Source: Gammaproteobacteria bacterium (GTDB taxonomy: Bacteria > Pseudomonadota > Gammaproteobacteria > Xanthomonadales > Wenzhouxiangellaceae). Taken from it: DNA of 56,600 nt. Shown in pieces: positions 1-56,600 of this stretch. The position numbers and the translations under genes are program-made. The notes beneath the pieces are model-generated. The model was given only the letters and a program-made list of their open reading frames with translations. It searched no databases and was not told the DNA's origin. The stretch spans positions 1 through 56,600 of the forward strand of contig JAHJQV010000067.1 in NCBI GenBank assembly GCA_018819105.1. The letters are read 5' to 3'. How positions within the stretch are numbered: the first letter of the stretch is position 1; every line of letters begins with the position of its first letter.

Positions 1-1
1 G

Positions 2-115
2 ACCAAGGAAGAACTTATCAACGCGGTCAACGCGGCACTCAGGAGCCTACAGAAGCTCCCAGACATCGTAGCGAGCTTCTTTCATACACCCACATGTTCC
101 TATGCCGCTTTATGA
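2..115 (+). CDS. C-terminal fragment of an unidentified protein, possibly a transposase (partial)
   Basis: The first 37 codons of the window form an open frame that enters from outside and ends at a TGA at 113-115. It reads TKEELINAVNAALRSLQKLP and then a short aromatic/cysteine-containing tail. The amphipathic helix plus tail resembles the C-terminal end of some IS630-like transposases, but this is an impression and not a firm match. No start codon, RBS or terminator can be judged. The stretch from 116 to 298 is AT-rich and shows no convincing gene, RNA or hairpin. Confidence 0.4.
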   Translation, partial: TKEELINAVNAALRSLQKLPDIVASFFHTPTCSYAAL

Positions 116-298
116 GGCTTTACTTTTGTAGGTATTAGTATGTCAATATTGAGCTCTGGGACAATCAGGTAATCTGATGCATCTATATGACAATCCGGAT
201 CTGTTGCATAGTGAATACAAAACATTTGAGAAGTGAACGTAGAATTATTTGCGTTAATTATGAATTTGGAGGGTCATTGTGAATTTGTGGTGTGGGCT

Positions 299-2041
299 TT
301 AATCCAAAAAATCTGGATTAGCAAGGCTCTGTTGTTCGAAGTCATCTACAAAAACGATGTCACTACGACCAAATATGACATAACTGCTACCACCCCATAT
401 AGTGCCTATCGGACTGGCAATACTTGCTCCAACAATCATGTCGTCTAAACCATCGCCGTTGATGTCGCCGGCTGCAGCTACTGATACTCCACTTTGATCT
501 CCCTCATTGACTCCATTGAGGCGAAAGCCATTTCTGCCATTAAGTGTGTCTAAGGTGAGGATTGGAGGAAATAAATCACCTTTTCCTGTTTTGCGGCCAA
601 ATATCACATAGCTACTGCCAGCATCATTTTTATCGTTGGGGTCGTGTCCAGCAGCGTCGACAATTAGATCGGCTAGGCCATCGCCATTTACATCACCGGC
701 TGTGGAGACCGAACGCCCAAAGAAGTCATTTGCTGCCTCACCATCTACACGGAAACCGTTATTGCCATCAAGATCTTCTAGTGCCAAGATCGCGGGGAAT
801 GTTTCTGCATTGTCAGTGTTGCGACCAAATACTACGTAGATGGCGCCGGCATAGACATTGCTGTTTGTATTGGCTTCACCAGCGCCTACAATAAAATCAT
901 CGATACCATCTCCGTTGACATCTCCTGCTGCTGCCACGGACCTGCCGCTATCATCGCCTTCAGAAGTTCCATCAAGTCGAAATCCAATGATGCCATCAAG
1001 AATGGACACAGCAAGATTTGGAGGAAACGCGTTTCCGCCAGTGGTGTTACGACCGAAGATCACATAGCTACTGCCTGCATTATTGATATTGTTTGGGTCG
1101 TCAAGTGGTGCGCCGACTATCAGGTCATCTATGCCATCACCATTGATATCGCCCGCAGCAGAGACAGAGCGACCGGATTGATCTCCTGGAGACTCCCCAT
1201 CGATGCGGAACCCATTGCTGCCATTGAAACTACCTAATCCAACGGTTGCAGGAAAACTGGTCGTTGAGGAAGGATGACGACCAAACATCACATAGCTGCT
1301 GCCGCGGTTATAGCTGGCTCCATATGCTCCGATAATCAGATCGTCAATGCCATCGCCATTAATATCACCGGCTGCAGCTACGGATATCCCGGAGTGGTCA
1401 TAGTCTGATACACCAGTGAGACGGAAACCATTGTTACCAGTAAGATTGTTCAACGGAAAATTTGCAGGAAAAGGAGGGAAAGTAGTGTCACGACCAAAAA
1501 CCACATAACTGATTCCTGCATATCTTTTGCCATTAGGGTCACCAAGCGGAGCGCCGATAATTAAATCAGCAGTGCCATCACCATTGATATCACCGGCACC
1601 TGCCAGTGTGATTCCAGAATGGTAATCCGGTGCTGGTCCATCTAGTCGGAAGCCATTGCTACCATTCAGACTAGAGAGTGCTAGGCTGCGTGAAAATTCA
1701 CCAACAGCCGCAGTATTACGACCGAATACTACAAAACTGCTGCCGGCATTGCTGAGGTCATTTGGGTCTGCGTAGTATGCGCCAATAAGCAAGTCGTCGA
1801 TACCATCGCCATTGATGTCACCGGCACCCGCCACAGCACGGCCCGATCTGTCAAATGTTGAAACGCCATCAATACGAAAGCCATTCGACCCAGTGAGCTG
1901 GTCAAGTTCAATAGTTGCCGGAAACGGTTGTGCTCGAATGTCATTGTTGATGACGGCACCCAGAAGTAGGGCAGTCACTGCCAGTCCGAGCAAATTCTGC
2001 TCAGCATCAGCATGCTTTCGATGATTAGAATTCATGTTCAT
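299..2041 (-). CDS. secreted FG-GAP (integrin-alpha-like) beta-propeller protein
   Basis: This 580-residue protein has an N-terminal hydrophobic segment (about residues 17-33, LGLAVTALLLGAVI) consistent with export. Seven repeats follow, each built around a calcium-loop core such as GDINGDGIDDLIIGA, preceded by NGFRLDG and followed by SSYVIFGR. FG-GAP repeats of this kind fold into a seven-bladed beta-propeller with DxNxDGxxD calcium sites and usually serve adhesion or carbohydrate/protein binding outside the cell. The protein ends with an acidic-aromatic tail, IVFVDDFEQQ, seen in related form in other secreted proteins of this window. It is transcribed away from the amidohydrolase gene. Base composition is visibly AT-richer than the rest of the window, which suggests transfer or a niche-specific gene. 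Start could be codon 1 or the Met at codon 3. The ligand is unknown. Confidence 0.85.
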   Translation of the reverse strand: MNMNSNHRKHADAEQNLLGLAVTALLLGAVINNDIRAQPFPATIELDQLTGSNGFRIDGVSTFDRSGRAVAGAGDINGDGIDDLLIGAYYADPNDLSNAGSSFVVFGRNTAAVGEFSRSLALSSLNGSNGFRLDGPAPDYHSGITLAGAGDINGDGTADLIIGAPLGDPNGKRYAGISYVVFGRDTTFPPFPANFPLNNLTGNNGFRLTGVSDYDHSGISVAAAGDINGDGIDDLIIGAYGASYNRGSSYVMFGRHPSSTTSFPATVGLGSFNGSNGFRIDGESPGDQSGRSVSAAGDINGDGIDDLIVGAPLDDPNNINNAGSSYVIFGRNTTGGNAFPPNLAVSILDGIIGFRLDGTSEGDDSGRSVAAAGDVNGDGIDDFIVGAGEANTNSNVYAGAIYVVFGRNTDNAETFPAILALEDLDGNNGFRVDGEAANDFFGRSVSTAGDVNGDGLADLIVDAAGHDPNDKNDAGSSYVIFGRKTGKGDLFPPILTLDTLNGRNGFRLNGVNEGDQSGVSVAAAGDINGDGLDDMIVGASIASPIGTIWGGSSYVIFGRSDIVFVDDFEQQSLANPDFLD

Positions 2042-2205
2042 AATGCTAAATGCTATACAGACTACTTCTTGTTCAGTGTGAACCCCCTGTGGTTTTTACC
2101 AAGTTTTGGGCGCACTTAAGAACCACTTACCAATAGTTTCCCACTGTAATGGATTAATGTCAATTTTAGTGTTAGTGTATAGAGTCACGCGCCTTGGAGC
2201 AAACC

Positions 2206-3534
2206 ATGTTACGCAATATCCCGATTTTCTTCCTGTTGCTGCTGTCATCTGTTGCGTTGCTGGCGCAGGATAACCTGCGGCAATCTGTGGCGGCCGACTA
2301 CGAGCAGAACCTGCACGAACTGTTTGTGCACTTTCATGAGAATCCGGAACTGTCGCACCGTGAGTTCAAAACCAGCAAGCGGCTGGCGGATGAGATCCGC
2401 GCCTTTGGTTTTGCGGTCACCGAAGGTGTTGGTGGCACCGGCGTGGTGGCGGTGCTGGAGAATGGTGCTGGGCCGGTGATCATGATCCGGGCCGACATGG
2501 ACGGCCTGCCGGTGCAGGAGGATTCCGGACTCGCCTATGCTTCGCAGGCGCGGCAGGAGGATATCGACGGGGCGGTCAAGCCGGTGATGCACGCCTGCGG
2601 CCATGACACCCACATCACTTCGCTGGTGGGTACGGCGCGACAGATGGCCGAGCGCCGCGACGCCTGGTCGGGGACGCTGGTGCTGATCGGTCAGCCGGCC
2701 GAGGAGCGCATCTCCGGTGCCCGGCGTATGCTGGAAGACGGTCTGTACGAGCGTTTCCCGAAACCCGATTATGCCCTGGCTTTTCATGTTACCGCGCCGA
2801 TTCCGGTCGGCAAATTGAGCATTCCCACCGGCATCGTGGCGTCCAGTTCTGATTCCGTCGACATCACTGTGCACGGTGTGGGCACGCACGGTGCGTCGCC
2901 GCATCAGGGGATTGATCCGGTGCTGGTGGCGTCACAGATTGTGGTTTCCCTGCAGTCTGTGGTGTCGCGCACCATTGCGCCGCAGCAGGCCGGGGTGATC
3001 ACGGTCGGAGCCATCCACGGCGGCAGCAAGCACAACATCATCGGTGATCGTGTCGATATGCAGTTGACCGTGCGCTCAAATGATCCCGCTGTGCGCGAAG
3101 CTCTGCTGGCAGGTATCGACCGCGTGGCGCTCGGTGTGGCGCAATCGCTGGGTGTGCCAGAGGAGCTGTTGCCAGAAGTCAAACGCTCCGCCACAGAGAC
3201 CACGCCACCTACCATCAACGATCGTGCCAGCGCCGAGAAGCTGCGTGCGGTGATGACCGATGCCTTCGGTACCGAAGTGTTCTGGGACGCGCCGCGCGAA
3301 GGCATGGGGGCAGAGGATTTTGCCTATTTTGTCACCCCTGAAAGCGGGGTGCGCGGGGTTTATTTCGCCGTCGGTGGCACGATGCCCGAGGACCTGGACA
3401 ACGCGGCGTCCCATCACTCGCCGTTTTTCCGCATCGAGCCGGAACCAGCCATCAAGTTGGGCACCGAGGCCATGGTACGCGCAGCGCTGGCGCTGTTCAA
3501 CGATGCTGGGGAGCAGATTGCTGTGGTCGATTGA
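2206..3534 (+). CDS. exported M20 (M20D-type) amidohydrolase/peptidase
   Basis: This 442-residue metal-dependent hydrolase belongs to the hippurate hydrolase / carboxypeptidase-like M20D group, which cleaves N-acyl or peptide bonds of amino acids. The ATG at 2206 is chosen over an in-frame TTG at 2194 because GGAG at 2196-2199 lies 6 bases before it. A signal peptide (MLRNIPIFFLLLLSSVALLAQ) sends it to the periplasm. Family motifs are HENPELSHREF near the N-terminus, IRADMDGLPVQE, HACGHDTH (metal-binding Cys/His), GQPAEE (catalytic and metal Glu), AFHV, and GAEDFAYF near the C-terminus; a dimerisation insert separates the two halves of the catalytic domain. It converges on the regulator gene at 3575-5869. 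No partner gene reveals the substrate, so it is a peptidase/amidase of unknown specificity. Confidence 0.88.
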   Translation: MLRNIPIFFLLLLSSVALLAQDNLRQSVAADYEQNLHELFVHFHENPELSHREFKTSKRLADEIRAFGFAVTEGVGGTGVVAVLENGAGPVIMIRADMDGLPVQEDSGLAYASQARQEDIDGAVKPVMHACGHDTHITSLVGTARQMAERRDAWSGTLVLIGQPAEERISGARRMLEDGLYERFPKPDYALAFHVTAPIPVGKLSIPTGIVASSSDSVDITVHGVGTHGASPHQGIDPVLVASQIVVSLQSVVSRTIAPQQAGVITVGAIHGGSKHNIIGDRVDMQLTVRSNDPAVREALLAGIDRVALGVAQSLGVPEELLPEVKRSATETTPPTINDRASAEKLRAVMTDAFGTEVFWDAPREGMGAEDFAYFVTPESGVRGVYFAVGGTMPEDLDNAASHHSPFFRIEPEPAIKLGTEAMVRAALALFNDAGEQIAVVD

Positions 3535-3574
3535 CTGCAGATGAGCACGTACGCTCAGTCAGCGGAAAACCTGA

Positions 3575-5869
3575 TCAGTCAAGCGATGCCAGCTGCACGT
3601 CGCGATTGGCCTCAAACCAGGCCCGCTGTGTCGCCACGCCGGCTTCGAGTTGCTGCTGCAGGGCGATGAACTCGGGGCGCTCGGCCAGCGCGGCAAACTC
3701 AGGATAGGCATCCAGCCGCCACCAGTAATAGCGCCAGCCGCTGTTGATGAGTTTGTCCAGTTCCTGCAGGGCGTCGTCGTGCCTGCCCTGCATCGCCAGC
3801 AGTCGCGCGCGCTGGTGTCCGGTTACCTGCCACGGGCCCTGTGCCAGGCGCATGCGCTCGAGGTTTTCTGTCAGTTTTTGCAGCAGCGGACTGGTGTCCG
3901 GATCGGCACCGTCCTGCAAGGCGCAGTAGGCTGCAGAAATGGCGGCCAGTGTCATTGGCGGGGTGATTTGTGGGGGGGCGGCATAAACGCCGGGGTAACT
4001 TTGTTGCAGTACCTGCTCTGCCTGGTCGCAGTCGCCGGAAAATGTATAGCTTTGTGCCAACAGCGATTGATTCAGCGGGTTGTAGGGATGCATGATGATG
4101 ATGGATTCGAGGATCTCTTGCTGAGCCTGCCACTCGCCGCGGAAAGAATGCAGAATCTGCCGCATGTAGGGCAGGCGCACCGGCAAGTGGTGCTGACTGG
4201 CCAGTTCATCGGTGCAGGTTTCAGCACTGATGTCATCGCCAAGTTGCAGATAAAACTCGCACATCCGGAACCAGCGTACCGGGCTGTCCGGATCGATGCG
4301 ATGCTGTTCCAGTATGTAGCGCATGGCCAGACCGCTTTCGCCCTGCTGCAGCAGATAGGTGGCGAGCCGGTCATAGGTCAGCGGATAGTTTGGAAACAGC
4401 TGCAGATTCTTGTGTAACTGAAACACCGCCTCTTCGGCGCGACCAATGGCCCACAGTGCATCGGCCTGCCACACCGCGACCTGCGGCGAGACCGGATCCA
4501 GTCGCCGTGCCATGTCGAGCATGTCGTCGGCCTCTTCCATCCGGCCGATTCGATATAGGACCCGTCCCAGCATGGTGTAGGCATCGGCAAAATTGGGCTT
4601 CTGTGCAATGGCCTGGCGATAGCTGGCAATGGCCAACTCTGGCTTGCCTTCGCCAAACTGCCAGGCGCCCTGAGCCAGCAGTACGCCGGGATCGTTGGGT
4701 GCCAGTTCGATTGCCTGCTGCAGATGCGGCAGCACGATGTCCGCATCACCCGGCTGACGCATTGGGCCCTGAGTGCGCAGCATTTTTTCGGCCTGGATTA
4801 GCAGCAACAGTGAGTCGAGGTTGTCCGGATCAATCTGCAGGGCGCGCTGCAGCAGGTTTCTGCCACGTTTGAGGCTGGCCACAGTGAAGCGCTCGATCTC
4901 GAAACTGGCGCGAGTATTGAGATCGTAAACGGTTCGGTTGACCGGTGGCTGCAGCACCGAGGCCGGCAGTAGCGAATCGACCATGCTGGCCGTCACGGCG
5001 TTGGCAATGTCGTCCTGCAGGGCAAACAGCTCGGCGCTGTCGCGATCAAAGGTGCGCGACCAGATGTGTTGCTCATTGTCCACGTCTATCAGTTGCGCCA
5101 CCACCCGCATCTGCTCGCCGTCATGCTGCACGCTGCCCTCCAGCACGGCATCCACGCCCAGTTGGCGGCCGATGTCGCCGATCCCCAGTGGACTGTCGCG
5201 AAACGCAAACGATGAGGTGCGCGCCACCACCCGCATGTTGCGGGTTTCGGTGAGCATGTGCAGGATGCGATCTGCCAGCCCATCGGCAAACTGCGACTGG
5301 TTGCGGTTGTTGCTCATGTCAGTGAACGGCAGCACGGCAACAGACGGCAGTTCCTCCGCTGCTGCGTTGCCGCCACCGTGCAGTGAGTTGTTGGCGGGCT
5401 CTGGCAGCAGCAGCCACAGGGTCGGCAGCAAGGCCAGAATAACCAGCAACAGCAGCCAGCGTCGTGGCACCAGTGCCGGCGTCTGTTGCTTGAGCATGGC
5501 GGCCGGGACTGCTGCGCCATCAGCTTCGGTCGTTGCATCTGCTGCCAGCGTGTCGGCAAGGACAAAGCGATAGCCGCGGCGGGGTACGGTCTTGATGATG
5601 TGATGTGGCCGGCGCAGATCACCCAGCGCCTTGCGCAGGGCCGAAACCGCAACATTGACCGAATCCTCCGAAGCGGCCTCAAGATGGCCCCATACCGATG
5701 CAATCAGATCATCGCGCAGGATGACCTGGTTGCGGTGGGCGATGAAGTGTTTCAGCAAGCACAGCAGCCGCGGCGGCAGCTGTTCGGCTTGGCCGGCATG
5801 AACGATTTCCCCACTGTTCAGATCAATCACACGATCATTGATCGTTATGACCTGCGCTTCATTGTCCAT
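3575..5869 (-). CDS. CadC-like membrane transcriptional regulator with TPR domain
   Basis: This 764-residue protein begins with an OmpR/PhoB-type winged-helix DNA-binding domain (about residues 8-105; SEDSVNVAVSALRKALGD and KTVPRRGYRF are the typical recognition-helix and wing signatures). One membrane span follows (about 137-156, RWLLLLVILALLPTLWLLL). The periplasmic part has a TolB-N/FlgO-like domain (VAVLPFTDMS ... FADGLADRIL, GVDAVLEGSV, about 175-300) and then a long array of TPR helices to about residue 720. This layout is known for CadC/ToxR-like one-component regulators that read an envelope signal and bind DNA from the membrane. A GGGAG ribosome site precedes the ATG. It is transcribed divergently from the secreted protein gene at 6142, which is a plausible target, but that is inference. 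Confidence 0.87.
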   Translation of the reverse strand: MDNEAQVITINDRVIDLNSGEIVHAGQAEQLPPRLLCLLKHFIAHRNQVILRDDLIASVWGHLEAASEDSVNVAVSALRKALGDLRRPHHIIKTVPRRGYRFVLADTLAADATTEADGAAVPAAMLKQQTPALVPRRWLLLLVILALLPTLWLLLPEPANNSLHGGGNAAAEELPSVAVLPFTDMSNNRNQSQFADGLADRILHMLTETRNMRVVARTSSFAFRDSPLGIGDIGRQLGVDAVLEGSVQHDGEQMRVVAQLIDVDNEQHIWSRTFDRDSAELFALQDDIANAVTASMVDSLLPASVLQPPVNRTVYDLNTRASFEIERFTVASLKRGRNLLQRALQIDPDNLDSLLLLIQAEKMLRTQGPMRQPGDADIVLPHLQQAIELAPNDPGVLLAQGAWQFGEGKPELAIASYRQAIAQKPNFADAYTMLGRVLYRIGRMEEADDMLDMARRLDPVSPQVAVWQADALWAIGRAEEAVFQLHKNLQLFPNYPLTYDRLATYLLQQGESGLAMRYILEQHRIDPDSPVRWFRMCEFYLQLGDDISAETCTDELASQHHLPVRLPYMRQILHSFRGEWQAQQEILESIIIMHPYNPLNQSLLAQSYTFSGDCDQAEQVLQQSYPGVYAAPPQITPPMTLAAISAAYCALQDGADPDTSPLLQKLTENLERMRLAQGPWQVTGHQRARLLAMQGRHDDALQELDKLINSGWRYYWWRLDAYPEFAALAERPEFIALQQQLEAGVATQRAWFEANRDVQLASLD

Positions 5870-6141
5870 GTTGCTCCCTGGGTAGTATATGAAACGTCAT
5901 CAAGCCTAACACATGTGCGTACTACATCACCTATAGGTGGTTTCAGTTCAATTGGGCGTATCAATAGTCTGTCATAGGATCATGAAATATATCACTATTT
6001 AGGAATCTTTAGTATTTACACAGGACTTTACCTACTCCCGCTGACATGGTGTTTGTATCCGGTCGATAGATGGCCGGTGAGTCAACTCGTATTCTGTCTG
6101 CAGATTGCGAGTTTGGAGATCACACATTCGGAGAATACAAC

Positions 6142-7131
6142 ATGAACAGATTACATGGTTTAATGGCCTTGTTGTTGTTTGCGGCAGCAGGATTGCAAGC
6201 GCAGGAAGTCACCATCAGTTTTGACAACGGCGGGGATGAAGCGGGCGTGACCCCGGTGGGTACCAGCGACTTCTCCTTTATGGGATCGAACTGGTCAGAC
6301 GGTCTTATCACCTCAGAACCGCAGTTTCCATTTCTATACGCATCCGGCAGTGCCAGTTATCAGATTCAGGTGGACGGTGCTGTCATCACTTTTGACGAGC
6401 CGGTTACAGATGTGTCGTTCTTTTTTGTCGTGGGTTTTTTTGATCGTGCCACAGCCACAGCGTTTGCTGTCGATGGCACCGAACTGGACACGGTGACCAG
6501 TGCCTTTGCCACCTCCCTGGCTGATCCTGCAAACTTCCGCAGCTTTGACACCGATCTCCCGATTGCAAGAATCGAATTCGCGGAGCGAGCAGTCATGGAT
6601 TCCGCCAGTGTGGACAACTTCACTTACACCATTGCCGGTGACGACGGTGGGCCGACAGACCCTCCGCCGGAAGAACCGGTCAATTTCAATCAGGTTGAGG
6701 GTAACTGGCGGCAGTCTGATCCTGACTTCGCCGGCAACCAGCAGGGATTCATGTTTGACTTCGGTCCCAGTCTTAATCTGCTGTTCATGGCCTGGTTCAC
6801 CTACACCGGTATGCCGGCAATGCCCCCTGAGGACGGCAGCGGAGATGTCGGCTCGCCGGATCAACGCTGGCTTACTGCATTGCTGGAGCTTGATGGGAAT
6901 ACGGCGGCAGGATCGATCATTTCCAACGAAGGTGGCGCCTTTGATGAACAGCCCACTGGTTTCCAGCAGACCCGAGAAGTCGGAACCATCAGCATCGAGT
7001 TTCTGGCCTGTGATTTGGCCGTGATCAGTTACAGTTTGACCGAGCCGGCCCTCAGCAGAAGCTTTGAGATCATTCCGCTGGAAAAATCGGTCAATCCGGC
7101 CGGATTCAGCTGCGAACCTGAGCAGAACTGA
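6142..7131 (+). CDS. secreted two-domain hypothetical protein
   Basis: This 329-residue protein has a clear signal peptide (MNRLHGLMALLLFAAAGLQA). The ATG at 6142 is preferred to an upstream in-frame ATG at 6070 because it has a ribosome site (GGAG about 8 bases before) and begins the signal peptide. Residues about 22-190 look like an all-beta, lectin-like sheet domain of the kind found in PEP-CTERM-associated proteins (ITFDEPVTDVSFFFV, ASVDNFTYTI), although no PEP-CTERM tail is present. A proline/acid linker (DDGGPTDPPPEEP) joins it to a second beta-rich domain (about 205-329, NWRQSDPDFAGNQQGFMFDF, LFMAWFTYTG) resembling a domain often seen at the ends of exported proteins in related bacteria. 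A strong terminator follows. Function unknown. Confidence 0.75.
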   Translation: MNRLHGLMALLLFAAAGLQAQEVTISFDNGGDEAGVTPVGTSDFSFMGSNWSDGLITSEPQFPFLYASGSASYQIQVDGAVITFDEPVTDVSFFFVVGFFDRATATAFAVDGTELDTVTSAFATSLADPANFRSFDTDLPIARIEFAERAVMDSASVDNFTYTIAGDDGGPTDPPPEEPVNFNQVEGNWRQSDPDFAGNQQGFMFDFGPSLNLLFMAWFTYTGMPAMPPEDGSGDVGSPDQRWLTALLELDGNTAAGSIISNEGGAFDEQPTGFQQTREVGTISIEFLACDLAVISYSLTEPALSRSFEIIPLEKSVNPAGFSCEPEQN

Positions 7132-7162
7132 AGCCGTCCCAGCATCTTGGCCAGTGTCATTC

Positions 7163-7189
7163 AGGCAGCCTGCGGGCTGCCTTTTTTTT
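7163..7189 (+). terminator. rho-independent terminator
   Basis: The arms AGGCAGCC and GGCTGCCT form an 8-bp stem around a 4-base loop, and the right arm runs into eight T residues. It closes the transcription unit of the secreted protein ending at 7131. Confidence 0.9.
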
Positions 7190-7196
7190 GGCTGTC

Positions 7197-7220
7197 AACC
7201 AAGCGCAGGCAGCGACGTTT
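7197..7220 (+). promoter_or_regulatory. candidate ECF-type promoter of the sigma factor operon
   Basis: AACC at 7197-7200 is followed after 15 bases by CGTTT at 7216-7220. This resembles the AAC / CGT elements recognised by many ECF sigma factors, which commonly autoregulate. It lies just after the upstream terminator and about 37 bases before the first ATG. The match is short, so this is tentative. Confidence 0.25.
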
Positions 7221-7256
7221 TACACTGTGTCGAATACCAAAACAGGTAGAGCAAAA

Positions 7257-7316
7257 ATGATGTCCGATGGGTCTGCCGCAGCCACACCACAGACTGCTGT
7301 CGCCGGCAATGCCTGA
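7257..7316 (+). CDS. possible 19-codon leader peptide overlapping the sigma factor start
   Basis: ATG at 7257 opens a frame of 19 codons (MMSDGSAAATPQTAVAGNA) that ends at TGA 7314-7316. It has a better ribosome site (AGGTAGAG a few bases upstream) than the sigma gene, and its stop overlaps the sigma ATG at 7309 by interleaving (ATGCCTGA). That arrangement would allow translational coupling. The peptide itself resembles nothing known, and chance cannot be excluded. Confidence 0.25.
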   Translation: MMSDGSAAATPQTAVAGNA

Positions 7317-7899
7317 GCCGGCGCTGCACTCATCCAGCGCGCCTGACGCAACAATCGCGCCAGCAGTGCCGGTTTCGGTCGATGCCTTCCTGCAGGATGT
7401 GGAGCGCCGGGCGCTGCGCATGGCCTGGCTGGCGACCAGTGATCTGGATGTCGCCATGGATCTGCTGCAGGATGCGATGATGGCTTTTTACCGCCATTAT
7501 GCAAAGCGTCCACCAGGACAGTGGGCACCGCTGTTTTACCGTACGCTGAACAACCGCATCATTGATCACTATCGCCGGCAGGCACGCTGGCGGCGCTGGC
7601 TGCAGCCATCCGGGCAGGTCGCTGACGCAGCCCAAGCCGAGGCAGATCCGGTCCCTGCTGCTGCCAGCAACACGCTGGCACCGGACATGCAGGCTCACCT
7701 GGATGATTTCGGGCAAAAGCTGCAGCAGGCACTGCAGGCATTGCCGCACCGGCAACGCCAGGTGTTTTTGTTGCGTGTCCACGAAGGACTGGATGTAGCT
7801 GCCACAGCCAGCAGTCTGGGCATTGGTGCCGGCAGCGTGAAAACCCATTTGCACAGGGCAACCCAGGCTCTGCGCGCAAAGCTGGAGGATTATCAATGA
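7309..7899 (+). CDS. ECF-like RNA polymerase sigma factor
   Basis: This 196-residue sigma-70 family protein has region 2 (about residues 22-90; DLDVAMDLLQDAMMAFYRHY, FYRTLNNRIIDHYRRQ) and region 4 (about 125-190; ALQALPHRQRQVFLLRVHEG, GIGAGSVKTHLHRATQALR with the helix-turn-helix), joined by a variable linker, with no region 1 or 3. The ATG at 7309 gives a compact N-terminus; an alternative in-frame ATG at 7267 would add 14 residues without a good ribosome site. It overlaps the next gene by 4 bases (ATGA). In the sigma / DUF3619-like / small protein / DUF3106 arrangement, this factor probably directs its own operon and a small envelope-related regulon, with the next gene as its partner. Confidence 0.88.
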   Translation: MPEPALHSSSAPDATIAPAVPVSVDAFLQDVERRALRMAWLATSDLDVAMDLLQDAMMAFYRHYAKRPPGQWAPLFYRTLNNRIIDHYRRQARWRRWLQPSGQVADAAQAEADPVPAAASNTLAPDMQAHLDDFGQKLQQALQALPHRQRQVFLLRVHEGLDVAATASSLGIGAGSVKTHLHRATQALRAKLEDYQ

Positions 7900-8345
7900 A
7901 CCACGACGATGACAAAGTACTGCAGTCGGCATTGCGTGCAGTGCTGCAGCAGGCCGATGATGATCTGCCCGAGCTGATCCGCCACAGATTGACCGCAGCC
8001 AGGCAGCAGGCCCGCCGCGATGCGCGTCTGCACGAGGCACGCCGCAGTCGGCGTTTGCAGCTGTTGGGCTTTGCCGGTGCGGCAACGGCCGTGGCGCTGG
8101 TGGCCTTGCTGTGGTTGCCGCTGACCCCCCGCCCGGATGACGGAATGCCGCTGTCGGCGTTGTCCGATGCGCCCATCGTGGCCGACATGCCACTGTTGCT
8201 CGACCGTGATTTTGCCCTGTTGGCCGACGCCGATGTGGCGCTGGAAGACGATGATGCGCTGGCTTTTTATGTCTGGGTGGCCGCAGCCGAAGCGCAGCCG
8301 GATGCGGCGACCAATGGCGACAACCCAGCGGATGTCGGCACATGA
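7896..8345 (+). CDS. DUF3619-like membrane protein, probable anti-sigma factor
   Basis: This 149-residue protein has a charged cytoplasmic helix-rich N-terminus (DDDKVLQSALRAVLQQADDD, LPELIRHRLTAARQQARRDA), then one membrane span at about residues 53-72 (GFAGAATAVALVALLWLPL), then an acidic periplasmic tail with LLLDRDFALLADADVALEDD and FYVWVA. The pattern and its place directly after an ECF sigma gene fit DUF3619-type proteins, which are thought to act as anti-sigma factors. It overlaps its neighbours by 4 bases on each side (ATGA both times), indicating translational coupling and fixed stoichiometry. There is no HxxxCxxC zinc motif, so it is not a ZAS-type anti-sigma factor. The role is inferred from context. 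Confidence 0.75.
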   Translation: MNHDDDKVLQSALRAVLQQADDDLPELIRHRLTAARQQARRDARLHEARRSRRLQLLGFAGAATAVALVALLWLPLTPRPDDGMPLSALSDAPIVADMPLLLDRDFALLADADVALEDDDALAFYVWVAAAEAQPDAATNGDNPADVGT

Positions 8346-8743
8346 GCGTTGCCAGCGCCAGCGGCCAATCAACCGGCAAAGTTCTGGACAACCCTGTGCG
8401 CCAGTGCACTGTGATGCAGACCTTGCCAAAGCAGCACGTCATACAAGGCTGCTGTCTGGCAGCGCTGTGGCTGACCAGCTTGAGCCATGCCACGGAGGCT
8501 GTGCCGGATCCGGCACTGCTGCTGTTCATTGCCGGGTTTTCCGCGCAGGGGCAATTTATCGACCCGCTGGCAATGGATCAGGCAATGACGGCCATGGATG
8601 GGAACTCTACCACTGACAGACCGATTCAGCCGGCGGTCACGGACGCAGTGGTCGATAGTCCATCGGCACTGGATCCGCCAGCCGGCACTGATCTGGACGC
8701 AGCAGAGCACATTGATGAGGAGCAGAACCATGAACAGCACTGA
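8342..8743 (+). CDS. small exported conserved hypothetical protein of the sigma/DUF3106 operon
   Basis: This 133-residue protein has a hydrophobic segment about 35-50 (GCCLAALWLTSLSHA) that may be a late signal peptide. A short conserved-looking core follows (PDPALLLFIAGFSAQGQFID), then a disordered acidic and proline-rich tail. The core recalls the LLEFLG...WVDP pattern of small proteins encoded between DUF3619 and DUF3106 genes in other proteobacteria. The start overlaps the previous gene by 4 bases (ATGA) and the end overlaps the DUF3106 start by 14 bases, so it belongs to the operon. No biochemical function can be assigned. Confidence 0.65.
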   Translation: MSVASASGQSTGKVLDNPVRQCTVMQTLPKQHVIQGCCLAALWLTSLSHATEAVPDPALLLFIAGFSAQGQFIDPLAMDQAMTAMDGNSTTDRPIQPAVTDAVVDSPSALDPPAGTDLDAAEHIDEEQNHEQH

Positions 8744-9323
8744 ATACGCAGCACGAGCACTCAACTGGCCTCGGCATGGCTGCCGTCTGCTGCTGCTGCT
8801 GCTGCTGACAGCAGCCAGCGACTGGCTTGCGGCCCAGAGTTGGGATGAACTGACTCCGGCCGAGCAGAACATGCTGCTGCCCTGGGCGGAGCAATGGCAG
8901 GACATGGCTGATGACGAACGAGCGCAGATGCTGCAGGGCCTGCGCCAATGGCAGCAGATGACACCGGATCAGCGCTTGCTGGCGCGGCAGCGATTTACCC
9001 AGTGGCAGAGCCTGACACCGGCGCAGCGGGAGCGCCTGCGCCAGCGCTTTCAGCGTTTCCGTGCCATGACCCCGGCACAGCAGGCGCGGGTGCGCGCCGG
9101 CATGCAGCGGCTGCGCGCATTGTCACCCGAGCAGCGCCAGCGCCTGCGTCTGCGCTGGCAGCAGATGTCGCCAGACCAGCGGCGCGCGTTTCGCGATGGT
9201 GCCCGACTGGGTGTGCACAGCGAACGTTTGGGCTGGATGCTACAGCTGGAAGATGGTGAGCGTGAGGCGCTGTGGGCTCTGGTTGCAGACTTGAGTCCGG
9301 TGCAGCGACAGTTGTTGCGGTAG
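8730..9323 (+). CDS. exported DUF3106 protein, apparently truncated by an amber codon
   Basis: This 197-residue protein has a signal peptide (RLLLLLLLTAASDWLAAQ). Its body is a chain of short helical repeats with the recurring pattern (L/M)(T/S)PxQRxxLRxRxxxx, for example SLTPAQRERLRQRF and ALSPEQRQRLRLRW, which is typical of DUF3106. Such proteins are periplasmic and of unknown function, and are reminiscent of CpxP/Spy-like helical repeats. ATG at 8730 is chosen because GAGGAG lies 8 bases upstream; the longer open frame to 8598 overlaps the preceding gene. The frame ends at TAG 9321-9323, but the same frame continues for 35 more codons with the same helical repeat style (see next entry), so the natural protein may have been longer. 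Confidence 0.8.
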   Translation: MNSTEYAARALNWPRHGCRLLLLLLLTAASDWLAAQSWDELTPAEQNMLLPWAEQWQDMADDERAQMLQGLRQWQQMTPDQRLLARQRFTQWQSLTPAQRERLRQRFQRFRAMTPAQQARVRAGMQRLRALSPEQRQRLRLRWQQMSPDQRRAFRDGARLGVHSERLGWMLQLEDGEREALWALVADLSPVQRQLLR

Positions 9324-9428
9324 CGCATGCAACCATTGGACGACGCAGCGCGCCGGACACTGGCGCGGCGATTGCTGGCGGCCACCGCCGACGAGCGCGA
9401 ACAACTGCTTCAAGCACCTGCAGATTGA
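9324..9428 (+). pseudogene. in-frame 3' remainder of the DUF3106 gene beyond an amber codon
   Basis: Directly after TAG 9321-9323 the same frame reads RMQPLDDAARRTLARRLLAA then TADEREQLLQAPAD up to TGA at 9426-9428. This continues the Arg/Leu/Gln-rich helical repeat of the upstream gene. A CAG-to-TAG change would turn an expected QLLRQRMQPLD into QLLR-stop. The alternative is an independent 33-residue protein starting at ATG 9327, but no ribosome site precedes it. Confidence 0.5.
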
Positions 9429-9585
9429 TGCGGCCAGGCTGTTTTCCGGCTCGCCAGTCAGCACGATAGCCAGTTCGTTGGCAAGGTCGGTCAACCGGAA
9501 CGAGGCAGAGTCGTTGTAGTGGGTGATGGCTGGATCAGCTCATCAAGTTTAACGATTCAATCTGATTGACCCACAGGAGAACACC

Positions 9586-10080
9586 ATGAATGCAAAGAAC
9601 CCCATTGCTGCGCTGCTCGTACTGATCGCGCTGTGCCTGGCGCCGGCTGCACAGGCGCTGCTGACGCTGGAGAAAAGCGTGTCGCTGACCGATGAGTTCG
9701 GTGGCACCCTGCAGATCCAAAGCAGCGGCGCACTGGACATCCCCGGTGCCGACATCAATAGCATCGCCAGTTTCAGCGATTTTCATCCCGGGGCACATGA
9801 TCGCAGCGTCAACGGCCAGGTCGAGCGCCAGCGCAACCGGGCCAATGAGCAGCTGACCAGTGTCTACAGCGGCAGTCTGACTTTCAATGCGCTCGATGCC
9901 GATGGCAATGCCCGACAGAATGTGCTGGAGTTTGCCGATTTGACCATTGTGCGCAGCGCCACCGGCCCGCAGTTCAGCGGCGCGGTCATCCTTAATGGCG
10001 AGGTGATCGATGCCGGTGAGATGCCACAACAGGTGGCGGTGATTCTGCGTCGTGTACTGCGCTTTTTTTATCTGGCCTGA
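9586..10080 (+). CDS. small exported hypothetical protein
   Basis: This 164-residue protein has an obvious signal peptide (PIAALLVLIALCLAPAAQA) and an excellent ribosome site (ACAGGAG 6 bases before the ATG). The mature part is hydrophilic and beta-rich (TLEKSVSLTDEFGGTLQIQS, TSVYSGSLTFNALDADGNAR) and ends in VILRRVLRFFYLA. It lies 157 bases after the DUF3106 remnant in a spacer with no recognisable gene and may be a separate transcription unit. I do not recognise the family. The downstream hairpin at 10241-10268 probably ends its transcript. Confidence 0.65.
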   Translation: MNAKNPIAALLVLIALCLAPAAQALLTLEKSVSLTDEFGGTLQIQSSGALDIPGADINSIASFSDFHPGAHDRSVNGQVERQRNRANEQLTSVYSGSLTFNALDADGNARQNVLEFADLTIVRSATGPQFSGAVILNGEVIDAGEMPQQVAVILRRVLRFFYLA

Positions 10081-10240
10081 GCAGCCACTGCAGCTTTTGT
10101 GACAGACCTGAAGCCTGAGTGTTCATGTTCTCCACTGAGGCGACCGCCAGGTTTCCGTCAGCCAATGCCCGGCAAATCCGGGACAGGTTCAGGAACCGAC
10201 TCGCCCAGACAGGTTCATGAATGCCCCCGGCTATAACAAA

Positions 10241-10268
10241 AAAACGGCTCGCGTTTGCGAGCCGTTTT
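10241..10268. terminator. bidirectional rho-independent terminator
   Basis: AAAACGGCTCGC and GCGAGCCGTTTT pair perfectly over 12 bases around GTTT, with an A-run on one side and a T-run on the other. It sits between the converging genes ending at 10080 (+) and 10492 (-) and can serve both. Confidence 0.9.
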
Positions 10269-10302
10269 CAATTGTGTCTGGTGATTTTTCGCGTCCTGTT
10301 GT

Positions 10303-10470
10303 CTAGGAGCCTGTCGGATTTGACCGATCGTAGCGAAGGAAAGCCGGTTGGAGTCAGATTTTTCGATCTTTTGAGGCGAATAGTGAGCCTATGCAACGAT
10401 GAAGATCGGCGAATCTGGCCCAATCCGGATTTTCTGCAGTAGATCAGTGCTAAGTCCGACAGGCTCCTAG
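10303..10470 (+). repeat. fold-back MITE-like repeat, copy 1
   Basis: This 168-bp element is bounded by perfect 16-bp inverted ends, CTAGGAGCCTGTCGGA and TCCGACAGGCTCCTAG. The whole element is an imperfect palindrome: left-arm parts such as AAGCCGGTTGG and CGATCTT recur inverted in the right arm. Related copies lie at 43702-43865 and 55095-55255. It contains no transposase. It fills most of the 411-bp gap between two convergent genes; the rest of the gap (10081-10240) shows nothing. Confidence 0.88.
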
Positions 10471-10491
10471 GTGCGCGACACCGGAATGTCT

Positions 10492-11259
10492 TTATTCTGC
10501 CGGGGTGAAGCTCAGATCGTCTTCCCGCACGTACATGTAATCCCACTGATCGTCCACGGCATCGGCAAACATGCCACGCCATTCTTCCGCGGTTTCCTTG
10601 CCGTGCTGTGCTGCAACCGCTTCCCACGGGCCGGTCCAGTCCTTGTCCATGCTGGCAAAGTCGGCGTGGTTGGAGACGACAAAGTAATCCGCATCGTCTT
10701 CACCACCGCCCATGGCCTCATACCACTGCAAAGTTACGGTGTTGTCGGTTTTCTGCATGGCCTTGCTCACTTCGGTGATAACCTTGGTGAAGGTTCTGCT
10801 GTCGTCAACAGTAAAGTTGTAGACGCCAACCACTTTGGTGTTCTCAGGCCAGGCATCACTGATACCGGGCATTTCCTGTGCCAGCATGGTTTTTTCGCCT
10901 TCTTCATGCGGGGTCAGCTGGGTTTCAAACACTTCCCGGCAGGCGCGGCTGGCGGCATCCATCTGGCCGACTTGCTCCCAGTTGTCTGCCATGACTGAAA
11001 ACACAAACACGTTGCCTTCGCCCTGCATACGCTTCCAGGCATTCCACGACGCCTTGCCGCCATTTTCACCATAGCATTGGTTCCAGGCTTTGACCGCTGC
11101 ACGCCACTTCGACTCGTGGCCGTGCTTGACCTTGACTTCATAGATGGAAAGAATCGGCCCGGCTTCTTCCTGGGCGAGCAGGCTGCTGACGGGGGTGATG
11201 GCCAGGAACGCACAGAGCAGTGCGGCGGCCAGTGATTGCTTGAAGATTGATTGCTTCAT
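10492..11259 (-). CDS. exported hypothetical protein with ferredoxin-like (ABM-type) repeats
   Basis: This 255-residue protein has a signal peptide (SLAAALLCAFLAITPVSSLLAQ) and a good ribosome site (AGAGGTAG before the ATG). The mature protein seems to consist of two related alpha-beta halves, ILSIYEVKVKHGHESKWRAA ... NVFVFSVMADNWEQVGQ and KVVGVYNFTVDDSRTFTKVI ... ADYFVVSNHADFASMDK, resembling dimeric alpha-beta barrel (NIPSNAP/ABM-like) units. Such domains bind small molecules or act as simple monooxygenases, but no catalytic residue can be named here. It stands alone between a repeat element and an AT-rich spacer. Confidence 0.7.
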   Translation of the reverse strand: MKQSIFKQSLAAALLCAFLAITPVSSLLAQEEAGPILSIYEVKVKHGHESKWRAAVKAWNQCYGENGGKASWNAWKRMQGEGNVFVFSVMADNWEQVGQMDAASRACREVFETQLTPHEEGEKTMLAQEMPGISDAWPENTKVVGVYNFTVDDSRTFTKVITEVSKAMQKTDNTVTLQWYEAMGGGEDDADYFVVSNHADFASMDKDWTGPWEAVAAQHGKETAEEWRGMFADAVDDQWDYMYVREDDLSFTPAE

Positions 11260-11407
11260 GTTGCTACCTCTGGTTAATATGTGATGTTATATCATTTGCT
11301 CTAACTCCTTGATTCCGTTCAAAACGAGCGCAGCGAATCTAACATACTTTTGTATTAATTCTGTGAACGATTGATCATGCCGCTGCGCTGCACGGCTGCC
11401 GCAGGTT

Positions 11408-13147
<1,740 letters not shown>

Positions 13148-13173
13148 GCGTGCTCCTTGGCTGGCAAAGTGTA

Positions 13174-14247
13174 TCAATTCTGTGTCGGGATGATAACCGG
13201 TTCCGGCTCCAGCACAAGCCCAAAACGTTCTGCCACGCTGCTGCGAATGTCGCAGGCCAGTTGCCAGATGTCCATACCGCTGGCACCGCCATGATTGACC
13301 AGCACCAGCGCATGCTGACTGTGCACCCCGGCGGCACCGCGACGGCGACCTTTCCAGCCGCACTGTTCGATCAGCCAGCCGGCGCTGAGTTTGCTGTGCC
13401 CCGGCGCGGTGCTGTCGGCCACGGGCCAGTGCGGCATCTGCGGCGCTTTGGCCAGCAGGCTGTGCAGCTGCTGCGCGTCCACGAGCGGATTCTTGAAGAA
13501 GCTGCCGCAGTTGCCAAGCCGTGCCGGGTCTGGCAGTTTGCTGCGGCGCAGACGACACACGGCAGCAGCGATAGCGGCGGGGCTGTGCGCGGATGCACTG
13601 TCTGTCGTGCTGCAGTCGCCAGGGTTTTGCTGCTGCAGCGCCGCGCGAAGCCCGGGATAATCGAGCTTCGGCTCGGCCTGGTGCTGCAGCCGCAGCGTGA
13701 TGGCGGTGACCAGCCAGTTGCGGGCGCGCGCGGTTTTGAAAATGCTGTGGCGGTAGTGGAATTCGCAGTCATCGCGCTGCAGGGCAAAGCACTGGCCGCT
13801 GGCCAGATCACACAGCTCGACCTGTACGCAGCAGTCGCTGAATTCCACCCCATAGGCACCGATGTTCTGGATCGGCGCGGCACCGCACAGGCCGGGAATC
13901 AGCGCCAGATTCTGCAGCCCGTGGTAGCCGCGGCCCACACTCCACTCGACCAGGTCGTGCCAGTTGCGGCCGGCTCCGACGCGCAGCAGCACCTCGTTGT
14001 CATGGTCGGCCAGCAGCTCAATGTCGCGCTGGCCGGGGTGCACCACCAGACCGGGAAAATCCTCCAGCAGCAGCACATTGCTGCCACCGCCGAGGATCAG
14101 CAGTGGTTGCGCCCGCCACTGGCCATGCAGTGTCTCCAGCAGCACATCCAGATCATGGTCATTGCGCAAGGTGAAGAAACCGGCTGCACGACAAGGCAGA
14201 GCCATGGTGTTGTGGGCCTGCAATGAATAATTGGCAACGACCGGCAT
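13174..14247 (-). CDS. murB: UDP-N-acetylenolpyruvoylglucosamine reductase MurB
   Basis: This 357-residue FAD enzyme reduces UDP-GlcNAc-enolpyruvate with NADPH to UDP-MurNAc, the second committed step of peptidoglycan precursor synthesis in the cytosol. Type I MurB motifs are present: ILGGGSNVLL (51-60, FAD site), LIPGLCGAAPIQNIGAYGVE (116-135), FHYRHSIFK with the conserved Arg (163-171), GNCGSFFKNP with catalytic Ser249, and GHSKLSAGWLIEQ plus a C-terminal LEPEP with the catalytic Glu. The family usually has Ala rather than Cys in GNAGSFFKNP. The protein is slightly longer than the E. coli enzyme because of an insert around 205-230. It starts 3 bases after the pyrD stop. Confidence 0.95.
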   Translation of the reverse strand: MPVVANYSLQAHNTMALPCRAAGFFTLRNDHDLDVLLETLHGQWRAQPLLILGGGSNVLLLEDFPGLVVHPGQRDIELLADHDNEVLLRVGAGRNWHDLVEWSVGRGYHGLQNLALIPGLCGAAPIQNIGAYGVEFSDCCVQVELCDLASGQCFALQRDDCEFHYRHSIFKTARARNWLVTAITLRLQHQAEPKLDYPGLRAALQQQNPGDCSTTDSASAHSPAAIAAAVCRLRRSKLPDPARLGNCGSFFKNPLVDAQQLHSLLAKAPQMPHWPVADSTAPGHSKLSAGWLIEQCGWKGRRRGAAGVHSQHALVLVNHGGASGMDIWQLACDIRSSVAERFGLVLEPEPVIIPTQN

Positions 14248-14250
14248 CGG

Positions 14251-15282
14251 TCAGGGCTGATCGGCATCGGCCAGCTGCAGAATCGCCGTGACCGCATCGT
14301 GGATCAGGGCCGGCCCGCGATAGATCAGACCGGTATAGAACTGTACCAGGCTGGCACCAAGTCGAATCTTTTCTGCCGCGTCGCTGCCCTGGCAGATGCC
14401 ACCGGTACCGATGATCGGCAGATCAGTGCGCAGGCGCTGACGGAACTCATGCAGGCAGCGGTCGGCCAGTGGCCGCAATGGCGCGCCGGACAGACCCCCG
14501 GTTTCATTGCCATGCTCGACCGAGGCAATCCCGGCCGGGCGGCTGATGGTGGTGTTGGCACAGATTACACCGTCGATGGCGGCGCTGTTCAGACGCTTTG
14601 CCACCGCATCCATTTCTGCCGCAGTCATGTCCGGGGCCAACTTGATCAGCAGCGGCACATCACGCTGATGCCGCGCCACCATGCGTTCGCGTTCGGACTC
14701 CAGCTGCGTCAACAGCTCGGCAAAGGAATCGCCGTGTTGCAGATCACGCAAGCCACTGGTGTTGGGCGAAGAGATATTAACGGTGATGTAGGACGCCAGC
14801 GGCCAGGCCTTGCGCAGGCAGATCAGATAGTCCTCGCTGGCCTGGTGTTGTGCGGTGTCCCGGTTTTTGCCGATGTTGATGCCGACAATGCCGCCGTCAC
14901 TGGCCCAGCGGCTGCGTCGCAGTTGCCGGCACAGGTGATCGATGCCCTTGTTGTTGAAACCGAGACGGTTGATCACGGCCTGCTGCCGGGGCAGGCGGAA
15001 CATGCGCGGTTTCGGGTTGCCCGGTTGCGGTCGCGGGGTGATCGTGCCGATCTCCACGAAACCGAAGCCGAGCCGGCCTAGGGCGTCGATGTGGTCGCCG
15101 TTCTTGTCCAGTCCGGCGGCCAGGCCAACCGGATTGGGAAACGTTAGCCCCAGACAGCTGACCGGACAGGGAGGCGGTGGTTGTGCCAGCCAGCTGCCGG
15201 CCAGGTCCAGACCGAGCAGACCGAGATCGTGGGCGGCCTCGGCCGGCAGTCGGAACAGCCCGTGGCGCAGCAGCTGATACAT
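14251..15282 (-). CDS. pyrD: dihydroorotate dehydrogenase (quinone), class 2
   Basis: This 343-residue FMN enzyme oxidises dihydroorotate to orotate in pyrimidine synthesis and passes electrons to quinone at the inner membrane. The N-terminal amphipathic membrane helices (MYQLLRHGLFRLPAEAAHDL) mark class 2. Other signatures are NPVGLAAGLDKNGD (50-63), NRLGFNN (105-111), NISSPNTSGLR (169-179, with the catalytic serine), GTGGI and QFYTGLIYRGP near the C-terminus. Length is normal. It lies 11 bases after the ALDH gene and 3 bases before murB, so the genes are probably one transcript. Confidence 0.95.
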   Translation of the reverse strand: MYQLLRHGLFRLPAEAAHDLGLLGLDLAGSWLAQPPPPCPVSCLGLTFPNPVGLAAGLDKNGDHIDALGRLGFGFVEIGTITPRPQPGNPKPRMFRLPRQQAVINRLGFNNKGIDHLCRQLRRSRWASDGGIVGINIGKNRDTAQHQASEDYLICLRKAWPLASYITVNISSPNTSGLRDLQHGDSFAELLTQLESERERMVARHQRDVPLLIKLAPDMTAAEMDAVAKRLNSAAIDGVICANTTISRPAGIASVEHGNETGGLSGAPLRPLADRCLHEFRQRLRTDLPIIGTGGICQGSDAAEKIRLGASLVQFYTGLIYRGPALIHDAVTAILQLADADQP

Positions 15283-15293
15283 GTGGCTTGACG

Positions 15294-16802
15294 TTACAAC
15301 TCGAACTTGATGCCCTGGGCCAGTGGCATTTCACTGCTCCAGTTGATCGTGTTGGTCTGCCGGCGCATGTAGCTCTGCCAGGCGTCGGAGCCGGATTCGC
15401 GGCCGCCGCCGGTTTCCTTTTCGCCACCGAAAGCACCGCCGATTTCAGCGCCGGAGGTACCTATGTTGACATTGGCGATGCCGCAGTCGCTGCCGTTGGC
15501 GGACAAAAACAATTCGGCGTGCTGCAGATCGCGGGTGAAAATCGCCGAAGACAGTCCCTGGCGTACGTCGTTCTGCATGGCGATGGCCTCATCCAGTTCG
15601 TCAAAACCAATCACATAGAGGATCGGGGCAAAGGTTTCCTGCTGCACGATGTCCCAGTGGTTTTCGGCGCGCATCAGCGCCGGGGTCACAAAAAATCCGG
15701 GACGATCCAGCCGCTCGCCGCCGCCAAGCAGGGTGCCGCCGGCCTGTCTGGCCTGGTCAATGGCGGCCAGATAGCGATCCACGGCGCTGGCATCGGTGAG
15801 CGGCCCCATCAGTGTGCCGGCATCCAGTGGATCGCCGATGCGCACCTGCTGGTAGGCCGCACTGAGCGCGGTGCAGACTTCATCAATGATGCTGTTGTGC
15901 ACAAACAGACGCCGGGTGGAGGTGCAGCGCTGTCCGGCTGTGCCGACGGCACCAAACACGACTGCCGGAATCGCCAGTTTCAGATCGGCGCTGGCATCAA
16001 TGATCAAGGCGTTGTTGCCGCCCAGTTCGAGCAGACTCTTGCCGGCGCGGGCGGCCACTTTCGCCCCCACCTGCAGACCCACTTCGCTGGAACCGGTGAA
16101 CGAGATCAGGTTGATGCGGCGGTCATCCACCATGGCTTTGGCATGGCTGTTGCCGGCTTCCATGATCGAGGTGAAGATCGGCGGATAGGCATCCCCCAGT
16201 GCAGCGTTGACGATGTTCTGTACCGCGACGCAGCACAGCACACCTTTCGGGGATGGTTTCCAGATCGTGGCGTTGCCGCAGATCGCCGACAGCATGGCAT
16301 TCCAGGCCCACACCGCCACCGGGAAGTTGAACGCGGTGATGACGCCGACCACACCCAGCGGATGCCATTGCTCGTACATGCGGTGCACCGGGCGTTCTGA
16401 ATGCATGGTTTTGCCATACAGCATGCGCGACTGACCCAGGGCAAAATCGCCGATGTCGATCATCTCCTGCACTTCACCATCGCCTTCCGGTTTGATCTTG
16501 CCCATTTCCAGGCTGACCAGGCTGCCCAGCGCATCCTTATGCTCGCGCAGGGCATTGGTCACCAGTCGCACCGCTTCCCCGCGCTGTGGAGCCGGCACCC
16601 GGCGCCATTCGGCCGCTGCCTGCTGGGCTGCCGCGATGACACTGGCATAATCGCTGGCTGAGCTGGCATGGACGCGGGCAATGACCTCACCGCTGCTGGG
16701 GTTGACGGATTCGATCACGCCCTGGTCGGTGGTGTCTGACCACTGGCCGTACCAGCTGCCGGGGTTGTTGTCCTGAATGCCAAGTTGCTTGAAAAAGTTC
16801 AT
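15294..16802 (-). CDS. ALDH7-family (antiquitin-like) semialdehyde dehydrogenase
   Basis: This 502-residue NAD(P)-dependent aldehyde dehydrogenase shows the ALDH7 signature, with [12 protein letters not shown] (catalytic Glu259), [13 protein letters not shown] (nucleophile Cys293) and the C-terminal [16 protein letters not shown]. Family members (AmaB, ALDH7A1) oxidise alpha-aminoadipate semialdehyde / piperideine-6-carboxylate in lysine and pipecolate catabolism, which is the best guess here. ATG at 16802 (MNFFKQLG) is preferred to an upstream in-frame start at 16847 because it gives the usual family N-terminus. No lysine-catabolic gene is next to it; it heads a run with pyrD, murB and an M28 peptidase. 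Confidence 0.88.
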
Positions 16803-16945
16803 GATGGAGCCTGTGGTTTGCCAACTCACTATTATGCCCTGAGTCACCGCTTGCAGTCACCCGCAAACGGCCACCGGACTGTGCTGATCTCACTTTGCAC
16901 TGCGGCTTGTTGTATCGTATGCATGGCAGGGTGATCATGGTGGTT

Positions 16946-16972
16946 GAACCACAGCCGGGCAGGCTGGTCACA
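16946..16972 (+). promoter_or_regulatory. candidate sigma-E-type promoter upstream of rpoE
   Basis: GAACCA (16946-16951), then 16 bases, then TCACA (16968-16972). The sigma-E consensus is GAACTT-N16-TCTGA, and rpoE operons usually autoregulate. The match is partial. The rest of 16803-17126 (the long leader before rpoE) holds no other recognisable element, apart from the in-frame extension of rpoE. Confidence 0.3.
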
Positions 16973-17126
16973 GGCATAACCTCATTGCAAGAGCATGCTC
17001 ATGACTGATTTGTCCACCACCGCAAGCATTCCTGCAGAGCAACAGCTGCTGGCGGATTCGCCGGCCCGATCTAGGCACAGGAGTGAACCCATTGTCCACA
17101 GCGGCAATCAGCCGGAAACGCAGCGC

Positions 17127-17705
17127 ATGAGCGAACGGGAAATTGATCAATTGCTGGTGGAGCGCGTGCAGCAGGGCGACAACAAGGCCTTTGATCTGCT
17201 GGTGCTCAAGTATCAGCACAAGATCGTCAGCCTGATCACCCGCTATGTGCACGACCACGCCGAGGCGCTGGATGTGGCCCAGGAAGCCTTCATCAAGGCC
17301 TACCGGGCCATCGGCCGCTTTCGTGGTGACAGTGCCTTCTACACCTGGATGTACCGCATCGCCATCAATACCGCGAAAAACCATCTGGTGTCCATGTCCA
17401 GACGACCTCCCGCCAGTGACCTCGATGCCCAGGATGCCGAACAGTATGTGCTGGGCGACAGCCGTCTCAAAGACACCGGCAGCCCGGAACATGAGCTGGC
17501 CCGCAGCGAACTGCAGACCGCCATCAACAAGGCCATTGCCGGTCTGCCGGATGACTTGCGCACGGCCATCACGCTGCGCGAAATGGAGGGCATGAGCTAT
17601 GAGGAAATCGCCATCACCATGGACTGTCCGATCGGCACCGTGCGCTCGCGCATCTTTCGTGCCCGTGAGGCCATCGACCAGCAACTGCGGCCGCTGCTTG
17701 ACTGA
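17127..17705 (+). CDS. rpoE: envelope-stress sigma factor RpoE/AlgU
   Basis: This 192-residue ECF sigma factor is close to E. coli RpoE and Pseudomonas AlgU from end to end: ERVQQGDNKAFDLLVLKYQH, EAFIKAYRAIGRFRGDSAFY, TWMYRIAINTAKNHLV, then region 4 with LPDDLRTAITLREMEGMSYE and PIGTVRSRIFRAREAI. It recruits RNA polymerase to genes for outer-membrane and periplasmic repair. The start MSEREIDQLLVERV at 17127 matches the family. An in-frame ATG at 16995 would add 44 residues, rich in Ser/Gln, that relatives lack. rseA, rseB, rseC and mucD follow in the Pseudomonas order. Confidence 0.95.
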   Translation: MSEREIDQLLVERVQQGDNKAFDLLVLKYQHKIVSLITRYVHDHAEALDVAQEAFIKAYRAIGRFRGDSAFYTWMYRIAINTAKNHLVSMSRRPPASDLDAQDAEQYVLGDSRLKDTGSPEHELARSELQTAINKAIAGLPDDLRTAITLREMEGMSYEEIAITMDCPIGTVRSRIFRAREAIDQQLRPLLD

Positions 17706-17821
17706 TGGCTGTTGCCTGGCGCAACGGACAGAACCTTGCGCCCGGTGACGGGTCATAGCAGGTGGCAAGCTGAACGGCAACTGAACAGCAGGCATTGTTT
17801 TAGGTAAATCCGAGTCAATTC

Positions 17822-18634
17822 ATGAACGATCAACATCACAGTGAAGCACATCGCCAGGAGCTCAGCGCCCTGATGGACGGCGAGCTCAGCCATGACCGCG
17901 CCCGGTTTGCGCTGCAGTCGATTGCGGCAGATGCCGCTGTGGCAGCGCAATGGAGCCGGCTGCATCTGCTGCGGCACTATTTGCGTGAAGCCGAAGTGCA
18001 GACGGTGCCGGCAGATTTTCTTGCCGCGCTGCAGGCGCGGCTGGCCAGCGAGGATGTACGGCACAATGCTCAGCAGGATGACGATTTCGCCAATGCCTAT
18101 GTTTCTGCCGCAACTGGTGCCGCCACAAACGGTGCCGCAGCAACTGGCAACGGATTCTGGTCCGGCTGGCGGCAGCAGGCCGCCGGACTGGCGGTGGCGG
18201 CCAGCGTCACCATGCTGGCGCTGTTCGGTTTCAACACGCTGGTGCTGCAACCCGCAGAGGTGCTGCCGACCGCCAGCAACACTGTCGTTGCCGACACTGC
18301 GTCACCGGCCACAGTCGCCGACAGCAGTGATCAGCTGCCGGGCTTTGCGCCGCGCGCCAACGTGCTGCAGGATCAGTTCAACGCCACTGCCATCCCGGTC
18401 AACTACACTCAGGACAGTGCTGACTTCAGGCAGCAAATAAACGATTATATGCTGCGCCACAGTCAGTTGGCGTCGGGTTCCGGTCGGGTCGGATTTGCCG
18501 CCTATGCGCCATTGCTGTCAAGCGATATGGTGATGACCAGTGCCGAGTTGCAGCAGGCACCGGCTACCCAGGCCGCAGATGGCGGCTCGCCGCTGCCGGC
18601 CGGGCCAATGGAAACCCCTGCCGTAAAGCGCTGA
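17822..18634 (+). CDS. rseA: anti-sigma-E factor RseA/MucA
   Basis: This 270-residue single-pass inner-membrane protein carries the RseA N-terminal domain at 1-90 (RQELSALMDGELSHDRARFA, RLHLLRHYLREAEV) that holds RpoE. A membrane span at about 117-140 (AAGLAVAASVTMLALFGFNT) and a periplasmic tail with the C-terminal RseA-like part (DQFNATAIPVNYTQDSADFR, INDYMLRHSQLASGSGRVGF) follow. On envelope stress, regulated proteolysis of this protein frees RpoE. It is somewhat longer than MucA because of an alanine/glycine-rich stretch before the span. It lies 116 bases after rpoE. Confidence 0.92.
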   Translation: MNDQHHSEAHRQELSALMDGELSHDRARFALQSIAADAAVAAQWSRLHLLRHYLREAEVQTVPADFLAALQARLASEDVRHNAQQDDDFANAYVSAATGAATNGAAATGNGFWSGWRQQAAGLAVAASVTMLALFGFNTLVLQPAEVLPTASNTVVADTASPATVADSSDQLPGFAPRANVLQDQFNATAIPVNYTQDSADFRQQINDYMLRHSQLASGSGRVGFAAYAPLLSSDMVMTSAELQQAPATQAADGGSPLPAGPMETPAVKR

Positions 18635-18729
18635 GCCTCGCGCGACGCCGGTGCCTACATTGATCAAATCCGCATCCTGCAAGGCAGTCAGTAAACTCCG
18701 ATCTGGCAGCAAAGCTGTCAGCTTGCGCC

Positions 18730-20013
18730 ATGCTGTGGGCTAGCAGAGTCAGCATGCAGCAGAACATTTCAGTCTGTCGCTTGAGTCTGTTGTGGCTGAT
18801 CATCAGCGGCATGCTGGCTGTGTCGCAGCAACTGCTTGCTGCCGATTCGGTTGGGGAGCAGGCCGCAGAGCAGGCACAGGTGCGCGCCCAGGCCATGCAG
18901 TGGCTGGAACGCATGGCGCTGGCGGTGGAGCAGCTCAACTATCGCGGCCAGTTTGTCTACCAGCAGGGCAATGTCGTGCGTCTGCTGCGCATCGAGCACC
19001 ACCGCGATCATCGCGGTGTACGTGAGCGGCTGTATTCACACGACGATCGGCAGCTGGAAATTCTGCGCAACAACAACCTGGTGCAGGCCAGTTCGCCGGC
19101 GAACCGTTCCGCACCGATTCTCAACTACAGCCAGTTCACGCGACTGCCGGCCAGCCATCTGCTGCGCGATTCCAGCCATTACCGGTTTCAGATGGGTAAT
19201 GAGCATGACATTGCCGGCTATCGTGCCCGGCACATTGCCATCCTGCCGCGCGACAGCCTGCGTTATGGCTTTGCCTACTGGCTGGAAGTGCGCACCGGCA
19301 TGCTGCTCAAGCAGCAGCTGTTGAACAGCGACGGTGATGTGCTCGAACAGCTGCTGTTCACCGACATTGAAATGGGGCAGCCGGACGACGGCCAGGTGCT
19401 GGCTGGACCGGTGCTGCCAGCGCGTCAGCGCGCCGCTGCGGGTCTGATCAGGGTCTCCCCGGACAGCGGCAGGGTTGCGCAGGGTCTGCAGCGACAGCCT
19501 GATGGCGACAGCAGTGACGCCGATGAGGCATTGCTGCCATCTTCCGCGTCCGGGCTGGTGGACGATCTGAGCGGGCTGCCGCCAGCACGCAAATGGTCGG
19601 GACAGGCTGAACGGACCATATCGCCCGGCGCTCAGCAGAGCGCGAGCGGCTCGACCGTGCCTGGGCGCCCGGCGTGGCAGTGTGTCAACCCGCCACGCGG
19701 CTACAGTCTGGTGGCGCATCAGCAGAGCCGACTCGAAAACGGTGCCATGCTTGATCATCTGCTCTATAGTGATGGACTGTCGCAGATATCGGTCTACATC
19801 GAACAGCGCCGTGCGCGGGCCGAGCGCAACGGCAGCGCTGACAATGAGTTGCCGGCCAGTCGTGTGGGGGTGATGAATGTGTACCGGCGTCAGCTCGACA
19901 GCGTCAGCATCACGGCGCTGGGCGCGGCACCCTATCGCACCCTGCGCATGCTGGGCGGCTCCATGGTGCAGCTCAGTAGCGCTGTGTCCGCCCCGGCCAA
20001 GCCGGCGCAATGA
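18730..20013 (+). CDS. rseB: sigma-E regulatory protein RseB/MucB
   Basis: This 427-residue periplasmic protein binds RseA and shields it from the first protease until lipid or lipoprotein signals displace it. An N-terminal hydrophobic signal is followed by the LolA/LppX-like MucB domain (QWLERMALAVEQLNYRGQFV, RLLRIEHHRDHRGVRERL, SLRYGFAYWLEVRTGMLLKQ). An unusually long, serine/aspartate-rich linker (about 240-315) precedes the C-terminal MucB/RseB domain (NPPRGYSLVAHQQSRLENGA, HLLYSDGLSQISVYIEQRR, TALGAAPYRTLRMLGGSMVQ). The start could be the ATG at 18730 or the one at 18754; neither has a strong ribosome site. Confidence 0.9.
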   Translation: MLWASRVSMQQNISVCRLSLLWLIISGMLAVSQQLLAADSVGEQAAEQAQVRAQAMQWLERMALAVEQLNYRGQFVYQQGNVVRLLRIEHHRDHRGVRERLYSHDDRQLEILRNNNLVQASSPANRSAPILNYSQFTRLPASHLLRDSSHYRFQMGNEHDIAGYRARHIAILPRDSLRYGFAYWLEVRTGMLLKQQLLNSDGDVLEQLLFTDIEMGQPDDGQVLAGPVLPARQRAAAGLIRVSPDSGRVAQGLQRQPDGDSSDADEALLPSSASGLVDDLSGLPPARKWSGQAERTISPGAQQSASGSTVPGRPAWQCVNPPRGYSLVAHQQSRLENGAMLDHLLYSDGLSQISVYIEQRRARAERNGSADNELPASRVGVMNVYRRQLDSVSITALGAAPYRTLRMLGGSMVQLSSAVSAPAKPAQ

Positions 20014-20051
20014 TGCCAGCCTGAGCCGCTGGCGAACAATCCAGCATTGCC

Positions 20052-20639
20052 ATGCCAACCCAAGCAGCCCGGGTGATTGCCGTATCCGCTTCGCAGCATG
20101 CCTGCGGCACGTCCGCCTCCGCGCGGGTCACGGCTAGCGCTGAAAAACTGCGGCAGGTGACGGTGCGAACCATGGGGCGATCGTCCTGCGCCGCCTGTGC
20201 TGCCGGTCGCGGCTGCGGTGCCGGCCTGTTCAGTCGCTTGCTGCCGGCGCCGCCGCAACAGTTTGTGCTGCATTCGTCGCTGTCGCTGGCAGTGGGTGAT
20301 CAGGTGCTGTTGCAGGCGACGCAGGCAGATGTCGACCGCATGGCCTGGATCTGGTACGGCCTGCCACTGCTGTGGATGCTGGCGCTGGCCGCACTGACAC
20401 AGTGGACATTGTCGCTGCTCCAGTGGGCCCAGCGGCCGTGGCAGGATCTGGCCGTGCTGCTGGCCTTGCTGGCCGGGCTGGCCAGTGGCTGGTGGCTGGC
20501 AGCCCGACTGTCCGCGCGCAGCACTGCCAGGATCAGCATTGTCGGCCGCTGTCAGACGCAGCAGGCCACAGCGACCACAGCTATTGAAGATGGCGTGGCA
20601 GACACCAACATAACCACGTCTATAGAATCATCAAAGTGA
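20052..20639 (+). CDS. rseC: RseC/MucC family integral membrane protein
   Basis: This 195-residue protein shows the family cysteine motif SSCAACAAGRGCGAG (about 44-58), a small beta domain (LSLAVGDQVLLQA) and two membrane spans at about 99-117 (WYGLPLLWMLALAALTQW) and 129-152. RseC proteins modulate sigma-E activity and have been linked to reduction of the SoxR iron-sulfur cluster. Position between rseB and the mucD protease gene, as in Pseudomonas, supports the assignment. The extreme N-terminus is longer than usual by a few residues. Confidence 0.88.
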   Translation: MPTQAARVIAVSASQHACGTSASARVTASAEKLRQVTVRTMGRSSCAACAAGRGCGAGLFSRLLPAPPQQFVLHSSLSLAVGDQVLLQATQADVDRMAWIWYGLPLLWMLALAALTQWTLSLLQWAQRPWQDLAVLLALLAGLASGWWLAARLSARSTARISIVGRCQTQQATATTAIEDGVADTNITTSIESSK

Positions 20640-20661
20640 ATTCCCAGCAAAGGAAGTGACC

Positions 20662-22137
20662 ATGACCAAGCATACCCATCGAAGCCATCACCTCCGCAGC
20701 CGTTTGCAGCACAGCATCATGCTGCTGCTGCTGGCCGTCAGCGGCTTCGCGGCACAAGCCCAGGATCGGCTGCCTGATTTCACCACGCTGGTGGAGCAGG
20801 CGGCTCCGGCAGTGGTCAACATCGAGACCATTGCCTTCGGTTCGCGGCCGGAGGCGCAGCAGCGTGACGACGAAGCCATGCCACCGGGCATGCCCGAGGA
20901 CATGCCGGATTTTTTCCGCCGCTTCTTTGATCCACGCGGCGAAGGCTTCCAGCGTGGCCAGCCGGATCGGCGCTCCGGCGGTTCCGGATTCTTCATCACC
21001 AGCGATGGCTACCTGGTGACCAATCACCACGTGGTGGATGGTGCCGATGAAATCGTCGTGCGGCTGGAAGATCGCCGCGAATACGAGGCAGAGCTGATCG
21101 GCACCGACGAGGCCACCGACATTGCCGTGCTCAAGGTGGATGCCGAGGAAGAATTTCCCTATCTGAGTTTTGGTGACAGCACCAGTCTTAAACGTGGCGA
21201 ATGGGTGTTTGCCATCGGTTCCCCGTTCAGTTTTGAACAGACCGTGACCGCCGGCATTGTCAGCGGCAAGGGCCGGCAGAACGCCGCCCAGCAGTATGTG
21301 CCGTTCATCCAGTCTGACGTGGCCATCAACCGTGGCAACTCCGGCGGGCCGCTGTTGAACATGGACGGCAAGGTGGTGGGCATCAACTCCTGGATTCTCA
21401 GCAGCAGTGGCGGTTACATCGGGCTGTCGTTCTCGATCCCCAGTGAAATTGCCAGCAACAGTGTGGCGCAGCTGCGCGACAAAGGCTTTGTGTCCCGTGG
21501 TCTGCTCGGTGTAGGCATCGAGGTAGTCACGCGCGAAACCGCCGATGCCTTTGGCCTGGATCGCCCGCGTGGCGCACTGGTCAACCGGCTGGAGCCCGGC
21601 GGTGCTGCCGAGGCGGCCGGCATTGAAGTCGGCGACATCATCATCGAGTTCAATGGTGAACCAATCAATGTCTACAACGAACTGCCGCCGATGGTGGGCA
21701 CCACACCGCCTGGCAGCAAAGTCAAGGTCAAGGTGTTCCGCGACGGCAGGATCAAGACCCTGAATGCGGAAATCAGTGAGCTTAACGATGATGCCGTGGC
21801 CGCCAGTGGTGACGGCGGTGACGAGGCCGTGCGCTCCAACGTGCTGGGTCTGGCAGTGGAAAGCATCAGTGATGAGCGGCGCGAACGGCTGGGCAATCCG
21901 GAAGGTGGCGTCATCATCACCGATGTCGAGAGCGACGCCGCCTATCGCGCCGGCCTGCGTCAGGGGGATGTCATCCTGATGCTGAACAACAAGCCGGTCG
22001 AGGACATGGACAGCTTCCGCGAACTGGTCGATACCGTGCAGCCGGGACGTTCGGTGGCGCTGCTGATCTATCGTGATGGCATCAGCACTTTCCGTGCCTA
22101 CACGCCGGAACCGCTGAATGAAGAAACCGAGCGCTGA
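20662..22137 (+). CDS. mucD: periplasmic serine endoprotease MucD/DegP (HtrA family)
   Basis: This 491-residue protease-chaperone degrades misfolded envelope proteins. A signal peptide (HSIMLLLLAVSGFAAQAQ) precedes a trypsin-like domain with the triad His123 (TNHHVVDG), Asp153 (TDIAVLKV) and Ser227 (RGNSGGPL). Two PDZ domains follow, at about 285-375 (PGGAAEAAGIEVGDIIIEFN) and 395-480 (SDAAYRAGLRQGDVILMLNN). The Q/LA-loop segment (PGMPEDMPDFFRRFFD) is typical of DegP/DegQ. ATG at 20662 follows AAGGAA by 6 bases and is preferred to the GTG at 20656. It is the last gene of the sigma-E operon; a strong hairpin follows at 22207. Confidence 0.95.
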   Translation: MTKHTHRSHHLRSRLQHSIMLLLLAVSGFAAQAQDRLPDFTTLVEQAAPAVVNIETIAFGSRPEAQQRDDEAMPPGMPEDMPDFFRRFFDPRGEGFQRGQPDRRSGGSGFFITSDGYLVTNHHVVDGADEIVVRLEDRREYEAELIGTDEATDIAVLKVDAEEEFPYLSFGDSTSLKRGEWVFAIGSPFSFEQTVTAGIVSGKGRQNAAQQYVPFIQSDVAINRGNSGGPLLNMDGKVVGINSWILSSSGGYIGLSFSIPSEIASNSVAQLRDKGFVSRGLLGVGIEVVTRETADAFGLDRPRGALVNRLEPGGAAEAAGIEVGDIIIEFNGEPINVYNELPPMVGTTPPGSKVKVKVFRDGRIKTLNAEISELNDDAVAASGDGGDEAVRSNVLGLAVESISDERRERLGNPEGGVIITDVESDAAYRAGLRQGDVILMLNNKPVEDMDSFRELVDTVQPGRSVALLIYRDGISTFRAYTPEPLNEETER

Positions 22138-22206
22138 TGCCGCCAGCGCAATCTGCGCCGACAACGGCGGCAATGACCGCTGAGATCAGCGTTACCGCCA
22201 GCAGCA

Positions 22207-22239
22207 AGCGCCAGCCACACTGTGTGGCTGGCGCTTTAT
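22207..22239 (+). terminator. terminator-like hairpin after mucD
   Basis: Two perfect 15-base arms (AAGCGCCAGCCACAC and its inverse) almost touch, so the tip will open into a small loop. The right arm ends in CTTTAT, giving a short T-tract. It separates the sigma-E operon from lepA, which starts 50 bases on. Confidence 0.7.
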
Positions 22240-22288
22240 ACTGTGCGCCTCGCCAGCGCATGCAGCACAGGCCCATCGATATTTTTTA

Positions 22289-24082
22289 ATGACCGCACAC
22301 ATTCGCAATTTTTCCATCATCGCGCACATCGATCACGGCAAATCAACGCTGGCCGACCGGTTTATCCGGCTGTGCGATGGTCTGACTGAGCGGGAAATGT
22401 CCGAGCAGGTGCTGGACAGCATGGACATCGAGCGCGAGCGCGGCATCACCATCAAGTCGCAGAGTGTGCGTCTGAATTATGTCGCCGACGATGGCCAGAC
22501 CTATCAGCTCAACCTCATCGACACGCCGGGTCACGTCGATTTCTCCTATGAGGTGTCGCGCTCGCTGTCTGCCTGCGAAGGCGCGCTGCTGGTGGTGGAC
22601 GCGGCCCAGGGCGTGGAAGCGCAAAGCGTTGCCAACTGCTATACCGCCGTAGAGCAGGGGCTGGAAGTGGTGCCGGTGCTGAACAAGATCGATCTGCCGG
22701 CGGCCGATCCCGAGCGGGTGCGGGAAGAAATTGAAAACGTCATCGGCATTGATGCCAGCGACGCGCTGGAGGTCAGCGCCAAGACCGGCGTCGGTGTGCG
22801 CGAGGTGCTGGAAGCCATCATCCGCCTGATACCGCCACCGGGCGATCACAGCAGCCAGCCGCTGCGCGCACTGATCATTGATTCCTGGTTTGACAACTAC
22901 CTTGGCGTGGTATCGCTGATCAGGGTGGTCGATGGTCAGGTGCGCAAGGGCGACAAGATCAAGGTCATGTCCACTGGTCAGGTGCACCAGGTGGATCAGC
23001 TCGGCGTGTTCACACCAAAACGCCGTCCCGCCGAGCAGCTCAACAATGGCGAGGTCGGCTATCTGGTGGCCAGCGTCAAGGATGTGCATGGCGCGCCGGT
23101 GGGCGACACGCTGACTCTGGCCAAAGGCGGCGCCGAGCAGCCTCTGCCTGGCTTCATGCTGATGCAGCCGCGAGTGTTTTCCGGCCTGTTTCCGGTCTCG
23201 GCCGACGATTATGCCGATCTGCGCGATGCGCTGGAGAAGCTGCGGCTGAACGACGCTGCGCTGCAGTTCGAGCCGGAAACATCGGATGCGCTGGGGTTTG
23301 GCTTCCGCTGTGGCTTTCTTGGCATGCTGCATCTGGAAATCGTGCAGGAGCGGCTGGAACGCGAATACGACATCGATCTGATCACCACCGCACCGACGGT
23401 GATTTACGAACTGCAGCTGACCGATGGCGAAGTGATCAAGCTGGAAAATCCATCGGCGATGCCGCCGGTGAATAAGATTGCAGAAATCCGCGAGCCGATC
23501 ATCACTGCCAACATCCTGCTGCCGCAGGAGTTCGTTGGCGCGGTGATCACCCTGTGCGAGCAAAAACGTGGTCGGCAGATACAGATGCGCTATCTGGGCA
23601 AACAGGTGTCGATCGTCTATGCGCTGCCGATGGCCGAAGTGGTGCTGGATTTCTTTGACCGGCTGAAATCGGTCAGTCGTGGCTATGCCTCGTTCGATTA
23701 TCAGTTCGAGCGTTACGAGGCCGGGCCGTTTGTGCGCGTGGACATCCTCATCAACGGCGAGCGTGTGGATGCGCTGTCGCTGGTGGTGCACCGCGCGGAC
23801 GCCGAACGCCGGGGACGGGAAATGGCGGAAAAAATGCGCGAACTGATTCCCCGGCAGATGTTTGACGTCGCCATTCAGGCGGCCATTGGCAGTCATGTGA
23901 TTGCCCGCAGCAACGTCAAGGCGCTGCGCAAGAACGTCACCGCAAAGTGTTATGGTGGCGACGCCACGCGCAAGCGCAAACTGCTGGAAAAGCAGAAAGA
24001 AGGCAAAAAACGCATGAAGCAGGTCGGCCGTGTGGAAATTCCCCAGGAGGCATTTCTGGCCGCGCTGAACACCTCGGACTGA
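22289..24082 (+). CDS. lepA: elongation factor 4 (LepA)
   Basis: This 597-residue ribosome-binding GTPase can back-translocate or remodel stalled ribosomes. GTPase motifs are [13 protein letters not shown] (G1), RGITIKSQ (switch), [20 protein letters not shown] (G3) and [13 protein letters not shown] (G4). Domains II, III and V of the EF-G type follow, then the LepA-specific C-terminal domain with [20 protein letters not shown] near the end. Length is exactly family-typical. The first gene of the lepA-lepB-DUF4845-rnc-era-recO-pdxJ block. Confidence 0.97.
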
Positions 24083-24136
24083 GCGCGGGCGGTTGATCGG
24101 TCGCCGATCTTGATAACGGACAATGGATAACAGCAG

Positions 24137-24922
24137 ATGCACTTCAATTTCACCCTGATCCTGACCTTGCTGGTAATGCTCACGTTGGTGCTATGGCTGA
24201 CCAGTCGCTTCGTGCTGCAGCCCAGACGTCGCCAGCGACTTGCCGACGGCCTGCAGGATGTGCCGAAAACCTGGCAGGTGATTGAATACATCGGCTCGTT
24301 TTTTCCCGTGCTGCTGTTTGTCTGGGTGCTGCGCTCGTTTCTGTTTGAGCCATTCCGCATCCCTTCGGGCTCCATGATCCCGACCCTGACCGTGGGCGAT
24401 TTCATCGTCGTCAACAAATACAGCTACGGTGTCAGACTGCCGGTACTGAACACCAAGGTGATGGAGGTGGGTGAGCCTGAACGTGGCGATGTGGTGGTGT
24501 TTCGCTATCCGCTGGATGAGTCGATGAATTACATCAAGCGGCTGGTCGGTCTGCCTGGCGACCGCATTACCTACCGCGACAAGGTGCTCTATATCAACGG
24601 TGAGCAGGTCACCCAGACTGCCAACGGCTACTATGCTGAAGACACCGGTGGTTGCTATCCGCCGGGCATGCCCTCGGCGGTGCGGCTGGAAAAGCTCGGC
24701 GAGGTCGAGCATGAACTGCTGGTCAATGATGCCCGGGGTCGCGAGCGTGAGCGCTCCTGGGTGGTGCCGGCCGGGCATTATTTCATGATGGGAGACAACC
24801 GTGATTGCAGTCAGGACAGTCGCTACTGGGGATTTGTGCCGGAGCAGAACCTGGTCGGCAAGGCCAAGTTCATCTGGTTCCACTGGCTGGAATTTGATCG
24901 CATCGGCGATAAAATCCGTTGA
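24137..24922 (+). CDS. lepB: signal peptidase I
   Basis: This 261-residue inner-membrane serine protease removes signal peptides from exported proteins. Two N-terminal membrane spans (about 1-22, and 52-70 with FFPVLLFVWVLRSFLFEPFR) precede box B FRIPSGSMIPTL with the nucleophile serine, box D MNYIKRLVGLPGDRI with the general-base lysine, and box E GHYFMMGDNRDCSQDSRYWG. It follows lepA by 54 bases, the classic lepA-lepB pairing. Confidence 0.96.
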   Translation: MHFNFTLILTLLVMLTLVLWLTSRFVLQPRRRQRLADGLQDVPKTWQVIEYIGSFFPVLLFVWVLRSFLFEPFRIPSGSMIPTLTVGDFIVVNKYSYGVRLPVLNTKVMEVGEPERGDVVVFRYPLDESMNYIKRLVGLPGDRITYRDKVLYINGEQVTQTANGYYAEDTGGCYPPGMPSAVRLEKLGEVEHELLVNDARGRERERSWVVPAGHYFMMGDNRDCSQDSRYWGFVPEQNLVGKAKFIWFHWLEFDRIGDKIR

Positions 24923-24966
24923 GGATGAGGCATAATGTTGCCAACAGCAGCCGTGGAAACCATGCC

Positions 24967-25380
24967 ATGAAGCAGAACAGCATCCAACCCCGCGTGACCG
25001 CATTCGCTGCCGGCAGGCAGCAGCGCGGTCTGACCTTCATCAGCTTTCTCATCGTCCTTATCGTGCTTATGTCGGTGGGCTATCTGGGGCTGAAAATGGT
25101 GCCCCATTACATCAATTTTTATTCGGTCAAGAGTTCCATGAACTCGGTTGCTGAGGAAAGCCGGGTGGAGGCGATGAGTGTGGGGCAGATGCGCAGCAAT
25201 CTGCTGCAGAAGCTGAACGTGAATTTCATCACCAACATCAGTCCACAGGACATCAAGTTCAGTCGCACCGCATCCGGCAATCTGATGACCGTGGACTACC
25301 GCACCTGCGAAAGCATCGTCGCCAATGTCGAGGCCTGCATGGACTTCAAGCACAGCGTGATGCTCGGTCTTGGCCGCTGA
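24967..25380 (+). CDS. DUF4845 single-span membrane protein
   Basis: This 137-residue protein has one N-terminal membrane span (RGLTFISFLIVLIVLMSVGY) that resembles a type IV pilin-like segment, then a periplasmic domain (HYINFYSVKSSMNSVAEESR) ending in the conserved TVDYRTCESIVANVEACMDF with paired cysteines. DUF4845 proteins occupy exactly this place between lepB and rnc in many gammaproteobacteria; their function is unknown. The start at 24967 is chosen for fit to the family; a TTG at 24919 overlapping the lepB stop and an ATG at 24925 are alternatives. Confidence 0.85.
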   Translation: MKQNSIQPRVTAFAAGRQQRGLTFISFLIVLIVLMSVGYLGLKMVPHYINFYSVKSSMNSVAEESRVEAMSVGQMRSNLLQKLNVNFITNISPQDIKFSRTASGNLMTVDYRTCESIVANVEACMDFKHSVMLGLGR

Positions 25381-26069
25381 TGCTGGCAGATGGCTTTGTT
25401 GATCCGCTGGTCAGGCTGCAGCGGCGCCTTGGCTACAGCTTTGCCGACAACAGCCTGCTGCAGCAGGCGCTGACCCACAGCAGTCACAGCAGCAATCACT
25501 ACGAGCGGCTGGAGTTCCTTGGCGACAGCCTGCTCGGTGCCGGCATCAGCATGCTGTTGTATGCCGCCTATCCGGATGAAAACGAAGGTGCCTTAAGCCG
25601 TTTGCGCACGCGCCTGGTGCGTGGAGAAACGTTGGCCGAGGTGGCGCGGGAACTGGCTCTGGGTGATTGCCTGCGACTGGGCCTGGGCGAGCGCAAGTCC
25701 GGTGGCCGTCTGCGCAGTTCGATTCTGGCGGACAGTTTCGAGGCTTTGCTGGCGGCGGTGTATCTGGATGGCGGCATCGAGGCGGTGTTGCAGGTGATTG
25801 AACATCTGTTTCAGGCGCGTCTGGCCAGCCTGCCAGCAGCCGACAGCCTGAAGGATGCCAAGACCCGTCTGCAGGAACTGCTGCAGGCCAACGGCCTGGG
25901 CTTGCCGCAATATCAGCTGCTGGATGAAAGCGGGCCGGATCATCAGCGCCGCTTTACCGTCAGCTGCAGCCTGCCGGGCGATCAGCGCGACTGGCAGGCA
26001 CAGGCATCCAGCCGACGACGGGCGGAGCAGAAAGCCGCCACGGCGGCGCTGCAGGCGCTGCAGTCGTGA
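25380..26069 (+). CDS. rnc: ribonuclease III
   Basis: This 229-residue enzyme cuts double-stranded RNA in rRNA processing and mRNA decay. The catalytic domain has the signature YERLEFLGDSLLG (the family usually has Asn in place of the first Tyr) and DSFEALLAAVYLDGG with the second acidic pair. A C-terminal dsRNA-binding domain (about 155-228, DAKTRLQELLQANGLGLPQY) ends in RRRAEQKAATAALQAL. ATG at 25380 overlaps the stop of the previous gene by one base (TGATG), so translation is coupled. Length is normal. Confidence 0.96.
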   Translation: MLADGFVDPLVRLQRRLGYSFADNSLLQQALTHSSHSSNHYERLEFLGDSLLGAGISMLLYAAYPDENEGALSRLRTRLVRGETLAEVARELALGDCLRLGLGERKSGGRLRSSILADSFEALLAAVYLDGGIEAVLQVIEHLFQARLASLPAADSLKDAKTRLQELLQANGLGLPQYQLLDESGPDHQRRFTVSCSLPGDQRDWQAQASSRRRAEQKAATAALQALQS

Positions 26070-27013
26070 GCCGCTTACCGGCAACTCCTGCTGCCACGAC
26101 GGCATCCGGGCAAGCCACTGCGGACGGGCACCGCTGTGGCTTCATCGCCATTGCCGGGCGCGCCAATGTCGGCAAATCCACATTGCTCAATCGGCTGGTG
26201 GACGATGCCGTCAGCATCGTCACGCACAAGCCGCAGACCACCCGGCACAAGATCAACGGCATTCTCAGCCTGCCCGCAGCGCAGCTGGTGTTTGTCGATA
26301 CCCCGGGCCTGCAACAGCGCACCGGACTGGCGCTGAATCGCAGCATGAACAAGGCGGTGTATCAGGCGGTGGCAGATGCCGACGTGGTGCTGTTCATGGT
26401 CAGCGCCGGTCGCTGGCAGGCCGAAGACCAACTGGTGCATGAGCTGTTGCAGCAGTCCACCACCCCGGTGTTGCTGGTGGTCAACCAGATTGACCGCATG
26501 CCCGACCGTGAGCAGCTGCTGCCATGGCTGGATCGGTATGCACGCGATCCGCTGTATCGCCAGGTGCTGCTGATCAGCGCTCTGCGTGGCGACGGCGTGG
26601 ATGCCTTGCTGCGTTGTCTGCCTGACTATCTGCCGCTGTCGCCGCCGCTGTATCCCACTGATCAGTACAGTGACCGCAGTGTGCGTTTTCTTGCCGCCGA
26701 ACTCATCCGTGAGCAGTTGCTGCGACGCATGCACAAGGAACTGCCGTATGGCATGCATGTGGAAATCGAGGAGTTTGACGAAGCGGCCAGGCCCCTGCTC
26801 ATCGGTGCCGTGATCTGGGTCGACCGCGAAAGTCACAAGGGCATGCTGATCGGCAAGGGTGGTCAGAATCTGAAGCAGATTGGTCGCGCCGCGCGCCAGC
26901 GCATTGAAAAACTGCTGGACACCCATGTGCATCTGCGTTTGTGGGTGCGTGTGCAGGAAGGCTGGACCGACAGTGACCGGCTGCTGCAGCAATGCGGCCT
27001 GCTCAGTGACTGA
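26066..27013 (+). CDS. era: GTPase Era
   Basis: This 315-residue GTPase with a C-terminal KH domain binds the 3' end of 16S rRNA in small-subunit assembly. G motifs are GRANVGKS (about 31-38, where most Era have GRPNVGKS), the switch KPQTTRHKINGI, DTPGL, NQID (where NKxD is usual) and SALRGDG. The KH domain holds SHKGMLIGKGGQNLKQIGRA. The GTG start at 26066 overlaps the rnc stop (GTGA), and the first 25 residues are an Ala/Thr-rich extension. The Lys-to-Gln change in the guanine-specificity motif is odd for this family. Confidence 0.95.
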   Translation: MSRLPATPAATTASGQATADGHRCGFIAIAGRANVGKSTLLNRLVDDAVSIVTHKPQTTRHKINGILSLPAAQLVFVDTPGLQQRTGLALNRSMNKAVYQAVADADVVLFMVSAGRWQAEDQLVHELLQQSTTPVLLVVNQIDRMPDREQLLPWLDRYARDPLYRQVLLISALRGDGVDALLRCLPDYLPLSPPLYPTDQYSDRSVRFLAAELIREQLLRRMHKELPYGMHVEIEEFDEAARPLLIGAVIWVDRESHKGMLIGKGGQNLKQIGRAARQRIEKLLDTHVHLRLWVRVQEGWTDSDRLLQQCGLLSD

Positions 27014-27058
27014 GCGCGCAACGCTCCGCCAGCACCGGGGACTGCCTGCTTTCAGCGC

Positions 27059-27763
27059 ATGAGCACGCTGGCGTTGCATCAGGCCATATTGCTGCACCGG
27101 CGTGACTGGCGTGAATCCAGCGCCCTGCTGGAACTGTTCAGCCGCGAGCATGGCCGGCTTGGCGTGATCGCCCGGGGCTGGCGCAAGCGTCCCGGCTGGA
27201 CAGCCAGTCTGCAGCCGTTCCAGATGTTGACACTGGGCTGGTCCGGGCGCGGCGAGCTGCTGAATCTTCGCTCTGTGGAGAGTGCCGAGCAGCAATGGCG
27301 GTTGCCGGGGCGCAGAGTGTATTGCGGTCTGTACATGAACGAACTGCTGTACAAGCTGCTGCCGCGACAGCAGCCCGAAGCAGACATGTTCGCCTGTTAT
27401 CTGCAGTCGCTGGATGCGCTGGCTGCCGGCGCACCGGAAGCGCCGGTGCTGCGCATCTTTGAAAAGCATCTGCTGCTGGCGCTGGGCGTGGCCCTGCCGC
27501 TGTCTGCCGGCGATGCCGACATTGACAGCGCTGCCCGTTATCGTTTTGTGCCCGGTCAGGGTTTGCACAAGCTGCCGCCGCTGGCGCTGGCCAACGATGC
27601 GGCGGTGATCAGCGGTGACGCCCTGCAGGCCCTGCAGCATGAGCGCTTTACCGCACCAGGGCAACTCGCCGCCTGTCGCCGTCTGTTGCGGTTGGCGCTG
27701 GCGACGGAACTGGATGGTAAGACCTTGCACAGTTATGATTTGTTGCAGCAGGCGGGATCCTGA
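27059..27763 (+). CDS. recO: DNA repair protein RecO
   Basis: This 234-residue protein helps load RecA onto SSB-coated gaps together with RecR. An N-terminal OB-fold reads [20 protein letters not shown] and [20 protein letters not shown]. The helical domain that follows contains [20 protein letters not shown] and [16 protein letters not shown]. The zinc-cysteine cluster present in some RecO proteins is absent, as in many gammaproteobacteria. It follows era by 45 bases and precedes pdxJ, the standard order. Confidence 0.93.
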
Positions 27764-27795
27764 ACCGATCCGGCCATCAACCGCAGAGTAAGCTG

Positions 27796-28533
27796 ATGAC
27801 GACACGGACAATCCGGCTCGGAGTGAACATTGATCATGTTGCCACGCTGCGACAGCAACGCGGTACCAGCTACCCCGATGTGTTGCGTGCCGCACAGCTG
27901 GCGGTGGAGCATGGTGCGGATCTGATCACCGTGCATTTGCGCGAGGATCGGCGCCACATTCAGGATGCCGATGTGGAAGCCATCCGCGCCCATGTTGCGG
28001 CACCGCTGAATCTGGAAATGGCGCTCACCGATGAGATGCTGACGCTGGCCGAGGTGGTGCGTCCGGACTGGGTCTGCCTGGTGCCGGAGCGACGGCAGGA
28101 ACTGACCACCGAAGGCGGCCTGGACGTGCTCACCGCACAAGACCGCATCCGCGCTGCCGCTGCCCGCCTGCGCGCTGCCGGCATTCGCCTGTCGCTGTTT
28201 GTCGATGCCGATCCCGAGCAGATTCAGGCAGCGGCAGAGTGTGGTGCCGATGCCGTGGAGCTGCACACCGGTGAATATGCCGACGCCAGCGACCCACAAC
28301 AGCGCCAGGCGGTGCTGCAGCGCCTGGCGCACGCAGCCAGTCAGAGCCAGGCGCTGGGGCTGGGCGTGCACGCCGGTCACGGGCTGACGCTGGACAATGT
28401 CGGACCGATTGCCGCGCTGGCAGAGGTGACCGAGCTAAATATCGGCCATGCCATCGTTGCTGAGGCGATCATGCGCGGCCTGCCGCGTGCCGTTGCCGAC
28501 ATGCGTGCGGCGATTGACCGGGTGCTTGACTAA
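27796..28533 (+). CDS. pdxJ: pyridoxine 5'-phosphate synthase
   Basis: This 245-residue TIM-barrel enzyme condenses 1-deoxyxylulose 5-phosphate with 3-amino-2-oxopropyl phosphate in the last ring-forming step of vitamin B6 synthesis. Signatures are [17 protein letters not shown] at the N-terminus, [46 protein letters not shown] and [11 protein letters not shown]. Length is normal. It ends the rnc-era-recO-pdxJ block and converges on the phosphorelay gene. Confidence 0.96.
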
Positions 28534-28571
28534 ACGCCGTCAGCGCGACCGCTGACACAGCGCAGGCGGCC

Positions 28572-29396
28572 TCATGCGGGGCTGTCAGTGCCAGACGTCT
28601 GTTCAGTGGCCGCTGCCAGCTGCAGTGACTGATGCATCAGTGCCAGCGTCTGCAGGGCCTGTTCGCGAAACTGCAGATGTGCCAGCTGTTTTTTTGCTGC
28701 TGTGGCTGAGACACTGGCTTCCAGCTGCAGGCAGGCTTCGGCGAGCATTTCGGCACCGGTGTAAGCCGCTCCGCCAGCAATTTTGTGCGCCAGTTTTGCG
28801 GCCTGATTCCAGTCGCCGACATGGCTGGAGTGGTTGATGCGGTTGATGCTTTCCGGCAACTCCTGCAGCAGTTGCTGTCGCATGCTGCGCAGCAGCTCAC
28901 GGTTGTTGTCCAGACGCTTCAGCGCCTGTTTGTCGTTCAGCTGTTCGCTGATGTGGCGCTGACTGCGCGCATTGATCAGCGGGTGTCCGGGGTGTTCATT
29001 GATCAGCTCAATGTTGCTGAGCAGCTGGGCTGCGGCAATCGGTTTGGTCAGAAAGCCGTCGAAACCGGCCGCAAGCAGCCGGTCCTGTTCGGTTTTTCTG
29101 GCATCCGCAGTGAAGGCGATGCACAGCGGTTGCAGCAATCCGGGCCACTGCTCGCGGTAATGCTGTCGCACAATCTGCAGCACCTGCAGGCCATCGTGGC
29201 CGGGCATGTGCTGATCCAGCAACAGCACATCGTGGTGATCAGCGCAGGCCGCAGCAACTGCCTGGGTGCCGTCCGCAACCACGGTCAGATTGGCCACGTT
29301 CGGCCCCAGAACACCGAGCAGAAACTCGCGATTGATGTCATTATCGTCGGCAGCCAGCACTTTCATCTGTGCCACCGCTTTATCGATATGTGCCAT
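28572..29396 (-). CDS. REC-Hpt phosphorelay protein
   Basis: This 274-residue cytoplasmic protein has a receiver domain (about 10-130; VLAADDNDINREFL acidic pocket, phospho-acceptor Asp in VLLLDQHMPGHDG, Thr in CIAFTADA, Lys in GFLTKPIAA). An Hpt domain (about 165-260) follows with the phospho-His region AAKLAHKIAGGAAYTGAEML. It looks like the C-terminal half of a BarA/Arc-type hybrid kinase without the kinase part, so it likely relays phosphate between a kinase and a regulator encoded elsewhere. The Met at 29396 is chosen; starts at 29423 and 29366 are possible. Confidence 0.88.
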   Translation of the reverse strand: MAHIDKAVAQMKVLAADDNDINREFLLGVLGPNVANLTVVADGTQAVAAACADHHDVLLLDQHMPGHDGLQVLQIVRQHYREQWPGLLQPLCIAFTADARKTEQDRLLAAGFDGFLTKPIAAAQLLSNIELINEHPGHPLINARSQRHISEQLNDKQALKRLDNNRELLRSMRQQLLQELPESINRINHSSHVGDWNQAAKLAHKIAGGAAYTGAEMLAEACLQLEASVSATAAKKQLAHLQFREQALQTLALMHQSLQLAAATEQTSGTDSPA

Positions 29397-29430
29397 ATGC
29401 CTGCCCCACTCAACCGCTGCCAATCATTCG

Positions 29431-31758
29431 ATGCTGACCCAGTTTAGTCGAAAGCGTCGAGCTTGTGAAAGCCCGCCTGCAGGCGCGGCGGTGATCTGCA
29501 CGGCGGGTTGCCAACGCTTGCTGCTGGCGCTGCTGCTTTATGCGCCCGGATTGTGGGCAGAACTGCAGCTTGATCTGCAGCGCCTGCAATGGGGTGAGAT
29601 TCGTATCGAGAGTGTGCAGTTTCACCAGACTGATGCCAGGCAGCCCCCGCCCGGACCAGACTCAGTCAGGGCACCGCTGTGGCGGCTGCAATTGCAAGGC
29701 GTGGCGCTGGCCGAGGCCGTGCAGCTGGATGTTCTGCTGACGTGTCGACAGGCTGCGGCGCAGCCGACTGCGCCTGCATCGGGCTCGCTGGGGCGGCTGT
29801 TGGATTCCGGATTGCCAGTTGCTGGCATGCCGGATTCCCTGCCCACAGTTCTGCGTGCATGCGCGGATGGTGTCATCGAGTTGCGAGTGCCGCTCACAGA
29901 CCTGCAGGTCGCAGGGCGTTTCAGTTATGACCTTGCCCGCGCTGTGCTGCAGCTGGAACTGCCGACAGTGACATTCGACCTGCAGGCGGACGCGAGCTGG
30001 TCATTGCGGCTGCAGCGCACCCCTTTGCACTGGCTGCAGCAGGTGGTGGATGTCAGCGCATTGGCCACGACACTGGCTCGATGGACCGGGCTGGATACCC
30101 AGCAGACACAGCGCATGCCCTGGCCACGTCAGGGGATGGTGGATGCCGTGCTCAGCGGTCAGCTGCCGCGGGCCGGAGAAGGCACCGCCGGCAAGCCTGC
30201 CTGGCAGCTTGAGCTGGCGCTGGAGCAACTGGCTTTTGACAACGTCAGCGGCGACATCGCGGCCGATGGAGTGCAATTGCAACTGCAGGCCAGCGCCGGA
30301 TTGGTGGCCGATCAGCGCTGGGATTTTGCCGCTGATCTGCAATGGCTGGCCGGAGAATGGCTGCTGGCAGCGTTTTATCTGCCGCCGCCGCAGCAAGCGG
30401 TGCGGTTTGCCGTTGCCGGCAGCTGGCAGCAGGGGAGCGATGCCGGGGCTGCAGCGCTGCGCCTGGATCGGCTGCAATGGCTGCATGAGGGGGTGGGTGA
30501 GTTGTTGGCGTCGGCCAGTTGGCAGTGGTCGGCAGCGTCGCAGAACCCGGCAGCAGAGCAGTCAGCGCCAGCTGTCGCCATGTTGCCGAGCGCATGGCGA
30601 CTGGAGCAACTGCAGGTGGCGCTGCCGGCATTCCAGCAAGCCTATCTGAATGGCTGGTTGCAGACGCACAATCTTGCCGACAGCATCCGTTCGGGCAACG
30701 TGCGCATGCAATCGGTCGGTGGTCAAGGCACAACGGGCCTGCAGCATGCCACACAGCTTGTCATCAGTGAGCTTGACCTGCTCGATCCAGGCGCACGCCT
30801 GGCCGCCAGCGGACTGCATGCCGACATCCACTGGCGTTATCGGCAGGCTGAGGAATCCGAGCCGGCAACGTCGCGGCTGGGCTGGGACAGCCTGCGTGTC
30901 GGCAGGCTGCCGGTGGCGGCCACTGCGCTGGCATTCGAGCTTTCGGATGCCCAGTTGCAGCTGCAGCGCGACAGCCTGATTCCGGTGCTGGACGGCGGCA
31001 TTCTGCTGCACGATCTGCATCTGGAACGCATGTTTGCCGACGATGCCGAACTGGTGCTGGATGGCGAGATTGTGCCGGTGTCGCTGCGGCAGCTGGGCCA
31101 GGTAATGGGATGGCCTGAGTTCGGTGGCCAGATTTCCGGCAGCATTCCCGGCATCCGTCGTGAGCAGGGCGTGTGGGCACTGAATGGTCAGATCGAGCTG
31201 GCGCTGTTTCAGGGACGCGCGGTGATCAGCGGGTTGCGCCTGGAGCGGCCGTTCGGGGTATTGCCGGTGCTGCAGGCCGGCATCTGGGTCGAGCGGCTGC
31301 AGCTGGAACCACTCACAGCAGCCTTCGACATCGGACGCATCACCGGACCGGTGGATGCCTATGTGCGGGACTTGCGCCTGCTGAACTGGCAGCCGGTCAG
31401 TTTTGATGCCTGGCTGCGCACCTCGACCAGGCCGCAGGTGCCGTTGCGCATCAGCCAGCGCGCGGTGGACACGCTGTCCAGCGTTGGCGGTGGCATCGGC
31501 AGCGGCCTGCAGGCCAGTGTGCTGCGGCTGTTCGAATCATTTCGCTATCAGCAACTGGGCGTGTCGTGCCGGCTGGGCAATGGCGTCTGTCAGATGGATG
31601 GCATCGATCATGCTGCCGACGGCAACGGCTTTGTGCTGGTCAAGGGCGGCGGGCTGCCGCATCTGGATGTGGTCGCGTACAACCGTCAGGTGGACTGGCA
31701 GCGTCTGCTCACCCAGTTGCGCGCTGCGATCGAGTCGCAGGGCGCAAAGGTACGGTAA
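29431..31758 (+). CDS. large YdbH-like envelope protein
   Basis: This 775-residue protein has an N-terminal hydrophobic anchor (about 30-46, LLLALLLYAPGLWA) and a long beta-rich periplasmic body made of repeating amphipathic strands (LQLDLQRLQWGEIRIESVQF, WQLELALEQLAFDNVSGDIA). It ends in the region typical of YdbH-like proteins (FGGQISGSIPGIRREQGVWA, RLGNGVCQMDGIDHA, FVLVKGGGLPHLDVVAYNRQ). YdbH, with TamB and YhdP, belongs to the AsmA-like family that bridges inner and outer membranes for phospholipid transport; the same role is inferred. Start 29431 avoids overlap with the divergent REC-Hpt gene, but no strong ribosome site is seen. Confidence 0.8.
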   Translation: MLTQFSRKRRACESPPAGAAVICTAGCQRLLLALLLYAPGLWAELQLDLQRLQWGEIRIESVQFHQTDARQPPPGPDSVRAPLWRLQLQGVALAEAVQLDVLLTCRQAAAQPTAPASGSLGRLLDSGLPVAGMPDSLPTVLRACADGVIELRVPLTDLQVAGRFSYDLARAVLQLELPTVTFDLQADASWSLRLQRTPLHWLQQVVDVSALATTLARWTGLDTQQTQRMPWPRQGMVDAVLSGQLPRAGEGTAGKPAWQLELALEQLAFDNVSGDIAADGVQLQLQASAGLVADQRWDFAADLQWLAGEWLLAAFYLPPPQQAVRFAVAGSWQQGSDAGAAALRLDRLQWLHEGVGELLASASWQWSAASQNPAAEQSAPAVAMLPSAWRLEQLQVALPAFQQAYLNGWLQTHNLADSIRSGNVRMQSVGGQGTTGLQHATQLVISELDLLDPGARLAASGLHADIHWRYRQAEESEPATSRLGWDSLRVGRLPVAATALAFELSDAQLQLQRDSLIPVLDGGILLHDLHLERMFADDAELVLDGEIVPVSLRQLGQVMGWPEFGGQISGSIPGIRREQGVWALNGQIELALFQGRAVISGLRLERPFGVLPVLQAGIWVERLQLEPLTAAFDIGRITGPVDAYVRDLRLLNWQPVSFDAWLRTSTRPQVPLRISQRAVDTLSSVGGGIGSGLQASVLRLFESFRYQQLGVSCRLGNGVCQMDGIDHAADGNGFVLVKGGGLPHLDVVAYNRQVDWQRLLTQLRAAIESQGAKVR

Positions 31759-31813
31759 GCCAGCAGGCCGAGCCGATCCGTGATCGGCCCCGCAGGGCGA
31801 GTTGCCCCATTGC

Positions 31814-34693
31814 TCAGGGCAGCAGATCCTCGAAACCATCGATGAGCATGATTTCCGGACGCGGACAGGCCTGCACCTGCACATCGTCGATGAACCAGCC
31901 ATCGTTGGCACGACCGACGGTGCCGTCCGTGCCAAGGCGGAAACGGAAGCGCACGGTCTCGCCCTGGAACGCGGACAGATCAACAATGGAACGGACGAAG
32001 TCCTCCGGATCGGCACACCAGCCCTGTAATCCAGCCAGTGGATTGGGGCCGGTGGCGAAGTTGTTGACCGTGCCGTCGTAAGGATCAGTGAGCAGTTCGG
32101 GGTCGTTGATCTGTGTCCAGTTGTTGCCGTCGTCGGTACTGATTTCAAGAATTGCTGCATCCCAGCAGGCGTCCGGAGCGTCGTCCTCAATGGTCTGGCT
32201 GTTCTGAAACGACAGCACCATGGGCAGTTCGCCGACCGGCAGTTGTACCGCTGGGGACACCAGCAACTGGTCGGAAATGCTGGCCAGGTTTTCGGCAAAC
32301 CAGGCGAAGCTGCCGCTGCTGGTTTCCAGTCCGGAGCGCTGCCAGGTGTTCTGTGTGCCACTGCTGGTCCAGCCGTTGTCACCGTTTTCGATGTCGTCGG
32401 CAAACAGCACATTGGGCGTGATGCCTTCGGGGCAGTCGCCGGGTGCCGGCTGCGTGGTGAAGGTGAAAGTTGGTGAATTCTGGCTCAGGCCACAGGCGTT
32501 GGCAGCGCGCACACGCCAGAAGTACTGCGTGCTGGAAGCCAGGTCAAAGCCGATGGCGGCGTTGTTGCCGCTCACCGTGGTGCTGAACACGATGTTGCTG
32601 AAGCCCGGATCGGTGGCCACTTCCAGTGTGCTCTCAACGGCATTGAGGGCGTTCCAGGCGAACGCCGGACGGAATTCAACATTGTTGCTGCCATTGGCCG
32701 GGCTGCTCAGTGTCGGCAGTGGTGGCACATCGGCAAACGACTGCAGATTGAGGTCAATGCTGCGATTGTCCGCCCCTGCCGCGCTGCCCTGAACCTGGAA
32801 CAGGATGTCGCTGTCACCCAGGCCGGCGGTGTTGCTGATGGTCAACTGGCTGCTGCCAGGCAGGCTGGGTACCGGATTGGGGGCGAAACCGGCATTGGCC
32901 GGAGCCGGCAGGTTCTGCGTAATGAGTGTCACCGGGGCGTCGAATTCGGCGATGGAACCCAGATTCAGATCGTACACGGCCGGGTCGCCGGCACAGATGG
33001 CGAGGTCGGCATCGGCTGCACCCAGCGTGAACCCGGGGGTGCCACACTCGTTGAAGCGGAACGCGCCGATGCGCAGGCGCCAGTCGCCGCCATTGCTGGT
33101 GTAGTACTCGTTGGTGTACCAGAATGTGCAGTCGTCGATGGGGTCAACATTGAGCGAGGAATAATCACCCCAGCGCTGGCCGGTGGTCTGCGCGCCGGTG
33201 CCCTCGACAATGCTGTCTTCGCCTTGTGGCATGGTGCCGGGCGCATCGCTGGCAAGGCGACCGCTGTAGCGCAGGCTGGGGAACACGCTGGTGGCATCGG
33301 AGGCACTGTAACCCAGTGCGATGTTGCCGGCTGAATCCATCGCCGCCGAACCCATCCAGCGGTGGATGCCGTCGGTCGCACCGGGTGAGAAGGTGCCTTC
33401 CTGATGGATCACCGGGGTGCCGGCAGGCAGACGCAGTTCCCACCAGCGGGTGCCGGCCACCGCATTCGGGCCTTCCACCGACTGGCTGGTGACCAATGAT
33501 TCATGGCTGCCGAAATTGCGATAGGCGAGCCGGTGTATCGGTCGCTGCCGATACGACAGGATGTCCACCAGGTTGCCGGTGCCGGGCTGTGGAATGCAGC
33601 TGCGGCCGCCGCCAGGGCAGGGGAAGATGGTGTCAATGGCGGCCATGGGAATGGTTTCGGTCAGGGTGAAGCTGGACGCCGGCGGATTGTCGAAATCGGC
33701 CTGAAAACGCCAGAACGTCAAGGCATCCTGCGGCGCGCCGTAGGGTCCGCCATCGTCCATGCTGCCGACAAAGTAGTTCGGGCTGCCGGCAGGCGGTGGC
33801 GTAAAGCCGTCCAGATCAGCGGGCAGCAGTCCATCGCCGGTGTTGAACGGCTGTGATCCCGGCGGGATGACAAATCCGAGTATGGTGGCGTTGGGATCGC
33901 CGTTGAGCACCGCCTGCTTGTCCATCGCATAGGCACCGATGCCGGCAAAGGCACCGCCGGCGAATTCTCGTGTGCTGATGTAGTAGCCATCGTCCCAGAC
34001 GCCGGCTTTTGGATAATCCGGAAAATTGCTGCCGGTGCTGATGGCATAGCGGAAATAGGTGCCGGTGGGGTCGGGCGATGAAGAGATCGCGACACAAAAG
34101 AAAAACTCGGGTCCGGCCGAGGTGAACTGGCTGAGAAACCAGCGATCGGCGACCTGGTCATGCAATACCACCGGATCGCCGGAGTTCTCGTTCTCGCAGG
34201 CTCCGCCAAAACCGTCCCACAGCGTGTTGTTGGCGGCGGGGCCAAACACCGACACACCACTTTTGTCATAAATCTGGAAAAACAGATTGCTCATGACAAC
34301 GTAGTGGTTGGGGCCGACATCTCCGATCGGATCCGGTGGCGACACCCCGGCGATGTTGTTGGGACCATCGAAACTGATCAGCGGAGCCGGAATGCTGCCG
34401 AAACCCAGCTCGGTCTGGGCGGCGCGATCGGGCGTTTGCGGTCCACCCTGCAGTTTCTGCGTGTTGCTGCCAGGCGGGTCAATCATCGAGCCGCCACGAT
34501 CTTCCTGGCGTGTGATCGGTTTCGGCGTGATCGAGCGCAGCGGTGGTGATTCATCGAACTGAACCACCGGCTTGACGCCCTGATAGACAGCCCCGCCGAC
34601 GGTCTGCGCCGTGATCTGGGTTGTGCTCAGCAGCAGGCAAAGACAGGCCAGCCAGCAGGCCGACAGCGGGTGCGCGCGAAACGAATGATGCAT
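31814..34693 (-). CDS. large secreted multidomain protein (beta-propeller-like, fibronectin III, MAM-like)
   Basis: This 959-residue protein has a signal peptide (LSACWLACLCLLLSTTQITA). Residues about 90-560 form a repetitive beta-rich region (SPPDPIGDVGPNHYVVMSNL, FFCVAISSSPDPTGTYFRYA, IHRWMGSAAMDSAGNIALGY) resembling exported propeller-type proteins. Then come an Ig-like stretch, a fibronectin type III-like domain (about 660-755, LSSPANGSNNVEFRPAFAWN, TQYFWRVRAAN) and a MAM/jelly-roll domain (about 763-943, ENGDNGWTSSG, SFQNSQTIEDD, GWFIDDVQVQACP). It ends in EIMLIDGFEDLLP, a short tail shared in form with other secreted proteins here. No protease or glycosidase motif is visible. It converges on the YdbH-like gene. 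Confidence 0.8.
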   Translation of the reverse strand: MHHSFRAHPLSACWLACLCLLLSTTQITAQTVGGAVYQGVKPVVQFDESPPLRSITPKPITRQEDRGGSMIDPPGSNTQKLQGGPQTPDRAAQTELGFGSIPAPLISFDGPNNIAGVSPPDPIGDVGPNHYVVMSNLFFQIYDKSGVSVFGPAANNTLWDGFGGACENENSGDPVVLHDQVADRWFLSQFTSAGPEFFFCVAISSSPDPTGTYFRYAISTGSNFPDYPKAGVWDDGYYISTREFAGGAFAGIGAYAMDKQAVLNGDPNATILGFVIPPGSQPFNTGDGLLPADLDGFTPPPAGSPNYFVGSMDDGGPYGAPQDALTFWRFQADFDNPPASSFTLTETIPMAAIDTIFPCPGGGRSCIPQPGTGNLVDILSYRQRPIHRLAYRNFGSHESLVTSQSVEGPNAVAGTRWWELRLPAGTPVIHQEGTFSPGATDGIHRWMGSAAMDSAGNIALGYSASDATSVFPSLRYSGRLASDAPGTMPQGEDSIVEGTGAQTTGQRWGDYSSLNVDPIDDCTFWYTNEYYTSNGGDWRLRIGAFRFNECGTPGFTLGAADADLAICAGDPAVYDLNLGSIAEFDAPVTLITQNLPAPANAGFAPNPVPSLPGSSQLTISNTAGLGDSDILFQVQGSAAGADNRSIDLNLQSFADVPPLPTLSSPANGSNNVEFRPAFAWNALNAVESTLEVATDPGFSNIVFSTTVSGNNAAIGFDLASSTQYFWRVRAANACGLSQNSPTFTFTTQPAPGDCPEGITPNVLFADDIENGDNGWTSSGTQNTWQRSGLETSSGSFAWFAENLASISDQLLVSPAVQLPVGELPMVLSFQNSQTIEDDAPDACWDAAILEISTDDGNNWTQINDPELLTDPYDGTVNNFATGPNPLAGLQGWCADPEDFVRSIVDLSAFQGETVRFRFRLGTDGTVGRANDGWFIDDVQVQACPRPEIMLIDGFEDLLP

Positions 34694-34788
34694 GGGAACC
34701 TCAAGACTGCGGGGGCTGACGTTCTGCCAGCGTTGTTGTTATCGACAACGAAGTATTGATGATGCCTGCAGTGACGTCAAGCCTTGGT

Positions 34789-36474
34789 TCAGTCTGTCAT
34801 CTGCTCCGGGCGGCTTTCGTTGCGCATTTCCCGCGCGTGCTGCAGGCTGCTGGCTGTGATCTTGCCACTGAGCATGCGGGCCAGTTCTTCAATACGCTGG
34901 TCAGCGTTCAGATAAGTGTGGCTGGTGCGGGTCACTTCACCCGTGGCGGATTTGCTGACCAGAATGTGGTGATCGGCAAACGCTGCCACCTGCGCCATGT
35001 GGGTGACACAAAATGCCTGCCGACCCTGTGCCAGCTTTGCCAGCATGGCACCCACGGTGGCTGCGGTGGCACCGCCGATGCCGGCATCGACCTCATCGAA
35101 AATCATTGCCGGCAGGCCATCGTGCTGTTGCGTGGCGACCATCAGCGCCAGCCCGATGCGTGACAGCTCACCGCCCGATGCCACTTTGGCCAGGGGCCGC
35201 AGGTTTTGTCCGGGATTGGCGGAAAACAGGATGTCCACCCGGTCCCTGCCACTGGCATTGGGAGAGCGTTCGGCGTGGTGACTGACCTCGATCTGCAGCC
35301 GCGCAGCATCCAGCGACAGGCTGTGCAGCAGTGCTTCCACCTTGTTGCTGAGGGTGGCGGCCACCGCCGCACGTGCCGCATGCAGTGCTTTCGCGGCCTC
35401 ATCATATTGCTGCTGCGTGCGTTGCAGATCCTGCTCCAGTTGCTGGCGGGTGTGCTCGGCATCGGCACCGCTTTGCCATTGCTGCTGCAGCTGTCGGTGG
35501 TGTTCTGCAAGCCGGATCGGATCAACGCGATGCTTGCGCGCCAGGTCGTGCAGCCGGGTCAGTTCCGCCTCGACCTGCTGCAGGCTGTGCGGATCGAGCT
35601 CGATCTGGTCCAGTTGCTGCTGCAGACTGCTGATGGATTCGCGCACGTTGATGGCGGCTTCATCCAGCATGACACGGATGTCGCCACAAGCCTGGTTGAA
35701 TTCGCTGACCTCGTCCAGCTCGCTGATGCACTGGCGCAAGAGATCCAGCGCACCGCTGTCGTCTTCGTCCAGCCTTTGCCGGGTGGCAGCCAGTGCCTGC
35801 TGCAGCTGGTCTGCATGGGCCAGCTGTTGCTGGCGCTGATACAGCTCGTCCAGCCGGGTGATGCTGTCGGCGGCCGCATCCAGTTCATCCAGCTGATAAC
35901 GCAGCAACTGGCGCGCCTCATTGCTGACCGTGCCGCTGGCCGCAGTCAGTGATTGCAGTTGCTGCTGCAACTCGTGGTGGCTGGCTGCCAGCTGGCTGAC
36001 CCGCTCACGCAGATCGCTGGCCACACCGGCGCTGTCCACCAGTGCCAGGCAGGCGGCCGGCTGCAGCAGCCGCTGTTGCTCGTGCTGACCGTGGATGTCG
36101 ATCATGTGCTCGGCGAAGGCCTGCAACTGCTGCACGGTGACCGGGGTGCCATTGATCCAGGCACGCGATCCGCCGCTGGCGCTCAGCGTACGCCGCAGCA
36201 GGCATTCGTCTTCGGCATCCAGTTGCTGTGCACGCAGCCAGTGGTGTGCTGCCGGAGCCTGTTGCAGATCAAAACTGGCGCTGAGTTCTGCGCGTTCGGC
36301 GTCCGTGCGCACCAGGTTGCTGTCGGCACGCTGGCCGAAAACAATGCCTAGCGCATCCACCAGGATGGATTTTCCGGCACCGGTCTCACCGCTGATCACG
36401 GTAAAGCCGGGCTGAAAAGTCAGTTCCAGATCGTCAATGATGGCGAAGTGGCGAACCCGCAGTGATTGCAGCAT
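34789..36474 (-). CDS. recN: DNA repair protein RecN
   Basis: This 561-residue SMC-like ATPase helps repair double-strand breaks. The N-terminal head shows MLQSLRVRHFAIIDDLELTF and Walker A GETGAGKSILVDALG. A long coiled-coil arm (about 160-360, rich in Gln/Leu heptads) follows. The C-terminal head has the signature VASGGELSRIGLAL and Walker B PAMIFDEVDAGIGG. Length matches the family. It is divergent from grpE, as in many gammaproteobacteria. I searched the upstream bases for a LexA site and saw none. Confidence 0.96.
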   Translation of the reverse strand: MLQSLRVRHFAIIDDLELTFQPGFTVISGETGAGKSILVDALGIVFGQRADSNLVRTDAERAELSASFDLQQAPAAHHWLRAQQLDAEDECLLRRTLSASGGSRAWINGTPVTVQQLQAFAEHMIDIHGQHEQQRLLQPAACLALVDSAGVASDLRERVSQLAASHHELQQQLQSLTAASGTVSNEARQLLRYQLDELDAAADSITRLDELYQRQQQLAHADQLQQALAATRQRLDEDDSGALDLLRQCISELDEVSEFNQACGDIRVMLDEAAINVRESISSLQQQLDQIELDPHSLQQVEAELTRLHDLARKHRVDPIRLAEHHRQLQQQWQSGADAEHTRQQLEQDLQRTQQQYDEAAKALHAARAAVAATLSNKVEALLHSLSLDAARLQIEVSHHAERSPNASGRDRVDILFSANPGQNLRPLAKVASGGELSRIGLALMVATQQHDGLPAMIFDEVDAGIGGATAATVGAMLAKLAQGRQAFCVTHMAQVAAFADHHILVSKSATGEVTRTSHTYLNADQRIEELARMLSGKITASSLQHAREMRNESRPEQMTD

Positions 36475-36567
36475 GTCATCCGTTGAATGGCGGTTTCCAG
36501 GGTGCCAGTTTAACCTGATGCGCCGGGTTCACAAAGATGTTGACGCTGTGCACCGAAGCGGCGCGCG

Positions 36568-36595
36568 CTTGAATCAATTGTGGCCAACCCAATAT
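36568..36595 (+). promoter_or_regulatory. sigma-32 (heat-shock) promoter of grpE
   Basis: CTTGAAT (36568-36574), a 13-base spacer, then CCCAATAT (36588-36595). This fits the RpoH consensus CTTGAAA-N13/14-CCCATNT closely and lies 36 bases before the grpE start. Confidence 0.8.
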
Positions 36596-36631
36596 CGCAG
36601 CCAGTAATGAAATGCATTCGGATCACAGCCC

Positions 36632-37246
36632 ATGAATGACAAACGCAATGAAGATGTCGGCCATGACCGGCCGGCAGATCAGCCGGCAGCAGACAGCGCT
36701 GACCAGGCGGCTGCAGAGACCCATGAGTCAGCGCCAGAACAGACCGTCGAGGTTCCGGCCAGCCAGTGGCAGCAACTGCAGCAGCAGCTCAATACCCAGC
36801 AGGAGCAGGTGTTGCGCATCAAGGCCGAAGCCGACAATCAGCTCAAGCGCGAGCAGCGGCAGCTGGAGCGGCATCGGCAACTTGCGCTGGAGCAGGTCAT
36901 GCGGCAATTGCTGGAAGTGCGCGACAGCATGGAAATGGGGCTGCAGGCCAGTGCCGCAGCAGAAGCAGTCGGCAGCGACTCCGAATCGGTGGCGGCACAG
37001 CAGCTGCAGGCCCTGCGCAACGGCATGCAGATGACGCTGAAGCTGCTGGACAAGACCATGGCCGATCACCATGCCGAAATCATTGATCCGCAGGGCCAGC
37101 CGTTTGATCCGGAGTGGCACGAAGCGGTGTCCATGCAGGCGGGCAGCGAGTTACCGGCGAATACCGTTGTTACGGTGATGCAGAAAGGCTGTCGGCTGCA
37201 TGACCGCCTGCTGCGCCCGGCCATGGTTGTGGTCGCTGCCGCCTGA
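36632..37246 (+). CDS. grpE: nucleotide exchange factor GrpE
   Basis: This 204-residue DnaK co-chaperone releases ADP from DnaK. A disordered acidic N-terminus (1-45) leads into the long coiled-coil (about 46-110, QQQLNTQQEQVLRIKAEADN). The C-terminal beta domain contains FDPEWHEAVSMQAG and the family-typical NTVVTVMQKGCRLHDRLLRP followed by MVVVAAA. A sigma-32 promoter sits just upstream, and dnaK and dnaJ follow. Confidence 0.95.
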   Translation: MNDKRNEDVGHDRPADQPAADSADQAAAETHESAPEQTVEVPASQWQQLQQQLNTQQEQVLRIKAEADNQLKREQRQLERHRQLALEQVMRQLLEVRDSMEMGLQASAAAEAVGSDSESVAAQQLQALRNGMQMTLKLLDKTMADHHAEIIDPQGQPFDPEWHEAVSMQAGSELPANTVVTVMQKGCRLHDRLLRPAMVVVAAA

Positions 37247-37267
37247 ATCGGCATGCAGGCGGTGTCA

Positions 37268-37296
37268 TTTGAAATGCATTGCGCGCAACCCCACTA
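37268..37296 (+). promoter_or_regulatory. sigma-32 (heat-shock) promoter of dnaK
   Basis: TTTGAAA (37268-37274), a 14-base spacer, then CCCCACTA (37289-37296). It is a near-consensus RpoH promoter 119 bases before the dnaK start, giving dnaK its own heat induction besides read-through from grpE. Confidence 0.75.
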
Positions 37297-37415
37297 AGAG
37301 ACTATCGAAGCAGCCGCTGCCTGCCACACCGGCACCGGGTTGCAGCACGGACCATCATGGTATCCGTGCAGAAAATTTTATTTAATTGAATTGCAAGGAT
37401 ACGGAGTATTCAACA

Positions 37416-39344
37416 ATGAGCAAAATCATCGGAATTGATCTGGGCACCACCAATTCCTGCGTTGCGATCATGGAAGGCGGCAAGCCGAAAGTGATCGAAA
37501 ATGCAGAAGGCGACCGCACCACACCATCCATCGTTGCCTTCACCAAGGACGATGAGGTGCTGGTCGGACAGCCGGCCAAGCGTCAGGCGGTGACCAATCC
37601 GGAAAACACCCTGAATGCGGTCAAACGTCTGATCGGTCGAAAATTTGATGAAGATGTGGTGCAGAAAGACAAGGGTCTGGTGCCATTCAGGATCATCAAG
37701 GCCGACAACGGTGACGCCTGGGTCGAGGCCGGTGGCAAGAAAATGGCACCGCCGGAGATTTCCGCGCGCGTGCTGATGAAAATGAAAAAGACCGCAGAGG
37801 ATTACCTCGGTGAAGAAGTGTCTGAAGCAGTCATCACGGTGCCGGCTTACTTCAATGATTCCCAGCGCCAGGCGACCAAGGACGCCGGCAAGATTGCCGG
37901 ACTCAACGTGCGCCGCATCATCAATGAGCCGACCGCCGCCGCGCTGGCCTATGGCATGGACAAGAAAGGCGGTGACCGCAAGATCGCGGTGTACGATCTC
38001 GGTGGCGGCACCTTCGATATATCCATCATCGAAATTGCCGATGTGGATGGCGAGCACCAGTTTGAAGTGCTGGCCACCAATGGCGACACCTTCCTCGGTG
38101 GTGAGGACTTCGACAATCGCCTGCTGGACTACCTGATCGAGCAGTTCAAGAAAGATCAGGGCATGGACCTGCGCAATGATCCGCTGGCCCTGCAGCGTTT
38201 GAAGGAAGCTGCCGAGCGGGCCAAGATCGAGCTGTCATCCAGCCAGCAGACGGAAGTCAATCTGCCCTACATCACCGCCGATGCCTCCGGCCCCAAGCAC
38301 CTCAACATCAAGGTGTCACGGGCCAAGCTGGAAGCGCTGTGTGAGGATCTGATCAAGCGCAGCATCATGCCGTGCCGTACCGCCGTGGACGATGCCGGGC
38401 TCAAGGTCAGCGACATCGACGATGTGATTCTGGTCGGTGGCCAGACGCGCATGCCGAAAGTGCAGGAGGCGGTGGCCGAGTTCTTCGGCAAGGATCCGCG
38501 CAAGGACGTCAACCCGGACGAAGCCGTGGCCATTGGCGCCGCAATCCAGGGCGGTGTGCTGGCCGGCGATGTCAAGGACGTGCTGCTGCTGGATGTGACT
38601 CCGCTGTCGCTGGGTATCGAGACCCTGGGTGGTGTCATGACCAAGCTGATCGAGAAGAACACCACCATTCCGACCAAGGCCTCGCAGACCTTCTCCACCG
38701 CCGACGACCATCAGGGCGCGGTGACCGTGCATGTGCTGCAGGGTGAGCGTGATCAGGCGGCGGCAAACAAGTCGCTGGCCCGGTTTGACCTGTCCGGCAT
38801 CCGCCCGGCACCGCGCGGTGTGCCGCAGATCGAGGTGACTTTCGACATTGATGCCAATGGCATCATGCACGTCTCGGCCAAGGACAAGGACACCGGCCAG
38901 GAGCAGAAAGTCGAGATCAAGGCCGGCAGCGGCCTGGATGAAGCCGAAATCGAACGCATGGTCAAGGATGCCGAACTGCATCGCGAGGAAGACAAGAAAT
39001 TCCAGGAGCTGGTCACCACGCGCAACAGCGCCGATGCCCAGGGCCATGCGGTGCGCGGCATGCTCAAGGAACACGGCGACAAACTGGCCGACAGCGACAA
39101 GGCGGCACTGGAATCCGCGCTGGACAATCTGGACGAGGCCATCAAGGGCGACGACAAGGCAGCCATTGAGTCTGCTGTCGAAGCCCTGCAGAAGGCTTCC
39201 GAATCACTCTATCAGCAGGCTTCCCAGAGCGCCCAGCAGGATGCTGGCGGCAGTCAGCAGGATGGCAGTCAGAGTGGGCCGTCGGCAGACGAGGATGTGG
39301 TCGACGCCGAGTTCACCGAAGTCGACGAAGACGACAAGAAGTAA
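37416..39344 (+). CDS. dnaK: chaperone DnaK (Hsp70)
   Basis: This 642-residue ATP-driven chaperone folds and protects proteins with DnaJ and GrpE. The N-terminal ATPase opens [20 protein letters not shown] and has [35 protein letters not shown] and [15 protein letters not shown]. The substrate-binding domain begins around 395 ([20 protein letters not shown]) and a helical lid and Gln/Ser/Asp-rich tail end in [19 protein letters not shown] lies 9 bases before the ATG at 37416; an upstream TTG frame start at 37386 is not needed. Length is normal. Confidence 0.98.
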
Positions 39345-39367
39345 TCACAGCGGTTACCTGACCACAC

Positions 39368-39390
39368 GGATGCGCTGTGCGCATCCACTT
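39368..39390 (+). terminator. terminator/attenuator hairpin after dnaK
   Basis: GGATGCGC and GCGCATCC form a perfect 8-bp stem around TGT, followed by ACTTT. It may stop or slow transcripts coming from dnaK. Confidence 0.55.
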
Positions 39391-39393
39391 TCC

Positions 39394-39426
39394 GCAGGCG
39401 GGATGTGCACAGCACATGCCGCCTGC
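39394..39426 (+). promoter_or_regulatory. strong second hairpin in the dnaK-dnaJ gap
   Basis: GCAGGCGG pairs with CCGCCTGC, and inside that ATGTGC pairs with GCACAT around a short loop. No T-run follows, so it is more likely an RNA-processing or stability hairpin than a classic terminator. The dnaJ promoter begins 7 bases later. Confidence 0.5.
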
Positions 39427-39432
39427 CACTCA

Positions 39433-39461
39433 CTTGATAAGGGCGCCAGCAAGCCCAATCT
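39433..39461 (+). promoter_or_regulatory. sigma-32 (heat-shock) promoter of dnaJ
   Basis: CTTGATA (39433-39439), a 14-base spacer, then CCCAATCT (39454-39461). It is close to the RpoH consensus and sits 36 bases before the dnaJ start, downstream of two hairpins. Confidence 0.75.
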
Positions 39462-39497
39462 CCAGCACAACCCCGACGCAGCCCGATACCCATAACC

Positions 39498-40619
39498 ATG
39501 GCACGAGATTACTACGACATACTCGGCGTGAACCGTGATGCCAGCGACGCTGAGCTGAAGAAAGCCTATCGGCGGCTGGCCATGAAATACCATCCGGATC
39601 GCAACAGCGACGATGTGGATGCCATGGATCGATTCAAGGAAGCCAAGCAGGCCTACGAGATTCTCAAGGATCCGCGCAAGCGCGCCATGTATGATCAGTA
39701 TGGCCACGATGCCGTGAGTGGTCAGACAGGTGCCCAGGGGGGTGCCGGATTTGCCGATTTCAGTGATGTGTTTGGCGACATTTTCGGTGACATTTTTGGT
39801 GGCGCACGCGGCGGCAGCAGACGCAGCAGTCGCGGTGCCGACATGCGCATTGCCATTGAACTGGATCTGAAAGAAGCGGTGCAGGGTGTTACCCGAGAAT
39901 TGAACATTCCCAGCATGGTCAGCTGCAAGCGCTGTAACGGCTCGGGATCAAAGAGTGGCCGCATGGAAACCTGCGGCACCTGTGGCGGAGCCGGTCAGGT
40001 GCGCATGCAGCAGGGTATCTTTTCGGTCATGCAGACCTGCCCCAGCTGCCGTGGCAGCGGTCAGCGGGTCAGCGACCCGTGTGGCGATTGCAATGGTCAG
40101 GGACGGGTACAGGAACAGCGCACCCTGTCGGTGAAGATTCCGGCCGGGGTGGACACCGGAGACCGCATTCGCCTGGCCGGAGAAGGTCAGGCCGGTGCGC
40201 AGGGCTCTGCTGCCGGTGACCTGTATGTCGAGGTGCAGGTACGGCCACACAAACTGTTCGAGCGCCATGGTGATGATCTGCACTGCGAGATACCGATACC
40301 GTTCACCACCGCCGCACTGGGCGGTGAAATCAAGGTGCCGACACTGGATGGTTCGGTGATGCTGAAAGTGCAGGCGGAAACCCAAAGCGGTAAAGTGTTC
40401 AAACTGCGCGGCAAGGGCGTGCGCTCTGTGCGCAGCCATCACACCGGTGACCTCATGTGTCACGTGGTGGTCGAGACCCCGGTTAAACTGAGCAGCAAAC
40501 AGAAGCAGTTGCTGCGTGAATTTGAAGAGACCTTTGATCATGGCACCACCGACCACAATCCGCGCAGCCGTGGCTTCATGGACAGTGTGCGTGAATTTTT
40601 TGAGCGCGTCACCGGCTGA
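39498..40619 (+). CDS. dnaJ: co-chaperone DnaJ (Hsp40)
   Basis: This 373-residue protein delivers substrates to DnaK and stimulates its ATPase. The J domain (1-70) has [20 protein letters not shown] and the HPD triad in KYHPDRN. A Gly/Phe-rich stretch (about 78-118) is followed by the zinc domain with four CxxCxGxG-type repeats ([32 protein letters not shown]). The C-terminal substrate domain ([20 protein letters not shown]) ends the protein. It has its own sigma-32 promoter. Confidence 0.98.
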
Positions 40620-40625
40620 GCCGCC

Positions 40626-41354
40626 ATGCCACTAGCCCGGAATCAGCGCATGCTGAAGCTGGCACTGCAGGGGCGCAGCGGGCGCATGGGGCAAACCCTG
40701 CTGGCGCTGATTGCGCAGTCGCCGGAGCTGTCGCTGGTGGATGACATCGGTGATGCCACGGTGGTGATCGATTTCAGTTCAGCCGATGGACTGTTGAAGC
40801 TGCTCGATACTGCGCTCGTGCGCTCCACCGCCGTGGTCAGCGGCAGCACCGGTCTGCAGGCCAGGCATCACCGTGCCCTGCAGCAGGCAGCGACTGAGAT
40901 TCCGGTATTGTGGTCGGCCAACATGAGCGTGGGCATGAACCTGCTCTATCAACTGGCGGCCAGCGCCGCGCGCCAGCTTGACGTCAGTGCCGATGTTGAG
41001 ATTGTCGAGTCACATCATCGCGACAAGCGCGATGTGCCTTCCGGATCGGCGCTGGCACTGGCCGAACACATTGCCGGCGCACGCGGTCAGCTTTTGCAGC
41101 AGGTCATGCAGATGCGCACAGCAGCGCCTGACGCAGCGCGCCGGCAGGGCGAGATCGGAATCAGTTCTGTGCGCGGTGGCAGCATGCCTGGAGAGCACAG
41201 TGCGCTGTTTGCCTTGCAGCACGAGACCTTGACGCTGACGCATCGGGTGGAGCAGCGCACGGTGTTCGCCCAGGGTGCCATCCTGGCAGCCAGATGGCTG
41301 CAGGACAAGCCGGCCGGTCTGTACGCGTTTGCTGACGTATTGCAGCCGCTCTAA
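40626..41354 (+). CDS. dapB: 4-hydroxy-tetrahydrodipicolinate reductase
   Basis: This 242-residue enzyme makes tetrahydrodipicolinate with NAD(P)H in the lysine and diaminopimelate pathway. It has the nucleotide site LALQGRSGRMGQTL, VVIDFSSADG, SANMSVGMNLL, the catalytic/substrate motif ESHHRDKRDVPSGSALALAE (family EAHHRxKxDAPSGTA) and SSVRGGSMPGEHSALF. It is about 25 residues shorter than the E. coli enzyme, lacking part of the segment between the nucleotide loop and IDFS. It begins 6 bases after dnaJ, the usual gammaproteobacterial order, but carA does not follow. A later start at 40650 is possible. Confidence 0.92.
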   Translation: MPLARNQRMLKLALQGRSGRMGQTLLALIAQSPELSLVDDIGDATVVIDFSSADGLLKLLDTALVRSTAVVSGSTGLQARHHRALQQAATEIPVLWSANMSVGMNLLYQLAASAARQLDVSADVEIVESHHRDKRDVPSGSALALAEHIAGARGQLLQQVMQMRTAAPDAARRQGEIGISSVRGGSMPGEHSALFALQHETLTLTHRVEQRTVFAQGAILAARWLQDKPAGLYAFADVLQPL

Positions 41355-41414
41355 GCGGCGGATCACTCAGCAGAATCAATGTAGACTGATTCGGCGCACC
41401 ATTCAGCTAGCCGG

Positions 41415-41879
41415 CTAGCCGCCGGTGGCGTACATCTCGTCGGGAATGAATTCGCGTTTCACACTGACACTGCGCAACAGGTAGTTGACATAGGTCCAGG
41501 TGTCTTTGGCGATGACGGTACCGATGCGGCCGCGACCGTCTATGGCGCGTGATTCGGTGCTCATGCTGATGGCACCGGTGCCGCCGGGTGGCATGTGCTC
41601 CGGGCTGCCAGTGAGTCCCGGATCCACCGGCATCAGAGCCGAGTCAACCACGTCGTTGCCTTTGACAATGGCAATGGCAACTTCACCGGACTCGGTGGGC
41701 TGGGTTTTGATCAGGCAGTCGTCATAGCAGTCGGCAATCAGCTTGACGCTGGGCTGCTGTTGCAGATTGACGGGCAGGTTGATGCCCTGCCGGGAATACG
41801 CGGGTTCAGCCAGCGTCACCTGAGCAGTGAACGCGGTCATTGCAACGGCGATAAAGACAGAGACGATGAGCTTGTGCAT
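41415..41879 (-). CDS. small exported hypothetical protein
   Basis: This 154-residue protein starts at 41879 behind GGAGGTTCCA, an excellent ribosome site, rather than at the upstream in-frame ATG at 41972. A signal peptide (MHKLIVSVFIAVAMTAFTAQ) leads a mature domain with a CYDDC motif (ADCYDDCLIKTQP) that may form a disulfide, and a glycine/proline-rich loop (PGLTGSPEHMPPGGTG). No family is recognised. It stands alone between dapB (convergent) and hemN (divergent). Confidence 0.65.
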   Translation of the reverse strand: MHKLIVSVFIAVAMTAFTAQVTLAEPAYSRQGINLPVNLQQQPSVKLIADCYDDCLIKTQPTESGEVAIAIVKGNDVVDSALMPVDPGLTGSPEHMPPGGTGAISMSTESRAIDGRGRIGTVIAKDTWTYVNYLLRSVSVKREFIPDEMYATGG

Positions 41880-42137
41880 TGGAACCTCCATGTTGCCAAT
41901 CCATACTGATTGTTTAATTTTACGGATCGCCCGAAGGCAACCTCTGACATCTCCCTGATATCCTAGACCCATGCTATTGCAAAGTTCTTACAGACATAAT
42001 GCGATTCGCATCGCTCATTGTCAAGTGCGCATAAAGTATTAACCTGTATGGGGTTTTTATCTTCGGAGTGAATTTGTCATCACTTTGGTCGATGCTTTGT
42101 CGAGTCGCGCGCGGTGGCCAGGCATCGGCCGCAGAAT

Positions 42138-42151
42138 TGATCTGGATCAAG
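42138..42151 (+). promoter_or_regulatory. FNR/Anr binding site upstream of hemN
   Basis: TTGATCTGGATCAA is a perfect match to the FNR/Anr/Crp-family consensus TTGAT-N4-ATCAA and lies 70 bases before the hemN ATG, a normal place for an activator of an oxygen-regulated promoter. The rest of 41880-42220 is AT-rich intergenic sequence with no other element that I can name. Confidence 0.85.
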
Positions 42152-42220
42152 ACTCTGGCCGGCGGAGTTCCCTAGCATGATCACCGTAACAGTGGAAAGC
42201 ACGATGCTGCGGGTGACGAC

Positions 42221-43642
42221 ATGGGCAACAGCCGACCAGAGATTGATGATCAACTGATTGCGAAGTACGGTGGCCCGGGTCCGCGCTACACCTCTTACCC
42301 CACGGCGCTGGAATTCAGTGTCGAACATCGTGCCGAAGCTCTCATCGCAGCGCTGCATGCCGGCAATCATGAGCTGATACCGGCAGATCTATCGGTCTAT
42401 GTGCATGTCCCGTTCTGCGCCAGCCCCTGCTTTTACTGCGGCTGCAACAAGGTCATCACGCGTTCGAGCAGCATTGGAGACGAGTATCTGCGTCACCTGG
42501 CACTGGAGGTGCAGCGGCTGGCCGCGCATGTGGCCAGCGATCGCAAGGTGCGTCAGATCCATCTCGGCGGCGGCACGCCAACCTTTCTCAATCTGGAACA
42601 GATCGAGCAGCTGCTGACGCTGATCAGTGATCATCTGGTGATCGCGCTGGATGCCGAGATCAGTCTGGAGATCGATCCGCGCTCGGTGACTGCCGATGGC
42701 CTGCACAGGCTGGCCGGGATGGGCTTCAATCGCCTGTCCATGGGGGTGCAGGATCTGGACCAGCGCGTACAGCAGGCAGTGAATCGGGTGCATGGTGAGC
42801 AGCTTATCGATGCCCAGATCAAAGCGGCGCGCGCGGCAGGATTTGCCTCCATCAGCGTGGATCTGATCTATGGTCTGCCGCATCAGACCAGGCAGAGCTT
42901 TGCCGACACCATGGCGCGGATGATTGCCATGCGACCGGACCGCTTGTCGCTGTTCAACTATGCGCACATGCCGCACAAGTTCAAGGCACAGCGGCAGATC
43001 AAGGCGGTCGATCTGCCCGATGCTGACACCAAGCTGGCGATTTTTCATCAATCCATGGATCAACTGCTGGCGGCTGGCTACGAGTACATCGGCATGGATC
43101 ATTTCGCTCTGCCCGAGGACGCGCTGGCCAGGGCGCGTCAGGATGGCAGCATGGTGCGCAATTTTCAGGGCTACAGCACGCTGGGTGATCTGGATCTGCT
43201 CGCCTTCGGTCCCAGCGCAATCAGTCAGGTTGGCGACACGTTCAGCCAGAACCTGCACGAATACCGGGCCTGGTGCAAGGCGCTGGCCGCAACCTCGACA
43301 GACAATGCCGGACTGGCGGTGATGCGCGGGCTCACCCGCAGCGCAGAGGATCGTCTGCGCGCGGACGTCATCAATGCCATCATGTGTCGCGGGGCGCTGG
43401 ACTTTGCCAGCGTGGAAGCCGCCCATAATATTGATTTTGAGCTGCATTTCGCCGCTGAGCTGGAACGCCTGCAAACACTGCAGCACGATGGCCTGATCCG
43501 TTTCAGCGGGCGCGGATTGCGTATCACGCCGGTGGGGCAGCAGCTGCTGCGCGCCATTGCCATGGTGTTCGACAGCTACATCCATGCAGCGCGATCGCGG
43601 CAGACCGACAATTCGGTGCAGCGCTTCTCGCGCGTGATCTAA
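42221..43642 (+). CDS. hemN: oxygen-independent coproporphyrinogen III oxidase
   Basis: This 473-residue radical SAM enzyme decarboxylates coproporphyrinogen III to protoporphyrinogen IX without oxygen, in heme synthesis. The N-terminal DQLIAKYGGPGPRYTSYPTA is typical of true HemN rather than HemW. The [4Fe-4S] motif is Cys66-x3-Cys70-x2-Cys73 in PFCASPCFYCGCN. Others are HLGGGTPTFL, SLEIDPRSVTADG, GFNRLSMGVQDLDQRVQ, DLIYGLPHQT and YIGMDHFALPEDALARA. Length is normal. A perfect FNR-type site upstream indicates induction at low oxygen, as known in Pseudomonas and E. coli. An inverted repeat starts right at its stop codon. Confidence 0.96.
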   Translation: MGNSRPEIDDQLIAKYGGPGPRYTSYPTALEFSVEHRAEALIAALHAGNHELIPADLSVYVHVPFCASPCFYCGCNKVITRSSSIGDEYLRHLALEVQRLAAHVASDRKVRQIHLGGGTPTFLNLEQIEQLLTLISDHLVIALDAEISLEIDPRSVTADGLHRLAGMGFNRLSMGVQDLDQRVQQAVNRVHGEQLIDAQIKAARAAGFASISVDLIYGLPHQTRQSFADTMARMIAMRPDRLSLFNYAHMPHKFKAQRQIKAVDLPDADTKLAIFHQSMDQLLAAGYEYIGMDHFALPEDALARARQDGSMVRNFQGYSTLGDLDLLAFGPSAISQVGDTFSQNLHEYRAWCKALAATSTDNAGLAVMRGLTRSAEDRLRADVINAIMCRGALDFASVEAAHNIDFELHFAAELERLQTLQHDGLIRFSGRGLRITPVGQQLLRAIAMVFDSYIHAARSRQTDNSVQRFSRVI

Positions 43643-43699
43643 GCCCGGATTATTCATGACTCAACCGTCTAAGCAGGTTGGGTCAAGAATAATCCGGGC
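43643..43699. repeat. 57-bp inverted repeat abutting the hemN stop
   Basis: The outer arms GCCCGGATTATTC and GAATAATCCGGGC are perfect over 13 bases, and inner TGAC/GTCA and CAACC/GGTTG pair after single mismatches, leaving a loop of about 9 bases. It can fold into a long hairpin and may act as terminator of hemN, or be a small palindromic repeat. There is no T-run after it. Confidence 0.7.
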
Positions 43700-43701
43700 C
43701 A

Positions 43702-43865
43702 AGCAGCCTGTCGGACTTATCCGATCGTCGCGAGGGAAAGCCGGTTGGTGCCAGATTTTTCGGTCTTTTAAGGCAAATAGTTCGCCTATTCAATGCAAAA
43801 GAGCGGGAAAGCTGGCCCAATCCGGCTTATCCGCAGTAGATCAGCGTTAAGTCCGACAGGCTGCT
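43702..43865 (+). repeat. fold-back MITE-like repeat, copy 2
   Basis: This 164-bp element has perfect 18-bp inverted ends, AGCAGCCTGTCGGACTTA and TAAGTCCGACAGGCTGCT. It is about three-quarters identical by eye to copy 1 at 10303-10470. The whole length is an imperfect palindrome with a central AATAG/CTATT hairpin. It separates hemN from selO. Both outer tips keep pairing although their bases differ from copy 1 (GCAG/CTGC here, GGAG/CTCC there). Confidence 0.88.
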
Positions 43866-43982
43866 ATGCATTTTGCTGCCTGCGCTGTCGTCGCAGCGAG
43901 TGGCAGCAAACGCGCGTGTCAGTGAGGCCAGTGCGGTCTGATCCGTTACAATGCGGGCACCACAACACGCGGCAACCATGCC

Positions 43983-45554
43983 ATGCCTGAATTGAATTTT
44001 GACAACGCCTTTGTGCGCGAACTGCCTGCCGATCCCGAACGCAAGCCCAACCCACGCCATGTGTTTGGCAGTTGTTACTCCCGGGTCATGCCACAGCCGG
44101 TGCCGGCACCACAGCTGATCGCCTGGTCTGCGGAGATGGCTGCAGAACTGGGGCTGGAGGCGCAGGATCTGCAGTCACCGGCATGGGTGGAAACGCTGGC
44201 TGGCAATCGGCTGTTGCCCGGAATGCAGCCCTATGCCGCCTGCTACGGCGGGCATCAGTTTGGCAGCTGGGCAGGACAACTTGGCGATGGCCGCGCATTG
44301 TCGCTGGGCGAAATCGTCAATGCCCAGGGACGCCGCTGGGAACTGCAACTGAAAGGGGCGGGGCTGACCCCGTATTCACGCACTGCCGATGGCCGTGCCG
44401 TGCTGCGCTCCTCGCTGCGCGAGTTTCTTTGCAGTGAGGCCATGCACCATCTGGGTATTCCGACGACACGGGCCTTGAGTCTGGTGTTGACCGGTGAGCC
44501 GATCGTGCGCGACATGTTTTATGACGGTCATCCGGAAGCGGAGCCTGGCGCCATCACCTGTCGCGTGGCACCGTCGTTCATCCGCTTCGGCAATTTCGAG
44601 ATTTTCGCCGCGCGCAGCGAACACGACATACTGCGTCAGTTGGTGGATTTCACCTTGCGGCGGGATTTTCCGGCAATGCTGGGACCCGACGATGAGCTGA
44701 ATGACGAGTTGCTGCTGGCCTGGTTTGACGAGATCGCCAGGCGCACCGCTCTGATGGTCGCGCACTGGATGCGCGTGGGCTTTGTCCATGGCGTGATGAA
44801 CACCGACAACATGTCCATCCTCGGCCTGACCATCGACTATGGCCCGTATGGCTGGCTGGAGGACTTTGATCCGGAGTGGACGCCCAACACCACGGATGCC
44901 GCCACCCGCCGCTATTGCTACGGCCAGCAGCCGCGCATTGCACAATGGAACCTGATGTGTCTGGCGAAGGCATTGTCCGCATTGATGCAACAGCCTGAGT
45001 CCCTGCAGCAGGGCCTGCAGACCTATGCCGATGCTTACGCCGAACACGCCTTGCGCATGACCACCGACAAGCTGGGTCTGGCGACCTGGCAGGATGGCGA
45101 TGAAAAGCTGATCGAGACGCTGTTTCCACTGCTGCAGGCAGCCGAGCTGGACATGACGCTGTTCTGGCGCCTGCTCGCCGATCAGGACAGCGAACAGGCT
45201 GACGCCAGTGCGCTGCAGTCAGCCAGCTACAATGAACAGGCCTTTGCCGCGCAGCATCAGGCACTGCAGCAATGGTTGCAGGATTACCTGCGGCGGCGTC
45301 ATCAGGATCGTCGTCAGCTGGCAGAGATCAGGTCACAGATGCACGCCGCCAGCCCGAAGTACGTGTTGCGCAATTATCTGGCACAGCAGGCGATTGATCA
45401 GGCCGCAGCCGGTGACTACAGTGAAATCGACCGGCTGCTGCAGATCATGCGCAAACCCTACGACGAGCAGCCCGAGCATGCCGAATACGCGGCCAAGCGG
45501 CCGGAATGGGCGCGTGACAAGGCGGGCTGCTCCATGTTGTCGTGCAGCTCCTGA
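43983..45554 (+). CDS. selO: protein adenylyltransferase SelO
   Basis: This 523-residue pseudokinase-fold enzyme (YdiU/SelO/UPF0061) transfers AMP to Ser, Thr and Tyr of proteins and is linked to redox stress. Signatures are PYAACYGGHQFGSWAGQLGD, WELQLKGAGLTPYSRTADGR, AVLRSSLREFLCSEAMHHLG, TTRALSL, PSFIRFGNFE, GFVHGVMNTDNMSILGLTID and the C-terminal CSMLSCSS. In vertebrates a selenocysteine occupies the third-last position; here that codon is TGC, so plain cysteine. It sits between repeat copy 2 and the convergent SOUL-family gene. Confidence 0.95.
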   Translation: MPELNFDNAFVRELPADPERKPNPRHVFGSCYSRVMPQPVPAPQLIAWSAEMAAELGLEAQDLQSPAWVETLAGNRLLPGMQPYAACYGGHQFGSWAGQLGDGRALSLGEIVNAQGRRWELQLKGAGLTPYSRTADGRAVLRSSLREFLCSEAMHHLGIPTTRALSLVLTGEPIVRDMFYDGHPEAEPGAITCRVAPSFIRFGNFEIFAARSEHDILRQLVDFTLRRDFPAMLGPDDELNDELLLAWFDEIARRTALMVAHWMRVGFVHGVMNTDNMSILGLTIDYGPYGWLEDFDPEWTPNTTDAATRRYCYGQQPRIAQWNLMCLAKALSALMQQPESLQQGLQTYADAYAEHALRMTTDKLGLATWQDGDEKLIETLFPLLQAAELDMTLFWRLLADQDSEQADASALQSASYNEQAFAAQHQALQQWLQDYLRRRHQDRRQLAEIRSQMHAASPKYVLRNYLAQQAIDQAAAGDYSEIDRLLQIMRKPYDEQPEHAEYAAKRPEWARDKAGCSMLSCSS

Positions 45555-45563
45555 ACGGCTGCA

Positions 45564-45584
45564 GGCATGGTCTGCTGCCATGCC
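45564..45584. terminator. possible hairpin between convergent selO and SOUL genes
   Basis: GGCATGG and CCATGCC form a 7-bp stem with a 7-base loop between the two converging stop codons. No T-run follows on either side, so termination is only suggested. Confidence 0.3.
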
Positions 45585-45603
45585 GCTTGCCGCTGCCGCT
45601 CAA

Positions 45604-46389
45604 TCACTGCGCAGTCCACACCACCGGCAGTTGCATTTCCCACCATTTGTCCGCCGTGGCAGTATCGGGACCGTTGTAGCCGAGCAGACGAAAACCGCCG
45701 TCGCGCTGCCAGCGACCCGGCGCAGCATCGGGTTGCGCCCGTAGCCAGTCCAGCAACTGCCGCTGCATCGCCTGCAGTTGCCGCTGGCTGTCGCGACCCT
45801 GAAAGCCGATCGCAAGCACCGTCATGGGTGGCTGGTCCGCAACCACCACGCCACGCTCGCTGACACCGGTTTGTCCCTGCGTGGTGCTGCGATAGAGAAA
45901 TGCCATGCTGCCCGCCACATTGTCATCGCCGGCCATCTTGCCGCTCATGATCACCGGTGCGGTCATGGCGATGTCGGCATCCTTGATGTGGCGAAACAGC
46001 GTGAAAAAGGCTGAGCCGCTGCGTTGACTGCGGTCGAACAGAGCCTGACGCAGGCTTGGATACTGTTTCAGCTCGATCGCGCCCGGTGGCGTCGGTGCAG
46101 CAAAACCTTCCGGCAGTGCTGCGGAAATGCGCGCACTGCCCACCGTATAGAATGGTGCCGATTGCTGCTGGTTGGTGATGCCCGGCTGCTGCAGCACACG
46201 CGTTTCCAGATTGCCGCCGACACGCAGTACCTGCCAGTTGCCGGGTGTGGCTGCCGTCGTCGTTGCGGCAGCAACCGGTACCGGCGTGCCGTCGCTGTCA
46301 GCAGCGGGCTGAATTTCCGGTTGCACGCAGCCACCCAGCAGCAGCAACAGAACCGGCATGGTTATGGATAGGTTTTTCATGATCATCAA
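45604..46389 (-). CDS. SOUL-family (heme-binding-like) lipoprotein
   Basis: This 261-residue protein has a lipoprotein signal with lipobox LLGGC, an Ala/Thr-rich linker, and a SOUL domain (about 75-255) with IELKQYPSLRQALFDRS, SAFFTLFRHIKDADIAMTAP and FRLLGYNGPDT. SOUL/HBP proteins form a beta-barrel that binds heme or related ligands; bacterial members are poorly studied. Starts at 46389, 46386 and 46380 are all possible; none has a strong ribosome site. The 5' end overlaps the upstream region of the divergent deacylase gene only if that gene used an upstream start. Confidence 0.82.
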   Translation of the reverse strand: MMIMKNLSITMPVLLLLLGGCVQPEIQPAADSDGTPVPVAAATTTAATPGNWQVLRVGGNLETRVLQQPGITNQQQSAPFYTVGSARISAALPEGFAAPTPPGAIELKQYPSLRQALFDRSQRSGSAFFTLFRHIKDADIAMTAPVIMSGKMAGDDNVAGSMAFLYRSTTQGQTGVSERGVVVADQPPMTVLAIGFQGRDSQRQLQAMQRQLLDWLRAQPDAAPGRWQRDGGFRLLGYNGPDTATADKWWEMQLPVVWTAQ

Positions 46390-46498
46390 TCACTCAGTGG
46401 TTAGAGCGCAGTTTCGTGGCTTTGCGGCAGTCGGGTGCAGGCGCGATGCTGGTGAGTCTGTGCTAATCTCAGTGCAAACCTTGCCTGAGGAGATTGCC

Positions 46499-48238
46499 GT
46501 GAACCATCACCTGCTTGTCACTTTATCATTGCGCAGCGCGCTGTCGGGCATGCTGCTCATGCTGCTCGCCGCCTGCAATGCCGGTCCTCAGAGTCCTGTG
46601 CGCAGCGCCACGCCACCGCAGGCTGCCGCGCACCACGATGTGTTGATCAGCAATGGCCTGGTGTTCGATGGCGGCGGCAGCGAACCGGTGCGCGCCGATG
46701 TGGCCATAGCCGGCGATCGCATTGTCGCCATCGGCAACAACCTGGGCACCGCCGACACCGTCATCGATGCCAGCGGCAAGGCCGTGGCGCCGGGCTTCAT
46801 CAACATGCTCAGTTGGGCCACCGAGTCGCTGATCGTCGATGGCCGCTCGCTCAGCGACATCCGTCAGGGGGTGACGCTGGAAGTGTTCGGCGAAGGCTGG
46901 TCGATGGGGCCGCTGAACGCGCAGATGAAGCAGGAGGCACTGCGTCAGCAGGCCGATATCCGCTATCCGATCGACTGGACCACCCTGGGTGAATACCTGC
47001 AGATGCTGGAGGATCAGGGCATCTCGCCGAACGTGGCCTCGTTTGTCGGTGCCACCACCGTGCGCATGCATGTGCTGGGTGAAGACGATGTCGATCCCGA
47101 TGCGCAACAACTGGCGCAGATGCAGGAGCTGGTGCGTGCCGCCATGCGCGAGGGTGCGCTGGGTGTCGGTTCATCGCTGATCTACGCGCCGGCGTTCTAT
47201 GCCGAAACCGATGAGCTGGTGGCCTTGATGCAGGCCGCCAGTGAATATGGCGGGCGCTACATTTCACACCTGCGCAGCGAAGGCAACCGCCTGCTGGAAG
47301 CGGTCGACGAGCTGATCGAGATTGCCGAGCGATCGGCGGCTGGCGCGGAGATTTATCATCTGAAGGCGGCGGGGCGCGAGAACTGGGCAAAAATGGCGGA
47401 GGTGTTCCAGCGGGTTGAGCAGGCGCGCGCACGTGGACTGGACATCAGCGCCAACATGTACAACTACACTGCCGGTGCCACCGGGCTGGATGCAGCCATG
47501 CCGCCGTGGGTGCAGGCCGGCGGCGAAGCGGCCTGGATCCAGCGCCTGCAGGACCCCGCCATCCGGGCGCGCCTGCGCGAGGAAATCGCCACCCCCAGCG
47601 ATGCCTGGGAGAACCTCTACCTTGCCGCTGGCGATGCCAGCAAACTGCTGTTGATCGACTTCAAGAATCCCCGCCTGAAGCCGCTCACCGGCATGACCCT
47701 GGCAGAGGTGGCGGCGCAGCGCGGCACGTCGGTGATCGACACCATGATGGATCTGGTGATCGAGGATGAAAGCCGCGTGGGCACGGTGTATTTTCTCATG
47801 TCAGAAGACAACATCCGCGCCAAGATCGCCAGGCCCTGGGTCAGTTTTGGTTCCGATGCCGAATCCTCGGCCCCCGAGGGCGTGTTCCTGCAAAGCTCTA
47901 CCCATCCGCGCGCCTACGGCAACGTGGCCAGACTACTGGGGCAGTATGTGCGCGATGAGCAGGTGATATCACTGGCCGAGGCCATCCGGCGTTTGACCTC
48001 ACTGCCGGCGCAGAACCTGAAGCTGCGCCAGCGCGGCAGCCTCAAACCGGGTTACTTTGCCGACGTGGTGGTGTTTGCTGCCGACAGCATCCAGGATCAT
48101 GCCAGCTACGCGCAGCCCATGCAGCTGGCCACCGGCGTCAGCGAGGTGCTGGTGAATGGCGAACTGGTGCTGCAGCAGGGCGAACACACCGGTGCCATGC
48201 CCGGCCGAGTGGTGCGTGGTCCGGGTTATGTGGAATAA
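46499..48238 (+). CDS. atypical N-acyl-D-amino-acid deacylase-like amidohydrolase lipoprotein
   Basis: This 579-residue protein starts at GTG 46499, placed 6 bases after GAGGAG; the frame is open further upstream, but those codons precede the signal. A lipobox LLAAC (Cys26) anchors it. The fold is that of the D-aminoacylase/dan-type amidohydrolases: VLISNGLVFDGGG, GKAVAPGFINML, SHLRSEGNRL (His257), IYHLKAAGR (His287), FGSDAESSAPE (Asp453) and RLTSLPAQNLKLRQRGSLKP. The usual HxH after APGF is replaced by NMLSW (102-106), and the metal-bridging cysteine motif GNCG by GEGWSM (131-136), so the metal site must differ. It heads the operon with the aminotransferase-fold, SNF transporter and oxygenase genes. 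Substrate unknown. Confidence 0.85.
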   Translation: MNHHLLVTLSLRSALSGMLLMLLAACNAGPQSPVRSATPPQAAAHHDVLISNGLVFDGGGSEPVRADVAIAGDRIVAIGNNLGTADTVIDASGKAVAPGFINMLSWATESLIVDGRSLSDIRQGVTLEVFGEGWSMGPLNAQMKQEALRQQADIRYPIDWTTLGEYLQMLEDQGISPNVASFVGATTVRMHVLGEDDVDPDAQQLAQMQELVRAAMREGALGVGSSLIYAPAFYAETDELVALMQAASEYGGRYISHLRSEGNRLLEAVDELIEIAERSAAGAEIYHLKAAGRENWAKMAEVFQRVEQARARGLDISANMYNYTAGATGLDAAMPPWVQAGGEAAWIQRLQDPAIRARLREEIATPSDAWENLYLAAGDASKLLLIDFKNPRLKPLTGMTLAEVAAQRGTSVIDTMMDLVIEDESRVGTVYFLMSEDNIRAKIARPWVSFGSDAESSAPEGVFLQSSTHPRAYGNVARLLGQYVRDEQVISLAEAIRRLTSLPAQNLKLRQRGSLKPGYFADVVVFAADSIQDHASYAQPMQLATGVSEVLVNGELVLQQGEHTGAMPGRVVRGPGYVE

Positions 48239-48271
48239 ACCTGGCAGCATCAGCATCCATGGATTGAAGAC

Positions 48272-49549
48272 ATGAATGAGGTTTCCCACTCACGACGGCG
48301 TTTTCTGCAGATCGCCGGTGCTTCGGCGCTCAGCGCCGGCCTGCTGGCGAGCATCAATGATGTGCGTGCGCTGGTGGATGAACAGGCCAGTGCGGCGGCG
48401 CGTCTGGATTTTGATCAGCTCGCTTCAGCCTACTCGCTGGCAGACAATCTGAGCTATCTGAATCATGCCTCGATCGGCACCATTCCGCGTCTGGTGCAAT
48501 CTGCGCATGGCGATTATTTGCGCCTGTGTGAAAGCAATCCATGGCTGTATGTCTGGGGCGGGGGCTGGGACGCAGGAGTGCAGGCGGTGCGTGCAGCTTG
48601 TGCTCAGGCATTGGGTTGTGATGCAAGCCATGTGGCGCTGTCGCACAACACCACTGAGACCTTCTCGATGCTGGCCCAGGGTCTACCCATGCAGGCCGGT
48701 GATGAAGTGCTGTTTTCCAATCTTAATCATGATGGTGCCAGCATCTGTTGGGAGCAGCAGTCCTCACGGCGTGGGTACACGGTGAGAAAATTCGAGATCC
48801 CGCTGGCTGATATTCCGGGTCTCAGTGAAGATGATGTGGTGGCACTGCATGCTGATGCAATCGCCGACAACACCAGGGTGCTGGTCTTTCCGCATGTCGA
48901 TAACATGGTTGGCCTGCGCCATCCGCTACACAGGCTGGTACAGACAGCACGAGCAAAAGGCGTGGAATTTGTCTTCGTCGATGGTGCACAGACCCTGGGT
49001 ATGTTGCCGCTGCAGGTGGCCAGCAGCGGGGTAGATGTTTATGCCTGCAGTGCGCACAAATGGCTGCAAGCGCCCAAGGGGCTGGGCGTAAGCTATATTC
49101 ACCCGCGCCTGATTGAGATCGTGCAGCCGATGTGGATGACCTGGGGGCAGCAGCGCTGGCAGGGCAGTGTGCGAATTTTTGAAGACTATGGCACGCGCAA
49201 TTTTCCGGAATTGATGGCGATGGCTGATGCCTTGCAGTATCAGTATCAGTTGGGTGCTGGGCGCAAGCTGGATCGCTATCTGCATTTGCGCAAACAGGCC
49301 ATGGCCATGGTCGATGCTGACTCCGCGCTGGCGTGGCGCTCGCCGCGCAGCGAACAACTTGGCGCATCATTGTTTGCCATCGGTCTGCGAAACGGCCAGG
49401 CTGAAGCGACAGCACAGCGTCTGTATCAACAGCATGGCGTGGTGGTGCGGCCATTTGCCACGCCCGGTCTGAACAGTCTGCGGGTGTCACCGAACGTGTT
49501 CAACACCACGCGTGAGTTGCGGCGATTGATGCATTTGGCGGTCAATTAG
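48272..49549 (+). CDS. Tat-exported class V aminotransferase fold protein (isopenicillin N epimerase-like)
   Basis: This 425-residue PLP protein begins with a twin-arginine signal (SRRRFLQIAGASALSAGLLA), so it is exported folded with its cofactor. The class V fold is shown by LSYLNHASIGTIPRLV, ALSHNTTETFSMLAQGLPMQ, the PLP Asp in FVFVDGAQTLG (Asp237), and the Schiff-base lysine in CSAHKWLQAPKGLG (Lys263). The nearest named relatives are isopenicillin N epimerase (CefD) and cysteine desulfurase-like enzymes, which racemise, desulfurate or cleave amino acids. It follows the deacylase by 33 bases and precedes the transporter by 6. Racemase or lyase activity on an amino acid or peptide side chain is an inference. 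Confidence 0.85.
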   Translation: MNEVSHSRRRFLQIAGASALSAGLLASINDVRALVDEQASAAARLDFDQLASAYSLADNLSYLNHASIGTIPRLVQSAHGDYLRLCESNPWLYVWGGGWDAGVQAVRAACAQALGCDASHVALSHNTTETFSMLAQGLPMQAGDEVLFSNLNHDGASICWEQQSSRRGYTVRKFEIPLADIPGLSEDDVVALHADAIADNTRVLVFPHVDNMVGLRHPLHRLVQTARAKGVEFVFVDGAQTLGMLPLQVASSGVDVYACSAHKWLQAPKGLGVSYIHPRLIEIVQPMWMTWGQQRWQGSVRIFEDYGTRNFPELMAMADALQYQYQLGAGRKLDRYLHLRKQAMAMVDADSALAWRSPRSEQLGASLFAIGLRNGQAEATAQRLYQQHGVVVRPFATPGLNSLRVSPNVFNTTRELRRLMHLAVN

Positions 49550-49555
49550 CAGGCC

Positions 49556-50893
49556 ATGGAGATGCCGGGGATGGACCGCACGCCGCCACATGGTGTCAGG
49601 CCGCAGTTTGCCAGCCGCATGGGCATGCTGCTGACCGTCATCGGCGTGGCGGTCGGCCTGGGCAATGTCTGGCGCTTTCCCTACATGATGGGCAGTTATG
49701 GCGGCAGCGCCTTTCTGCTGGTGTATCTGCTGTTCACGCTGTTGTTGGCGGTGCCGGTATTGAGCGCCGAATGGGCGCTGGGGCGCAGCCTGGGGCAAAG
49801 CCTCCCGACGGTTTATGTGGCCAGTTTCGGGCGGCGCTGGGGTGGCTTGGCAGCGCTGCTGCTGTTGATCACGGTACTGGTGGCCGATTCCTATTACCTG
49901 CTGGTCATCGCGCAGATCATCATCACCGCAGGTTGGGCCGTGCTGCCGGGGTTCAGCGGTGACAATCTGCCGACGTTCCAGTACTGGCTGGCACAGGGCT
50001 GGCTGCAATACAGCGTGGCCATGCTGCTGTTGCTGTTGAGTTTGTGGATCATTGGCCGTGGACTCAATCGCGGCATCGAGGCAATCAGCCGCATCATCAT
50101 GCCCGCATTTGCGCTGATCATGATTTATCTTTTGACGGTGGCGCTGGCGTTGCCCGGTGCCGTGTCGGCAATGCAGGGATTTCTTAAACCTGATTTTGCC
50201 GCCATGAACACGGGCGATGTTTTTGCCGCACTGGGACAGGCATTTTTTTCGCTCGGCCTGGGCGGCACCTTTCATGTGGTCTACGGCAGTTATGTGCGCC
50301 AGGCGCAGAACCTTCCACTGACGGCCATGGTGACCGCCGGTGGTGATGTGCTGGCAGCCTTGCTGGCGGCGCTGTTCATCGTGCCGGTGGCGCTGGTGTT
50401 CAGCCTGGATCTGGCACAGGGGCCGGGTCTGATCTTCGACACCTTGCCGCGCCTGTTCATGCGCCTGCCCGATGGCGGTATTGTGGGCGCGATCTTTCTG
50501 CTGGCGCTGGCGGCGGTGGCACTGCTGTCCAACATTGCGGCACTACAAGTGGCCGCTGCAGCGATGCGCGAACAGTGGCCGCAACTGGCCGGGCGGCAGC
50601 GCTCGCGCATGCTGCTGGTGCTGCTGCTGATCGAAGCTGCATTGATGTTGCCATCGGCGCTGGATAACAGCCTGATTGGCACACTGGATCTGCTGTTTGG
50701 CTCTGGCATGCAATTGCTGGGTGGGCTGTTTGCGGTGCTGGCGCTGTTGTGGGGGCTGCAGCGGCGTCATGCTGTCATCGCACTGTTTGGATCGCACACA
50801 CGCCGCTGGCATGGGCTGTATCTGTGCTGGCTGCGCTGGGTGGTGCCGCTGCTGGTGCTAGGCATATTGGCAGGCTGGCTGTTGCAGCAATAG
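49556..50893 (+). CDS. SNF-family sodium-dependent transporter
   Basis: This 445-residue inner-membrane protein has about 11-12 membrane spans. It begins with the neurotransmitter:sodium symporter signature RMGMLLTVIGVAVGLGNVWR followed by FPYMMGSYGGSAFLLVY, which holds the sodium and substrate sites in span 1. Bacterial members such as LeuT and MhsT carry amino acids. It starts only 6 bases after the aminotransferase-fold gene (alternative Met at 49562 and 49571). Within this operon it most likely takes up the amino acid released or altered by the exported enzymes. Confidence 0.9.
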   Translation: MEMPGMDRTPPHGVRPQFASRMGMLLTVIGVAVGLGNVWRFPYMMGSYGGSAFLLVYLLFTLLLAVPVLSAEWALGRSLGQSLPTVYVASFGRRWGGLAALLLLITVLVADSYYLLVIAQIIITAGWAVLPGFSGDNLPTFQYWLAQGWLQYSVAMLLLLLSLWIIGRGLNRGIEAISRIIMPAFALIMIYLLTVALALPGAVSAMQGFLKPDFAAMNTGDVFAALGQAFFSLGLGGTFHVVYGSYVRQAQNLPLTAMVTAGGDVLAALLAALFIVPVALVFSLDLAQGPGLIFDTLPRLFMRLPDGGIVGAIFLLALAAVALLSNIAALQVAAAAMREQWPQLAGRQRSRMLLVLLLIEAALMLPSALDNSLIGTLDLLFGSGMQLLGGLFAVLALLWGLQRRHAVIALFGSHTRRWHGLYLCWLRWVVPLLVLGILAGWLLQQ

Positions 50894-50941
50894 ACTCAAA
50901 CAGCGCACAATGGTGGTGGTTAATGATGACAGGATCAGGTC

Positions 50942-52012
50942 ATGCACAAGGCAGATGACAGCGGCATCAAGGCGCTGAATCAGGAATACCGCCGTTACGA
51001 GCAGGTGGACAAACAGCAGGTCTATGGCCTGTCTGAAAATGACAGCGTGGACAGCTACGACGAACATGCCGGTATCCAGGTGTGTGACATGCAGCCGTAC
51101 TTTTCTGGCGGGGAGCCAGGCAAGCGCGAGTTCGCCGCTGCGCTGGGCCAGGCCATGGCGGACATCGGCTTTGCCGTCATCATCAACCATGGTGTGTCAG
51201 AAAAGCTCTACCGTGACACCGAAGAGCTGGTACTGGCATTTTTTCAATCCACGCCGGAACCGGCGCGCCAGCCCTATCTGGCGCAGCGGCATGGTTCGGT
51301 CAATCAGGGGTACTTCCCGGTGCGCGAAACCTCACAGATTCATCCGGATCTGGTGGAGGGCTGGGTGTTTTGCCGACGTGCCTTCAATATGCTCAATGAT
51401 CCCGGATTTGATGCACGCAGATTCTGGCCGCAGCCGCAGTTCGAGCCGCAATTCCGTCGCCTGATCTGCGCCCACGAGGCGCTGATACTGCCGCTGATGC
51501 AATCCATGCTGCGCTATCTGGGCTGTGATCCGCAGCTGTTCGATGAGCGCTTACAGGCGACCAATTTCGGTTTTCGGCTGAATTACTATCCGCCGCTGGA
51601 GGCTAGCGACCACAGTGGCGGTGGTCGCATGCTGGGGCATGAGGATGTGGATCTGTTTACGCTGCTGCCAGCGCCCAGCGTGGAAGGTCTGCAGGTGCTC
51701 AACCGCGCCAACGGCAAATGGATCAGGTTGCAGGCACCGCCTGGCTCACTGATCATCAATACCGGTGATTACATGCAGCGCATCAGCAACGATCGCTTCC
51801 CGTCCACCACCCACCGCGTGGCCCGACCACGCGACACCGCCGCCAATGGCCTGCCCAGGGTCAGTTTTCCCATGGCCATCTACCTGTGGGAAGACGAGAC
51901 ACTGGAAGTGCTGCCCGGACTGGGCGAGCCCAAATACCCGCCCATCCGTGCAGAAACCTTCCACACCCGCATCACCAGCAAATACTATGGCGACGATTAT
52001 GCTGCTGGCTGA
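50942..52012 (+). CDS. isopenicillin N synthase-like Fe(II)/2-oxoglutarate oxygenase
   Basis: This 356-residue cytoplasmic enzyme shows the N-terminal DIOX_N-type domain (EFAAALGQAMADIGFAVIIN, HGVSEKLYRDTEELVLAFFQ) and the double-stranded beta-helix core. The iron triad is His233-x-Asp235 (GHEDVD) and His291 (TTHRVARP), and Arg306-x-Ser308 (RVSFP) is the family 2-oxoglutarate or substrate carboxylate site. FGFRLNYYPP and PPGSLIINTGDYMQRISNDR are typical of the isopenicillin N synthase / flavone synthase superfamily. It could hydroxylate or cyclise an amino acid or small peptide. A ribosome site (AGGATCAGG) precedes the start. It ends the operon and converges on the Asp-box protein. Confidence 0.88.
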   Translation: MHKADDSGIKALNQEYRRYEQVDKQQVYGLSENDSVDSYDEHAGIQVCDMQPYFSGGEPGKREFAAALGQAMADIGFAVIINHGVSEKLYRDTEELVLAFFQSTPEPARQPYLAQRHGSVNQGYFPVRETSQIHPDLVEGWVFCRRAFNMLNDPGFDARRFWPQPQFEPQFRRLICAHEALILPLMQSMLRYLGCDPQLFDERLQATNFGFRLNYYPPLEASDHSGGGRMLGHEDVDLFTLLPAPSVEGLQVLNRANGKWIRLQAPPGSLIINTGDYMQRISNDRFPSTTHRVARPRDTAANGLPRVSFPMAIYLWEDETLEVLPGLGEPKYPPIRAETFHTRITSKYYGDDYAAG

Positions 52013-52029
52013 TTATTGCGGTTGCAGAC

Positions 52030-54879
52030 TTATTCCACTTCCAGGCCGTCGCTGAAGAACACTTCGCGCAGCCGTTTCGCGCCGCCCTGGAACACGATGA
52101 TGCCGTCGTCCGGGGTGGCGTCACCGGCGGCACCGTCGGTCAGCGGGAAGGTCCAGACATTGCCGACACGGCTGGCGGCGATGGTCAGATCCCAGCCGGT
52201 GGTGTTTTCGTCCGGGAACTGCAGGCCGTAGTTGCGCAGCTGGTAGCTGGCGTCGCTGAAATCGGTGTCGTGATAGATCAGTTCCAGCTCGGCCTGCTCG
52301 CAATCGGGGATGCGCAGATGCACGCCGTTGAAGGGCATCTCGTAACTGGCCTCGATCGGTATCGAGCTGAGCAGATCCAGTCCAAAGCTGTTTTCCAGCC
52401 GGTCACAGGTGCCGCTGATCGGGGTCAGTGACAGGGTCATGAAGCTTTGCGTGCCGCGATTGGCTGGATCGTTGATTTCCGGCGAGGCCACCTGTGGCTG
52501 GGTGCTGTCACCGCTGCCATCCAGATTGCCATCGCCACTATTGGGGGCAGCGTTTTCGGTCGGGTCGGTGGCACCGTCGATGTCGCCATCGGGAATCACC
52601 TCGAAGCTCTGCACGCCCTGTGTGGTGCCGGCATGAATGAGCAGGTTGCTGCCGGTGTTGTCCAGCGCCAGTTTGGTGGCCACGGCGGTGTTGGGAAAGC
52701 CGGTGCTCAGTGACGACCAGTTGGCACCGCCATCGCGGCTGACGAAAACGCCACCGTCGCCATTGCCCAGCGGATCCGCCACCGCGGCGTAGACATCACC
52801 GGTAAGCGGATCCACCGCCAGATCGCGCACATCGCGATTGGTCAGGCCGGTGCCGGCAAAGCTCCAGTTCAGCCCACCATCGGTGGTCTTGTACACCGTG
52901 CCCAGCACGCTGTTGTCGAGTTCGTTGGTCGAGGCGTACAACGTCTGTCCGCTCGGGTCGCTTTCATCGAATTCCAGCGACAGCACGCTCTCTGCCGTGC
53001 TGCCGGCGATGCCGTCCAGCCGTGGCAGACCGTTGCTGGCATGCACCCAGGTGGCACCGCCGTCGACCGACTTGAACACGCCGTTCTCGACCACGGCCGG
53101 TGCGCCCGCCAACTCATCAAAGCCGGATAAAAAGGTCGCGGCATACAATGTGTTGCCGCTGACATCGGTGGTGTCCAGCTCGATCTGCACCACCGAAACC
53201 CAGATCGGAAATCCGGCCACGCCGGGTTCGGTGCCATCCAGGCCATTGTCCATGGGCACCCAGGTGGCACCGGCGTCGGTGCTTTTGTACAGATTGGCGG
53301 CATCCTTGACGATGCTGCCGCCATCCAGCCGGTAGCGGCCACTGCCGCCGGCATACAGTGTCTGCGAGGCACCCGCGCAGGGCGGGCCACCCGCACAGCT
53401 GAACGGGTCTACGGTGATGGCACGCACCGTACCGAACAGGGAAAACGAAAATGGTGCCGGGGTCAGTGGGATGCCGTTGTCGATGGTGGACCAGGTGGCA
53501 CCCCCGTCGATGCTTTTGTAAATGGCACCGTCGCCGGGCACCACGGAACCGGTACCGTCATCGTGCGGACGGCTGCTGCCGCCGGCGTAGACGGTGTTGA
53601 TGCTGTTGGGATCCACCGTGATGTCGCGGAAATGGTCGGCACCCAGGGCACTGTTGGCCTGGCTCCAGGTCAGGCCGTTGTTGTTGCTGATGAAGTGCAC
53701 GAAGGTGGGGTCGAAGGCATCGCCGATGGCCGCGTGCACACGATTGCCCAGCGTGCTGGTTACCGCGCGGATGTTGGCGGCGCTGAAGCCGTCGACGCCA
53801 GGCACAAAGTTGTCCAGAGGCGGCAGCGCGTTGCGCCGGTAAACGCCATTGCTGATCGAGCCGGCCAGCTGGATGGTGGGGTTGAACGGATCGTAGGCCA
53901 CCACCGTGGAACTGGTTGGCAGCAGGGCAGCGTTGCCGACAAAGCCGCCCTGCACCTCGGTCCAGTTGGCACCGTCATCGGTGGTGTAGGCCAGCCCCAG
54001 TCTGCCGGCCAGATACAGCTGGTCAGGATCGCCCGGATGCACGTCCAGGTCGGTGCCGCCACCCACCGCAAAAGTGCCGAACGGTGTCCAGGTGTTGCCA
54101 CCATCGGTGCTGCGATGCACGCCCTGAAAGTTCACCGCCCACAGCTTGCCGGCAGCGTTCGCGTGTTCGATGTCCTGCAGGGCATCATCCTGCCACGGGC
54201 AGTCGACGGGACAGGCTATGGCAGTCCAGCTGGCCCCGGCATCGGTGCTGCGAAACAGGCCGTGATCACCCCCGAAACCGATGTTGTCTTCGGTGGCCAA
54301 CAGCAGGCCGTCGCCCAGCACCGGATCGGCCAGCAGCCGACGCGGTTGAAACGCCACCGCCGAGGGCACCGCAGTAGTGGCCAGCCAGCTGATGCCGGCA
54401 TCGTCACTGCGCAGCACGGCACTGTTGGACAGCCCGACATAAATGCGACCGGGCACCACCGGAGAAGCATCCATGCTGACGATCAGCACATCGGCGGGCA
54501 GCAGCGCCGGCGGCGGCGTGCGATCCTGCCAGGTCAACGCGGCATCGTTGCTGAAGTACAGCTTGCGGTTGCCGGCCACATACAGCCTGTTGGGCGCGGT
54601 CTGGCTGTGTTCCAGCGCAAACACCCGCCGATTCAGCCCGGCATTCGCCTCCGTCCAGGTCACCCCGCCATTGACGGTCTTGTAAACGCCACCATTGCCG
54701 ATGGCATAAAACACATTGGCGCTGTCGGGCGAAGCCACCAGGTCGAAGACATTGCCGGCCTCCGGCCCGGACGAAGTCCACAAACCCGGCCCGGCCTGTG
54801 CCTGTTGCAGAACCAGCAGCACCCCGAGCAGGGCAGAGAATCTGGCCATTCGGCGCAGAGATAGACGTAAACTGGACAT
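52030..54879 (-). CDS. secreted Asp-box (BNR) beta-propeller protein with choice-of-anchor-like C-terminus
   Basis: This 949-residue protein starts at 54879 after GAGGTGG; the longer frame to 54996 lacks a ribosome site. A signal peptide (ARFSALLGVLLVLQQAQA) is followed by about twelve Asp-box motifs of the S/T-x-D-x-G-x-T/S-W type, for example KTVNGGVTW, RSTDGGNTW, KSIDGGATW, KSTDAGATW and VSRDGGANW. Such motifs mark sialidase, sortilin/Vps10 and photosynthesis-assembly propellers. The last 140 residues (DGDIDGATDPTENAAPNSGD, calcium-rich, then LTDGAAGDATPDDGIIVFQG) resemble a domain catalogued as choice-of-anchor U. It ends in EVFFSDGLEVE. No catalytic glycosidase residues can be claimed, so it is more likely a binding or surface protein. 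Confidence 0.85.
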   Translation of the reverse strand: MSSLRLSLRRMARFSALLGVLLVLQQAQAGPGLWTSSGPEAGNVFDLVASPDSANVFYAIGNGGVYKTVNGGVTWTEANAGLNRRVFALEHSQTAPNRLYVAGNRKLYFSNDAALTWQDRTPPPALLPADVLIVSMDASPVVPGRIYVGLSNSAVLRSDDAGISWLATTAVPSAVAFQPRRLLADPVLGDGLLLATEDNIGFGGDHGLFRSTDAGASWTAIACPVDCPWQDDALQDIEHANAAGKLWAVNFQGVHRSTDGGNTWTPFGTFAVGGGTDLDVHPGDPDQLYLAGRLGLAYTTDDGANWTEVQGGFVGNAALLPTSSTVVAYDPFNPTIQLAGSISNGVYRRNALPPLDNFVPGVDGFSAANIRAVTSTLGNRVHAAIGDAFDPTFVHFISNNNGLTWSQANSALGADHFRDITVDPNSINTVYAGGSSRPHDDGTGSVVPGDGAIYKSIDGGATWSTIDNGIPLTPAPFSFSLFGTVRAITVDPFSCAGGPPCAGASQTLYAGGSGRYRLDGGSIVKDAANLYKSTDAGATWVPMDNGLDGTEPGVAGFPIWVSVVQIELDTTDVSGNTLYAATFLSGFDELAGAPAVVENGVFKSVDGGATWVHASNGLPRLDGIAGSTAESVLSLEFDESDPSGQTLYASTNELDNSVLGTVYKTTDGGLNWSFAGTGLTNRDVRDLAVDPLTGDVYAAVADPLGNGDGGVFVSRDGGANWSSLSTGFPNTAVATKLALDNTGSNLLIHAGTTQGVQSFEVIPDGDIDGATDPTENAAPNSGDGNLDGSGDSTQPQVASPEINDPANRGTQSFMTLSLTPISGTCDRLENSFGLDLLSSIPIEASYEMPFNGVHLRIPDCEQAELELIYHDTDFSDASYQLRNYGLQFPDENTTGWDLTIAASRVGNVWTFPLTDGAAGDATPDDGIIVFQGGAKRLREVFFSDGLEVE

Positions 54880-55094
54880 GCTAACCACCTCAATTGGAGT
54901 TTTGTCGCTTTGATTGTTGTTATAACGCGATCGGTTTGTTTTCCGCGCCAGACGGCGCAGGTTTTTGAATTGTAACATTATGTTTGTTACAGCCATGCAG
55001 GTGAGCTGATGAATCCCGGTGAACTGCTGCCTGCATGAGGCACTTTGACAGAGTAGATTACTCAGAATGGATGATGGGTAAAATGGGTATTCAC

Positions 55095-55255
55095 AGCCTG
55101 TCGGGCTTAACGCTGATCTACTGCGGATAAGCCGGATTGGGCCAGCTTTCTCGCTCGTTTGCGTTAAATAGGCGAACTATTTGCCTTAAAAGACCGAAAA
55201 ATCTGGCACCAGCCGGCTTTCCCTCGCGACGATCGGATGAGTTCGACAGGTTGCT
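55095..55255 (-). repeat. fold-back MITE-like repeat, copy 3 (reverse orientation)
   Basis: This 161-bp copy is in the opposite orientation to copies 1 and 2. The end at 55095 reads AGCCTGTCGGGCTTAA and the other end, inverted, AGCAACCTGTCGAACTCA, so the termini have decayed. The interior is very close to copy 2 (GATCTACTGCGGATAAGCCG, AAAGACCGAAAAATCTGGCA). The rest of the 374-bp gap 54880-55253 shows only AT-rich sequence, probably promoter DNA for the Asp-box gene. Confidence 0.85.
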
Positions 55256-55571
55256 AACCTCTGCTTTTGGCAACTGCGTTTTTGGCATCCGGAGTGGCAG
55301 CACGTTGCGACCACAGCTGCAGCCCATGCAATACCCCTGCGGCCAGCAGGCAGCCAGGCAACCAGTACCAGTCGGCAGCAGCCAGCACGCTGCGCAATGC
55401 CAGCATCAGCATGGCTCCGGCGGCGGCATTCAGCAGCAGGCTGCGCCGTTGCAGGATCAGCCCCAGCTGTCGTTGCCAACGCAGCAGCAGCGCAGTTTCC
55501 AGCAGCAGAAACAGCAGCAGTGCATCGGCCAGATGCGGTGAGCTGAACAGGGCTTGCAGGTGGGCGGTCAT
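55254..55571 (-). CDS. small hydrophobic membrane protein
   Basis: This 105-residue protein has three probable membrane segments (LADALLLFLLLETALLL, LLLNAAAGAMLMLALRSVLAA, WYWLPGCLLAAGVLHGLQLW) separated by basic loops, and a charged tail (QRAATPDAKNAVAKSRG). The stop codon TAG lies at the edge of repeat copy 3, so the repeat may have supplied the present end. It lies 54 bases after the TspO homologue on the same strand. No family is recognised; the ORF is short but the topology is regular. Confidence 0.5.
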   Translation of the reverse strand: MTAHLQALFSSPHLADALLLFLLLETALLLRWQRQLGLILQRRSLLLNAAAGAMLMLALRSVLAAADWYWLPGCLLAAGVLHGLQLWSQRAATPDAKNAVAKSRG

Positions 55572-55625
55572 GGTGCGTTGCGGTGACTGGCTGCTGTCAC
55601 TGGCAGGGCTTGTTGTGCATGCCGT

Positions 55626-56147
55626 TCAAGCCGTTGGCCCAGTGTGGTGTTTGCCAAACGGGCCGTTGTAGCGCACCACGGCCAGATTGATGGTGGAGGC
55701 ATAGCCGACCCAGATCAGGTATGGCAGCAGCAACAGGTGATTGACCGGTAACACCGGCCGTAGCAGCAGCATCAGTGCGAGCACGGAAAGCCACAGCAGC
55801 ACCACTTCCAGCAGCGCCCAGTCAGGCCGGCGCAGGGTGAAGAACAGCCAGCTCCATGCGATGTTGAGCACGCCATTGAGCACCACCAGCATGATCAGCC
55901 AGAAGCGAAAGTCGCCCTCGGTGCCGAGCAGCCAGCCACGCACGCAGGCGATGGCGGTCAGTGTGAAGATCAGTGTCCAGGCCGGGCCGAAAGCCCAGTC
56001 GGGCGGTTTCCAGAACGGCTGTTTGAGATTGAAATACCAGTCATCCAGCGTGGTCAGCACCGCACCGGCCACCGCCAGCACGATGGCGCCGGCGGTGGCC
56101 ACGGCAATGGGTGTCCAGGGCAGGTTGGACCATTCGATGTTCAACAT
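55626..56147 (-). CDS. tspO: TspO/MBR family protein
   Basis: This 173-residue protein has five membrane spans. It carries the family segment WYFNLKQPFWKPPDWAFGPA followed by WTLIFTLTAIACVRGW, then LNIAWSWLFFTLRRPDWALL and YLIWVGYASTINLAVVRYN. TspO proteins bind tetrapyrroles and sterol-like ligands and help control porphyrin traffic and oxygen-linked responses. A first segment AVATAGAIVLAVAGAVLTTL gives the usual start; ATG at 56147 has no strong ribosome site. Confidence 0.92.
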   Translation of the reverse strand: MLNIEWSNLPWTPIAVATAGAIVLAVAGAVLTTLDDWYFNLKQPFWKPPDWAFGPAWTLIFTLTAIACVRGWLLGTEGDFRFWLIMLVVLNGVLNIAWSWLFFTLRRPDWALLEVVLLWLSVLALMLLLRPVLPVNHLLLLPYLIWVGYASTINLAVVRYNGPFGKHHTGPTA

Positions 56148-56467
56148 ATCGCGGACCTGTGGTCGCGCGCGATGGATGTTGCCGGGGGTGAATGCATGCC
56201 TGCATGATACGTGACTGCCGCAGGCTGTGTACAGGAGCGCGTATCAGCGAATGTCTGTGCTTGAGTGCTGCTGGCAGGCTCACAGCGAGCGAGACGGTGA
56301 AATCTGAGTAAAAATTCGCGTGCCAGCACGCTGCGATTTCACGGCAGCTAGCTGGTGTGTTGGCAGCCTGAGATCAAGTAAGCAATGGCTCTGATTGTAG
56401 GAGATTGCTAGCCTGCATTATTCACGAAACCGACTACTGCGATGCCGCCAATACCCGCATCTGCGGC

Positions 56468-56567
56468 GTTTCGCTCGGTCACGAATCCTCAACGTACTGT
56501 CAAGTACGCCTGCGGTTCGTTCGGTCGTGAAACACCACAGCTACAGGCCCCCGGATCAAGTCCGGGG
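56468..56567. repeat. two palindromic repeats in a gene-free end region
   Basis: At 56468-56533 GTTTC...GAAAC encloses ACGAATCC...GGTTCGT and a core hairpin CGTACT-GTCA-AGTACG. At 56549-56567 CCCCGGA-TCAAG-TCCGGGG forms a second perfect hairpin. These look like REP-type or element-end palindromes. In the remaining stretch 56148-56600 I see no gene, tRNA or promoter that I can support. Confidence 0.55.
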
Positions 56568-56600
56568 CAGGCTCTGGCAGCATCTCGCGACGTCGACTCA

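Follow-up and report, generated by a model that had tools for sequence, protein, structure and literature searches.

A conserved symporter and oxygenase gene pair preceded by two putatively exported enzymes in one gammaproteobacterial genus

The window analyzed in this study is a 56,600-nucleotide stretch of a Gammaproteobacteria bacterium of the Wenzhouxiangellaceae (assembly GCA_018819105.1, contig JAHJQV010000067.1, positions 1 to 56,600). Four of its genes follow one another on the plus strand with intergenic gaps of 33, 6, and 48 bases (Table 1), as an earlier sequence-only reading had described them. Gene 1 begins with GTG, and this start at 46499 is favored over a longer open frame from 46358 because an AGGAG motif lies six bases upstream of it. 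Promoter and terminator scans of the locus returned 1 and 3 hits compared with 1.9 and 4.0 in shuffled sequences, respectively, and thus no excess of either. Since the scans did no better than shuffles, we infer from spacing and conservation that genes 1 to 4 probably form one transcription unit.

Table 1. Coordinates and assignments of the four genes in the window
Gene	Position	Strand	Assignment
Gene 1	46499..48238	+	D-aminoacylase-like amidohydrolase, predicted lipoprotein, HxH-less subfamily; PF07969, 1rjp match
Gene 2	48272..49549	+	Predicted Tat-exported class V PLP-fold enzyme; PF00266, active-site Lys in SAHKW
Gene 3	49556..50893	+	Sodium:neurotransmitter (SNF) symporter; PF00209; nearest solved relative MhsT (4us3)
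Gene 4	50942..52012	+	Fe(II)/2-oxoglutarate oxygenase, unnamed conserved family; PF03171 and PF14226

Gene 1 is placed among the amidohydrolases by its match to Amidohydro_3 (E 3.6e-18) and, in a sequence search, to D-aminoacylase (E 1.9e-62). A lipobox, LAAC with Cys26, was read by eye and recurs, by eye, in eight of the ten orthologues examined besides the window's own protein. The D-aminoacylase of A. faecalis (1rjp/1m7j) and the GlcNAc1A deacetylase PpOngB (9kb1), of subtype V, belong to the same family and share with gene 1 two metal-binding histidines and a catalytic aspartate, aligned as H257, H287, and D453 (in GSD), with ligand roles taken in part from PMC12017989. Gene 1 differs from both in being a predicted lipoprotein, in carrying an extra segment past the aspartate, and above all in its metal site. 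The HxH positions after the first barrel strand are occupied by L104 and W106, and the ligand cysteine falls in a gap adjoining the conserved E132. Both features are stable among the orthologues of 57 to 81% identity, as NMLSW or NVLSW stands in place of HxH and GEG is found at the Glu132 site in 11 out of 11. HxH is also gone in a 43% homologue (L056) and present in two homologues of 32 to 33% (L057 and L058). The naming of gene 1 as a D-aminoacylase-like lipoprotein stands for the family, the lipobox, and the His/His/Asp set, but it is too specific as regards the metal site, three residues of which (the HxH pair and the cysteine) are lost.

According to PMC12017989, the metal of PpOngB, a close relative of D-aminoacylase, is held by Cys/His/His, and mutating either histidine of its HxH abolished activity, so gene 1, which lacks this pair, may have no activity or a different one. 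A mononuclear metal site in which QxN replaces HxH is described for E. coli NagA (PMC6016474), and a Glu/His/His site is given for the NagA enzyme family in PMC12017989. Together with the Cys/His/His site of PpOngB, these precedents suggest that gene 1 is a one-metal amidohydrolase with a Glu/His/His site. NagA belongs to another branch, and its likeness to gene 1 is one of mechanism rather than of sequence comparison. A predicted structure of gene 1, built from two sequences, had a pLDDT of 35.5 and was set aside. If the one-metal assignment is true, this subfamily would represent a D-aminoacylase scaffold turned into a Glu/His/His enzyme.

Gene 2 has the class V PLP fold, with a match to Aminotran_5 at E 1.7e-37, and a twin-arginine signal (SRRRFLQ) that was identified by eye both here and in the orthologues of the relatives G001 and G008. 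Its nearest solved relatives are the cysteine/cystine C-S lyase 1elq (E 9.5e-23) and PvdN 5i90 (7.3e-18), both of which share its fold and have their PLP lysine aligned with that of gene 2. Neither a CefD sequence nor a CefD model is among the gene 2 matches listed; the fold, the lysine, and the Tat signal of the protein once called isopenicillin N epimerase-like hold up, while the epimerase name is too specific. PvdN is the nearest curated family, and it is a PLP enzyme exported folded via Tat that works in the periplasm, where the account in PMC6206403 also places the acylase of pyoverdine synthesis. Tat export would be common to PvdN and gene 2, for which it is predicted. With this precedent, genes 1 and 2 could be a periplasmic deacylase and a PvdN-like enzyme that tailor the side chain of an exported peptide, with genes 3 and 4 recycling. 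The gene 2 score of 114.1 bits is nevertheless far from the NCBIfam cut-off of 650 for PvdN, PvdQ is an Ntn hydrolase and not an amidohydrolase (PMC6206403), and the peptide synthetase condensation domain PF00668, detected in four of 14 control genomes, was found in 0 out of 1 genome for the window, which is 98.7% complete. Pyoverdine-like tailoring was rejected on the PvdN score and the missing condensation domain, and it can hardly be the function of this locus.

The assignment of gene 3 as an SNF symporter was borne out, with a Pfam match at E 7.4e-37 and 127.7 bits against a cut-off of 27, and with MhsT as the nearest solved relative at E 1.4e-47. MhsT and LeuT belong to the same family of amino-acid symporters, and the lengths of MhsT and gene 3 are 455 and 445 amino acids, respectively. 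Gene 3 differs from MhsT by a glycine in place of methionine in TM6, a position at which 24 of 25 aligned SNF rows have glycine and one (L091) has alanine. It further differs from MhsT and LeuT in being partnered by an oxygenase gene.

Gene 4 matches 2OG-FeII_Oxy at 1e-15 and DIOX_N at 8.2e-13 and contains H233-x-D235, H291, R306-x-S308, and NYYP at residues 214 to 217. In a 58-row alignment, which covers 58 of the 62 oxygenase loci described below (without L124, L156, L157, and L169), H291 and R306 are conserved in 100% and H233, D235, and S308 in 98% of rows, so that the HxD...H and RxS motifs are present in nearly all rows. A second alignment of 47 rows, made of the window and 46 of the 51 complete rows of the pattern scan, has 68 invariant columns. 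The homologues come from six phyla, share 54 to 67% identity with gene 4 of the window, and have a signature of their own, QGYFP..T..HPDLVEGWV.CRRAF with a C-terminal FHT..T.K.YGD. Gene 4 had no NCBIfam match at E 0.01. Thymine 7-hydroxylase 5c3r, 3oox, and the ethylene-forming enzyme 9ovh share its fold and its iron/2-oxoglutarate motifs but are only 25 to 30% identical to it. Gene 4 is thus a member of a tight, unnamed family within the general 2-oxoglutarate oxygenase fold.

The isopenicillin N synthase-like label given to gene 4 proved too specific, as several other oxygenases are nearer by sequence. The E value was 2.6e-26 for 3oox, against 1.3e-16 for 6jyv, titled isopenicillin N synthase of P. 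aeruginosa, and 3.3e-9 for fungal isopenicillin N synthase. In VIA-align, the predicted structure (pLDDT 89.2, pTM 0.90) came nearest to thymine 7-hydroxylase 5c3r, with a Z of 32.9 for 294 residues at 2.5 A; the Z for isopenicillin N synthase was about 28. Foldseek placed 3oox first at 2.7e-22 and isopenicillin N synthase at 4.8e-21, which is a small margin. These rankings bear on the proposal that the genes scavenge or break down beta-lactam or peptidoglycan debris, for which the family names speak, as does the ability of D-amino-acid deacylases to act on N-acyl D-amino acids. The nearness of gene 4 to oxygenases other than the synthases and the loss of the D-aminoacylase metal site from gene 1 argue against it. 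The beta-lactam part of the proposal found no support and was rejected on the sequence and fold ranking of gene 4 and the metal site of gene 1, and the debris reading as a whole is very improbable.

The neighborhood of the gene 4 family was compared over 62 loci, comprising the window, 54 loci from one pattern scan, and seven from genome searches (G004, G008, G045, G446, G456, G520, and G065). The scan needs exact peptide words and is incomplete, with the six phyla taken from labels; L104, L105, and L106 duplicate contigs of G003, G516, and G472, respectively, and were counted once. At least 1300 bases upstream of the oxygenase gene were present in 59 of the 62 loci, while L133, L156, and L157 start within or just before the gene. 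In 20 loci, the gene immediately upstream encodes an SNF symporter on the same strand, 12 to 195 bases away from match to match, and this pair occurs in Pseudomonadota, Bacteroidota, and Gemmatimonadota. The remaining 42 loci have no adjacent SNF gene, three of them being contig ends. On the 58-row oxygenase tree, the SNF label changes six times, at least four of which are forced by supported branches. As SNF-like matches number only 0 to 4 per genome among 61 genomes, it seems very unlikely that the two genes adjoin each other by chance. Members of the oxygenase family were found in 11 of 299 genomes of the order (E 1e-80) and two of 369 of the class, both sets being samples. Among open-access literature, no paper matched the combined family names, and none of those listed dealt with the SNF and oxygenase pair by title.

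The two genes in front of this pair are distributed differently. Among 60 relatives, all four genes occur in identical order in G001 only, which is the sole other genome of the genus examined. Its copies are 74 to 81% identical to the window's proteins and keep, by eye, the lipobox of gene 1 and the twin-arginine signal of gene 2. Its gene 4 is split into two overlapping frames and may therefore be broken or misassembled. Eleven of the other 60 genomes have an orthologue of gene 1 (57 to 81% identity), which adjoins the pair in G001 alone. Outside the genus they were found in 10 of 59 relatives at 57 to 69% identity, seven of which have no oxygenase orthologue, while G004, G008, and G045 have theirs on a separate contig. 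Gene 2 orthologues are rarer still, with three in the 299 order genomes (the window, G001, and G008) and one in the 369 class genomes, which is the window itself. The one in G008, the sole orthologue outside the genus, is on a different contig from the oxygenase. A hydrolase gene on the same strand is found 256 bases away from it, and its product has a TAP-like end and, by eye, an apparent signal peptide; an exported-type hydrolase thus adjoins the gene 2 homologue in that genome too.

The sequence-only reading had joined the four genes in one pathway and held that scattered homologues in relatives would speak against it. Such scattering was found for genes 1 and 2, half of the operon, whose orthologues outside the genus sit on another contig than the oxygenase or in genomes without its orthologue, but not for genes 3 and 4. 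The pathway survives in part, as a conserved symporter and oxygenase pair that in this genus follows the genes of two predicted exported enzymes; conservation of the whole set beyond the genus found no support. Because genes 1 and 2 are unlinked to the pair beyond one genus, their joining may be incidental. The locus might then consist of two independent modules side by side, one exported and one importing and oxidizing, which have no common substrate and an order that arose by accident in this genus and persists because its carriers share a recent ancestor. The limitation of the set to two genomes of one genus, the ten gene 1 orthologues away from the pair, and the rarity of gene 2 fit this explanation. 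The single strand, the short gaps, and an order kept in G001 at the identities given above weigh against it, and we regard it as possible but somewhat unlikely.

Where SNF is missing, the oxygenase gene often adjoins another membrane family, namely an NhaC-like protein, an APC permease, DUF969/DUF979, a TauE-like protein, or SulP. Counted together with SNF, these families lie within 6 kb in 46 of the 62 loci, having been picked after the loci were viewed. DUF969 and DUF979 presumably have a role in transport. In five sphingomonad loci they follow a hydantoinase/oxoprolinase-family fusion and precede DUF2891 and then the oxygenase. The best NCBIfam matches of the fusion are caprolactamase subunits far under their cut-off, so 5-oxoproline is merely a lead. 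The oxygenase gene follows a TauE-like gene in eight alphaproteobacterial loci, while in six Woeseia-like or related loci it precedes an NhaC-like gene with a gamma-glutamyltransferase close by. Five MAGs of Latescibacterota and two of Gemmatimonadetes have a divergent glutamate-semialdehyde dehydrogenase next to it, which scores 801 bits against a cut-off of 614, and in L129 an aminotransferase and a PALP-family enzyme lie upstream. Enzymes of amino-acid or glutamyl chemistry are thus recurrent neighbors, with the oxoprolinase-family fusion, the gamma-glutamyltransferase, and the glutamate-semialdehyde dehydrogenase in 5, 6, and 7 loci, respectively. The presence of the last of these beside the oxygenase in Latescibacterota and Gemmatimonadetes suggests that the family may hydroxylate arginine or homoarginine, as the ethylene-forming enzyme does. 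When gene 4 was aligned to this enzyme, the substrate residues had no clear match.

Two cupin families recur near the oxygenase. A gene of one or the other lies within 6 kb of it in 18 of the 62 loci, 10 of which are among the 20 that have the SNF pair. Over whole genomes, one of the two cupins was present in 10 of 12 oxygenase carriers examined. Family c5 occurred in G004, G008, G045, and G446 (four of 11 genomes searched) and family c20 in G003, G456, G472, G516, G520, and G065 (six of 12). In G003, G004, G008, G045, and G446, the cupin is on a different contig from the oxygenase. PDB searches gave no function and NCBIfam no name for either family. Neither cupin was found in G000 or in G001, 88% complete, the two genomes with the four-gene set. 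This apparent complementarity between cupins and the four-gene set was seen in one genus.

Our main reading, which we hold at a probability of about 0.5, is that genes 3 and 4 are an old import-and-oxidize pair to which two exported enzymes were recently added in this genus, and that the four act on an amino-acid-like compound. It builds on three features read directly from sequence, namely the recurrence of the pair in several phyla, a gene order common to two genomes of the genus, and the predicted lipoprotein and Tat signals. The envelope-anchored gene 1 product, with one metal held by Glu/His/His and an aspartate as base, would hydrolyze an amide bond, N-acyl or peptide-like, of an external amino-acid conjugate. 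The gene 2 product would be folded with PLP in the cytoplasm, exported via Tat, and alter the amino acid or a by-product by racemization, lyase action, or transamination. Gene 3 would then import the free amino-acid-like product coupled to sodium, and gene 4 would hydroxylate it in the cytoplasm with O2 and 2-oxoglutarate. Most likely, the genes would serve to use or detoxify an amino compound from outside the cell, and not to make an antibiotic.

A wider proposal, which we put forward only tentatively and consider rather doubtful, is that an undescribed pathway for importing and oxidizing one amino-acid-like compound extends over at least six phyla. In it, the oxygenase would be combined with the transporter of each lineage (SNF, NhaC-like, APC, DUF969/979, or others) and often with a cupin, while the window's genus would have the exported one-metal amidohydrolase and the Tat PLP enzyme instead of the cupins, making the substrate outside the cell. 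If this is right, a strongly conserved, unnamed oxygenase family would act on a compound that many bacteria import, and the neighboring genes would make its substrate testable.

A SelO protein adenylyltransferase gene or homologue was found upstream of the four-gene set or of its symporter-oxygenase pair (genes 3 and 4) in 3 of the 62 loci carrying the gene 4 oxygenase family, and two of these three belong to one genus. The SOUL-family lipoprotein gene of the window had no match in the locus of G001, the other genome of this genus. Downstream, 17 bases separate the end of gene 4 from that of the BNR/Sortilin-repeat gene. The reading frame of the G001 gene 4 copy is split in two, which may reflect a broken gene or an assembly error.

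Features around the four-gene set and in compared loci
Feature	Locus	Coordinates	Strand	Arrangement
SelO protein adenylyltransferase	window	43983-45554		upstream of set
SelO protein adenylyltransferase	L124 (G001)	2756-4300		upstream of set
SelO homologue (37%)	L165	5918-7336		directly upstream of symporter-oxygenase pair
SOUL heme-binding family lipoprotein	window	45604-46389	-	divergent, between SelO and gene 1
Gene 4 copy	L084/L124 (G001)	9123-10206		two overlapping frames
Large BNR/Sortilin-repeat protein	window	52030-54996	-	convergent with gene 4
CDGSH-cupin, SNF and class V PLP genes	L091 (G051)	7142-10934		grouped

In genome G051, the grouped SNF and class V PLP genes matched gene 3 and gene 2 at 43 and 22%, respectively, and an oxygenase match was absent across the 19 kb stretch searched.

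A search of 60 genomes besides the window's own identified orthologues of gene 1 (L095-L103 among them) in 11. These D-aminoacylase-like proteins lack the HxH motif, most carry a lipobox, and they may represent a separate enzyme family.
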